From positions 1-43,197 of the forward strand of contig JANXMQ010000203.1 in the NCBI GenBank assembly GCA_025354565.1: a stretch of DNA of 43,197 bases. The letters are read 5' to 3'. Made by a program: the position numbers and the translations under genes. Below are positions 1 through 43,197 of this stretch, in pieces. Origin of the DNA: Akkermansiaceae bacterium (GTDB lineage Bacteria; Verrucomicrobiota; Verrucomicrobiia; Verrucomicrobiales; Akkermansiaceae). Under the pieces are notes generated by a model. The model ran no database searches. It was not told the DNA's origin and was given only the letters and a program-made list of their open reading frames with translations. How positions within the stretch are numbered: the stretch's first letter is position 1; every line of letters starts with the position of its first letter.

Positions 1-120
1 AAGGCCGAGCCATCGGTTGTGGTCCCGGCTGGTGCGCCTTATCCATTGAGCGCGGAAAAGATTGGCCGGATGTGGCGGCTGTTGATCGAGAACGGATTCG
101 CCTCCTTCGCCGAGGCATGA
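1..120 (+). CDS. C-terminal end of an unidentified protein, 5' end outside window
   Basis: An open frame runs from the left edge to TGA at 118-120 and encodes the last 39 residues of a protein, ending FASFAEA. No domain can be recognised in so short a tail. The stop lies four bases before the ATG of the DUF2357/PD-(D/E)XK gene at 125, so the two are almost certainly one operon. McrC-like DUF2357 proteins are usually encoded directly after a McrB-like AAA+ ATPase, so a McrB-type subunit is the best guess. That guess rests on context only, not on any motif visible here. Confidence 0.55.
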   Translation, partial: KAEPSVVVPAGAPYPLSAEKIGRMWRLLIENGFASFAEA

Positions 121-124
121 GGTC

Positions 125-2542
125 ATGCGCATTCTTCCTGATACCAGCGTTCCGTTTCGCTCGCCGTCCGGCGCGGTGGTGGCCCACGTCACCCTGATGC
201 CGGTGAAGGATGCGGATAGCGCATCCACGGCACCGCTGACGGAGACGGACGAGGAAGACGCCCGTGAACATGGGGAGACGACGGTTCAGTTGCGCGAGTC
301 GGAGCGTTATGAATATGAGGTGGTGCCCACTAACGGCGCGGACTTGCGGCTGCGGTGCAGTCTTTCGAGCCGTCGCCGCAGTCTTGGCGCTGGCGGTGGA
401 AAGCCGGATGCGGGCCTGATCGAGACACGTTCCTTTTGCGGCACGCTCCTGCTGGAACTGGTCGAGGGCGAGGTGGACGACGCGAAGTCTGCGGTGGCGT
501 CGGCGTTGCTGGATGTGCGGTCGCTTAAGCTGGACTACCGAACGGAATACCGCGGGATGCTGCGGCGGCTGTCAGACGAAATGGCGGGGTTGGTGGCAGA
601 TGCGCGGTCATCGGCCAAGGCGGGTTTCCGTTCGACCTTTGAGGACCGGACTGATGCGGGCTGGCTGCAAATCCAACTGGAGCTGCTGCGAGAGACGCTG
701 GACAGCGCTGATTTTTCCGCCGCACTGCAACGCATCCTGAGCTTTCCCCATGAGCGATTGTCCACGGTGAACGATTCCGTTTCCACCGACCGGCCGATTC
801 GCTGGACGCCATCGGCAGTGCGGCAACTGGTGACGGGGAATCCACGCCGGGAGGTTCCGGCTACGCATCCGCTGCGCACGCAACTCGGTTTGGAATCGCT
901 CGCCGAGCGGGTGCTGGTGCCGCGCAAGTCGCGGGACCTGGACACGCTGGAGAACCGGTTTGTGAAGTTCGCGCTGGGCGAGTTCCGGGCTTTCCTCACG
1001 CACGCGCAAGGCGTGTTCGATTCAAATCCGGGTTGGGGCGCATCGGCGGCGTTGTCGCGGCGGCTGGCGGCCACGGTGGAGGATTGGCTGGGGCGTAGCT
1101 TGTTCCGTGAAGTGGGCGAGATGCGTTTCGCGCCACTCGGCAGTCCGGTCTTGCAGCGCAAGGCGGGCTATCGCGAGTTGCTGCGCTGGTGGCTGCGGTT
1201 TCGCACGGCAGCGGAGCTTTCGTGGGAGGGCGGCGAGGAGTTGTTTCACGCCGGACAGCGCGACGTGGCGAGTCTCTACGAGTATTGGCTGTTCTTCGAG
1301 TTGCTGGGCTGGTTCTGCCAGAAATGCCGGGGTGGAAACCGTCCGGCAGTCGAGGAGTTGATTGAAGGCTTGCAGGAAGGTTCGCCGAATCTCCGACTGC
1401 GGAAGCGGATGGAGCTGGGGCCGTTTGTCGGCACGTTCGCGGGGCAGAGTCGCCGATTGAATGCGCGCTTTGCCTACAACCGGCGCTTTGAGGTGACGCA
1501 AGACCGGCACGCGGGCGGAAGCTGGACGCGGCGTTTGCATCCTGACTACACGCTGACGTTTTGGCCCGCCGATTTGCCGAGCGAGGCAGAAGCGGAGCGG
1601 CAGGAGCTGCTGGTGCATGTTCATTTCGACGCAAAGTATCGAGTGGAAGACATCGAGGGCTTGTTCGGCGCAGAAGGGGCGGATGACGCCGACGACGAGG
1701 TGGAGGGTAACTATAAGCGGCAGGACTTGCTAAAAATGCACGCCTACCGAGACGCCATCAAACGCTCGCAAGGTGCGTATGTGCTGTATCCGGGGCGGGC
1801 GAATGCGGCGGTGAAGTTGAAAGGCTTTCACGAAATCCTGCCGGGGCTGGGTGCGTTTGGCGTCGCGCCGGATGAGAACGGCGCTGCGCAGGGATTGGAG
1901 TCGCTAGAGAAGTTCTTGGATGAAGTGCTGGCGCATCTTGGCAACCGGACGACGGCACAGGAGCGCGTGAGCTACCACGTCGCCGAGAGCTACACGCTCA
2001 AGGAAGAGCCGGTGCAGTATGGCTCGCTGGTGCTGGCGGAGCGGGATGAACTGAGCGACACGACGCGGGCACTGCCGCCGTCCGAGCATCATGTGGTCGT
2101 GGCTTGGTTTGAGGATGACGCGCAGCTTCAATGGACGATGAAGACAGGGTTTGCGGTCGTCCGTCTGGGGGATCGGCGCGGAACTTGGCATGTGCCGCCT
2201 GAGTTTGCGTCGGCGAGGCACGTTCTGCTACACACGCACAAGAGCCAAGTTGCGGATGGCTTACTGGCACTGAAAGAGCGGAAGCCTGGCTACAAGATTT
2301 TCACAGCAGAGGACTTGAAAGCGAAAGGCTATCCGGGCTCAGCCAGCGGGAATATTTACGCCATTTTTGAAGTCGAGCCCGACCCTGTCTTTAACGGTCA
2401 ACAATGGGAAGGCCGCAAGCTTCAAGAGGTCATGACGGCATTTGAGTCGCGGCGAAAATACCGCGAGGTGAAGGCGCTTAAGTTTCTGTCGGCATTGCCC
2501 AGAGTCTTGAGTTTGCAGGAGTTGTTGAAGGCGATGCGATGA
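125..2542 (+). CDS. DUF2357 / PD-(D/E)XK nuclease-like protein (McrC-like)
   Basis: This 805-residue protein has the layout of DUF2357 proteins with a C-terminal PDDEXK_7 (DUF524) nuclease domain. The block [13 protein letters not shown] near residue 275 is typical of the family. The catalytic candidates are the Asp of HPDYTLTFW (about residue 477) followed by FDAKYR (about residue 507), giving the D...DxK pattern of PD-(D/E)XK enzymes. The family is generally paired with a McrB-like AAA+ ATPase in modification-dependent restriction; here the partner would be the gene cut by the left edge, four bases upstream. No signal peptide or membrane segment is visible, so it should be cytoplasmic. The 3' end merges directly into a decayed hsdR fragment, suggesting a recombination junction. 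Its DNA contains only one CTAAC/GTTAG pentamer, unlike the housekeeping genes downstream. Confidence 0.8.
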
Positions 2543-2899
2543 GGCGCACCGCAGCCAGTGTGGGTCCGGCGGCAAGGTCAATACCCAGACCGGCGAGATG
2601 TCCTACGGCTTCGCCAGCAACCTGCGCGATGCCTTGCCGAATGCGTCGTTCATCGGCTTCACCGGCACGCCCATCGAGAAGACGGACGCGAACACGCGGG
2701 CGGTCTTTGGCGATTACATTTGATGCTCCCCGCCGGTCGCACCCTGCGGGCACGTCGCTTCGCTCCTGTCCAACTCGCTCCGCTCGGTTCCATCTACGAC
2801 ATCCAGTGCGCCGTCGCCGAGAAGGCCACGGGGCCGATCTATTACGAGATCCGCAGACGTTTCTTCGCTTGGATCTGCGAGGTGCGGGGAGACAGTTGA
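2535..2899 (+). pseudogene. Remnant of a type I restriction subunit R (hsdR)
   Basis: In the frame ending at TGA 2721-2723 the translation begins with DEAHRSQ (Asp codon at 2538-2540), the Walker B/motif II signature of HsdR. It continues through [17 protein letters not shown] and AVFGDYI. The expected continuation, SIYDIQ...ATGPIYYE, is present from 2789 but in another frame, after about 68 bases of unrelated GC-rich sequence containing the stop. Everything before DEAH and after PIYYE is gone. The fragment starts inside the last codons of the preceding DUF2357 gene, so the junction is abrupt. The sequence differs from the hsdR of the island at 19.9-22.6 kb (which has TGTPLIAGEERTREVFGDYV), so it derives from a second type I family and is not a copy of it. 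Confidence 0.85.
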
Positions 2900-3062
2900 G
2901 GCTCCGCGCAAAGCACTGGCTTTTTCCTGCGCTATCCGCAGAGTATGCGACGGTGCGCGATCTTCGGAGAGGGAAAATAAGGAGTCGCGAGATTCCTGTC
3001 GCGAGCCAATTGGGGAGAAAGGAGAAAAGTTGAAGGTGCCTCTCTTTCGCGGCTGACTGGCT

Positions 3063-3084
3063 GGGTGGACAGGAATGTCCACCC
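3063..3084. repeat. Inverted repeat GGGTGGACA-ggaa-TGTCCACCC
   Basis: Perfect 9-bp arms (3063-3071 and 3076-3084) surround a 4-bp spacer, downstream of the ndk stop in the gap after the hsdR remnant. A shorter relative with the same GTGGACA arm lies at 4842-4858. There is no T-run, so it is not a convincing intrinsic terminator; a dispersed palindromic repeat is more likely. The rest of 2900-3098 shows no gene. Confidence 0.7.
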
Positions 3085-3098
3085 TCCTTATCGGGAAT

Positions 3099-3536
3099 TC
3101 AGTAAGCGAAGATCTCGCCGTCCTTGAAGAAGCGCTTCAACTCGGCTTGCGCGGCTTCCACGGAATCCGAAGCGTGGCAGACGTTGCGCATTTTCGCATC
3201 GCCGTCCTTGAAGCCGAAGTCACCACGGATGGTGCCGGGGGCGGCTGCTAACGAATCGGTCGGTCCTAACAAATCGCGGACGGCGGCGATCACGTCCTCG
3301 CCTTCGAGCGCCAGGGCGATGACCGGCGTTTCCTGCATGAAGCTGCGGACGGCGGGGAAAAATGGTTTATCGGCGATGTGCGAATAGTGATCGGCGAGGA
3401 TTTCGTCGCTGAGGTGCATCATCTTGATGCCACGAATCACGAAGCCGGCGGCTTGGAAACGGGCGAGCACTTGGCCGGCGAGATTTTTTTGGATCGCGTC
3501 CGGTTTAAGCAGGATGAGGGAGGTTTCGGAACTCAT
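3099..3536 (-). CDS. ndk: Nucleoside diphosphate kinase
   Basis: This cytoplasmic enzyme transfers the gamma phosphate between nucleoside triphosphates and diphosphates through a phosphohistidine. The 145-residue product has the family length and opens SSETSLILLKPDAIQKN, which contains the conserved LKPD block. The catalytic histidine lies in NVCHASDS near the C-terminus (NxxHxSDS in the family, here with Ala for the usual Gly). The frame is open to 3572, but the start at 3536 places the conserved strand at the N-terminus as in the family. Two CTAAC pentamers fall inside the gene (3248, 3266). The gene is followed by rfbB on the same strand but is separated from it by about 146 bases. Confidence 0.95.
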   Translation of the reverse strand: MSSETSLILLKPDAIQKNLAGQVLARFQAAGFVIRGIKMMHLSDEILADHYSHIADKPFFPAVRSFMQETPVIALALEGEDVIAAVRDLLGPTDSLAAAPGTIRGDFGFKDGDAKMRNVCHASDSVEAAQAELKRFFKDGEIFAY

Positions 3537-3682
3537 GCGGGTGGAATTAGTGCCGGGCCTGCGATTGTGCAAGCCTTTTGCCGAGGTCTGAAAAAAGTCG
3601 TCGTGAACTACAGTCCGCTCCTCATCTTCAAGTTCCGGCCCACCACCTGAGGTGCGGGCTGAGTTCAGGACCTCTTTTTAAT

Positions 3683-4741
3683 CTAACATCCACCTTCGCT
3701 CGCCCGCAACCATGTCTCATGCTCAAGATACCATTGCACGGTCTTGCGCATGCCAGTGGCGAAATTTTCCTGCCGCCTCCAACCCAGCTCGTTTTCGATG
3801 CGTGACGAATCGACCGCATAACGTCGGTCATGGCCGGGGCGATCTCTAACAAATCCGATCAATTCCGCGGCGGTCTTGCTCACCCGGTCCGGTGCCAGCT
3901 CCCGCAGCGTCTCGATGATGGCATGGACGACCTCCAGATTACTTAGTTCACAACGCCCGCCGAGCATATAGATTTCCCCCAATTGCCCTTGGGCCAGCGC
4001 CAGCGCGAGTCCCCGGCAATGATCCTCCACATACAGCCAATCGCGGACATTCCCGCCGTCGCCATAGACCGGCAAGGGGCCGCCTGTTAGTGTTTTTCCA
4101 ATCATCAGCGGGATCAGTTTTTCCGGAAACTGGCGGGGGCCGTAGTTGTTGGAGCAGCGCGTGATGATCACCGGCAGGCCGTAGGTGTGCTGATAGGCGC
4201 GGACCAGATGCTCGCTCCCGGCCTTGGTCGCGCTGTATGGGCTGTTAGGCGACATCGGCGTGGTCGCGGAAAACGGCGGCTCACCCGCCCCTAGCGAGCC
4301 ATGCACCTCATCCGTGGAGACATGGAGAAACACCCTTCTCCGCGACTCCGTGCGAGGCTTGGATTCTGCTAGATACTGACGGAACGCCTCCAGCAGCCGA
4401 TAGGTTCCGACCAGATTTGTCATGATGAAGGCCTCGGGATTCTCAATCGAGCGATCCACATGCGACTCGGAAGCCAGATGCAGGATGGCGTCGATTTCAT
4501 GTTCCCGCAGCAAGGCTCCGACCAAGGCGCTGTCGCCGATGTCGCCCTCCACAAAAATATGCCGCGCACCCTTGGCCGCTCTGCCCAGACTGGCGCGATG
4601 CCCCGCGTAGGTGAGCTTGTCCAGGGTCACCAAACGTTCGATTTGAAGGCCGGTTTCCCCAACTGCTTCGCCTAACAAATAACGCACCATGTTGGAGCCG
4701 ATGAAGCCCGCGCCGCCTGTCAGTAGGATTCTCATCATCAT
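3683..4741 (-). CDS. rfbB: dTDP-glucose 4,6-dehydratase
   Basis: This extended short-chain dehydrogenase/reductase converts dTDP-glucose to dTDP-4-keto-6-deoxyglucose, the second step of dTDP-rhamnose synthesis for surface polysaccharide. The NAD-binding motif GGAGFIGSN sits at the N-terminus, the catalytic YxxxK is in SPYSATKAGSEH, and HVSTDEVHGS and CSNNYGPRQFPEK are family signatures. The product of about 352 residues has the usual length. The frame is open to 4807, but the MMMRILLTGGAG region is the logical start (4741, 4738 or 4735). The other three rhamnose genes are not in the window, so this copy is isolated. Its TAG stop is part of a CTAAC/GTTAG pentamer at 3683-3687. Confidence 0.93.
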   Translation of the reverse strand: MMMRILLTGGAGFIGSNMVRYLLGEAVGETGLQIERLVTLDKLTYAGHRASLGRAAKGARHIFVEGDIGDSALVGALLREHEIDAILHLASESHVDRSIENPEAFIMTNLVGTYRLLEAFRQYLAESKPRTESRRRVFLHVSTDEVHGSLGAGEPPFSATTPMSPNSPYSATKAGSEHLVRAYQHTYGLPVIITRCSNNYGPRQFPEKLIPLMIGKTLTGGPLPVYGDGGNVRDWLYVEDHCRGLALALAQGQLGEIYMLGGRCELSNLEVVHAIIETLRELAPDRVSKTAAELIGFVRDRPGHDRRYAVDSSRIENELGWRRQENFATGMRKTVQWYLEHETWLRASEGGC

Positions 4742-5042
4742 GCGCTGGCTTTTAAAATCGCTGGGAACCACACCGCTGTCAAAGCCATACACCGTGAGTG
4801 CCAACACAGCAAGGACACATAACAGTTACCGCCCATGGAGCGTGGACATTTTGTCCACTGAGTGCTCAGGACATCTTGCCCCGTGTTTATCCGGCGCACA
4901 AAATGTCCGCGGCACCTAGCGTTCAAGATGAACGCGCTTCAGCATCCAGAATGAACGCTCGCCCCATCCCGGCGCGTGCCAACTTAGTCGTGAGGTTTTG
5001 TCCGCTTGCGCGTCCGGCATCCTGCCCTAGACTCGGACAGTT
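4742..5042. other. Intergenic region with short palindromes
   Basis: About 300 bases between the divergently oriented rfbB and the operon starting at 5043. No convincing gene is present; the short frames here are not supported. It contains the palindrome at 4842-4858, a small hairpin GTTCA-aga-TGAAC at 4921-4933, and a partial echo of the first palindrome (ACAAAATGTCCGC, about 4899-4911). The promoters of both flanking genes should be here, but no clear -35/-10 pair could be assigned. Confidence 0.5.
4842..4858. repeat. Inverted repeat GTGGACA-ttt-TGTCCAC
   Basis: Perfect 7-bp arms (4842-4848 and 4852-4858) with a 3-bp spacer. The arms match the core of the inverted repeat at 3063-3084, so the two bracket ndk-rfbB. 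Either an operator for a dimeric regulator or a member of a dispersed palindromic repeat family would fit. Confidence 0.6.
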
Positions 5043-5672
5043 ATGGCACGCAGGGAAGTGATGATCAAAGCGGCGCTGGTCCTGATCGCCGTCTGGGCCT
5101 GTGTCTGGGCGGTTCGGGCCTATGCGGGGTCGCGGAAAATCACCGCCGCGCGGGTGGACCAGGAAGTCGCCAGCGCCAACTTCGCCGACTGGTCCGGCCA
5201 AACCTCGCCACCGGACCCAGCGGAAGCCCACCGTCGGGACGGGGAAATCCGCAAGATCGCGGATCTGGTAAACCGCCTGGATTTCCAAGAGCGGGAAAAA
5301 AGTCGGGACAACCGCTCCGGCGAGGCGTTTTTCCGCAAACTCGCGCCGGGTGAAAAAGGCCGTTTCATCGATCTAACTATCGTCGAGTCCATGGGGAGGT
5401 TCATGGAATCGCTCGATGCGATGAAACCGGACCAGCGCCGGAAATTCGTTGAGCAAGGCCTCAAAGACATTCAGGCAGGCCGCACCGGAGCAGACATGGC
5501 ACGGGCTGATGAACTCGGCGCGGACCTGCTCGACAAGATCACCCAGCAGGGCATGAAAGCGTATTTTGAAAAATCCAGCGCGGATACCAAGCTCGACCTC
5601 GCCCCGCTAATGAACGCGATGAATGAACAGATGCAAGGCCTCCGCGGCAACGAATTCGGCCCCCACCAATGA
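5043..5672 (+). CDS. Hypothetical membrane-anchored protein
   Basis: A 209-residue protein of unknown function. Residues about 8-28 (ALVLIAVWACVWAVRAYAG) form one hydrophobic helix after a basic start, so it is either a signal anchor or an uncleaved signal peptide. The rest is charged and probably largely helical and faces the periplasm. The ATG of the pseudopilin gene overlaps its stop (ATGA at 5669-5672), implying translational coupling. An ABC ATPase follows 13 bases later. Together they look like a three-gene envelope operon, and a role alongside the pseudopilin is the only contextual hint. Confidence 0.75.
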   Translation: MARREVMIKAALVLIAVWACVWAVRAYAGSRKITAARVDQEVASANFADWSGQTSPPDPAEAHRRDGEIRKIADLVNRLDFQEREKSRDNRSGEAFFRKLAPGEKGRFIDLTIVESMGRFMESLDAMKPDQRRKFVEQGLKDIQAGRTGADMARADELGADLLDKITQQGMKAYFEKSSADTKLDLAPLMNAMNEQMQGLRGNEFGPHQ

Positions 5673-6184
5673 GCAAAAACCGTGGCTTCACCCTGATCGA
5701 ATTGCTCGTCGTGGTGGCGATCATCGCCGTGCTCGCCGGGGTCGGCTATCCGCTGGCCCTAACATTCATCGGAAAATCCCGCGAGGCGGCCTGTCTCGGC
5801 AATCTCCGCCAGCTCGGCGTGGGCCTGCAAAGCTACTTGCTGGATCACAATAACATCATGCCCGATCTCAAAGCTGGACGCGCTGCCAAGACCGAAGATG
5901 TGCCGGTGTTAGATACCGTCCTGCTGTCCTATCTCGGCTCGCCGGACGCCTTCCAATGCCCCGCCGACAAGCAGCAATTCAAAACCACCGGATGCAGCTA
6001 TTTCTGGAATTTCCTGCTAAGTGGCAAGCCGGTATCACAACTCTCGGTCTTCGGTCTCAATAAGGATCGTCCTGACAAAATCCCGCTCATCTCCGACAAG
6101 GAAGCTTGGCATCCCCATGGGACGAATTTCCTCTACGCCGACTTGAGCGTTTCTAACAAAGTCCGCTTCGCCGCCGGAAATTAA
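5669..6184 (+). CDS. Type II pseudopilin-like protein with prepilin N-terminus
   Basis: The N-terminus MSKNRGFTLIELLVVVAIIA is a textbook class III prepilin leader: cleavage by prepilin peptidase after the Gly, N-methylated Phe, Glu at mature position 5, then a single hydrophobic helix. The C-terminal part ends with HPHGTNFLYADLSVSNKVRF, resembling the H-x9-DG stretch of the prepilin-like proteins that are abundant in Planctomycetes and Verrucomicrobia. At 171 residues it is short for that group. It overlaps the upstream membrane protein by four bases. No secretin, pilus ATPase or prepilin peptidase is in the window, so whether it builds a pseudopilus or a surface structure cannot be told. 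Confidence 0.85.
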   Translation: MSKNRGFTLIELLVVVAIIAVLAGVGYPLALTFIGKSREAACLGNLRQLGVGLQSYLLDHNNIMPDLKAGRAAKTEDVPVLDTVLLSYLGSPDAFQCPADKQQFKTTGCSYFWNFLLSGKPVSQLSVFGLNKDRPDKIPLISDKEAWHPHGTNFLYADLSVSNKVRFAAGN

Positions 6185-6197
6185 TACTTATCAACCG

Positions 6198-7094
6198 ATG
6201 CTCGTCGCCAACAATCTCTACAAAAAGTTCGGCGGCAAACCCGCACTCGATGATGTTTCCTTCCACGTCCAGCGCGGGGAAATCTACGGGCTGTTAGGTC
6301 ATAACGGCGCGGGAAAAAGCACCTCGCTCGGGATTATCCTCGGCATGGTCATGCCGGACGCCGGGGATGTCAGCATTGGCGGAGTCTCCGTACTCAAGAA
6401 TCGCGCACAGGCTTTGCGAAAAGTCGGGGCCATCTTTGAAGCCCCTGCGTTTTACGAATATCTCAGTGGCTGGGATAACCTGAAAATCCTCATGGGTTAT
6501 TCCACCGGCTTCGATGCCGCCGCCGCCCGTGTCGTGGTCGAGCGCGTTGGATTGACCAAACGGATTGCCTCGAAAGTCCGCACCTACAGCCACGGCATGC
6601 GCCAGCGACTCGCCCTCGCCCAAGCCCTGCTGCCCGAACCGGAAGTCTTGCTGCTGGACGAACCAACCGACGGCCTCGACCCGGAGGGTATCAAGTGGTT
6701 CCGCGAATTCATCCTCACCCTTCGCGACGAACGCGGGATGACTGTGTTGTTCAACTCGCATCTGTTAGCCGAGGTCGAACTGATGTGCGATCGCGTGGCC
6801 ATCCTCCGCGAGGGACGGCGGGTGTTCGAGGGCAGCGCCGGCGGACTCCAACATGACACGCCAGTTTTCGAGGTCGATCTCGCGCCATGGGACAGCGCCT
6901 GCGGACTCATCCACAGCGCGGGCGGCGAGATTCTATCAGCTAACAGGATCAGCCTGCCACATGCCCTCGATCCGGCTTTGTTAGTTGAAACTCTGGTGCG
7001 TGCTGGCGTCCGCGTCCGTGCCTTTGCCCCGGTCCGCCGCTCGCTGGAAGATCTCTACATGGAGATTCACAACGGCGCAGCGTCTCCAAATTGA
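6198..7094 (+). CDS. ABC transporter ATP-binding protein
   Basis: This 298-residue ATPase has Walker A GHNGAGKST (about residue 34), signature YSHGMRQRLALAQAL and Walker B LLLDEPTDGLDPEG, with the H-loop in NSHLLAE. The organisation matches the CcmA/NatA-type ATPases that pair with separate ABC-2 permeases, including a C-terminal extension of about 80 residues. No permease follows, so the partner must be elsewhere or be the unrelated membrane protein upstream. It starts 13 bases after the pseudopilin stop. Its last 28 bases overlap the end of the convergent ABC gene on the other strand. Confidence 0.9.
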   Translation: MLVANNLYKKFGGKPALDDVSFHVQRGEIYGLLGHNGAGKSTSLGIILGMVMPDAGDVSIGGVSVLKNRAQALRKVGAIFEAPAFYEYLSGWDNLKILMGYSTGFDAAAARVVVERVGLTKRIASKVRTYSHGMRQRLALAQALLPEPEVLLLDEPTDGLDPEGIKWFREFILTLRDERGMTVLFNSHLLAEVELMCDRVAILREGRRVFEGSAGGLQHDTPVFEVDLAPWDSACGLIHSAGGEILSANRISLPHALDPALLVETLVRAGVRVRAFAPVRRSLEDLYMEIHNGAASPN

Positions 7095-8839
7095 GCGGGA
7101 ACGACGTCCTCGATTTTCCACGAACCGGAGCGATCTAACAACAAAAGCCGGTCATGATAGGGAATCAAGGTTGTGCGATGTCCCACGCTGATGAAGCCGA
7201 TGCCGGAAGTCTTAATTTGCTGGTATAACTGCTCCTGATTTTCCTCATCCAGCGCACTCGTCGCCTCGTCGAGAAAGGCGAATTTTGGTTGCCGCAAAAA
7301 CAATCGGGCGAAGGCGACTCGTTGTTGCTCGCCGAGTGAGAGCATGTTATTCCAATCCACCACTCGTTTCAGGTCGCCGTCCACACGCTCCAACACATCG
7401 GATAGATTGACGGCCTCCACGACCGCGAGAATCTCCTCGTCGGTGGCTCCGCGGTCGGGGTACGGATAGAGCAATTGATCCCGCAAGCAGCCTTCCACCA
7501 TATACGGTCGCTGGGGGAGAAACATGAGTTGATCTGCTGCCGGACGTTCGAGCAAACCGCAGGCTCCAGGCCACAGACCGGCGATGGTGCGGAGAACGGA
7601 ACTCTTGCCGGTGCCGCTGGCTCCCATAATGATAAGACTTTGATTGATCTTGAGTTCGAGCGACAACTTTTCCACCAGCGTTTTCATAACCACCGGGGTG
7701 CAAATGGTGAGTTCATCGAGCTTTACGATCTGGCTGTTTTCCTCCGGCTTGTTAGCGGCTTCAGAGGTTATCCGTTGTTCCTCCGCATCGTGCTCGTCAA
7801 GTTGGTCCCACAAGCTGCCGAGACGCTGGACTCCCGCCAGATAGGCACTCAGGCCGCCGAATTGCATGATGATTAGCGAGATCGCTGTTAGCACGGTCCG
7901 GAATGCGTCAGCCGCTTGGGTGACCACGCCGAATTCCACCTGCCCGCGCATATACATCGGCGCGACGACGGCAACCGGCAAGACGAGGGCGAGGTAATTG
8001 TAGCTGTTGGTGAAAAACGCGAGATTCCGGTTGCGGATGATGATGATCCGCATGTTGGCCACCGCTGCGGTTAGACGGTTGAAAAGATCCAGATGCTCGC
8101 GTTTTTCCCCCCGATAGAAAGCGATCGACTCCGCGTTGTCTCGCACTCGGACTAGGCTGTAACGGAAGTCCGCCTCCTTTTCATATTGATGGTAATGCAA
8201 TCTAACGAGCTTGCGGCCAATGACGATACTGATGGCGGTGCCGGCGATGGCATAGATCACCATGATCGCGACGAGGGTGCCTGAAATCAGCCACAGCACG
8301 CCGATAAAGCTGACCAGCGTCACCACCGAGTTCAGCGCAATCAACAGGAACGACAGCGAGCTGGTAGTGAAGTTTCTAACATCCTCACTGATCCGCTGGT
8401 CCGGGTTGTCCACGCTTTCCGAGCCGCGCAGGCGGAAGTAGGCGCGGTTGTTGAAATAGCGTTTCACCAGATGCTGCGCCATCCATTCCCGCCACAGCAG
8501 GGCCAGCCGCTCCTCGACCCAGCGATAGTAAACACCGATGGGGATCGCGAGTAGGATCGTGCCGATATATTTCCAAAGCGTGTCCCAAAAGGCTCCCTGA
8601 TTTTTGTCAGTGATAGCCGTTATGAAATGGGCCGCAGCATAGCTCATGAGCACTTGCACCGCTCCCGTGGCGAGGGAGAGAAGCAGCAAGGCGATGAGGA
8701 ATCCACGCGCCTTGCGCCGGCGTTCCGAAGCGAAAAATGCCTTGGAAATGACCCAGAATTGGCGGCTGGTGGTTTTCCACGTTTCGCGGTCGGCTACCGG
8801 GTCGGATGCCACTGCGGGAGGGATGTCGGTTTTTTCCAC
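7067..8839 (-). CDS. ABC transporter, fused permease and ATP-binding (SbmA/YddA-like)
   Basis: A 590-residue half-transporter: about 330 residues of membrane domain (helices visible from ALLLLSLATGAVQVLMSY onward) followed by a nucleotide-binding domain. The segment LRGSESVDNPDQRISEDVRNF is diagnostic of the SbmA/BacA, YddA and ABCD-like family. Walker A is GASGTGKSS, the signature is LSLGEQQRVAFARL, and Walker B is FAFLDEATSALDEE. It should work as a homodimer in the inner membrane. Related proteins handle peptides, vitamin B12-type cofactors or very-long-chain acyl groups, so the substrate is open. It converges on and overlaps the preceding ABC gene by 28 bases. Confidence 0.9.
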   Translation of the reverse strand: MEKTDIPPAVASDPVADRETWKTTSRQFWVISKAFFASERRRKARGFLIALLLLSLATGAVQVLMSYAAAHFITAITDKNQGAFWDTLWKYIGTILLAIPIGVYYRWVEERLALLWREWMAQHLVKRYFNNRAYFRLRGSESVDNPDQRISEDVRNFTTSSLSFLLIALNSVVTLVSFIGVLWLISGTLVAIMVIYAIAGTAISIVIGRKLVRLHYHQYEKEADFRYSLVRVRDNAESIAFYRGEKREHLDLFNRLTAAVANMRIIIIRNRNLAFFTNSYNYLALVLPVAVVAPMYMRGQVEFGVVTQAADAFRTVLTAISLIIMQFGGLSAYLAGVQRLGSLWDQLDEHDAEEQRITSEAANKPEENSQIVKLDELTICTPVVMKTLVEKLSLELKINQSLIIMGASGTGKSSVLRTIAGLWPGACGLLERPAADQLMFLPQRPYMVEGCLRDQLLYPYPDRGATDEEILAVVEAVNLSDVLERVDGDLKRVVDWNNMLSLGEQQRVAFARLFLRQPKFAFLDEATSALDEENQEQLYQQIKTSGIGFISVGHRTTLIPYHDRLLLLDRSGSWKIEDVVPAQFGDAAPL

Positions 8840-8874
8840 TGGCTTTCAATCTAGCGAGCCTCTGACGCGCTGCC

Positions 8875-8903
8875 ACCGATTTTTTAACGGCAAAAATCCC
8901 GGT
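8875..8903. terminator. Possible terminator between the MBL gene and the ABC gene
   Basis: ACCGATTTTT (8875 onward) can pair with AAAAATCCCGGT with a two-base bulge. This gives an A/T-flanked hairpin just after the minus-strand MBL gene ends at 8914 and before the ABC gene begins at 8839. The stem is imperfect, so this is a weak call. Confidence 0.3.
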
Positions 8904-8913
8904 TAAGATTCGT

Positions 8914-9702
8914 TCATATCGGGATGCCTGCGAGGAAGGGGTTGCCTAGCAGCTCCTCGCCGAGGGTGGTGGCGGGGCCGTGGCCGGGGAGGAGGATGGT
9001 GTGATCGGGCAAATCTGATAGAACGTCCCGCAGGCGGGCCAGCGCGTGCTGATAGAGCGCGGGGGTGCCGCAGCCGCCCATGGAGCCAGCGAAAAGGGCG
9101 TCGCCAGTGACGAGAACTGGCAGGGCGAGTCCGTCGATTTGATAGCCGAGTGCCGGATTGGCGTGGCCGGATAGATCGCAGGCGCGGAGGGTAAGCGGGC
9201 CGAACTGGAGCGAATCGCCTGGCTTCATGGTGCGGGTGTTTTCGATCTGGCAAGCGTATGGGATGATCCCTGCGGCGCGGAAGGTGGAGATGCCGCCGAT
9301 GTGGTCCGGGTGGGCGTGGGTGATGAAAATTTCCGCAGGCAGGGGACCGTTGAGCGCGGCGCGGCAAGCGGTGAGGTCGTAGCCGGTATCGAAAAGGATC
9401 GTGATGTCGGGCGTGTGGATGAGCCAAGCGTTCACCCGTTCTTGGCCAAAGGGGAGGTCGAGCCGCTGGACTTCCGATAGAGTGAGCGGCTGCGGCAGAT
9501 GGGTGGGGTGATTTGCCAGCGCCGCGGGATTCAAGCCGAGGGCATTGGCGAGGCGGCGGGCGGTATCGGGCGAGAATTTTCCCCGTGAAAAAGCGAGGAC
9601 TTCGGATTCAGGCAGTCCGGCTCGCGTGGCGACCGCGGCTGGGGCAAGGTCGTGGCCTTTGAGAGCCTTGCGCAGGACCCAAGTGAAATCGTCTTCGAGC
9701 AT
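8914..9702 (-). CDS. MBL-fold metallohydrolase with N-terminal HTH
   Basis: This 262-residue protein joins two modules. Residues about 1-60 form an XRE-like helix-turn-helix (AAVATRAGLPESEVLAFSRG, then TARRLANALGLNPAAL). Residues about 75-262 are a metallo-beta-lactamase fold with the zinc motif HAHPDHIGG, a second histidine in DLSGHANPALGY, an Asp in VTGDALF and a final His in LLPGHGP. Stand-alone members are glyoxalase II-like or lactonase-like hydrolases. The HTH fusion suggests DNA binding coupled to a metabolite, which is an inference. The frame is open to 9906, but the conserved protein begins at MLEDDFTWVL (9702). It lies 38 bases after the GT9 gene on the same strand. Confidence 0.85.
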   Translation of the reverse strand: MLEDDFTWVLRKALKGHDLAPAAVATRAGLPESEVLAFSRGKFSPDTARRLANALGLNPAALANHPTHLPQPLTLSEVQRLDLPFGQERVNAWLIHTPDITILFDTGYDLTACRAALNGPLPAEIFITHAHPDHIGGISTFRAAGIIPYACQIENTRTMKPGDSLQFGPLTLRACDLSGHANPALGYQIDGLALPVLVTGDALFAGSMGGCGTPALYQHALARLRDVLSDLPDHTILLPGHGPATTLGEELLGNPFLAGIPI

Positions 9703-9740
9703 GGTGATTGGGGGTGGGTATGCAGATGTTGTTAGAATAT

Positions 9741-10694
9741 CTAGCGGGCGAATTGTGCTAGTTTCTCGCGCACCGTTTGCCAGACTCGCTCGCTGTCCAG
9801 CTCGCGTTGGCAGCGCAGGTCCAAGGGGCATTTCGGCAGCAGGCAGGGCGCGCATTCCACATGCCGCCGGACGACAGCGTGGCGACGTCCGAGCGGGCGT
9901 TTCCAAGCTGGGTCATTCGGGCCGAAAAGAGTAATGCAGGTAGCCCCGGCCATGGCTGCCAGGTGCGGCAACGAGCCATCCGCTGCGATGACCAAGGCGT
10001 GGACTGCCAGCAAGGGCATGGCACCGGCGAGCGGAGAAGCGTGAAAAAAGCCGTTATGATTGCCCAATTGATCCGTGAGAAGTTTTGCGAGGCCGCGGCC
10101 ACCATCGACGCTGGCAACGGTCACTCGGCAACCGCAAGCGGTGAGTTTTTCCGCGATTTCCATCCACCTCTCAAGCGGCCATTCGTGACTCGCGCCGAAG
10201 TCCGAACCGGGACACAGCAGGACAGCGCCAGCCACCGGCGCGATGCAGAGGTCAAAGGGGGCGAAAAATTCCGGGACTGCGGTCGGGATACCCATCTCCT
10301 CGACGGCAGCCAGATAGTGTCTGACCCGGTGCTCTAACGGACCCGGTCGGCTTGCGAGCGGATGGGTGAGAAATTTCCGCAGTTTTGCGTCATCGGGACC
10401 GAGCCGCCTGGGAATGCTCGCCGCTTTGAAAGCCTCTGCAGCGAGACCTGGGTCCCACGCCAGCGAGGCCTGCCAATTTCCGCGGATGCCCGCTGCTACG
10501 GCCCGTGCATTCGATTTCAGGGGGATGTCGATCACTGTTAGTCCAGCCACTGATGTCCAGAAATCCCGTTGCGCGGCCATGCACAAAATCCCCACGCCCA
10601 GACCGGAGGCCACCAGCGCCCGCACCGCAGGCACGGCGAAGCAGGCCTCGTCCCAGCGTTCCGGCCCGGCCACCAGCATTCCTCCAGCGTTCAT
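9741..10694 (-). CDS. Glycosyltransferase family 9 (ADP-heptose:LPS heptosyltransferase-like)
   Basis: A 317-residue protein with the GT9 double Rossmann layout. The N-terminal domain has WDEACFAVPAVRAL. The C-terminal half has LLCPGSDFGASHEWPLERW and then VIAADGSLPHLAAMAGATCITLFGPNDP, the donor-binding signature of the heptosyltransferases WaaC, WaaF and WaaQ. A cysteine cluster, CAPCLLPKCPLDLRC, near the C-terminus is also common in this family. The role would be sugar addition to the lipopolysaccharide core at the cytoplasmic face of the inner membrane; acceptor and donor are not predictable. ATG at 10694 is preferred over the in-frame GTG at 10700. Confidence 0.87.
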   Translation of the reverse strand: MNAGGMLVAGPERWDEACFAVPAVRALVASGLGVGILCMAAQRDFWTSVAGLTVIDIPLKSNARAVAAGIRGNWQASLAWDPGLAAEAFKAASIPRRLGPDDAKLRKFLTHPLASRPGPLEHRVRHYLAAVEEMGIPTAVPEFFAPFDLCIAPVAGAVLLCPGSDFGASHEWPLERWMEIAEKLTACGCRVTVASVDGGRGLAKLLTDQLGNHNGFFHASPLAGAMPLLAVHALVIAADGSLPHLAAMAGATCITLFGPNDPAWKRPLGRRHAVVRRHVECAPCLLPKCPLDLRCQRELDSERVWQTVREKLAQFAR

Positions 10695-10801
10695 CGTCAC
10701 CCGCCGACCCTAACGCCCTTGTATCCTCGCGGAAATAGCAAAGTGGCGAGCGGCATCAGTTCAATCGGCTGGCGGGAACGCTTGAAACTTCGCGCGTCCG
10801 G

Positions 10802-11554
10802 ATGGATGCTTCCGGGGTGTCCGCGCCACTATCAGAAATCCCGCCACGGGGCATCGCTTGGTTTGATCTGGATGGGACCTTGATCGCGTGGGATTGCCAG
10901 TTGTTATTCCGGCACTTCGTCCTCCGCCGCGAGCCATGGCGGGGGCTGTTTCTCCCGGTCTTCCTCGCGTTTGTGCCATTAGCCGGGCTGCTAGGAGCGG
11001 CGGGTCTGAAGCGGGTTTTTCTCTGCTACCTGTGGCGGATGGATGCCGCGACGGTGGTTGAGTATTCGCGTGAATTCGCCGCAGAGGTGATGCCCGCGAT
11101 CTATCCGGAACTGCGGGAAAAACTCGAACAGCATCGCCGCGCGGGGGATTTCCTCATCTTGGCCTCGGCGAGTCCGGAGTTCTACGTGGCGGAAATCGGG
11201 CGCGAGCTGGGATTTGATCTAACACTCGGCACCCCGGTCGAGCTTGGCCCGTTTTTCCCGGACTTGGAAAATCACAAGGGCCACGCGAAAGTGGTGCGCT
11301 TGCGGCAAGTACTACCTGCGTCGTACTTTGCGGGCGGCAAACTCATCCACAGTCACGGCTACACCGACAGCCGCGCGGATTTGCCGATGTTAGAGTTGTG
11401 CGCCAAGGCGACGGTGGTGAATCCATCCCCGGCGCTGACGGCCGACGCCGAGGCAGCGGGTTGGGAATTCGTCCGGCCCGCACGGCCATGGAAATCGCGG
11501 GGAGGCTTCGCCGTGAGGGCGCTGGGCATGCTGTTAGGATGCGGGCGATTTTGA
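10802..11554 (+). CDS. HAD-IB family phosphatase (SerB-like)
   Basis: A 250-residue haloacid dehalogenase-type hydrolase. Motif I is WFDLDGTLIAWD (nucleophile and acid/base Asp, about residues 22-24), motif II is the Ser of LASASPEFY, and motif IV is GYTDSRADLPML. This is the pattern of the subfamily IB enzymes that includes phosphoserine phosphatase and the PlsC-linked phosphatases. A hydrophobic stretch (LFLPVFLAFVPLAGLLGAAG) in the cap region suggests membrane association. The substrate cannot be assigned. It is divergent from the GT9 gene, with about 107 bases between them. Confidence 0.85.
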   Translation: MDASGVSAPLSEIPPRGIAWFDLDGTLIAWDCQLLFRHFVLRREPWRGLFLPVFLAFVPLAGLLGAAGLKRVFLCYLWRMDAATVVEYSREFAAEVMPAIYPELREKLEQHRRAGDFLILASASPEFYVAEIGRELGFDLTLGTPVELGPFFPDLENHKGHAKVVRLRQVLPASYFAGGKLIHSHGYTDSRADLPMLELCAKATVVNPSPALTADAEAAGWEFVRPARPWKSRGGFAVRALGMLLGCGRF

Positions 11555-11586
11555 AAACCGACCGCGCGTCTCCAGTGGGCAAATTT

Positions 11587-12051
11587 TTAAAGTTCGATCT
11601 GAAAAAAATCCCGCATCACCTCACGATACACGTCGCGCTTGAAAGCGGGCAACCAGTCGAGGTCGAATTCGATCGGCAGAATCCAGCGGTAAGCGCGGAA
11701 TTCCCGTTGCTTCTGATTCACGTTCACCTGCGGTGCGTCTGATTTCAGACGGCAGAGGAAATACGTCTGCTCCTGGCCATGACTGCCGTGCTTGCGCAGT
11801 TTTTTCCCGCGCGCGTGCTCCGGGTAGAGGTAGCGATACCCCTCGCGGCGGGCCACCACTTCATAATGTTTCGCCTCCAGACCCACCTCCTCACGCACCT
11901 CGCGATGCAGGGCCTGCTCGGGAGTTTCACCCGAATCGACACCGCCTTGCGGAAATTGCCATGCGCCGGGTATCGTCCAACGTTCGCAAATCAGCAGGTT
12001 GCCTGCCGAATTCACGACCAATGCGGCGACGTTTGGACGGTAACTTACCAC
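11587..12051 (-). CDS. rppH: RppH-like NUDIX hydrolase (RNA pyrophosphohydrolase family)
   Basis: This 154-residue protein has a complete NUDIX box: GGVDSGETPEQAL followed by HREVREEVGL, that is G-x5-E-x7-REVxEExGL, which binds the catalytic Mg2+. The N-terminus YRPNVAALVVN and the WQFPQGG block match RppH, which removes pyrophosphate from the 5' end of triphosphorylated RNA to start decay. A diadenosine-tetraphosphate hydrolase is the other possibility, since the two share this architecture. It converges on the HAD gene, with 32 bases between the stops. Confidence 0.85.
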   Translation of the reverse strand: MVSYRPNVAALVVNSAGNLLICERWTIPGAWQFPQGGVDSGETPEQALHREVREEVGLEAKHYEVVARREGYRYLYPEHARGKKLRKHGSHGQEQTYFLCRLKSDAPQVNVNQKQREFRAYRWILPIEFDLDWLPAFKRDVYREVMRDFFQIEL

Positions 12052-12193
12052 AGGGGGAAGATGCGCTCATGCATCCCTGCTGACAATCCTTAACTTTTCC
12101 TGATTTTAATGCCGCTTGCGCTTGGTAAATATTTTTCACCCGAAACCATCGCCGGGGCTGGCCAACCGGGCGGGAAGGTGCCATACTACTCGC

Positions 12194-12751
12194 ATGTTGA
12201 AGAAAACCTTGTTTCTTGCCCTATCAACCATCCTCGCCTGCGTGGCCCAATTGCCAGCCCAGAACGCCACTGGCACGGACACCACCGCAGCCGATGGCAC
12301 CACGACTCCCGCCAAAACCAATGACACCCAGGTCCCTAACCATTTCTGGCAAGCCACTCTGCCGGGTGGCCACTACATGGTCTCGCTCGATCGGATCACC
12401 GCCGTTAGCCGCGCTAAGTATGTGCTGGATGGGGCCGTGATCGTCGATGAAGTCACCGTGGACACCGTCGGTCAGGCGCTGGCCCGCTTCTATTTCATCA
12501 GCCCCATCACCGATGCCACTTCGAACACCACCCTCAGCGGACTCGCCGCGCATGGCCGCGAACTGATCGACAAGGTCGCCGCCCAAACCGGGACGGAGGT
12601 GCAAAATATGGTGGTCAAGAAATACCCGGAAACCACCCACGCCAAGTGCATCGAGTATCGCATCCTGTCCGAGGAGGACTTGGGCGCATTACTCGGCAGC
12701 GTCACCACGGCATGGCAAACCGGCAAGGGCCGACAATTCACCTCGAAGTGA
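12194..12751 (+). CDS. Hypothetical exported protein
   Basis: A 185-residue protein of unknown function. MLKKTLFLALSTILACVAQLPAQ is a clear Sec signal peptide with cleavage expected after LPAQ or the preceding Ala. It is followed by a Thr/Ala-rich linker and a domain beginning NHFWQATLPGGHYMVSLDRITAV. No lipobox is present, so the mature protein should be periplasmic or secreted. The frame is open upstream to 12116, but the ATG at 12194 starts the signal peptide. It is divergent from the RppH-like gene across 142 bases and lies 49 bases before the IscU-like gene. Confidence 0.75.
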   Translation: MLKKTLFLALSTILACVAQLPAQNATGTDTTAADGTTTPAKTNDTQVPNHFWQATLPGGHYMVSLDRITAVSRAKYVLDGAVIVDEVTVDTVGQALARFYFISPITDATSNTTLSGLAAHGRELIDKVAAQTGTEVQNMVVKKYPETTHAKCIEYRILSEEDLGALLGSVTTAWQTGKGRQFTSK

Positions 12752-12800
12752 GCGTGGCTTGCAATGCCGCCCGCCAAGGCGCATGATCCTGCCAGCAATC

Positions 12801-13280
12801 ATGAGTTCATTTGAAACGAAAGTCCGCGAAACCCTCGCGAATCCCCAGAACCAAGGCGAACTCGCTGACGCGGACGCCGTCGGCACCGTCGGCTCACCCG
12901 AGTGCGGCGACATGCTGCGGATGTGGCTGAAATTTACCGAAAAAGACGGCCAACGCGTGATCGACCGGGCGTCGTTCCAAGCCTTCGGCTGCCAGACCGC
13001 CATTGCCGTGGCATCCATAGCCACCGAGTTGCTGCGCGGAAAAACGGCGGCTGAGGCACGGCATCTAGGCATCCGTGAGCTGACCGGCGATCTCGGCCCA
13101 CTGCCACCGATGAAAATCCACTGCGGCCAACTGGTGGAAGGCGCATTGCGAAATGCCCTCGACCACGACGCTGGGGCCTTGCCAGCGGTGGAATCCAGTA
13201 CGGCCAACATGGCCTCCACCTTAGCCTCCACGCTTCACCCCAAGGCGGCCGGCGTGCTCCGCATCGTACCGCTCGGCTGA
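12801..13280 (+). CDS. IscU/NifU-N-like iron-sulfur cluster scaffold
   Basis: A 159-residue protein with the three cysteines that hold the nascent cluster in IscU-type scaffolds: GSPECGDML (with the conserved Asp two residues after Cys), FGCQTAIA and LPPMKIHCGQL. The family accepts sulfur from a cysteine desulfurase and delivers Fe-S clusters to apoproteins in the cytoplasm. It is about 30 residues longer than classical IscU because of a C-terminal tail rich in Ser/Thr/Ala. No desulfurase or co-chaperone gene is adjacent. The ATG at 12801 was chosen because the frame upstream to 12759 encodes nothing family-like. Confidence 0.88.
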   Translation: MSSFETKVRETLANPQNQGELADADAVGTVGSPECGDMLRMWLKFTEKDGQRVIDRASFQAFGCQTAIAVASIATELLRGKTAAEARHLGIRELTGDLGPLPPMKIHCGQLVEGALRNALDHDAGALPAVESSTANMASTLASTLHPKAAGVLRIVPLG

Positions 13281-13335
13281 ACAGCAAGGTGGCCCGGCCG
13301 TTTATTTTACCGATGGCGATAAACTTACCGCATTC

Positions 13336-15144
13336 GTGGCGTTAGCTACTTTTCCCAGCCCCAACTCATTCGTGCTAGAACTTAAAGAAGTCAGTTTCAC
13401 CATCCGCAAAGACGGCGAGGAGGTCCCGCTGGTGGACCGCGTTTCAATCCGCGTCCCGCGAGGTCACTTCATGGCCATCGTCGGGCCATCGGGTTGCGGG
13501 AAAACGACCCTGCTGAAAACCATCGCCGGTCTCAATCCAGAGTCGAGCGGAGGCTTGTTCTGGGACACCCGCAACCTATCCGAAGATGGCGATTTCTCCC
13601 CCTCGGAAATTGGTTACGTGCCGCAGTTTTCGATCGCCTATGACCCGCTGACCGTTGACGAATCCGTGGAAACCGCCACCCGCCTGCGCGTCCGCTGCGC
13701 CAGCACGGAGGAACTGGACCACCGGATCGACCGGGTGCTGGAGGAAACCGGCCTGAGCCCGATCAGCGACCGCCAGGTAAAGGTTCTATCAGGTGGCCAG
13801 AAACGTCGGCTCGGGCTGGCGATGGAACTCGTTTCCGACCCGAAACTCCTGCTCTGTGATGAAGTCACCTCCGGCCTCGATCCGCGCTCGGAACGGGAAA
13901 TCGTCCGCCTGCTGCACGACCTCTCACGCAAGGATGGCCGGATTGTGCTCTCGGTCACGCACTCGCTGGCACACCTTGAATTGTATGACTCCATCCTGGT
14001 GCTGCATGAGGGCCGTCTGGCCTTCCACGGCCCGCCGGAGCAACTGACGCATTATTTTTCCGTCAGCGATACCGAGGAAGTCTATCCCCGTCTGGCCACG
14101 CAGCCGTCCGAACGCTGGCATATTTCCTGGCAGAAACACCGTGAGTCCTATCAGAAAATGATGGACAAGAACCGTGCCCTGCTGATCTCCAGCGGCGACC
14201 TTCACCTCCCCGCCGCCGCCCCGCCGCCGGTTGCCCTGGTGGGCGGCGAGGCCACCCCGGCGGTAGAGCCTGCTGCCGACGACCACCTGCGCTTGCCGGG
14301 AGTTTTCAGCCAGTTCTCAACGCTACTCTCGCGCCGCTGGCGAATCTTTTTCCGCGACCGCGGCCAGGTTTTCCTGCAACTCGCGATCATTGTTTGCTTC
14401 CCAATCCTCGTCACGATTTTCAGCGACAAGGCCTCGCTCAATATTCGCCGCTACTCCGATACCCATCAGACCGACGTGAAGGCGCAAGTCCTCGAAGAAC
14501 AGAGTGTCCGCTCGGACCAGGCCAAGGTCGGCTCGGCGGTTTCCGGCATCATCATGTTCCAAGTGGTGCTGCTCTCGTTGATGGGGTCTAACAACTCGGC
14601 CCGTGAAATCGCCGGCGAGCGGCCGATTTATGAGAAGGAGAAATTCGGCGGGCTGCGACCGTCCGCCTATCTTGCGTCGAAGGTGGCCTTCCTCGCCTGT
14701 TTGGTCATCGGCCAATCGTTGTGGATGGCGTTTTTCGTGAATTTCTTCGGCGCGTTTCGCGGAGATTTTATCCAGCACGCAGGCTTCCTGCTGCTGATCA
14801 ACGCCTCGATGACTGCCATCTGCCTCGCCATTTCCTCACTCATGCGGACGGCGGAACAAGCCTCGTTGCTCTCGATTTATCTGGTCGGTTTTCAGCTTCC
14901 GCTATCCGGTGCGGTGCTCGCCCTGCCCGTGAGCGTCGAGGCCTTCACCCGTCCCTTCATCTCGGCTTATTGGGCATGGTCCGGCTCGGTGGAGTCCTTG
15001 CAAACCCAAGTGCGTGACGCGGTGAAATCCGTGATCGACACCGACCTTTCCTTGCAAAATGCCTGCCTTTACACGCTCGGCGCTCATATCGCAGTCGCCC
15101 TCATCGCCACTTGGGCCGGGGTCCGCAGACCGCAATGGGATTGA
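13336..15144 (+). CDS. ABC transporter, ATPase-permease fusion (ABCG-like)
   Basis: A 602-residue half-transporter in the order ATPase then membrane domain, as in ABCG/White proteins. Walker A is GPSGCGKTT, the signature LSGGQKRRLGLAMEL, and Walker B LLLCDEVTSGLDPRS. An Ala/Pro-rich linker (about residues 290-315) leads to an ABC-2 membrane domain with about six helices, starting near VFLQLAIIVCFPILVTIF. The motif NNSAREIAGERPIYEKEK is typical of the ABCG membrane domain. Bacterial members may export lipids or hydrophobic compounds. The GTG at 13336 starts the frame and sits in a CTAAC/GTTAG context; no strong ribosome binding site decides the start. Confidence 0.9.
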   Translation: MALATFPSPNSFVLELKEVSFTIRKDGEEVPLVDRVSIRVPRGHFMAIVGPSGCGKTTLLKTIAGLNPESSGGLFWDTRNLSEDGDFSPSEIGYVPQFSIAYDPLTVDESVETATRLRVRCASTEELDHRIDRVLEETGLSPISDRQVKVLSGGQKRRLGLAMELVSDPKLLLCDEVTSGLDPRSEREIVRLLHDLSRKDGRIVLSVTHSLAHLELYDSILVLHEGRLAFHGPPEQLTHYFSVSDTEEVYPRLATQPSERWHISWQKHRESYQKMMDKNRALLISSGDLHLPAAAPPPVALVGGEATPAVEPAADDHLRLPGVFSQFSTLLSRRWRIFFRDRGQVFLQLAIIVCFPILVTIFSDKASLNIRRYSDTHQTDVKAQVLEEQSVRSDQAKVGSAVSGIIMFQVVLLSLMGSNNSAREIAGERPIYEKEKFGGLRPSAYLASKVAFLACLVIGQSLWMAFFVNFFGAFRGDFIQHAGFLLLINASMTAICLAISSLMRTAEQASLLSIYLVGFQLPLSGAVLALPVSVEAFTRPFISAYWAWSGSVESLQTQVRDAVKSVIDTDLSLQNACLYTLGAHIAVALIATWAGVRRPQWD

Positions 15145-15209
15145 GCGGATATTAGCCCTCGATTTCCTCCGGCTTTCCACTACCTTCCTCTTCAGAACCC
15201 ACGTCATCC

Positions 15210-15614
15210 ATGGCTCGTCGCGCTAGCTCAAATCTCCACCCCGGCATCATCATCGGTGCCGTCGCCGCCATCGTTGTGGCGGTCATTGCCGGAAAATCGC
15301 TCATCAGCAAAAAATCCGCCTCGTTCGGCGAAGTCGCCAAACTCAGCGTCAGCGAGTTGCTGGAAAATGGCAACAGCCTGCGCGGCAACGAGTATGTCAT
15401 CGAGGGCCAGATCGACGAGAAACTCCAGTGGACAACCGGGCGCGGTCAGTTGGTCAGCGTGCGCATCGAAACCCCCGCTGGGGATGAATTCGTCGGCATC
15501 GAGATTCCTAACGAGTTCAACAAGCTCAACATCGATACCAAACAGAAATACTCCTTTCGCGTGAAATTCCGGCAAGGCGGCATCCCCGTTGCCACCGGCG
15601 TCAACCGTCTCTAA
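15210..15614 (+). CDS. Hypothetical membrane-anchored protein
   Basis: A 134-residue protein with one N-terminal transmembrane helix (GIIIGAVAAIVVAVIAG, about residues 12-28) after a basic segment, followed by about 100 residues likely outside the membrane. The soluble part (YVIEGQIDEKLQW...VSVRIETPAG) alternates hydrophobic and polar residues as in a small beta-barrel of OB-fold type, which is only an impression. It starts 65 bases after the ABCG-like gene and ends 20 bases before the exported repeat protein, so the three may be co-transcribed. Confidence 0.7.
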   Translation: MARRASSNLHPGIIIGAVAAIVVAVIAGKSLISKKSASFGEVAKLSVSELLENGNSLRGNEYVIEGQIDEKLQWTTGRGQLVSVRIETPAGDEFVGIEIPNEFNKLNIDTKQKYSFRVKFRQGGIPVATGVNRL

Positions 15615-15634
15615 CGCAAAAATTCCATCGACTC

Positions 15635-17536
15635 ATGAAAATCCGCTTCTTGCTCACTTTCTGCCTCGCCGGGATCGCCCACGCCCAGGTTTACACGCCG
15701 CCAGCCGCCCCCGCCGTCGCCGCTCCGGCCGCGTCACCACCGAGCGATACCGCCCCCGGTGGCGCAAAAAAACCACCTGCGGCCAGTCCACTCGGCCAGG
15801 AAATCCCGATGCTCGACCCCTCCGCCGAGACGATCACCGTCGGCGGCGTCGCTATCCCCCTGGGCGACAACCGCATCCTCAGGGCGCGTTTCGAAAAATT
15901 CCTCAGCCAACCGCCCGAGAAAGATGAAGCCGCGGCGAAATACCGCGAAATCATCACCGAAATCTTGGCGACCATCTCCCCTTATAAAAAAGGCGGCCCG
16001 GATCTCTACGGGGCTTTCAAACTGCTGCCGACCGCTGCCAGCTACCCCGGCGATGCCAATCTCTGCGGCTCCCTCGCCGAGGCCATCTACACGGCCATGC
16101 TCGCCAAGCAGGACGTGAACGGCCTGAATAAACTCAATCTAACCATCGAAGACGAAAAGAGGACCATCATCGCCGAGGGCGATTGGAAGGCCCGCCACGA
16201 GCGCGATAAGGAACTCGGAGGAACCATTGATGCCAAGGGCAAGCAGTCAAAGCCCGCGCCCGCCGTCAATCCCGGAGCCGGCGTGAACTCGCTTAAATAC
16301 GCCGATACCCTCCGCCGCATCGCGGAAATCGAGCTTCTTAAAAAATCCAACATCGCGCGCACCGAGATGCAGACCATCAAGACCAAGGCGCAATATCAGG
16401 TCAGCATGATTCAGTGGTTCATGGAGCGCCGCTACGAACACGTTCTGATGGCTGCGCGCTTCTACAATCAAATTTGGAAAGACGGCGATGCCACCCTCCG
16501 CGTGGATAAAAATTCAGACGTCTCCAAGCTGTTTTCCGAGTCCGTCGGCGTCAGTCCCACCGTCGCCTCACTGGACTCGCTATCGAACGAAGCCATCCGC
16601 GAGACCTCGAAATATGTCGAAGCCTTCGACCTGATGCTTTCCCGCAACGAACTCCACGCCGCCTCCCAGCGCCTAATGGAGGCCTACGCGCTTGGTGAAT
16701 TCCTCGCCCCGGTCGCCACCATGCCGCTGGAGAAAAAGCGCCGCGTTGCCGAATATTTCCGCGATCTCAACGAACTCTATGGCAGCCTCCAAGCCCATGA
16801 TTACACCCGGACCATGGAACTCGCCACCCGCTTGAAGGCCAACGCCAAGGACTTTCCCGCCTCTAAGGTGGACAGCGCCATCGCCGCCTACACCCTCGCC
16901 TCGGACCTCGCGATCGAGGAAGCCAAGGGCCATCTCATGAACAAGGATAGCGATAAGGCTGCCGAAAAAATCAAAGCCGCCGCCGAGATCTGGCCGACCA
17001 ATCCCAAGCTCAAGGAATTCCGCGCCCTCGTCAGCAGCGCCGGTGGCCTCGTCCCCATCCGCAATGATTTCGACCGCCTGCTCAGCGAGGGAAATTTCCG
17101 CGAAATCGCCCGCCGGCAATACGAAATCGCCCCCGCCATCCAAGGCGATCCGAAACGTGAGGATGCCTTCAAACAAATCATGACGAACCTGACGAAAATC
17201 GAAACCGCCCTCAGCAAGGCAGCGGAATTCAGCAAGGTCGGCCAGGACTATGCCGCATGGGAACAGCTCGCCGTGCTCCGCGAAACCTTCCCAGATGACC
17301 CCAAACTCGGTCGTGAGCTTGAGCTGTTAGCCCCCAAGGTCGCGGATTTCACTCGCGCGCTCGACAAGGCTCGGCAGTTTGAAAACCGCAACCCTAGGCA
17401 AATCGGCTCGGCACTCTCATGGTATCTCAAGGCCCGCAGCATCCACCCGCAGAGCGACTTCGCCCAAGCGGGAGCCAAGCGCCTGACCAACGAGATCCTG
17501 CCTGCGGACGACAGCACTCCCACTGCGAAAGAGTAA
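15635..17536 (+). CDS. Hypothetical exported helical-repeat protein
   Basis: A 633-residue protein with a signal peptide (MKIRFLLTFCLAGIAHAQ) followed by an Ala/Pro-rich linker to about residue 55. The remainder is rich in Ala, Lys, Glu and Leu with helix-pair periodicity resembling TPR or similar solenoids, for example ASDLAIEEAKGHLMNKDSDKA and DYAAWEQLAVLRETFPDDP. No catalytic motif is visible. It most likely scaffolds a periplasmic or outer-membrane assembly. It follows the small membrane protein by 20 bases, which suggests a common transcript. Confidence 0.75.
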   Translation: MKIRFLLTFCLAGIAHAQVYTPPAAPAVAAPAASPPSDTAPGGAKKPPAASPLGQEIPMLDPSAETITVGGVAIPLGDNRILRARFEKFLSQPPEKDEAAAKYREIITEILATISPYKKGGPDLYGAFKLLPTAASYPGDANLCGSLAEAIYTAMLAKQDVNGLNKLNLTIEDEKRTIIAEGDWKARHERDKELGGTIDAKGKQSKPAPAVNPGAGVNSLKYADTLRRIAEIELLKKSNIARTEMQTIKTKAQYQVSMIQWFMERRYEHVLMAARFYNQIWKDGDATLRVDKNSDVSKLFSESVGVSPTVASLDSLSNEAIRETSKYVEAFDLMLSRNELHAASQRLMEAYALGEFLAPVATMPLEKKRRVAEYFRDLNELYGSLQAHDYTRTMELATRLKANAKDFPASKVDSAIAAYTLASDLAIEEAKGHLMNKDSDKAAEKIKAAAEIWPTNPKLKEFRALVSSAGGLVPIRNDFDRLLSEGNFREIARRQYEIAPAIQGDPKREDAFKQIMTNLTKIETALSKAAEFSKVGQDYAAWEQLAVLRETFPDDPKLGRELELLAPKVADFTRALDKARQFENRNPRQIGSALSWYLKARSIHPQSDFAQAGAKRLTNEILPADDSTPTAKE

Positions 17537-18050
17537 GCGCTGGAGTGATACAAGTCGTCAGCAATCCTGAGCGATGACGCCATCGCCACGCTTTTCATTC
17601 TTGAGGAGTGCTGATGTATCTGCCGGAGCAGGATGTTTCCCGGTTGTTCCGTGCCTTGTGGAAATCTCCTCTTGATCGAGTCCGGCTCATCTTCAGCTTC
17701 ATGTCACGATGGCCAGACGGCGGGTCTGGATTCCGCCCGCGCAGCGGCTGGATCGAGCGCTGGCTGACATGGAGTGAGGAACCGTTCATGTGGGCCATCG
17801 AGCGGAGGCCATTGCTGATTTTCCAGCCGTCAATCAATTCGAATTGATCGAGAGGTCTCTGACGCGCGAGTTCTCGGGCACTGCGGTCGGCTCGCTCGAA
17901 GGTGAAAATCTCGTCGTCTGTGAACCCAAAATTCCATGCAGCGCAGCCTTAAGCCGGTGAGAATCGCGGGAAGGCATCTTGCCCTGCCTGCGGCGATGAT
18001 GCCCGCTCACGCTTGCAGTCAGCCGACAACCCGTGCATCATACGCGCCAC
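17537..18050. other. Gap with one doubtful small ORF and a palindrome
   Basis: About 510 bases between the exported repeat protein and the DUF885 gene. It contains the small ORF at 17614-17847, a perfect 16-bp palindrome ATCAATTCGAATTGAT at 17833-17848 that spans that ORF's stop, and a weak CGTCA...TGACG pairing near 17558-17582 after the upstream gene. No RNA gene or family-like reading frame was found in the remainder. Confidence 0.5.
17614..17847 (+). CDS. Doubtful small ORF, 77 residues
   Basis: The frame begins MYLPEQDVSRLFRALWKSPL and ends at TGA 17845-17847. The only positive sign is a good Shine-Dalgarno sequence (AGGAG) five bases before the ATG. The product is rich in Arg, Trp and Pro, resembles no family I know, and another frame is open on the opposite strand, so it may be noise. 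Confidence 0.25.
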   Translation: MYLPEQDVSRLFRALWKSPLDRVRLIFSFMSRWPDGGSGFRPRSGWIERWLTWSEEPFMWAIERRPLLIFQPSINSN

Positions 18051-19868
18051 ATGAATCCCCGCCATCTTCTTGCCGGACTCGCGCTGTTAGTGTCACTGTC
18101 TGAACCTTTGTTCGCGTCTGAACTATCGCCACCTGTCGGCAACGAATCCGCCAAGGCCAATGCCTTTTTCAACCGGGTGTTTGACGAGGGCATGGCGCGC
18201 AGCCCGATGTTCATGGCGGAACTCGGAATTAAAAAGGACACCGACAAATGGGACGACATGTCCGAGACCCGGACGCTGGAGGACTTCGTAATCAACGTCC
18301 AGAATCTAGCAGAGTTGAAGCGCACCATCAATTTCGCCGCACTCGACGACCCGACGCAGATCAGCTACCGGCTGTTCGTCTCCGCCGCCGAGCGCACCAT
18401 CGAGGGCTGGAAATGGCGCTACCACAATTATCCGCTCAACCAACTTTCCTCCCTCCCCTCGGAAGCTCCGGCCTTCCTCATCAACTATCACCCGATCGAC
18501 AATGTCGCCGACGCCCGCGCCTACATCGCCCGGCTGCGGGGCATAGGCTTGCTGTTTGACCAGATGCTCGAAGGGGTGAAAATCCGCGAGGCTCGTGGCA
18601 TCATCCCGCCGCGTTTCGTGTTCCCGCTGGTCGTTGATTCAATGAAGGAAATCATCAGTGGTCAGCCGTTCGACAGCTCGGCCAAAAAAAGCGCCATGCT
18701 TGAGGATTTCGAAGGCAAGGTCGGCGCGCTGAAGGACGTGGACGCCACCAGCAAACAGGAATTACTAACCGCCGCCCGCTCCGCGTTGACGGAAATCGTG
18801 AAGCCCGCCTATGAGAAAATCCTCACGGTGCTGGCTGCCCAGGAAAAAATCGCCACTGACGACGACGGCGTCTGGAAACTGCCCGATGGTCCCGCCTACT
18901 ATGCCTTTGCCCTCCGCGAAGCGACCACCACCCACCTGACCGCTGGCGAGATTCACCAGCTCGGCCTCACCGAAGTGGCACGCATTCACCACGACATCCA
19001 AGCGATCATGACCAAAGTCGGCTTCAAGGGCGACCTCCAGGCGTTCTTCAAGTTCATCAAGGAAGACCCGCAATTCTACTACCCGACGACGCCCGAGGGC
19101 AAAGCCGCCTACATGAAGCGCGCGACGACGATCATCGATGACATGCGCGTACGGCTCGACGAATTTTTCATCACCAAGCCGAATGCTCCGCTGATCATCA
19201 AGCCGGTCGAGCCGTTTCGCGAACAAGGTGCCGCCGGCGCGTTTTATGAGCACCCTTCGGCCGACGGTTCCCGGCCCGGCATCTATTACGTGAACACGGT
19301 GGACATGCGCGGATTGCCGATTTTCGAAATGGAAACCCTTGCTCACCATGAGGCGATCCCCGGCCACCACATGCAGATCGCCATCGCCCAGGAACTAACA
19401 AGCATCCCGAAATTCCGGATGTATGGCGGCAACGACGCCTATGCCGAGGGCTGGGCGCTCTACTGCGAATATTTCCCGAAGGAATTCGGCTTCTACACCG
19501 ATCCCTATCAGGACTTCGGGCGACTCAACGACGAGTTGCTACGCGCCGTCCGCCTCGTCGTGGACACCGGGATTCACGAGAAACACTGGACCCGCGCCCA
19601 AGTGGTCGATTACTTCCGGCAGAACACCCCGAATCCGGAGCGCGACATCTTTACCGAGACCAACCGCTACATCGTGTCGCCCGCGCAGGCCACCTCCTAC
19701 AAAATCGGCATGCTCAAAATTCTCGAACTGCGCGCCCTGGCCAAGAAGGAACTCGGCCCCGCATTCAGCCTGCGAGAATACCACGACCTCGTCCTGAAAA
19801 ACGGCGCAGTGCCGATGGATATCCTCGAGGAAAACGTCCGCACCTACATCGCGAAGAAGAAGGGGTGA
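18051..19868 (+). CDS. DUF885 family protein, putative exported zinc metallopeptidase
   Basis: A 605-residue protein with a signal peptide (MNPRHLLAGLALLVSLSEPLFAS) and the DUF885 architecture. Near residue 435, HHEAIPGHHMQ gives the family HExxPGH zinc motif, with a candidate third ligand in AEGWALYCE about 35 residues later. The block YYVNTVDMRGLP precedes the motif as in the family. The protein should be a periplasmic peptidase of unknown specificity. ATG at 18051 is preferred over the in-frame GTG at 18033. It converges on hsdR, with 15 bases between the stops, so this gene marks the left border of the defence island. Confidence 0.85.
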   Translation: MNPRHLLAGLALLVSLSEPLFASELSPPVGNESAKANAFFNRVFDEGMARSPMFMAELGIKKDTDKWDDMSETRTLEDFVINVQNLAELKRTINFAALDDPTQISYRLFVSAAERTIEGWKWRYHNYPLNQLSSLPSEAPAFLINYHPIDNVADARAYIARLRGIGLLFDQMLEGVKIREARGIIPPRFVFPLVVDSMKEIISGQPFDSSAKKSAMLEDFEGKVGALKDVDATSKQELLTAARSALTEIVKPAYEKILTVLAAQEKIATDDDGVWKLPDGPAYYAFALREATTTHLTAGEIHQLGLTEVARIHHDIQAIMTKVGFKGDLQAFFKFIKEDPQFYYPTTPEGKAAYMKRATTIIDDMRVRLDEFFITKPNAPLIIKPVEPFREQGAAGAFYEHPSADGSRPGIYYVNTVDMRGLPIFEMETLAHHEAIPGHHMQIAIAQELTSIPKFRMYGGNDAYAEGWALYCEYFPKEFGFYTDPYQDFGRLNDELLRAVRLVVDTGIHEKHWTRAQVVDYFRQNTPNPERDIFTETNRYIVSPAQATSYKIGMLKILELRALAKKELGPAFSLREYHDLVLKNGAVPMDILEENVRTYIAKKKG

Positions 19869-19883
19869 AAACTCCAATCTTCC

Positions 19884-22268
19884 TCACCCCGCCGCCTCAT
19901 ACACACTCGTCCCCCTATCTGGATACTTCTCCAGCACATGCTGAAACAGTACGCCGCACTTCTGCTCATAAAGCTCCGCGGTGAATTTCTCCGGCAATCC
20001 GGAATCCAGCATCTTCTCGATCTCCACCTTCACCGCCGCGCGGGTCGTGCGCTTGTTCCGCCAAGATAGAACCAGCAGCTCGGTCTTCAATTTTGCCAGC
20101 AAATCGCGGCAGACCTTTTTGATCGCTTCCGTTTCCACCGGTGTTAGATCCGGGCCGGGCCGGGTGAGGATGTCGAACACCGCCAGCTCTTCCTCGCTCA
20201 CCGCTTCGCGCAAATGGCGCTGCTCCTCTTCGTTCAGATCCTTGGTCAGCGTGACGAGTTCCGCGAACAACTGCTCGATGCTCAGCGCGCCGCTGTTATA
20301 TGCCTCGATCATCTTCTGGAACCGGTCGAGGAAATCGTAGCGGCTCGCGTTCAGGCGGATCAGGTTGTCCAACTTGCGCTCGATCAAGGCCCGCAGTTGC
20401 TGTGCCTCGATGTTCTTCACGTTGCTCTTGGCAAACTTCCGCTCCAGCACTTCGAAGTCGATCTTGCTCAGATCAATCGTCTTCGCCGCCGCTCCCGGTT
20501 GTTTGAGCGCTTCGGTCACAATCGATGCATCCAGCACGCCAGAAATCTTCGCCATTACCTCCGTGATGTTCACCGGATCCTTCGTCGCCCGCACCGCTTT
20601 CGCTAGCTCGGCGATCACCTGCGCCTTCGGGGCTAACAAAGGAATCACCGGGTCAGGCATCACCGCTTTGTAGAGCCGTGCCACATCGTTCGCCTGACCG
20701 AGGAAAGAATCCATCACCTCGTCCGTGCGCGTGAGCTGGTTCACGGCGGGAATGAAAAGCTGGTTGGTCGCGTTGGTAATGGCCGCGAGATTCACGTTCT
20801 GCTTCCGGCAATATTCCGCCGCCTGCTCCAGCGCGATCCGCAGGGCTTCCACCAGTTCCTTCTTGTCCTTCACCGGCATCTCGCCGCCGCTGGTGCCGGA
20901 CCCGTAGATGGTCAATGCCTTTTCCAGCTCCTGGAAAACATTCGCATAGTCCACGATCAGGCCGTTCACCTTCTCGCCATGCACCCGGTTGGCGCGGGCG
21001 ATGGTTTGCATCAGCGTGTGGCCGCGCATCGGCTTGTCCAGATAGAGCGTGGAGCAGCTCGGCGCATCGAAGCCCGTCAGCCACATCGCGCAGACGAAGA
21101 CCAGCCGGAAGGGATCGGCGGGATTCTTAAACTTCTCCTCCAGGTCCTCCTTCACCATCCGCTCGCGATGCGGCAGGATGTCGAAGCCCTTATCCTTCAT
21201 CTCGGAAATCTCGTTCTGCCCCGGCGAGACGACCACCGCCATGTCCGTCTCCTGCAGATTGACCAGCCGCGCGTGCAGCGTGGCGAAATCCGGATGACCG
21301 CCCGCCATCCCTTCCAGCGCCTTCAACACGCGGGCCTTCTCCGCCTCCCACTCCGCGCGGACTTTTTCAACCATCCGCAGCGTCGTCAGCTTGTCGATGG
21401 AAACGACCATCGCTTTGCCCTGATAGCCGCGGTTCAGGAAATGATGAACGATGTCCTTCGCCACCGCATCCAGCCGGTCCTCGCGGGTGATCAGGTGATA
21501 ACGCTGGCCCAGCACTTTCCGCAGCTTCTCTTCCTGATCCTCGTCCAGCCCGGCGTCCTCGATCGTTTGATAGATCTCCTCGTTCAGCTCCGGGTTGGTG
21601 ATTTGCAGTTCCGGCGTCCGGTTCTCGTAGAACAGCGGCACCGTCGCCCCGTCCTCCACCGACTGCCTGAAATTATAGACACTCACGTAATCGCCGAAGA
21701 CCTCGCGCGTCCGTTCCTCTCCGGCGATCAACGGTGTGCCGGTGAAGGCCACGAACTTCGCGTTCGGCAGCGCGGTGCGCATGTTCATCGCCAGCGTGTC
21801 GTATTGGCTGCGGTGCGCCTCGTCCGTCAGCACGATGATGTCATCCCGCTCCGACAGCACCGGATGCAGCGTCCCCGGATCCTTGCGGAACTTGTGGATC
21901 AGTGTGAACACATAGCGGTGATCCGCGCGCAGCAGTGTCTCCAGCGAGATCCCCGCCACGTCCTCCTCGCTCGTCGCCTTCTTCCAATCGCCGAAATGCT
22001 CCCACTCCGCCGTCAGGCTGCCGATCTTGCTCTGCACCCCGTTAGAGACCAACAGCAGCGCGTTGTAGTGGAAAAGCTGCGGGATCGTCTGCTTGTAATC
22101 GTGGAGGTTCTTGTCAAATCCCTCGCGCACGTTCACGCCCGGCTTCTTCAGCTCGATCAACACCAGAGGCAGGCCGTTCACGAAGCCCACCAAATCCGTC
22201 CGTCTCAAATACAGCTCGCCCGCCACCCAGAACTGCGACCCCAGCAGGAAATCATTGTTCTCCGGCAC
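19884..22268 (-). CDS. hsdR: Type I restriction subunit R, main part, inactivated (hsdR)
   Basis: HsdR is the ATP-driven translocase and nuclease of type I systems. This 794-residue piece has the nuclease motif LVLIELKKPG, motif II VLTDEAHRSQYD, motif III AFTGTPLIAGEERTREVF and motifs V/VI (WLTGFDAPS, then QTIARANRVHGEK), plus the C-terminal helical region. Two lesions are visible. First, it continues in frame the 123-residue ORF upstream, interrupted only by TGA at 22272-22274 where the family has Trp (VVD-stop-EVPENNDF versus VIDW.NPENNDF). Second, SLETLLR joins directly to ADHRYVFTLIHKF, so the usual segment of about 120-130 residues with Walker A (QGSGKS) and motif Ia is absent. The listed GTG start is merely the first start codon after the stop. 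Restriction activity is very unlikely. Confidence 0.88.
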   Translation of the reverse strand: MPENNDFLLGSQFWVAGELYLRRTDLVGFVNGLPLVLIELKKPGVNVREGFDKNLHDYKQTIPQLFHYNALLLVSNGVQSKIGSLTAEWEHFGDWKKATSEEDVAGISLETLLRADHRYVFTLIHKFRKDPGTLHPVLSERDDIIVLTDEAHRSQYDTLAMNMRTALPNAKFVAFTGTPLIAGEERTREVFGDYVSVYNFRQSVEDGATVPLFYENRTPELQITNPELNEEIYQTIEDAGLDEDQEEKLRKVLGQRYHLITREDRLDAVAKDIVHHFLNRGYQGKAMVVSIDKLTTLRMVEKVRAEWEAEKARVLKALEGMAGGHPDFATLHARLVNLQETDMAVVVSPGQNEISEMKDKGFDILPHRERMVKEDLEEKFKNPADPFRLVFVCAMWLTGFDAPSCSTLYLDKPMRGHTLMQTIARANRVHGEKVNGLIVDYANVFQELEKALTIYGSGTSGGEMPVKDKKELVEALRIALEQAAEYCRKQNVNLAAITNATNQLFIPAVNQLTRTDEVMDSFLGQANDVARLYKAVMPDPVIPLLAPKAQVIAELAKAVRATKDPVNITEVMAKISGVLDASIVTEALKQPGAAAKTIDLSKIDFEVLERKFAKSNVKNIEAQQLRALIERKLDNLIRLNASRYDFLDRFQKMIEAYNSGALSIEQLFAELVTLTKDLNEEEQRHLREAVSEEELAVFDILTRPGPDLTPVETEAIKKVCRDLLAKLKTELLVLSWRNKRTTRAAVKVEIEKMLDSGLPEKFTAELYEQKCGVLFQHVLEKYPDRGTSVYEAAG

Positions 22269-22271
22269 CTC

Positions 22272-22643
22272 TCAATCGACCACACGCACCACTTCCACTC
22301 GCTGCTCGCCGTGCTCTGGATCGGGAAACGAAACTTTCACGCCCTGCTTGAGCAGCTTGTCGATCTCCCGGTTCGCCTCCGCCAGACTCAACGCCGTGCG
22401 ATCCCGGCAAATCTCCTCCACCGCTCCCTCAATCGCCTCCACCGGCAAATCCGGATTCATCCGACGGAGCGCCGACTTCAGTCGGCCCGTGAGAACCACC
22501 TCCCGCTTTCCGTCACGCCCCAGCGCGCTCACCCCGCCATCCCATTCGCCGTAACAATTCACCACGTCCCAACCCAGCTCATCCCGCATGAGCTGGATCG
22601 CCGGTTGTTCGACGAGGTGGTCTTCGGTGTAGGAGTTAGACAT
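22272..22643 (-). CDS. Type I restriction subunit R, N-terminal fragment
   Basis: A 123-residue ORF beginning MSNSYTEDHLVEQPAIQLM, the normal start of an HsdR, and running through TGRLKSALRRMNPDLP and ANREIDKLL to RVEVVRVVD, where TGA replaces the conserved Trp codon. The next codons are in the same frame and continue the protein, so this is the N-terminal piece of a split hsdR. It starts four bases after the abiEii stop at 22648, so the toxin-antitoxin pair has been placed directly in front of hsdR within the operon. Confidence 0.85.
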   Translation of the reverse strand: MSNSYTEDHLVEQPAIQLMRDELGWDVVNCYGEWDGGVSALGRDGKREVVLTGRLKSALRRMNPDLPVEAIEGAVEEICRDRTALSLAEANREIDKLLKQGVKVSFPDPEHGEQRVEVVRVVD

Positions 22644-22647
22644 AGTT

Positions 22648-23475
22648 TCACGAATTGATCAGCGCCTGAGCCACTGTTACCAAGTCTTCGCGCAATCGGA
22701 TAGTTGATTTCAGGTTGGCCCGTGGCCCCAAGTAGAAAGAGGCAGCGAGCGTCGGCCCCGGAGCTTCGGGATGCGTGAAGTGCTGTTCCAGAGTTTTCAT
22801 CGCAAGCGCCAGCCCGGCGTTCTCTTTCCGTTTCTCCTCGCCGAAAGCCGTCACCACCTGCTCAGGCCCGTCCACGCACGACCGAACCAGCGAAAGGACG
22901 TCGTAAGCGTCCTTTCCCCGTTTCACCCCGTTCCGCTGGGCAAAGGCATTGATCTTCAGAACCAAAAGCGGGCCATAGTTACAAAACGGAATGTGGAACG
23001 TGCGAAAATCTCCAAGATGGTCGCGGCCGCTTACCTCCCGCTTGATGGGTTCACACAGCGCACGGTTGATTCCCGGGTAGATGGATGCATGGAGATCACT
23101 TACATTCCGGGTGCCAGTGGTCGCCGGATGGTGCTCGGTCAGGAAGTCGAGAAAGAGTTTCCCGTGTTCCGTTTCGAGATACATCCGACCTTCTTCAGTT
23201 TCCTGAAATCCAGCCAGAGCCAAGGCAAACGCCGCTGGAGCAGCCATTCCCGCATCAGCCGCAAGCGTGATCCCGAAATCAACGTCCAGTGTTGGCGTCG
23301 GTCGGTAGAGGGGATTCACCTGATGCTGTGTGTGGAAGTAGATGGCCAGACCTCCCACCACCGCGAGTTCGGAGTGGTAGTTCTCCAAGGCCGACCACGC
23401 CGTGACCAGCGCGGCGCTGGCCGACACCACGCCGTGGGCGGGATACTCATCGAATTGTGACGGTTGCAAGCTCAT
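22648..23475 (-). CDS. AbiEii-like nucleotidyltransferase (type IV toxin candidate)
   Basis: A 275-residue protein with a nucleotidyltransferase core: VVGGLAIYFH provides the GG motif and TPTLDVDFGI the DxD metal-binding pair. KINAFAQRNGVKRGKDAYDV matches the later Lys/Asp block of AbiEii-type proteins. In AbiE modules this protein is the toxin, acting by nucleotide transfer onto RNA. Its ATG overlaps the stop of the AbiEi-like gene (ATGA), the standard arrangement. The GTG at 23481 is a less likely start. It lies immediately upstream of hsdR, inside the type I operon. Confidence 0.8.
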   Translation of the reverse strand: MSLQPSQFDEYPAHGVVSASAALVTAWSALENYHSELAVVGGLAIYFHTQHQVNPLYRPTPTLDVDFGITLAADAGMAAPAAFALALAGFQETEEGRMYLETEHGKLFLDFLTEHHPATTGTRNVSDLHASIYPGINRALCEPIKREVSGRDHLGDFRTFHIPFCNYGPLLVLKINAFAQRNGVKRGKDAYDVLSLVRSCVDGPEQVVTAFGEEKRKENAGLALAMKTLEQHFTHPEAPGPTLAASFYLGPRANLKSTIRLREDLVTVAQALINS

Positions 23476-24626
23476 GCCCACCCCCCATTGAAGTCTTGCC
23501 GCTCGCGCAGCACAGAAGCCTGCTCTTCGCCGTTCGGTTCACCCCCTTGGAGATCCAGAAATAGCTGGAGATCCGATACAACGGTGAATTCAGGGTGCCC
23601 CTTCACGTGCTGCCGTCCGATATCCACGGACAGGTAATCGCTGGGCACCAAGATGCGGAGATTCCCCGCTCCACGCGAAACGGGCCGGGCCTGCAGAAAC
23701 GGCAGGAGTTCACTCTCATCAGGAAACTGGTCCAGATATGCGGAAACCACCGTCGGCACGTTGTGCGGGGCCCGAAGCCAGGCACCGAAGTTCAGGGTGA
23801 ACAATGGCTCCTTGTCCGACAGCGAATTTCCGGCCCCACAGAAACTCAAGAGGTTACCTGCAAGCGTGAAGTCGGAGGCAAGGGTGGAGTATTCCCGCAC
23901 CTGAACGCGTGGGGAAAAATCATCCTCTCGCAACCAATCCCGCAAAATAGCCTGCGCACCCGCAGCCCCCTTGATCCGGATGCCCTCCTTGCTGTCCTCA
24001 CCCAGATCCTGATCGAGCAGCACCTGCCGGACTTTGCTCACCAAGCCGAGGCTCACCCCGGCCTCTGCCGACAGTTCCTCCACCTTGTGAGGCCGCAAGG
24101 GTCCTTGGAGCAGCACTCGCAGGATGCGGGATGCCTTGGGCGAATACAGGGACTTCAATCTGCGCTCCTCTTTGTACTTCCGCGGCAGGCTCCGCCGCTC
24201 TACCCAGATCCCTCCAAACTCCAACTCGCAGTTCCCGCCAAGGTCCAGCCAACCGATCCCCTCCTGCTGGCAAATCGCGGCAACCGAATCGGAAATATAC
24301 GGAGCAATCAGCAACGGATAAATGGGAACGCCTCGTTCGTCTTGCGGCGGATTCCGCTTCAAATTCCAAATCGCCTGCCGCGCCTCGCGTGGATGAACTA
24401 CCGATTTGATGATCGCCCGCAGTTGCCATACCTTTCCGCGAGCCGCCAGATTTCCTTTCTCAACTCGGAGGTTGAAGGACAAATGGTAGCTTCGGTCAGA
24501 GGGCGGCCCACTTTCGCGACCGACCCATTGGTGCTCCAGAATTTCACCCGCTCTCCCGAGCGTCTTCTGCATCGTCGCAAGCGCTTCTTCACGAAGGGCT
24601 GAAGGGGCTGGCAGCAGTTTCACCAT
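23472..24626 (-). CDS. AbiEi-like antitoxin and transcriptional regulator
   Basis: A 384-residue protein of the AbiEi family. The first half contains YPLLIAPYISDSVAAIC and GIGWLDLGGNCELEF, the conserved block of this group. It is followed near residue 165 by a winged helix (SKASRILRVLL-type, then LSAEAGVSLGLVSKVRQVLL as recognition region) and a long C-terminal domain. Characterised AbiEi proteins neutralise AbiEii and repress their own promoter by binding inverted repeats. Three such repeats lie at 24685-24826, upstream of this start. The gene overlaps the AbiEii-like gene by four bases. Confidence 0.8.
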   Translation of the reverse strand: MVKLLPAPSALREEALATMQKTLGRAGEILEHQWVGRESGPPSDRSYHLSFNLRVEKGNLAARGKVWQLRAIIKSVVHPREARQAIWNLKRNPPQDERGVPIYPLLIAPYISDSVAAICQQEGIGWLDLGGNCELEFGGIWVERRSLPRKYKEERRLKSLYSPKASRILRVLLQGPLRPHKVEELSAEAGVSLGLVSKVRQVLLDQDLGEDSKEGIRIKGAAGAQAILRDWLREDDFSPRVQVREYSTLASDFTLAGNLLSFCGAGNSLSDKEPLFTLNFGAWLRAPHNVPTVVSAYLDQFPDESELLPFLQARPVSRGAGNLRILVPSDYLSVDIGRQHVKGHPEFTVVSDLQLFLDLQGGEPNGEEQASVLRERQDFNGGWA

Positions 24627-24665
24627 ACGCCGAGACTACCGAGATCCATGCAAACCAACAAGCTG

Positions 24666-24826
24666 AATTTTCACTAAAAATGCTGTTTTCACCAGATGGT
24701 GAAAACGTCGTTTTCTTTGAAATTCCTCCATGAAATCGTCAGTTTCACGCATTCGTGAAACGCCTGAATCCGTGAAAACCGAATGCCAATTCAGTAAAAA
24801 GGCCAGTTTCACCAATCTGTGAAAAC
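24666..24826. promoter_or_regulatory. Three palindromic operators upstream of the abiE-like operon
   Basis: Three inverted repeats share the half-site TTTCAC/GTGAAA. The first, 24685-24706, has arms GTTTTCACC and GGTGAAAAC around AGAT. The second, 24742-24761, has arms GTTTCACG and CGTGAAAC around CATT. The third, 24806-24826, has GTTTCAC and GTGAAAAC around CAATCT. Centres are about 56 and 64 bases apart. Extra half-sites lie near 24668-24674 and 24771-24778, and the first and third repeats sit inside imperfect direct repeats of about 60 bases. They lie 60-200 bases before the abiEi-like start, where an autoregulator would bind. The 304-base gap otherwise holds no gene. Confidence 0.75.
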
Positions 24827-24930
24827 GCCAAAAACAATGAAATCTATCCACCTCCGCCAGACTCAGCGCCGGATTCAACTTGGAATCCGCAGTTGAAACT
24901 GAGGATTCCAGAGAGGTTCGATTTAGGTGC

Positions 24931-26637
24931 TCATAAGGGAAACTTCCAAACCGTGGTTGCTAGCCTGGCCAGTCTTTTCTGACGCTCATTAATCATCCCG
25001 GGATTCCATTCCGTCGAGGCCGCGAGTTCTTTCGTTAGCCCATACTGGCTTGTTTCGAAAGCCACCACTTTATCGGCGAACGGCTGCTGACCGATCCCCT
25101 TGTTCTTCCCGTGTTCCAGCAGAGCGTAGTTGCCGAGCCGTTCCACGTAGCGGTCGTGTTCGTCCTCCGAGAAAATCGTCGCCCAATGATCATTCAAATG
25201 ATCGGGAAGGATGTGCTCAATTGTCGCGCTTGCGGTGTTCCAGCTCAAATCGTGCCCGGAGTATTGGCGCTCAAGCTCGCAAAGAATATAGCGGACGATT
25301 TTCTTTCCCTTGCTGCTGACGGACTGGCGGAAAACCTCGAAATCCGCTCGAAACTGGTCGTCATCCACATAGACCGCTTGCAGCAAGCCACGAACGCCGG
25401 ACGCCTTGCTCACCGTGCCGTTTTGCAATCCTAGCGCGGCCTCGTTGAAGCGCTTTTCCAGTTCGTGCGTCCCAAGCCGACTGATCACATTGAACCGGAA
25501 CGAAAGGGTCACGCAGTCTTTGAGAACCTTCACCGCCTCGTCACCATTGAGCTTTCGAAATGCAGCCAGCGCGAGAGGCTTGTATTGACTCACGCCGAAC
25601 AACACCAAGGCACGGACCTGCTCCGCAGCCCCGGGGAAATCGAGCCAAAATTCATCCTCCGCGTCTCCAAGTGCCCGATAGCAAACCGAGGCCCGTTCCA
25701 AATCACGGACCAGCTCCATCGCACCCTCCGCCGACGTAACCTGCTCTCGAATTCGGCGGAAAAGCCTCTCCTGCCGGACAAACGGATAGTGTGAATTGAA
25801 GTAGTGCCTCAGAAACTCCGGCAGGCGCCTTACACCAATCTGGCTAGTCACCCGTTGCCAGCGCTTAAGTACGTGTTCGAGATCGCCCTTGCCTTTTTTG
25901 GACACGAGCGACATCAAATAGTTCTTAATGAGATCACTCGCGGTCAGTTCCAGACCGCGTGCGTTGAGCGTCTCGAAAACCGTGTAAGCTCCCATATCAT
26001 CCTCCACCACCACCTGGATGAAGAGCAGCCGTACCGAGACGAGTGCATCGATCCACTCCGCCAGCTGCTGTCCGTTGTATTGCGAAAACTCTTCAGCGAT
26101 GCATTTCGAGAAATACTTGAATGCTCCCCAGAGTTGCTTTTCGGAGTCTCCCAGCGAGCGCACGCTGGCGGGCTTCTCCAACTGCACCAGTGTGCCTTGA
26201 TAGAAATCGTCGTCATTCCGATTGAGCGTGAGCTTACTCGCCTCCACTAGGGAACCGGGCTGCTTCGCCCCGATGAAACTGCCCCGCAACAGTGCCGCCC
26301 GCTCCCGGTTCGCTTCCGGTTCGACACCCGCATCCGCCAGTCCCCGCAACCGGGCGATCACACACAAAATGAGAATGCTCAAGGTCGCAATCCGCTGCTG
26401 GCCGTCGATGATCGTGTATTCCTCGGGATTGTCGTTCTGCATGAGAACCAGCGATCCCATGTAATGCTGCAATGACCGCTTAGTCGTGAGATCCTGCAAA
26501 TCTAGCCAAAGATCCTCCCAGTGCTCTTCCTTCCAAGAGTAATCCCGTTGAAACGAGGGCACGCGGTAAGATCTCCCGTTTCCAAGTAGATTCTTGAGAT
26601 TCGGGGTACTGGTGGCGAGAAGGTTTGAAGCGGCCAT
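24931..26637 (-). CDS. DUF262/DUF1524 protein (GmrSD-like) inside the restriction operon
   Basis: A 568-residue protein with the DUF262 signature in its N-terminus: VPSFQRDYSW (about residues 26-35) and IIDGQQRIATL (about 76-86), a ParB/Srx-like fold used as an NTPase. The C-terminal DUF1524 domain has the HNH-type start IEHILPDHL (about residue 475) and later LGNYALLEHGKN. The same pair forms GmrSD, a type IV enzyme that cuts glucosylated-hydroxymethylcytosine DNA. Related proteins are often carried inside type I operons, as here between hsdS and the abiE genes. Both active-site regions look intact. It starts 51 bases after the hsdS stop. Confidence 0.88.
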   Translation of the reverse strand: MAASNLLATSTPNLKNLLGNGRSYRVPSFQRDYSWKEEHWEDLWLDLQDLTTKRSLQHYMGSLVLMQNDNPEEYTIIDGQQRIATLSILILCVIARLRGLADAGVEPEANRERAALLRGSFIGAKQPGSLVEASKLTLNRNDDDFYQGTLVQLEKPASVRSLGDSEKQLWGAFKYFSKCIAEEFSQYNGQQLAEWIDALVSVRLLFIQVVVEDDMGAYTVFETLNARGLELTASDLIKNYLMSLVSKKGKGDLEHVLKRWQRVTSQIGVRRLPEFLRHYFNSHYPFVRQERLFRRIREQVTSAEGAMELVRDLERASVCYRALGDAEDEFWLDFPGAAEQVRALVLFGVSQYKPLALAAFRKLNGDEAVKVLKDCVTLSFRFNVISRLGTHELEKRFNEAALGLQNGTVSKASGVRGLLQAVYVDDDQFRADFEVFRQSVSSKGKKIVRYILCELERQYSGHDLSWNTASATIEHILPDHLNDHWATIFSEDEHDRYVERLGNYALLEHGKNKGIGQQPFADKVVAFETSQYGLTKELAASTEWNPGMINERQKRLARLATTVWKFPL

Positions 26638-26688
26638 GACGTTGGGAATGAGATTAGTCGGGAAGACGGCAGATTGCGAGCTAAGGAA

Positions 26689-27930
26689 TCAACCGCCCGA
26701 AAGTAGCTTCGGCAGCAGCAGGTCGCGGGTGCGGCGGAGGATTTGGTTGCGGCGCTGGAGGTTTGCCAATTGGGCCGCAGTTCCATCAAAGAACGCCCCG
26801 GCCAATTCTCTGATCTTTTGGTGCGGCACTAGAATCTCAACCTCTCGCAAGGCGGCTTGACGGATGCCACGAACTGTCGTTCCGGTTGCCCTATTTTGAA
26901 GGCGGGCTTGTCCCTGTTGTGAAATCAACGAATAGAAAAGCAAGGCTGCGGAAATCATCTTAGGATTGGCTCTGAGAGCGAACAAACGCTGGCTCAGACA
27001 ATACCGCGTATCGTCGGGCAATAAGTAGCATTCACCCAAGGGCGCTTCTGATGTCAGCAAAATATCGTGCCGCTTTAGCGGAGTCTTCATCCACTTCGAG
27101 TAGAGTTCTTCGCTAAGGGTTTTGGCCTGATCCATTTTGATCAGGTGGCCCGTTTTTACATTGAGCGCAGATAACGCGACAATCCCCTCATCGCTCCAGT
27201 CACCACCCAGCTTCTTCGGCGTCTTGCCGCGGCAATCGAGAATCACTTCTGTCAATTCATCCAACGTCTTCACCTCCCAACCCTTGGGAATCTGGCCGAT
27301 TGCGGAGTCCACAAACTTTGCGGATTCGTGGCCGGGGAACCGGAAGTTGACGAACCACTCGCGGTAGAGGGATTGCGCCATCTTCTCAAGGATCTTGATG
27401 CGGCGCAGGTTGTTCGCGATCAGGTCGTCGTAGGCCGAGAGGATGCCCGCGATCTTGCGTTGGGTGGGGAGGTCGGGGACGTTGAAGTCAAACGACATTA
27501 GTTTCTCAACACTCATGTTGTCCTGAGTCGTGCCGCGAGAAATACTCTGCATTCCGATCTTCAGGATATCGATGTAATATTTGATAAACCTCACGTCCGC
27601 CTTTTCGGGATCGGGAACGAATCCAACTACGCTATCCGGAAAACAGCCTGGAATGCCGAGTATCGCCGTTTCTGCGATATTTGCCGCGATCGTAATGCAA
27701 AGCGTCCCCTTGTCCCACATCTTACTTTGAACCAGTCCGGCTTCACTGTAGGTCTGAGAGTATTCTGTCAGATAAAGGTTCGCGGCCTTGATGTCGCCAG
27801 TTTGAAAGAACGGATACTCGCCCCCATAAAGCGACGCGTCATATCGAGGACGATGGCGCGAACGTCCCCGACTCACAAAACCGAGTTCGTCGAGGCGTGT
27901 TGTTTTTGTTGGGCGAGCAAGGGCCTTCAT
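26689..27930 (-). CDS. hsdS: Type I specificity subunit S
   Basis: A 413-residue protein with the usual tandem arrangement: target recognition domain 1 (residues about 10-140), a conserved helix with IPDLP-like VPDLPTQRKIAGILSAYDDL, target recognition domain 2 starting at IGQIPKGWEVKTLDEL (about residue 213), and a second helix with LVPHQKIRELAGAFFDG and LRRTRDLLLPKLLSG. It sets the DNA sequence methylated by the HsdM complex; the sequence itself cannot be read from this. The ATG at 27930 is two bases after the stop of the 75-residue ORF. The region GCATGA around this start is part of a 62-bp duplication shared with the hsdM/dinD junction. Confidence 0.92.
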   Translation of the reverse strand: MKALARPTKTTRLDELGFVSRGRSRHRPRYDASLYGGEYPFFQTGDIKAANLYLTEYSQTYSEAGLVQSKMWDKGTLCITIAANIAETAILGIPGCFPDSVVGFVPDPEKADVRFIKYYIDILKIGMQSISRGTTQDNMSVEKLMSFDFNVPDLPTQRKIAGILSAYDDLIANNLRRIKILEKMAQSLYREWFVNFRFPGHESAKFVDSAIGQIPKGWEVKTLDELTEVILDCRGKTPKKLGGDWSDEGIVALSALNVKTGHLIKMDQAKTLSEELYSKWMKTPLKRHDILLTSEAPLGECYLLPDDTRYCLSQRLFALRANPKMISAALLFYSLISQQGQARLQNRATGTTVRGIRQAALREVEILVPHQKIRELAGAFFDGTAAQLANLQRRNQILRRTRDLLLPKLLSGG

Positions 27931-27989
27931 GCTTACAAGAGTTCAACGACGTTTTCCGGGATCCGCGCCTCGGGTTCGCGGGCTGTGGC
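27928..27989. repeat. Duplicated hsdM 3' end at the hsdS start
   Basis: By hand alignment, 27928-27989 matches 29021-29082 at 48 of 62 positions without gaps. The unit at 29021 contains the last codons of hsdM plus the ATG of the dinD-like gene. The unit at 27928 contains the end of a small ORF ([11 protein letters not shown], versus [11 protein letters not shown] in HsdM) plus the ATG of hsdS. The two units bracket the dinD-like gene and the palindromes. Confidence 0.75.
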
Positions 27990-28160
27990 GCACCTTTCCG
28001 AGCCCCCGGTTTGGACCATTTTGTTGACGCCAACAAAATGGTCTGCGAACCGCCTGCGGGGGACCATTTTCCTGACGTCAGGAAAATGGTGTTCAGATTC
28101 CACAAGCTGCTGAATTACAGCGATTCGGAATCCAGTAAGATTTGAAATTTCGAGACTCAT
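27933..28160 (-). CDS. Small ORF in the type I operon carrying two in-frame palindromes
   Basis: A 75-residue ORF whose ATG overlaps the dinD-like stop (ATGA) and whose TAA is two bases before the hsdS ATG, so it is placed like a translated operon member. It seems to be a composite. Residues 1-23 ([20 protein letters not shown]...) are unrecognised. Residues 24-49 are largely encoded by two palindromes and read [10 protein letters not shown] and [10 protein letters not shown]. Residues about 58-75 resemble the HsdM C-terminus. It may be a by-product of the insertion of the dinD cassette that keeps the operon translationally coupled. Confidence 0.5.
28014..28043. repeat. 30-bp hairpin, same family as in the dinD-like gene
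   Basis: Perfect 13-bp arms (GACCATTTTGTTG at 28014-28026 and its complement at 28031-28043) around ACGC. Read on the minus strand it is exactly ten codons, [10 protein letters not shown] (residues 40-49 of the small ORF). It matches the hairpin at 28802-28831 except for one base pair in the stem. Confidence 0.85.
28063..28090. repeat. Perfect 28-bp palindrome related to the neighbouring hairpins
   Basis: ACCATTTTCCTGAC (28063-28076) is followed directly by its reverse complement (28077-28090). It shares the CCATTTT outer arm with the 30-bp hairpins and, in the small ORF's frame, encodes HFPDVRKM, the same peptide pattern. Confidence 0.85.
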
Positions 28161-29023
28161 TCGGTCGATTTTGGAGTTGAGTCTCCCAGGTGTTCGGGTT
28201 TGGTGAGGACCTTTTTCTCGTCCGAGATCAGGCGGCGCTCGAGCTTTTTGACATCCTCGTCGGGCAACAGGGATTCCGGACGGATGCCGCGGTCGATGAG
28301 GGTTTGGCGGACGGCTTGGTTGTTGGTGACGTGCTCCTGCGAAATGGCGGCTTCGGTGCCGAGATTGCGTTCCCGGGCGTTGAAGATGGTGATTTCGGTG
28401 GCGAAGTCCTTGGCCTTGAGAATGATGGTGGGCGCGAAGTCGGCAAGCGGACGGCTGGCCGGGACTTTCCAATGGGCCTTCATGGCTTGGGTGGATTTGC
28501 CGAACAGGGCCTGGTCGCCCTTGCTGCGGATGAGGGCGAAATCCTCGTTGCCGCCGGTTTGCTCGAAGATGACGAAGGAGAGTTCCTTCTCGGTGGCACT
28601 TAGCTTTTTCCGGGCAAGGACGCGCTCGGCTTCGAGCAGGCGTTTCTCGATCAGCTCGGCCCGGCGGGTCTGGACGGCGAAGTAGGTCTGGGCGAAGGCG
28701 ATTTCCTCTTTCCTCGGATCGCCGTTCTGGGCGATGAGGTAGCAGGCGTAGCGGGTGAGCAGGATATCCTCGATTTCCCGCTCCGCGCCTTTGGCCAATT
28801 GGATCATTTTGTTGACGCCAACAAAATGATCGGTGACGGAGAAACCGGACACCTCGCAGGCGGTTTTCGCCTTGGAAATGGCGGACTGGTTGAAGTTCCG
28901 CCACTCGGCGTATCCGAGCAAATGCTGGATGTCCCGGGCGAGCCAGTATTCCACGCCGCCTTCGGTCTGCTGGGCGTGCGCTTCGAAGGTGGAGGTGAGG
29001 GATTGGATGATTTCGCTGTTCAT
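28157..29023 (-). CDS. DinD-like protein (DNA-damage-inducible protein D family)
   Basis: A 288-residue protein closely patterned on E. coli DinD (about 274 residues), which is SOS-induced and inhibits RecA-mediated strand exchange. The segment around residues 80-110, [20 protein letters not shown] then [20 protein letters not shown], is the family core. It is followed by a charged helical region, [14 protein letters not shown] and RPLADFAPT. Residues 65-74 ([10 protein letters not shown]) are encoded by a perfect 30-bp hairpin; as I recall it, E. coli DinD has DHF plus an equal-length stretch there, so no residues are inserted. ATG overlaps the hsdM TGA, and TGA overlaps the next ATG, so it is coupled into the type I operon. 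No LexA-type box was recognised. Confidence 0.87.
28802..28831. repeat. 30-bp hairpin inside the dinD-like gene
   Basis: Perfect 13-bp arms (GATCATTTTGTTG at 28802-28814 and its complement at 28819-28831) around ACGC, coinciding exactly with codons 65-74 of the dinD-like gene. The codon choice makes the stem perfect over its whole length. Confidence 0.9.
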
Positions 29024-30705
29024 GCTTCCAGGAGTTCGGTGACGTTTTCGGCGATCCTCGTTTCGAGTTCGCGCGCTTCGGCGTTGAGGACTTCGAGTTC
29101 CTCGTTGAGGGCTTCGAGCTGTTCCTTGAAATCCTCGTCGCTGAGGTCCTCGCCCTTGGCGACGCCGACGTAGCGGCCGGGATTGAGCGACCAGCCTTGG
29201 GCTTCGATTTCCTGAAGGGTGGCGGCTTTGCACAGGCCGGGGATGTCTTTGTAAAGGAGTGGGGACCTTACTGTCCCCTTCTTGGCAGACTTTGAAGAAA
29301 CGACAGTAAGGTCGTTGCTCCATATTTCGCGAAGCTTCGCTTCGGAGCCGTGGTGGAATTCGCAGGGCTCGCCGCGATAGAGGCGGACGACATTGGCGAG
29401 AAATTCGAGTTGGGCGTTGGTAAAATCGCGGTGGGCGCGGTCGAGCTGGCGGAAGATGTGGCGGGCGTCGAGGAAGAGGACTTTGTCCGCGCGGTCGGTG
29501 CTGGCCTTGCCCGTGTCGAAAAACCAGAGGGTGCAGGGCAGGGTGACGGTGAAGAAGAAATTCGGGCCGATGGCGACCATGACGTCCACATGACCGGCGC
29601 GGATGATTTTTTCCCGAATCTCCTGCTCGGAGGCGCGGGCATCGGCGGCGGAGTTCGCCATGACGAATCCGGCGCGGCCCTTTTTGTTCAGCGCGGAGTG
29701 GAAATGCTGGATCCAGAGGTAGTTGCCATTGTCGGTGCGCGGGATGCCGAAGGGGTAGCGCGGATCTCCGGCGAGGCGCTCCTTGTCGATCTTGCTGACA
29801 TTGAAGGGCGGATTCGCCAGCACGAAGTCGAAGCGGCCGACGGAGTCCTGGAGATCCTCGTAGTAGGTGTTCCCCTGTTTGACATCGCCGCTCAGCCCGT
29901 GGACGGCGAGGTTTAGCCGGGCGAGGCGGGCGGTATCGGTCACGCGCTCCTGGCCGTGGACCGAGATTTCCTTGATCGGATCGCCGCTGTATTTCTCCCC
30001 TCTACTTCTGGGAGAGGGGCCGGGGGTGAGGGTTCTGCTTGATTTGTGCGCCTCCACGAAGCGGGCGGACTGGATGAACATGCCGCCGGAGCCGCAGGCG
30101 GGATCGAGGATGCGGCCGTAGTAGGGCTCCAGAATTTCCACGATCAACCGGACGATGGAGGTGGGCGTGTAGAATTCCCGGCCCTTCTGGCCCTCGCTCA
30201 TGGCGAACTTGCCGAGGAAGTATTCGTAGATCAGGCCGAAGGTGTCGCCGCCCTTGTCCATGGAGATGGAGGCCATGGTCTTGAGCAAGGAGGAGAGCGT
30301 GCGGCTTTCGAGGATGTGGTAGCTCTTCGGCAGCACGTCGGCCAGGTCTGGGTTCTCCTTCTCGATGGCGCGCATCGCCTCGTTGACGGCCTGGCCGACA
30401 TTCGCGCCCTCCGGCAGGCTGAGCAGATGGGAGAAACGGGCCTCTTCCGGCAGAAAGACGACGCCCGCCGCGTGGTAATCGGCTGGGCCGGTCTTGCGGC
30501 GAGACCCCGGCTGCGGTTTCAGCCCCGCCTCGACAGCGGCGAATTTCACATCGGCATAGCGGAGGAAGATCAGCCCGAGCACGGTGGGCGAGTATTCGGA
30601 AGGCTTCAGATCCGCCCCGGCCCAGAGCATGTTGGCGGCGTCCCAGAGTTTTTTCTCAAGCTCGGCGTGGGAATCTTCGGAAGTAGCGGGTTCGGTCCAG
30701 TGCAT
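29020..30705 (-). CDS. hsdM: Type I DNA methyltransferase subunit M
   Basis: A 561-residue N6-adenine methyltransferase subunit. The N-terminal helical domain begins [21 protein letters not shown]. The SAM-binding motif I is [15 protein letters not shown] (about residue 200), motif IV is the catalytic NPPF in [11 protein letters not shown], and the C-terminal half carries the long helices that contact HsdS. Between motif I and SVHGQE is an extra stretch of about 20 residues, [17 protein letters not shown], encoded by a palindromic insert. It keeps the frame and lies in a surface loop position, so activity may survive. It is the first gene of the operon and overlaps the dinD-like gene by ATGA. 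Confidence 0.92.
29990..30045. repeat. Palindromic insert in frame within hsdM
   Basis: CCCCTCT (29997-30003) pairs with AGAGGGG (30013-30019) and is followed by a G-rich tract. The minus-strand translation [13 protein letters not shown] is a peptide I recognise from many unrelated bacterial proteins, where it comes from a dispersed GC-rich palindrome. It falls between the HsdM blocks [10 protein letters not shown] and SVHGQE, which normally lie closer together. Exact borders cannot be fixed without an alignment. Confidence 0.75.
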
Positions 30706-30800
30706 CAGTTACCCACAGGCTAACAGCAAGGGCCGCGACGGGAAGGAGAAAGGCTGGAAAAGTGTGGGGAATGTCATTTCCCCCTTCTCCCCTTTGCATT

Positions 30801-30830
30801 CCTTTGCGCCCTTGGCGGCTCTGCGGTAAA
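30801..30830. repeat. Possible dispersed intergenic repeat
   Basis: The stretch CCTTTGCGCCCTTGGCGG followed by CTCTGCGGTAAA, upstream of hsdM, resembles a motif I have seen repeatedly in intergenic DNA of assorted bacteria. There is only one copy in this window, so its repeat status rests on memory. The surrounding 30706-30849 holds no gene, and the hsdM promoter should be in it. Confidence 0.3.
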
Positions 30831-30849
30831 TCTTCATCAACCCACCGCA

Positions 30850-31528
30850 TCACCGTGCGTGATCAGACGGCACATTCTCGCCCGCCCAAAGGCGTTTCTG
30901 AGTCCAGCTTTCCGGGGGGGCGGTCCATAGTGGATCATCGGCGGGGAGGCCGAGGTGGAGCATTCCGGCGAGGCAGAGGTAGAGGCTGCCCGTGGAAATG
31001 TAGTTTTGCTTGATCGCCGGTTGATAGCCGACGATGCCGGGCCGCAGCCAGCCGTTTTGATCAAAGGTGGCGGGGGCTTCTATCATGCGATGGATCACCG
31101 CATCCAGTCCGCAACGGACGGCGGCGGGCTTCACGGATTGCGGAAGCTCGTGGCGCAGGGCGATGAGGGAAAGCGTTTGAAAAGCACCAAACCGATAGGC
31201 ACTGGAACGACCGATCACCGGAAAAGTCCCCTCGGGAGAAATCATCCGCTCCTGCACCTCGGCATAACGCTTGGCCCGATCGAGGGCGGCGGGAAGTTGG
31301 TTCGCGAGTGGCGATTTAAGTGAATTCCCGCCGAGTTTCCTCGCCGGGTCCGAGTGGGAGGCGCTTTTTCAACTCACCTGCCGCCAGCGATTCGATGACC
31401 GGGCGGGCGATGCGATCCAGCGTCTTGACCGCGTAATCACGATTCTCCGCCCCGGTCGTCCCGGCCCGTGCGAAATGTGGACCGCCGAGGCTGAGGAGCA
31501 GCGCGGTGAGTATGACCGGGTGGCGCAT
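30850..31528 (-). pseudogene. DUF2264 protein gene with large internal deletion
   Basis: The 5' part, from ATG 31528, encodes a signal peptide (MRHPVILTALLLSLGGPHFARA) and the DUF2264 start ENRDYAVKTLDRIARPVIE, then meets a stop at 31316. The 3' part, in another frame, encodes LDRAKRYAEVQERMISPEG, FPVIGRSSAYRFGAFQTL and STGSLYLCLAGMLHLGLP, the normal C-terminus of the same family. The family is usually about 400 residues or more, so roughly half, the middle, is gone and the frame is broken. DUF2264 proteins resemble six-hairpin glycosidases acting on polysaccharide. The GTG at 31541-31543 overlaps the phoH stop, so it was the downstream gene of phoH. Confidence 0.85.
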
Positions 31529-31539
31529 CGGACGGGCGA

Positions 31540-33072
31540 TCACATCAACTGCGCGCCAGCCTCCGCCAGCTCAGAACGCTCGCCGCGGTTGAGGGCAACG
31601 TGGGCGACGAAGGGTTGGCCTTTCAAGCGATTCCGAGTGTAAACGAGGCCGTTGCTGCGGCTGTCCACGTAGGGGTTGTCAATCTGCGCGGGATCGCCGA
31701 CGAGCACCAGCTTCGAATCGCGCGACATCCGAGTGACGATGGTTTTCGCCTCCTGCGGTGTGAGCTGTTGGGCCTCGTCGAGGATGAAGAAGCGGTTAGG
31801 GATCGAGCGCCCACGGATGTAGCAGAGAGCTTCAATTTCCAAGATGCCTTGTTCCATCAACAGTTCGTAGGGCTTCTTCACGACCGGGGGCGCGCCGCCG
31901 ACCTTCTGCTGCTGTTTGCGGCGCGGGCCTAACGGAGTGTTAGGGCGCATCAGCAGATCGAGCGCGTCATGGATGGGCTGGAGCCAGGGGCGCATTTTCT
32001 CATCCAGCGAGCCGGGGAGGAAACCGAGTTGCTCGCCCATCGCGACGACCGGGCGGCTGACGGTGATGCCGTTGTATTTGCGGTTAAACATTTCGTGCAA
32101 ACCGGCGGCGACGGCGACCAGCGTCTTGCCGGTGCCAGCGTGGCCGTAGCAGGTGACGAGCGAGATGTCCGGGTTCAGTAGCGCGTCGATCAGGCAGCGC
32201 TGGCCGAGGTTGAGCGGCTTGAGCGACTGGCCGTCCGGGATTTTCAAAACCTCCGGAATATTCAAGCGGACGAAGCGGCCATCCGGCGCGAGACGGGCGG
32301 GGATAGTTTGCTTTTCCCCAGCGCCTAACAGGACGTATTCATTGATCGCGACGCCAGCGGTGCGGTCCTCGGAAACCTCAAGCTCGCCGGCGCTGGCGAA
32401 GCGGTGGAGCTCGCTCGGATCGACCTCGATCTTGCGGACCTCGTAGTTGGAAACCTCGCGGGCATCCACTTTGTCATTGAGATAGTCCTGGCACTCGATG
32501 CCCACGGAGCGGGCCTTGAGCTGCATGTTGATGTCCTTGGTGACGAGGACGACAGGTGCGCTGTTGTACTGCATGAGCAGTAGGCAGGCGGCGAGAATCC
32601 GGTGATCCACGCGCTCGCGGTCGGGGAAAACGCGGTGGAAACGGTTGAGTAGCTCCGAGTTTTTCGGGCAGCTCGCGGGATCGTAGATGACCAGACGCAC
32701 GGTGCCGCCGCCTTCCGTGGCGACGCCGCGGGTAACTTTTTCCGAGCTGGAAAACATCTCGGTCAGGCGGCGGTGGACGCGGCGGGCGTTCGCGCCGCGC
32801 TCGGTTTGCTCGGACTTGAACTTGTCGAGTTCCGAGAGCACATCGACGAGGATGCACAGGTGGTTTTCCTGAAACCGCTCAAGCGATGCCGGGTCGTGCA
32901 GCAGGACGTTGGTGTCGAGCACGTAGTTTTTCGCCAACTGCGATGGAGCCGTGAGGCCGAAATCGCTGGGATGTGGTGAGTCGCCGCCCGCTCGCTTCTT
33001 TCGGGCACCGCCTCCGTGTTCTGGCATTTCTTCAAACAAGGCGGACTGACCTTCCTCGGTGCGATGAATCAT
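31540..33072 (-). CDS. PIN domain-PhoH family ATPase (PhoH2-like)
   Basis: A 510-residue protein in two parts. The PIN nuclease domain (about residues 45-190) has YVLDTNVLLHDP and the later acidic residues in VLSELDKFK and RVDHRILA. The PhoH ATPase domain has Walker A GHAGTGKT (about residue 290), VSRPVVAMGEQLGFLPG and Walker B FFILDEAQQLTPQE followed by SKLVLVGDPAQID. PhoH2 proteins couple RNA unwinding with RNA cleavage, and related stand-alone PIN-PhoH genes are widespread. The product is cytoplasmic. The ATG at 33072 follows an upstream frame that is not conserved in character. Confidence 0.9.
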   Translation of the reverse strand: MIHRTEEGQSALFEEMPEHGGGARKKRAGGDSPHPSDFGLTAPSQLAKNYVLDTNVLLHDPASLERFQENHLCILVDVLSELDKFKSEQTERGANARRVHRRLTEMFSSSEKVTRGVATEGGGTVRLVIYDPASCPKNSELLNRFHRVFPDRERVDHRILAACLLLMQYNSAPVVLVTKDINMQLKARSVGIECQDYLNDKVDAREVSNYEVRKIEVDPSELHRFASAGELEVSEDRTAGVAINEYVLLGAGEKQTIPARLAPDGRFVRLNIPEVLKIPDGQSLKPLNLGQRCLIDALLNPDISLVTCYGHAGTGKTLVAVAAGLHEMFNRKYNGITVSRPVVAMGEQLGFLPGSLDEKMRPWLQPIHDALDLLMRPNTPLGPRRKQQQKVGGAPPVVKKPYELLMEQGILEIEALCYIRGRSIPNRFFILDEAQQLTPQEAKTIVTRMSRDSKLVLVGDPAQIDNPYVDSRSNGLVYTRNRLKGQPFVAHVALNRGERSELAEAGAQLM

Positions 33073-33240
33073 CGTTGTGGGTGGGTATGCTGGGTATTTG
33101 GACGGGTGATGGTTCACGCATGACCCGCCCGTCGCTGGCCAACGCAGTGCCATATCGTGGCATCGAATCTTTCATTTCATTAATCAAGATACCCTTACTA
33201 TCTTCGGATTTTTGGCCATGACAACCCCGAAATTATGAAT

Positions 33241-34341
33241 TTAACGAGATCGGCATTTTAGCCAGTCCGCCAGCACGGCCCGCCGCAGTTTGCCCAACTC
33301 GCTGCGTGGGAGTTCAGCGATTCTGGTAGCAAGTTCTAGGCGGCGGAAGCCTGGGGCTAGCCGGGCGTAAATCGAGAGCGTGTTTTCGATGACATCCTGG
33401 CTAACAGAATATTCAAACACCGGAACTAACAGCGAACCCGCGCGTGCGTCCGGGAGGGCGATGACGGCAAAGGTGTCGGGCCGGAGTTGACCGGCAGAAA
33501 GCGCGAGCAGTTCGCGTTCGATGGCTTCTGGATCGACGAGTTCGCCGAGGATTTTGATGAGCGAGTCGGACCGGCCAAGCGGTGTAAGCATTTGGTTTTC
33601 AATCAACGCTATATCGGAAGTCAGATGCCATTCGGATTCGCGGGGGATGAAATTTCCATCACTCACATAGCCGGAAAAAAGCGCCGAGCCGGAAATGGCG
33701 AGCAGGCCATCCGGAGAAATTTCCGCATTCCAAATTGGCAGCAGTTGGATCGGTGCGGGGCAGTACGGTGCTTCTAGTAGATCGAGTCCTTGGGTGGCGA
33801 TTTGCGAAGCGGCTTCGGTCATGCCATAACTGGCAAGCACTGGCCAACCGAGGTCGCGGGCGGCCTGGCCGGTGGCGGGATCGAGCCGTCCGCCGCCGAC
33901 GACGATGACGGTGAGTGCGGCGGGCGCGCGCAGGTTCGCCACGACGAGATCATGCACTTGCGTCGGTACCAGCGAGGTATGGGTGACGCCGGACATTCCC
34001 AGCCATCGCTGAAATGCCGCAACCTCCCAGCGCTGGCCGAAAATTTTCAAACCACAGCCCGCTTCGAACGCGCGGGCCGCCACGCCGAAGCCGCCGACGT
34101 GGTGAAGCGGCAGCGCGAGACCCCAGCAGGATTGCCCGGTGACCTCCAGATGCCGGTTCACCGCCGCTGCGGAAACGAGTAGGGCTGATTTCGAAATGGC
34201 CACCTGTTTCGGCCCGCCGGTGCTGCCTGAAGTCTCGAACAAAACATGACCGGCCAGCGCCGGGAGAGCCGGGATTTTTCCCACCCCGAACGGTGTCGGA
34301 TCGCGCCAGAAGGCAGGACTTGTTAGTAAAGTCGCGTCCAT
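33241..34341 (-). CDS. menE: o-Succinylbenzoate-CoA ligase
   Basis: An adenylate-forming enzyme of menaquinone synthesis that activates o-succinylbenzoate with ATP and CoA. The P-loop-like A3 motif FETSGSTGGPKQVAIS lies near residue 38, the A5 motif is LASYGMTEAAS, the Asp/Gly block is WHLTSDIALI, and the hinge region is GRSDSLIKILGELVDPE. At 366 residues it is shorter than typical MenE (about 450-490) and starts almost at the A3 motif. The same frame stays open upstream to 34845 but overlaps menC. It overlaps menC by 19 bases and is transcribed after it. Confidence 0.9.
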   Translation of the reverse strand: MDATLLTSPAFWRDPTPFGVGKIPALPALAGHVLFETSGSTGGPKQVAISKSALLVSAAAVNRHLEVTGQSCWGLALPLHHVGGFGVAARAFEAGCGLKIFGQRWEVAAFQRWLGMSGVTHTSLVPTQVHDLVVANLRAPAALTVIVVGGGRLDPATGQAARDLGWPVLASYGMTEAASQIATQGLDLLEAPYCPAPIQLLPIWNAEISPDGLLAISGSALFSGYVSDGNFIPRESEWHLTSDIALIENQMLTPLGRSDSLIKILGELVDPEAIERELLALSAGQLRPDTFAVIALPDARAGSLLVPVFEYSVSQDVIENTLSIYARLAPGFRRLELATRIAELPRSELGKLRRAVLADWLKCRSR

Positions 34342-35267
34342 GGCAGGGCGGCTAACAGATCGTCGAAACCAAGGCCGGTGCCTTCGGGGATTTTGAAATC
34401 CGGCGACCACGGACCGAGGGCTTCGGTGAAGGCGTCTGGCTCGAATAGGTGGTGCGTCTGCAACCCGCAGAGGCCGACCAGTCCGGGAAATTGCAACTCC
34501 AGCCGCGCTGCTTCCCATGCCGCGAAAGCCTGGCCGAGCGGGTGATCCATGGTGCTTGTTAGGACCACGCGCTGGCCATGGGCAAGCGCCGATTCGCCTA
34601 GCAGGAATGGCTCGTCGAGGGCTGGCTTGATGACCATCACCTGAGCCGCCGAGGACAACGGCCCGGCCTCGCGATCCACCGCCAGATTCACGCGGGTCTG
34701 GCGGCGCAAAGCGGTCCACGTCGGCTCGGAATACGGACAAGGATCTTCCGCGAAGTCGATGGCGGCGCGGGTCTTTTCCGTGAGTCCATGCAGGAAAGCC
34801 GCTGCTTCTGCCGGCGTTGGCGCTTCGTTGAAATCCAGCCGCCACTTCAGCGCGGGAAATTCGCCGGCCAACGTTTCGAGAAATTTCGCTTCAGCCGTTA
34901 GATCGCGCCCGGCCTTGAGTTTGACCGTGGTAAAGCCGGCCTCCACCGCGAGGGCGATTTCCGCAGCATCCGCTCTGGCCAGCGTGGCATGGCTGGCGGG
35001 GACTTCCATTTCCTCGAACAGCGAGTTCTCAAAACTACGCGCCACCCGGTCGTATTCCGCGCAGCGGATCGCACGGCGGACGATGGCCCGGCTGCGGCTA
35101 CCTGCTAGATCGGCGAGGCATTTTTCTAACGGCGGATCACCGAGTTCCGGCCACGGATGGATGCAACCGTAGCCGCCGTCGATTTGGATCAGCGCACCCT
35201 CGAATTCGCGGCGGTTAGATATCGCATTGAGAAATCCCCGCGCTTTCAGGCGGTAGCGGGCGATCAT
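34323..35267 (-). CDS. menC: o-Succinylbenzoate synthase
   Basis: An enolase-superfamily dehydratase that makes o-succinylbenzoate in menaquinone synthesis. The catalytic Lys pair region is TVKLKAG, metal ligands are in LDFNEAP and FAEDP, the second Lys is in VMVIKPAL, and the C-terminal barrel includes STMDHPLGQAFAAW. MIARYRLKARGF at 35267 resembles the usual MenC start; ATG at 35294 is an alternative. It is followed directly by menE. menA lies about 2.2 kb away beyond a toxin-antitoxin insertion, while menB, menD, menF and menH are not in the window. Confidence 0.88.
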   Translation of the reverse strand: MIARYRLKARGFLNAISNRREFEGALIQIDGGYGCIHPWPELGDPPLEKCLADLAGSRSRAIVRRAIRCAEYDRVARSFENSLFEEMEVPASHATLARADAAEIALAVEAGFTTVKLKAGRDLTAEAKFLETLAGEFPALKWRLDFNEAPTPAEAAAFLHGLTEKTRAAIDFAEDPCPYSEPTWTALRRQTRVNLAVDREAGPLSSAAQVMVIKPALDEPFLLGESALAHGQRVVLTSTMDHPLGQAFAAWEAARLELQFPGLVGLCGLQTHHLFEPDAFTEALGPWSPDFKIPEGTGLGFDDLLAALPWTRLY

Positions 35268-35485
35268 CGGCTTCGAGGGATTGTGCGGCATCATGGGCGT
35301 GACCCGGTCATACGCCACTTGAAATCAGCGGGCAAACGATTCCTCGCCGCCTCTGGTGTGGAAGTAAAGCCGGACAAGAAGCGCTGGCCTCCGCGGGGTT
35401 GTATCAACCCGGTTTCGGACGAGGACGAGGCAAAGTCGCTGAGGAAGGGCTTATAGGAAGATTAGGTAGCTAGGTAAGTGGTCGA

Positions 35486-35683
35486 ATGAATTCACCCATC
35501 ATCTTCCTCGACAATGACGGCGTGCTCCTCCCCTGCGGCGACAACGTGCCGAGGGATTCCATTTTCCTGCTTCGGTGCGTGGAAGCCTTGAAATCCGTCT
35601 TCACTGCCGTCCCGACGGCGAAGGTGGTGTTTTCCTCGACTTGGCGACTCCCATCTGTCCTCACGTTCCACCATGGCGTATGA
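35486..35683 (+). pseudogene. Truncated HAD-domain protein
   Basis: A 65-residue ORF beginning SPIIFLDNDGVLLP, followed by CVEALKSVF and KVVFSSTWRLP. This is the N-terminal half of the HAD family found in RNA-repair-associated proteins (motif I LDxDGVL, motif II SSTWR). It then breaks into unrelated residues and stops at 35683, whereas intact members run on to about 130-170 residues. The stop TGA overlaps a possible hicA start (ATGA at 35680). The 190 bases before it, up to menC, show no supported gene. Confidence 0.65.
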
Positions 35684-35712
35684 TTGAAGTTGCGACCCTG
35701 CCCAAAATGGGT

Positions 35713-35925
35713 ATGATCCTGCGTGTGCCACGGAAGATCCGCGACCTCCTCAAAGACCTTCGCAAAGCAGGCTTCACCCTCGCTCCCGGTGGCAAGGGGA
35801 GTCACCGGAAATATGAGCACCCCGCAGTCAAGATCCCGGCCATCATTCCGGGGCGCGACGGCGACGACGCCAAGGCTTATCTGGAACGCCACATTGCCGA
35901 AAAAATCAACGAGTCCAAATCATGA
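35713..35925 (+). CDS. hicA: HicA-like mRNA interferase toxin
   Basis: A 70-residue protein with the dsRBD-like HicA fold: IRDLLKDLRKAGFTLAPGG followed by GSHRKYEHP, where the His is the catalytic residue of HicA, and then IPAIIPGRDGDDAKAYLERH. The toxin cleaves mRNA and tmRNA and is blocked by HicB. The start is uncertain, with in-frame ATGs at 35680, 35707 and 35713 and no clear ribosome binding site. The last of these gives a length closest to the family. The stop overlaps the hicB ATG by four bases. Confidence 0.85.
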   Translation: MILRVPRKIRDLLKDLRKAGFTLAPGGKGSHRKYEHPAVKIPAIIPGRDGDDAKAYLERHIAEKINESKS

Positions 35926-36353
35926 AAAAACTTCCCGACAAAGAAACCGCCCGCCTTGCCCGGAACTATCCCCTCAGCGTGCGCTGGAGTGACGAGGATC
36001 AGGTTTTCATCGGTTCCATTCCCGGTCTAGTCGGAGAATGTTGCCATGGCGATACCCCGGAGGAAGTGATTCCCCAACTCAAGGATATCGCCGAAGACTT
36101 GGTGGGTTTTCTCACGGAGAAAGGCCAATTGTTGCCCGTGCCGCCGATCAATTCCAGCAATCCCGACCCCGCCGCCATCCGCACGGCCATGGGCCTGAGC
36201 CAAACGAAGTTCGCCCAACTTATCGGCGTGAGCGTGCGCACCCTGCATAAATGGGAGCAGCACACCAGCAGCCCGAGCGGAGCCGCTAGGACCCTCCTGA
36301 AAATCGCCGCCACCAATCCGCATTCCGTTCGCGAGGCGCTTCGCTCCGCGTGA
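35922..36353 (+). CDS. hicB: HicB-like antitoxin with XRE helix-turn-helix
   Basis: A 143-residue antitoxin. Residues about 15-65 form the partial RNase H-like HicB domain (YPLSVRWSDEDQVFIGSIPG, then GECCHGDTPEEVI). Residues about 85-135 form an XRE-type HTH (AAIRTAMGLSQTKFAQLIGV, then VRTLHKWEQHTSSPSGAA). Such antitoxins neutralise HicA and repress the hicAB promoter. The gene is coupled to hicA by ATGA. The order toxin-antitoxin is usual for hicAB. Confidence 0.88.
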   Translation: MKKLPDKETARLARNYPLSVRWSDEDQVFIGSIPGLVGECCHGDTPEEVIPQLKDIAEDLVGFLTEKGQLLPVPPINSSNPDPAAIRTAMGLSQTKFAQLIGVSVRTLHKWEQHTSSPSGAARTLLKIAATNPHSVREALRSA

Positions 36354-36602
36354 AATGGTGCATGTTCTCGATCATCCCATGAAACTCGAATTCCAAACGA
36401 TCTCGGATTTCGGCGAATTCCTGGCCGACGCGATGCGACGGTGAGAACCTGATTCTCCACTTCCAGCGTCACGTCATCTAACAAGGACTTGCCAATCGCC
36501 CGTTGGAGAGCGCGCCCCACGCTGAAGAAATCCGCGCTTTCGAGGGTGAAAACCGCTATTCGGCACGCTGGAAAAAATGGGAGATCGCCCGCTCCGGCGC
36601 AA
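36354..36602. other. Gap after hicB with gene debris
   Basis: About 250 bases. It holds a 21-codon ORF at 36379-36444 (MKLEFQTISDFGEFLADAMRR) and, on the minus strand at about 36430-36560, an open stretch reading ADFFSVGRALQRAIGKSLLD that looks protein-like but could not be assigned. A CTAAC pentamer lies at 36478-36482. It looks like debris from past insertions. Confidence 0.35.
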
Positions 36603-37427
36603 TCAAGGACGCAGGAGTTTTTCCAAATTCGCAGGGAGTTTGCCGTTCGCGGAGCTCTTCATTTTCCCCCACAGCTTCGTCGTCTCCGCTTTGGTTTCGC
36701 CGCCGGTTTTCAGGAAAAACCCGCCGGTCGCGGGGCCGGCGTCGATGTTGGTGGACGGCGTGACATCGGCGGTGAAGCGGGCTTTTTCGATTGGCAACCA
36801 TTTGCCGCTCAGATCGAGGATCCAGCCGTTTTGAAACGTCGCGGTGCGGGAGATTCCTGCGGATTCGTAATTCCGCCGGAAGTCCTCGATGAACGAGTAA
36901 AGCCCCTCCAGCGCGTGGCCCTTGCTGCGGGTTCGGAAAGTCGCCATCAGCCGCCATTTCGCCTGCGCGGAATCGTAGATGTGGCCGGTGAATTCCGTAA
37001 AATCGCCGTCCGGTTTCGCCTGCGCGAAAAACCTAACGATTTCCCCCGGCTCCCATGGAAAATCCATCCGCGACTGCCCGCCTGTGCCCTCGCCGCCGAA
37101 GCGCTTGTCCACCACTGCGTCACCCTTCTCCACCAGCTTCACGCGCTCGTCGCCCGTTGCGTTCTCCGGCTCCCAAACGGAAAATAGCGCGATCTTTTTC
37201 CCGTCCGCCAGCTCCTGGATGCCGAAGTAGCCCATGTGGAAACCCAGTGCACAGAAATAAGTTCCCGGTGCGGATTTCTGCGGGACAACTTCGAGGTAGG
37301 CGGCATGGGCTCTCGGCGTTTCATAGCCAAGATGCACCGAGCGGCACTGGCGTTTCACCAACTCCGCCGGATCTGGAGCCGCGTGGAGCAGGGGAGCGAT
37401 GATGAAAGGCAGAAGGAAAAGGCGCAT
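36603..37427 (-). CDS. DUF3472-like exported protein
   Basis: A 274-residue protein with a signal peptide (MRLFLLPFIIAPLLHAA). The core GFHMGYFGIQELADGKKIALFSVWEPE, DFPWEPGEIVRFFAQAKPDG and SFIEDFRRNYESAG fits the DUF3472 family, a beta-rich domain found in exported carbohydrate-associated proteins of Bacteroidetes and Verrucomicrobia. Its function is unknown. The frame extends to 37490, and an ATG at 37475 overlaps the menA stop, so translation may be coupled to menA. The ATG at 37427 starts the signal peptide and has AGGAGG only two bases before it, which is unusually close. Confidence 0.75.
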   Translation of the reverse strand: MRLFLLPFIIAPLLHAAPDPAELVKRQCRSVHLGYETPRAHAAYLEVVPQKSAPGTYFCALGFHMGYFGIQELADGKKIALFSVWEPENATGDERVKLVEKGDAVVDKRFGGEGTGGQSRMDFPWEPGEIVRFFAQAKPDGDFTEFTGHIYDSAQAKWRLMATFRTRSKGHALEGLYSFIEDFRRNYESAGISRTATFQNGWILDLSGKWLPIEKARFTADVTPSTNIDAGPATGGFFLKTGGETKAETTKLWGKMKSSANGKLPANLEKLLRP

Positions 37428-37467
37428 GACCTCCTGAAACGACGAAGGCCGCGCGGTTCGTTCATTC

Positions 37468-38352
37468 TCAGCCATAAACGGCCGCCACATGGAAGGCCGC
37501 GGCGAAGATGATGAGCTGCACTCCGCCGAGCGCCAGCAGGCGGTTGAATGCCGGTCCCGGCGGAAAGGTCAGCACGCCCCAGATGATCCGCAAGCCTAGC
37601 AGAAATACCGGTGCCCCAGCGATCGCCAGTGGCGGGTGGCCGAGGAAAATCCAGCCCAGTCCGGCGAACACCGCGATTTTCACCTCCAGCCAAATCACGG
37701 CCACCGCCACCTTCGGACCGCAACGGACGGCCAACGTCCGCTTGCCAGTGGTCGCGTCCTCCTCGCGATCCCGCAGGTTGTTGATCGAAATCAAAATCGA
37801 CGACAGCAGTCCGATTTGCAGCCCTAACAGCAATGCCTCACGCGGCCAATTTCCGGTCTGGATGAACACCGTGCCCGTCACCGCGACGAGGCCGAAGAAC
37901 AGGATCACAAACAGCTCACCCATCCCGCGATACGCCAGTGGAAACGGCCCGCCGGTGTAGCCATAGGCGAGGAACAACGATGGAATACCGATGGCAATGA
38001 TCGGCCAGCCGCGCGCCTGATAAAGCACCACCCCACAGCCAACCGCGATCGTTAGAAAAACCACCGCCAGCCGCATCACCGCCTGCGACGACATCAGGCC
38101 GGAAGCCGTAACGCGCGGGGGGCCGAGCCGGTTCACCGTGTCGGCACCTTTTTCCGCGTCGATGGCGTCGTTGAAAAAATTTGTCGCGATCTGGATGGCG
38201 ATCGATCCGCCGAGCGTGCAGAGTGCTAACAGAAGGTCGAAATTTCCCGTCAATTTCCACGCCAGCACGCAGCCCGTCCACACCGGCACGATGGCGGCAG
38301 GCAGGGTTTTCGGACGTGCGGCGAGGATGCAGGATTTCAAAGTGGCAGGCAC
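37468..38352 (-). CDS. menA: 1,4-Dihydroxy-2-naphthoate polyprenyltransferase
   Basis: An integral membrane UbiA-family prenyltransferase that attaches the isoprenoid side chain in menaquinone synthesis. It opens AARPKTLPAAIVPVWTG, a MenA hallmark, and has the two Asp-rich motifs NDAIDAEKGAD (NDxxDxxxD, about residue 62) and SINNLRDREEDATTGKR (about residue 190). About eight hydrophobic helices are visible. The frame is open to a GTG at 38430; the GTG at 38352 places the conserved start correctly. DUF3472 follows and overlaps or abuts it. It is separated from menC-menE by the hicAB/HAD segment. Confidence 0.92.
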   Translation of the reverse strand: MPATLKSCILAARPKTLPAAIVPVWTGCVLAWKLTGNFDLLLALCTLGGSIAIQIATNFFNDAIDAEKGADTVNRLGPPRVTASGLMSSQAVMRLAVVFLTIAVGCGVVLYQARGWPIIAIGIPSLFLAYGYTGGPFPLAYRGMGELFVILFFGLVAVTGTVFIQTGNWPREALLLGLQIGLLSSILISINNLRDREEDATTGKRTLAVRCGPKVAVAVIWLEVKIAVFAGLGWIFLGHPPLAIAGAPVFLLGLRIIWGVLTFPPGPAFNRLLALGGVQLIIFAAAFHVAAVYG

Positions 38353-38548
38353 GGCACCAGTGAAACCCGATCCCGCCGCCGAAATCGACCCATTTCGTGA
38401 GCACGGGTGGCTTCTTGAAAAAGCTGTCACATGGATGCTCCGACTTCATCTCCTCAAATACCACCGACGGCCTTGACTAGGAACCTGAATTTTAGGAATT
38501 GCGAAATGGATAGGGCGTGTCAAAGTCACCTGAGATTTTCAAACCACC

Positions 38549-39265
38549 ATGAACAACTACCAGAATCCTTATGCCGTTGGCATGATTTCCGATTCGCCCG
38601 AATCGCAGCGCGCCGAATTTATCCGCAAAACGTATTGGCACCTCGCGGGAGCCATCGGACTTTTTATTGCGCTCGAAGGGCTGTTCATCAGCATGGGCTG
38701 GGGTACTGCGGCCTTGGTGCTGTTAGGGTCGAGCCGTTACTCGTGGCTGATCGTGATGGGAGCCTTCATGCTCGTGTCATGGGTGGCGGAACGTTGGGCG
38801 ACTAACGGTTCTTCCGTAGGTATGCAATACGCCGGCCTCCTACTCTACACGGTCGCGGAAGCGGTTATTTTCTTACCAATGATCGTGCTTGCGGTCGCGA
38901 TCACTGGCGATGCCGGGCTGATCCTGCAAGCGGGCCTGATCACGCTGGCGATGGTGATCGGCATCTCGGCGGTGGCTCTAACAACTCGCAAGGATTTCAG
39001 CTTCCTCGGTGGTATGTTAAAAATCGGCGGCTTCATTGCGCTCGGCTTGATCGTCGCCTCATTCATTCTGCCAATTTCGCTCGGGCTGTGGTTTTCCGCT
39101 GCGATGATCGTTTTTGCGTCGGGTTCGATTTTGTATAACACCAGCAATTTGGTCCACCGCTATCAGCCCGGCCAACACGTCGCCGCCTCGCTCTCGCTCT
39201 TCGCCAGCGTCGCGCTGTTGTTCTGGTATGTGCTGAGGCTGTTGATGAGCTTGAACCGGAGCTGA
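38549..39265 (+). CDS. Bax inhibitor-1/YccA family membrane protein
   Basis: A 238-residue membrane protein with seven hydrophobic segments and the BI-1 family features: a short cytoplasmic N-terminus ending in a basic/aromatic RKTYWHLAGAIGLFI, GLLLYTVAEAVIFLPMI in the middle, the conserved ALTTRKDFSFLGGML loop and a C-terminal LYNTSNLVHRY with a YhhQ-like acidic/polar pocket. Bacterial relatives such as YbhL, YccA and YetJ modulate FtsH or leak Ca2+. It is divergent from menA. Three CTAAC/GTTAG pentamers lie in the gene. Confidence 0.9.
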   Translation: MNNYQNPYAVGMISDSPESQRAEFIRKTYWHLAGAIGLFIALEGLFISMGWGTAALVLLGSSRYSWLIVMGAFMLVSWVAERWATNGSSVGMQYAGLLLYTVAEAVIFLPMIVLAVAITGDAGLILQAGLITLAMVIGISAVALTTRKDFSFLGGMLKIGGFIALGLIVASFILPISLGLWFSAAMIVFASGSILYNTSNLVHRYQPGQHVAASLSLFASVALLFWYVLRLLMSLNRS

Positions 39266-39623
39266 GGCGGGCCAGTGGGGACAGATTTGACCGACGGGCC
39301 GGTAGCGACTCGCTGGATTTAACGGAGCATTAAACACACGTTGTCTTGATTGTCCGCGCTGGAGGAAATTACCTGAAATGTACCAGATCTTCCCTTGTCT
39401 CGGCTAACTCCGAAACGATACCAGACAAAATGAATTATAGGGGTTGCTGTGTGTCGGCGTGTTCGGTTTGTTACCGTCAGGTCAGTTGTCCACTAAGTAT
39501 CCATAACTCGGTCCGACTGTATCTTTCCGGATCGAAACGAATAGAGCGTATTCCGCATCGCCCAACGTGCAGAGCAAATGAGGGCCGGATGCGCTGATCG
39601 CGATCAATCTCATTTTTTGCAGA
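39266..39623. other. Intergenic region with one copy of a 15-bp repeat
   Basis: About 360 bases between convergent genes. It holds one copy of CAGACAAAATGAATT at 39422-39436, the unit that is repeated three times beyond the next gene. No gene or RNA structure is supported. One CTAAC pentamer lies near 39403. Confidence 0.5.
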
Positions 39624-40589
39624 TCAGGCCGGATTCCTCCGGTTTCCGTCACGTTGGTTTTTCAGGAAGTTCTCCTTGGAGAAATTGATACTCTCGTAGC
39701 GGGTGTTCTCCAGCGGTTTTCCCTCGGTCATTTGCGCTACTATATTTCGGTTCGTAAGAGCGGGATCGTATTGCGGATCGATCTCGAGCGCGCGGTCGAG
39801 TGCCGCGAGCGCCTCGGTTTTATGACCCAGATAGGCGAGGCAGATACCGATGTTTCCGTGGCACGGAGCGTTCGTTTTGTTGAGGGCGGCGGACGCGCGG
39901 AATTCTTTGAGCGCTCCACGCCAGTCGCCGCGGTCCATGTGTAGGAAAGCTTCGTTGAACTTTTCGCCGGCACGGAGAAAGGACCCAAGGCTGATGCCTT
40001 CTTTCCTCCTGATGACGGCAGCCATATCTTCGACGATGGACCGGGCGTTCGCCACCTCTGGATCGTTGGCGGGGCCGATGGCTACCACCTTCTGATAGGT
40101 GCGGATGCTGTTGGGTACGTCGAGGAGCTTCTGATAGGAAACCGCTTTGTTGAAATGGGCTGCGACGCTGTCGGGGTAGATGCCAATGGCACGGTCGAAC
40201 CAAGCGATCGATTCTTTGTACTCCCGTTTCAAGGCATGGACCAGCCCGATGCCGTAGGGCACATCGTGATGGCGCGGGTGGTCGTGCAGCAAGGCGGTCA
40301 GCGTGTCCATGGCGCTTTCGAATCCGCCTCGTTGCGCGGTTTCCAGGGCTCCGTTGACGGCCTCCTGAACCTCCGGACTGACTTCCATCATGAAATACCC
40401 GGCGGGAAGTCCGGCAGCCGAAGCGACGCGGTTCTCTTCGTATTGCTGCGTGGGAGCGTAATGGACACAGCCCTCACATTCCGCATCCCGGATGGATGCG
40501 CAACACGCGCTGCAGATTTCCGCACCATCCCTGCGGCGGCACAACCTGCGGGCCTTGCCGGTGCCGCATTCGGGGCATTTGAGTTTCAT
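39624..40589 (-). CDS. Zinc-ribbon and TPR protein
   Basis: A 321-residue protein. The N-terminus has eight cysteines in about 40 residues (CPECGTGKARRLC, then ICSACCASIRDAECEGC), likely one or two zinc sites. Residues about 80-290 contain tetratricopeptide units, for example YKESIAWFDRAIGIYPDSVAAHFNKA and KTEALAALDRALEIDPQYDP. TPRs bind protein partners; the zinc end may bind another protein or nucleic acid. No signal peptide is seen. The gene has no pentamer of the CTAAC class and is flanked on both sides by CAGACAAAATGAATT repeats, which hints at recent acquisition. Confidence 0.75.
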   Translation of the reverse strand: MKLKCPECGTGKARRLCRRRDGAEICSACCASIRDAECEGCVHYAPTQQYEENRVASAAGLPAGYFMMEVSPEVQEAVNGALETAQRGGFESAMDTLTALLHDHPRHHDVPYGIGLVHALKREYKESIAWFDRAIGIYPDSVAAHFNKAVSYQKLLDVPNSIRTYQKVVAIGPANDPEVANARSIVEDMAAVIRRKEGISLGSFLRAGEKFNEAFLHMDRGDWRGALKEFRASAALNKTNAPCHGNIGICLAYLGHKTEALAALDRALEIDPQYDPALTNRNIVAQMTEGKPLENTRYESINFSKENFLKNQRDGNRRNPA

Positions 40590-41035
40590 GGAACCTAGAA
40601 TAGCCGATGCGGCTGGCAGGCGTCAATACTTTGGCGTGGTTGGGACCGGCGGTTCGCTCCGGCAAATCGATTTCGCGGATGGTGAACACGCCGAACATTT
40701 CCGCGCATTCAACGCATTCAAGATCCCGCATTCAAGATCCCAGACAAAATGAATTACAGACAAAATGAATTCAGACAAAATGAATTTCCGGCCATGTCCG
40801 CTCCGCTGCCATTCCGAATCGCCCAAGGCCAATGGACAGCCGATGAAAAAGCGCTTTCGCCCGACATCATCGACCCACCATGGGCCACGGCGGATCGGAG
40901 TCCGCCGCTGCTTGATGCTCACCGCTTTCAATGCACTCTGTCACGGCTGATGCATTGCCAACCGCGTTTGATCCCGATATGCTCTTCACGCCACGCCAAG
41001 GATCGCCATTCCATCCCGGATGTTCTAACACGTCT
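40590..41035. other. Repeat-bearing intergenic region
   Basis: About 450 bases. Apart from the repeats at 40714-40787, no gene could be supported; the frames through it read through repeat DNA or lack family character. It should contain the promoters of the two divergent neighbours. Confidence 0.5.
40714..40787. repeat. Two adjacent short tandem repeats
   Basis: GCATTCAAGATCCC occurs twice head to tail (40714-40727, 40728-40741), preceded by partial copies at about 40703. It is followed at once by three copies of CAGACAAAATGAATT with spacing of 15-16 bases (from 40741, 40757 and 40772). A fourth copy of the second unit lies at 39422-39436. All four are in the same orientation. Confidence 0.85.
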
Positions 41036-41476
41036 ATGTCAAACCTCCCCAAACTCACCGTCGCCAACTATCGCGAGTTCAAGGACTACCCGAAGATCGT
41101 GGCGGCGGTCTCGCGCATCCTCGCGCGGCAACGATTCGTCGCGCCGGTGGAGCTTTTCTTGGAAATGAATCTGCTCCTGCCCGCCGATCTGCAACGCTGG
41201 AAACAAGGCCAAGTTCACTGTCTTGAACGCCTGCTCCGCTGCAATCTCACCCGCGCCGGGCGCATCCTGCGGCTGCTGCGTTTCCATGTACACGACCTGA
41301 AGCTCAAGCCATCCATCACCGTCTATCAGCACCGCAGCCACCGCCTTCGGTTTTCCCGCAGCGGCGAACATTTGATCGAGGAAGCGTATTCGCGCCACTT
41401 CGTGATCGTCGGCAAGCGCAATCCTTTTGCGGCCCAGGAGGCGGAACCGCAACGTGATGGCCATGAGTCGCCCTAA
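41036..41476 (+). CDS. Conserved-looking hypothetical protein
   Basis: A 146-residue basic cytoplasmic protein that I cannot assign. It contains FVAPVELFLEMNLLLPADLQ and LERLLRCNLTRAGRILRLLR, then SHRLRFSRSGEHLIEEAYSRHFV; I recall proteins of similar pattern in several Proteobacteria, always annotated as hypothetical. It may be helical with a nucleic-acid-binding surface. The ATG at 41036 follows a CTAAC pentamer by five bases. Its TAA overlaps the stop of the convergent helicase fragment by four bases. Confidence 0.65.
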   Translation: MSNLPKLTVANYREFKDYPKIVAAVSRILARQRFVAPVELFLEMNLLLPADLQRWKQGQVHCLERLLRCNLTRAGRILRLLRFHVHDLKLKPSITVYQHRSHRLRFSRSGEHLIEEAYSRHFVIVGKRNPFAAQEAEPQRDGHESP

Positions 41477-41988
41477 ACTTCCACCTCGACCGTCCGGTAT
41501 CCCATCCCGCGATACGCCGCCATGCGCTTGCGGTGCATGTGCGAGGTGAGCGGGTGCTCCGGCTCGACGTAGTCGTAAATGCGCACGTCGGATTTCCCCT
41601 CACACGCCCGGTGCAGGCGGCCGGCGTATTGAATGATGCGGCCTTTGAAGGAAACCGGAAGCGTTAGGAAAAGCGTGTCGAACTGTGGCAGGTCGAAGCC
41701 CTCGCCGACCAGCGAGGAAGTCGCGAGCAGGGCGAAACCGGTGCCAGATTCGGCAAGGCTGACGATTTCCGATAGAACGCCCGCCCGCGCCTTCTTGCCC
41801 ATCGTGCCGTCGATGCGGTGGATGCGGGAGGCGTGTTCCGGTGCCATTTCACTGATGAGTTTTCCCAAAGTGACGAGATGCTCCTTCCGGTCGCTGAGAA
41901 GGGCGCGAACAAAGCCCCCGGCTGCGGCGACTTGGCGAATATTTGAAATAGTTTTGGCTTCAGTTGGTGTGGTCTGTGAACTTGTAAT
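41473..41988 (-). pseudogene. C-terminal fragment of a superfamily II helicase
   Basis: The frame from 41988 to TAG at 41473-41475 encodes RALLSDRKEHLVTLGKLISE, RIHRIDGTMGKKARAG, LLATSSLVGEGFDLPQFDTLF and GRIIQYAGRLHRACEGK. These are helicase motifs IV to VI of a DEAD/DEAH-type enzyme. Everything upstream, including Walker A and DEAD, is missing: the frame is stopped by TGA at 41989-41991, twelve bases after the DUF2326 gene ends on the same strand. The first ATG in frame is at 41868. It looks like the stump of a gene cut off by the insertion of the DUF2326 locus. Confidence 0.75.
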
Positions 41989-42000
41989 TCACAATGCTGG

Positions 42001-43197
42001 TCAGAACCTACCCATCTTGAACAAGCGGCCGAGGTCTCCACTGTCGTCGAGGGTGAGTATGATTTCCTCCGGCGAAGGGCAGAGGCCTGTGGTGTCTTCT
42101 TGGGTCGGAATGTCTTCGCTGAGGGCACTGAAGATGTATTGAATGCCGTGAGAGGCGGAGGTTTCGCGGATGATCCGCAGTAGGGCCAGCTTGAGTTTAT
42201 TCTGGAAGCGTTCGAGGCCGCCGTCGTGATAGACGAAGTGGAAAAAGGGTTCTTTGGCGTAGCTGATGAGAACGGCGAGGTCGAATGCGATGCAAAGCAA
42301 TTGGCGGAATGAAGTGCCACGGTCTTCCTCGGTGTGAAGGTCTGTGTCGGCATCGCTGAACTCGGCGTGGGGGTCGAGATTTCCTTCTCCGTTTTGGTCG
42401 AGGTAAAGCAACGCGGTGAGGCCAAGCACCTCCTTAACGATGCGGTTGAAAGTACGCTGGATTTCCTGGTAGCGCGGACTGCCATGATGGACCATTTGGC
42501 GGATCTCGGCGGTCAGTTGCTCGGCACGGGCTTTGGTTTCGCGAAGATCATCTTGAATGGCCAGGAGACCTTCCAACTTGGCGGCTCGGGTCTCCATGAG
42601 GGTAAGATTGGCGCGGTCTTGGTCAATCTGGCGCTGGAGATCCTTGAATTTTCGCAGACTGTCAGTCCCGCCAAGAACTTGCAGGATGTCTTTCCGGCGG
42701 CTCGAGAGGGTGGCATTTGCTTGCTCGATGGCGGTAATTTCTGCGCGGAGCGTTACGACTCGGTTTAGAAGGGCACCTTTTCGTTCCGTGAGGATCCGGT
42801 GGTTGAAATCGATTAGATCTTCGTAATCCCGAACAAGCTGCTCTGGGAATGTGAGCTGGGCCTCATTGAAAACGCGCTGAATATCCGTGAGGTCGAAGCG
42901 GATGTTGTCTTCGAGTCCGCGCTCGATCTGGGCGAGATCATGGCGGGCATTATAAAGGAGGGTGTTGTTGGCGGCGATTTCGGTTTCAATGGACTCTGCC
43001 ACCTCGCGTGCAAGCTCGGTTTCCTGTCCGTGAAAATCGAAGGCATCGATGGCGCGGACTTTGGTTTCCACCTCGTCGCGTTTGACGGCGATGCTGGCGC
43101 GCAGTTTGTCGAAATCCTTTGGTTTAAGTGTGATTTCAGCTTGGAGTTCGGCGGCGTTGGCTTGGAGCTTTGCTGATGCGGCATCGGCATCGTATTT
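42001..43197 (-). CDS. DUF2326 coiled-coil ATPase, 5' end outside window
   Basis: The frame is open from the right edge to TGA at 42001, giving the last 398 residues. Residues about 1-230 of this part are coiled-coil-like (DFDKLRASIAVKRDEVETKV, NRVVTLRAEITAIEQANATL). The C-terminal region is the DUF2326 domain with SFRQLLCIAFDLAVL and FFHFVYHDGGLERFQNKLK, where YHDGG is the Walker B/D-loop region of these SMC/RecN-like ATPases. The Walker A part must lie upstream, outside the window. DUF2326 proteins are the ATPase of ABC-3C conflict systems, which include middle-component adaptors and effectors that should be encoded beyond the right edge. Confidence 0.82.
   Translation of the reverse strand, partial: KYDADAASAKLQANAAELQAEITLKPKDFDKLRASIAVKRDEVETKVRAIDAFDFHGQETELAREVAESIETEIAANNTLLYNARHDLAQIERGLEDNIRFDLTDIQRVFNEAQLTFPEQLVRDYEDLIDFNHRILTERKGALLNRVVTLRAEITAIEQANATLSSRRKDILQVLGGTDSLRKFKDLQRQIDQDRANLTLMETRAAKLEGLLAIQDDLRETKARAEQLTAEIRQMVHHGSPRYQEIQRTFNRIVKEVLGLTALLYLDQNGEGNLDPHAEFSDADTDLHTEEDRGTSFRQLLCIAFDLAVLISYAKEPFFHFVYHDGGLERFQNKLKLALLRIIRETSASHGIQYIFSALSEDIPTQEDTTGLCPSPEEIILTLDDSGDLGRLFKMGRF

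Follow-up and report, generated by a model that had tools for sequence, protein, structure and literature searches.

The question raised by this locus is whether a type I restriction–modification (R-M) operon whose hsdR gene is broken in two places has lost restriction and, if so, whether it still methylates. The window, the whole stretch of 43 197 nucleotides that was analysed, is an entire contig (C45) of a draft genome of 257 contigs and 5.1 Mb that is 95% complete; its nearest named relatives are mostly metagenome genomes of Akkermansiaceae and other Verrucomicrobia. Pfam and PADLOC place hsdM, hsdS and hsdR in one locus (Table 1). This locus is very probably a type I R-M operon (hsdM, a dinD-like gene, hsdS, a GmrSD-type gene, an AbiE-like pair and hsdR) in which hsdR is a recent pseudogene with both a premature stop and a deletion. 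The hsdS gene is full length and appears intact. For comparison, 80 loci were fetched, 70 of which contain both flanks of the hsdR deletion junction; homologues of the AbiEii-like/AbiEi-like pair adjoin hsdR in L034, L035, L043 and L048. Near-perfect 30 bp palindromes of the GACCATTTTGTTGACGCCAACAAAATGGTC type lie between hsdS and the dinD-like gene (28014–28043 and 28062–28091) and within the dinD-like gene (28802–28831, coding for ten residues), and similar palindromes occur in L045, L048, L023 and L088. A short remnant resembling another HsdR family (2610–2723; 34 residues and then a stop) is found directly after a DUF2357/PD-(D/E)XK gene at 125–2542.

Table 1. Features of the type I R-M locus in the window, and comparison loci with DUF559 inside HsdR or HsdM
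Feature	Position or loci	Strand	Basis or remark
hsdM, open frame, 561 aa	29020..30705	-	Pfam N6_Mtase and HsdM_N
HsdM codon 176, Arg instead of Gly ahead of E-F-Y-T-P	30178..30180	-	Gly in 42/42 relatives
HsdM in-frame insert of 21 residues (222–242), from a palindromic repeat	29980..30042	-	alignment
dinD/Bro-N-like gene	28157..29023	-	PADLOC PDC-S13; scan used frame extended upstream
hsdS, two specificity domains	26689..27930	-	Methylase_S, two stretches; PADLOC Specificity_I, residues 8–412
GmrSD-type protein gene	24931..26637	-	PADLOC HEC-06, full length
AbiEi-like partner gene	23472..24626	-	named from position only; no match in Pfam or PADLOC
AbiEii-like nucleotidyltransferase gene	22648..23481	-	Pfam AbiEii, E = 4e-4, slightly under curated cut-off
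hsdR, whole frame	22643 to 19884	-	translation: VVD-stop-EVPENNDF, then ISLETLLR joined to ADHRYVFTLIHKF
hsdR 5' fragment, 123 codons ahead of the stop, first half of HSDR_N	22275..22643	-	Pfam HSDR_N positions 2–101; translation
In-frame TGA replacing conserved Trp codon	22272..22274	-	translation; alignment with relatives
Remaining hsdR frame, open from GTG, 794 aa: second half of HSDR_N, DEAH/TGTP motor motifs, C-terminal domain	19884..22268	-	
Join left by the deletion, within CTGCTGCG (LLR); 125 codons gone, Walker A and motif Ia among them	21928..21935	-	alignment with relatives
DUF559 inside HsdR/HsdM, part 1	L113 (=L032), L114 (=L033), L159 (=L044), L109–L112, L115, L116, L137–L139, L141, L142		
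DUF559 inside HsdR/HsdM, part 2	L144, L145, L148, L157, L161–L163, L166–L169, L172, L173, L178		

The uninterrupted frame expected of a functional type I HsdR is broken by the TGA at codon 124. In alignments with L028, L031, L034 and L036 the stop replaces the Trp of V(V/I)DW(E/D)(V/A)PENNDF, and the codon is TGG in 64 of the 69 relatives that are readable at this position, the remaining five having F (four) or L (one). The stop splits the Pfam HSDR_N match into profile positions 2–101 before it and 107–197 after it, and would terminate translation within the nuclease domain. The HSDR_N nuclease core and the downstream motor motifs are recognizable, with matches to SWI2_SNF2 (positions 76–215), a T1R_D3-like region and T1RH-like_C. 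Recoding of the TGA as Trp or Sec is unlikely because hsdR itself terminates with TGA (19884–19886) and most relatives have TGG.

The second lesion removes a segment of the motor. Compared with L028, which has a frame of 1044 codons without stops, hsdR in the window is shorter by 125 codons (375 nt) that include HTQGSGKS and ITDRTELD; Walker A and motif Ia, both expected of a functional type I HsdR, are thus absent and the SWI2_SNF2 match starts only at profile position 76. All 70 relatives with both flanks retain the segment, with 369–858 extra nucleotides and an in-frame Walker A, and two of these relatives (L035 and L106) have a stop elsewhere in the hsdR frame. No Walker A was seen elsewhere in the whole translation of the window HsdR. 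A search of the draft genome for the lost segment gave no close copy, the best being five matches of 39–52% identity on four other contigs, mostly within other HsdR genes: on three of these contigs the HsdR matches reach beyond the segment, and on the fourth (C212) the HsdR match is weak. Relocation of Walker A was rejected on these grounds, and compensation in trans by another HsdR seems unlikely because the other HsdR matches in the genome are 24–55% identical and cover partial stretches only. Of 73 genomes in the genus, counting the one that contains the window, 20 gave an HsdR match at E ≤ 1e-50; as the 80-locus set draws on some of these genomes too, the two counts are not independent. 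Only the window's own match spans both query residues 1–80 and the far side of the join; the others that reach the far side start at residue 83 or later.

The left flank of the deleted segment in the relatives is CTGCTGCGC or nearly so and the right flank in L034 is CTGCTGCGG, while the window keeps a single CTGCTGCG at the junction. Deletion between two similar CTGCTGCG stretches would account for the loss of the ATP-binding part of the motor, and slippage may have been the mechanism. Homology of at least 8 bp occurs in 3.6e-5 to 4.9e-5 of all 300–450 bp deletion products of four intact relatives. In L028, one of the nearest relatives, the right flank (TTGCTGGGCGAG) fits the left flank less well, so that the 8 bp homology depends on a flank of the L034 type. 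An earlier note on this DNA had claimed two independent lesions in hsdR, a TGA in place of a Trp codon and an in-frame loss, between short similar sequences, of about 120–130 residues that include Walker A and motif Ia; the alignments with intact relatives and the whole translation bear out this description.

The gene looks recently lost, since, the lesions aside, its product conforms at every column that is invariant in the other sequences of a set of 62 HsdR proteins (the window's included); six codons around the join were omitted from this count. The pairwise dN/dS between the window and L028 is 0.155, within the range of 0.09–0.16 obtained for L028 against L029 (0.09), L031 and L032 (0.12–0.13) and L034 (0.16). 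In 12 relative-rate comparisons the window hsdR never showed a significant surplus of codons with amino-acid changes; seven leaned towards such a surplus (for example, 25 versus 15) and five did not. All three measures speak against long-standing decay.

No restriction activity is expected from the locus. Judging from the known biochemistry of HsdR, either lesion alone should abolish restriction, and the available part of one report describes impaired ATPase activity and translocation on mutation of the DEAD-box motifs of the R subunit (PMC3874165). The loss of restriction that had been proposed earlier is supported as an expectation for an HsdR with a stop and without its Walker A segment. 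The neighbouring genes should be unaffected because hsdR ends the run and the gene that follows is on the opposite strand.

The earlier note had also taken hsdM and hsdS to be intact, which agrees with the complete appearance of hsdS but is not established for hsdM. The SAM-binding and catalytic motifs of a type I methylase, DPACGSGG and NPPF, are both present in HsdM, whereas the Gly (or Ala) expected before [EV]-F/Y-F/Y-T-P is replaced by Arg176. The equivalent residue is Gly in three and Ala in one of the four solved methylases with printed alignments (of ten matched). We take the stretch around residue 176 to be part of the SAM-binding region (motif X). Among 41 HsdM sequences, Arg176 is the sole private departure of the window protein from otherwise invariant columns and the other sequences have 0–7 each, so by this alignment it is not an excess of departures, only a badly placed one. 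Continued methylation is in doubt because of this Arg; the methylase may be damaged too, and its activity should not be assumed. The palindrome-derived insert follows the DPACGSGG motif and is absent from seven other aligned HsdM loci. It was rejected as a window-specific lesion because L111 carries a similar insert at the same place, together with three more, one with DUF559; it is probably tolerated. The window insert is a DUF559-free form of the repeat that flanks DUF559 inserts.

Among the alternatives, the most durable is that the locus still methylates but no longer restricts (M+ R−) and is retained for its methylation or for the other defence genes it carries. The open hsdM and hsdS frames with their main motifs, the HsdM insert in common with L111 and the precedent for loss of hsdR alone in Staphylococcus aureus (PMC13216270, in the part available) make this plausible, and it is the Arg176 substitution, at a position held by Gly in all 42 relatives and by Gly or Ala in the four solved methylases, that leaves it somewhat short of probable in our judgement.

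It is improbable that either or both of the lesions arose through errors of assembly or consensus, or stem from a minority strain, and that the hsdR of the population works. The lesions do stand out in a gene otherwise without decay, the window is one contig of a draft in 257 pieces, and consensus error or mixed strains could have contributed; the lesions are nevertheless of two different kinds, the remaining frame is open and an 8 bp repeat at the join should not be long enough to misdirect an ordinary short-read assembler. The related L035 operon likewise has several deletions, by decay or by assembly. In that operon (3438–7180 and 9626–12760), hsdM has lost about 138 codons in frame across the NPPF region, the GmrSD-type gene has two deletions and hsdR has a stop. 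Decay of this operon type is not unique to the window, as the L035 operon is also damaged.

A further possibility concerns DUF559 (PF04480), presumably a Vsr-like nuclease, which was sought in three overlapping Verrucomicrobiota samples (genus, 73 genomes; order, 386; phylum, 387). At E ≤ 1e-20 these gave 59 distinct copies, of which 28 lie within HsdR or HsdM frames (17 HsdR-type and 11 HsdM-type), 29 in open frames of 121–253 residues and one (L177) at the start of a frame that runs on into a T2SSK match; one copy (G032:C140) was left out of the inspection of host genes. In each of the 28, the frame that encodes DUF559 also matches Pfam families of HsdR or HsdM. By eye and Pfam, the frame runs past DUF559 into the host in 25, the exceptions being L115, which ends at a contig end, and L116 and L157, in which the host frame is left or a stop falls within DUF559. 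In L178 the insert adjoins a methylase domain of which most is missing, and L039 is a further such locus outside the 28. No interior DUF559 was seen in genes other than HsdR and HsdM among the 59 copies. Weaker matches in the genus (26 of 36 rows) form a separate group, most of which align with no more than the second half of the profile; those with a long frame that were inspected (L108 and L118) are helicase-like by eye.

The inserts are mostly bounded by repeat peptides (for example, LTPALSQGERE and one of 13 residues) that stem from inverted copies of ACCCTCACCCC..CCCTCTCCC, and their sites recur ahead of Walker A, between the motifs of the motor, within or following the nuclease domain, and in several loops of HsdM. 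The site just ahead of Walker A, occupied in L032, L033, L039, L044 and L172, falls within the segment that the window has lost. If a DUF559 nuclease cut at this site and short-homology repair closed the break, the observed deletion would result; it would then be a scar left by a mobile nuclease element resident in type I R-M genes. We consider this scar very unlikely, and a causal link between the site and the deletion is speculation. No paper on DUF559 inside R-M genes was found among the matches listed in the open-access literature on DUF559 or R-M gene inserts, and such in-frame repeat-flanked domains in HsdR and HsdM are less ordinary than the loss of hsdR itself.

Least credible of all is that the 794 residues read from GTG 22268 form a shortened HsdR that still works, such as a nuclease or scaffold without translocation: the GTG is only 3 nt past the stop, the VLIELKK, DEAH and TGTP motifs are kept and amino-acid erosion is slight, but the first half of HSDR_N and the ATP-binding loop are both lost, no well-spaced ribosome-binding site is seen by eye ahead of the GTG and no such form occurs among the 70 relatives that have both flanks.

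The reading that we prefer, a recent hsdR pseudogene in a type I R-M operon, can be set beside known systems. By sequence, the window HsdR matches EcoR124I-type HsdR (PDB 2w00 and others) in three stretches in the same order, corresponding to the nuclease, the motor and the C-terminal part of the motor; unlike 2w00, it is interrupted and lacks the Walker A/motif Ia segment. The window HsdM matches EcoR124II HsdM (7bst) across the methylase core and has Arg where 7bst has Gly. Short palindromic repeats within open reading frames, as in the HsdM insert, are described for REPs and Rickettsia palindromic elements in the available part of PMC3733652, where REPs are reported in replication and repair genes and the word 'restriction' is absent from the main text. 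For hsdR, the closest parallel comes from natural S. aureus strains that have lost hsdR and retained hsdM and hsdS; loss of function among complete genomes is given there as 4% for hsdR versus 0.2% for hsdM and 0.9% for hsdS (PMC13216270, in the part available). Since such loss is known in S. aureus, the window represents a known kind of gene loss, with hsdR function apparently gone and hsdM and hsdS kept; it differs in belonging to a Verrucomicrobiota draft genome, in combining two lesions with a possible HsdM defect and in being known from sequence alone. S. aureus cells that have lost hsdR are proposed in the same source to serve as gateways in gene transfer (PMC13216270), and the window hsdR would add a further natural case in which restriction is lost and the rest of the locus is kept.
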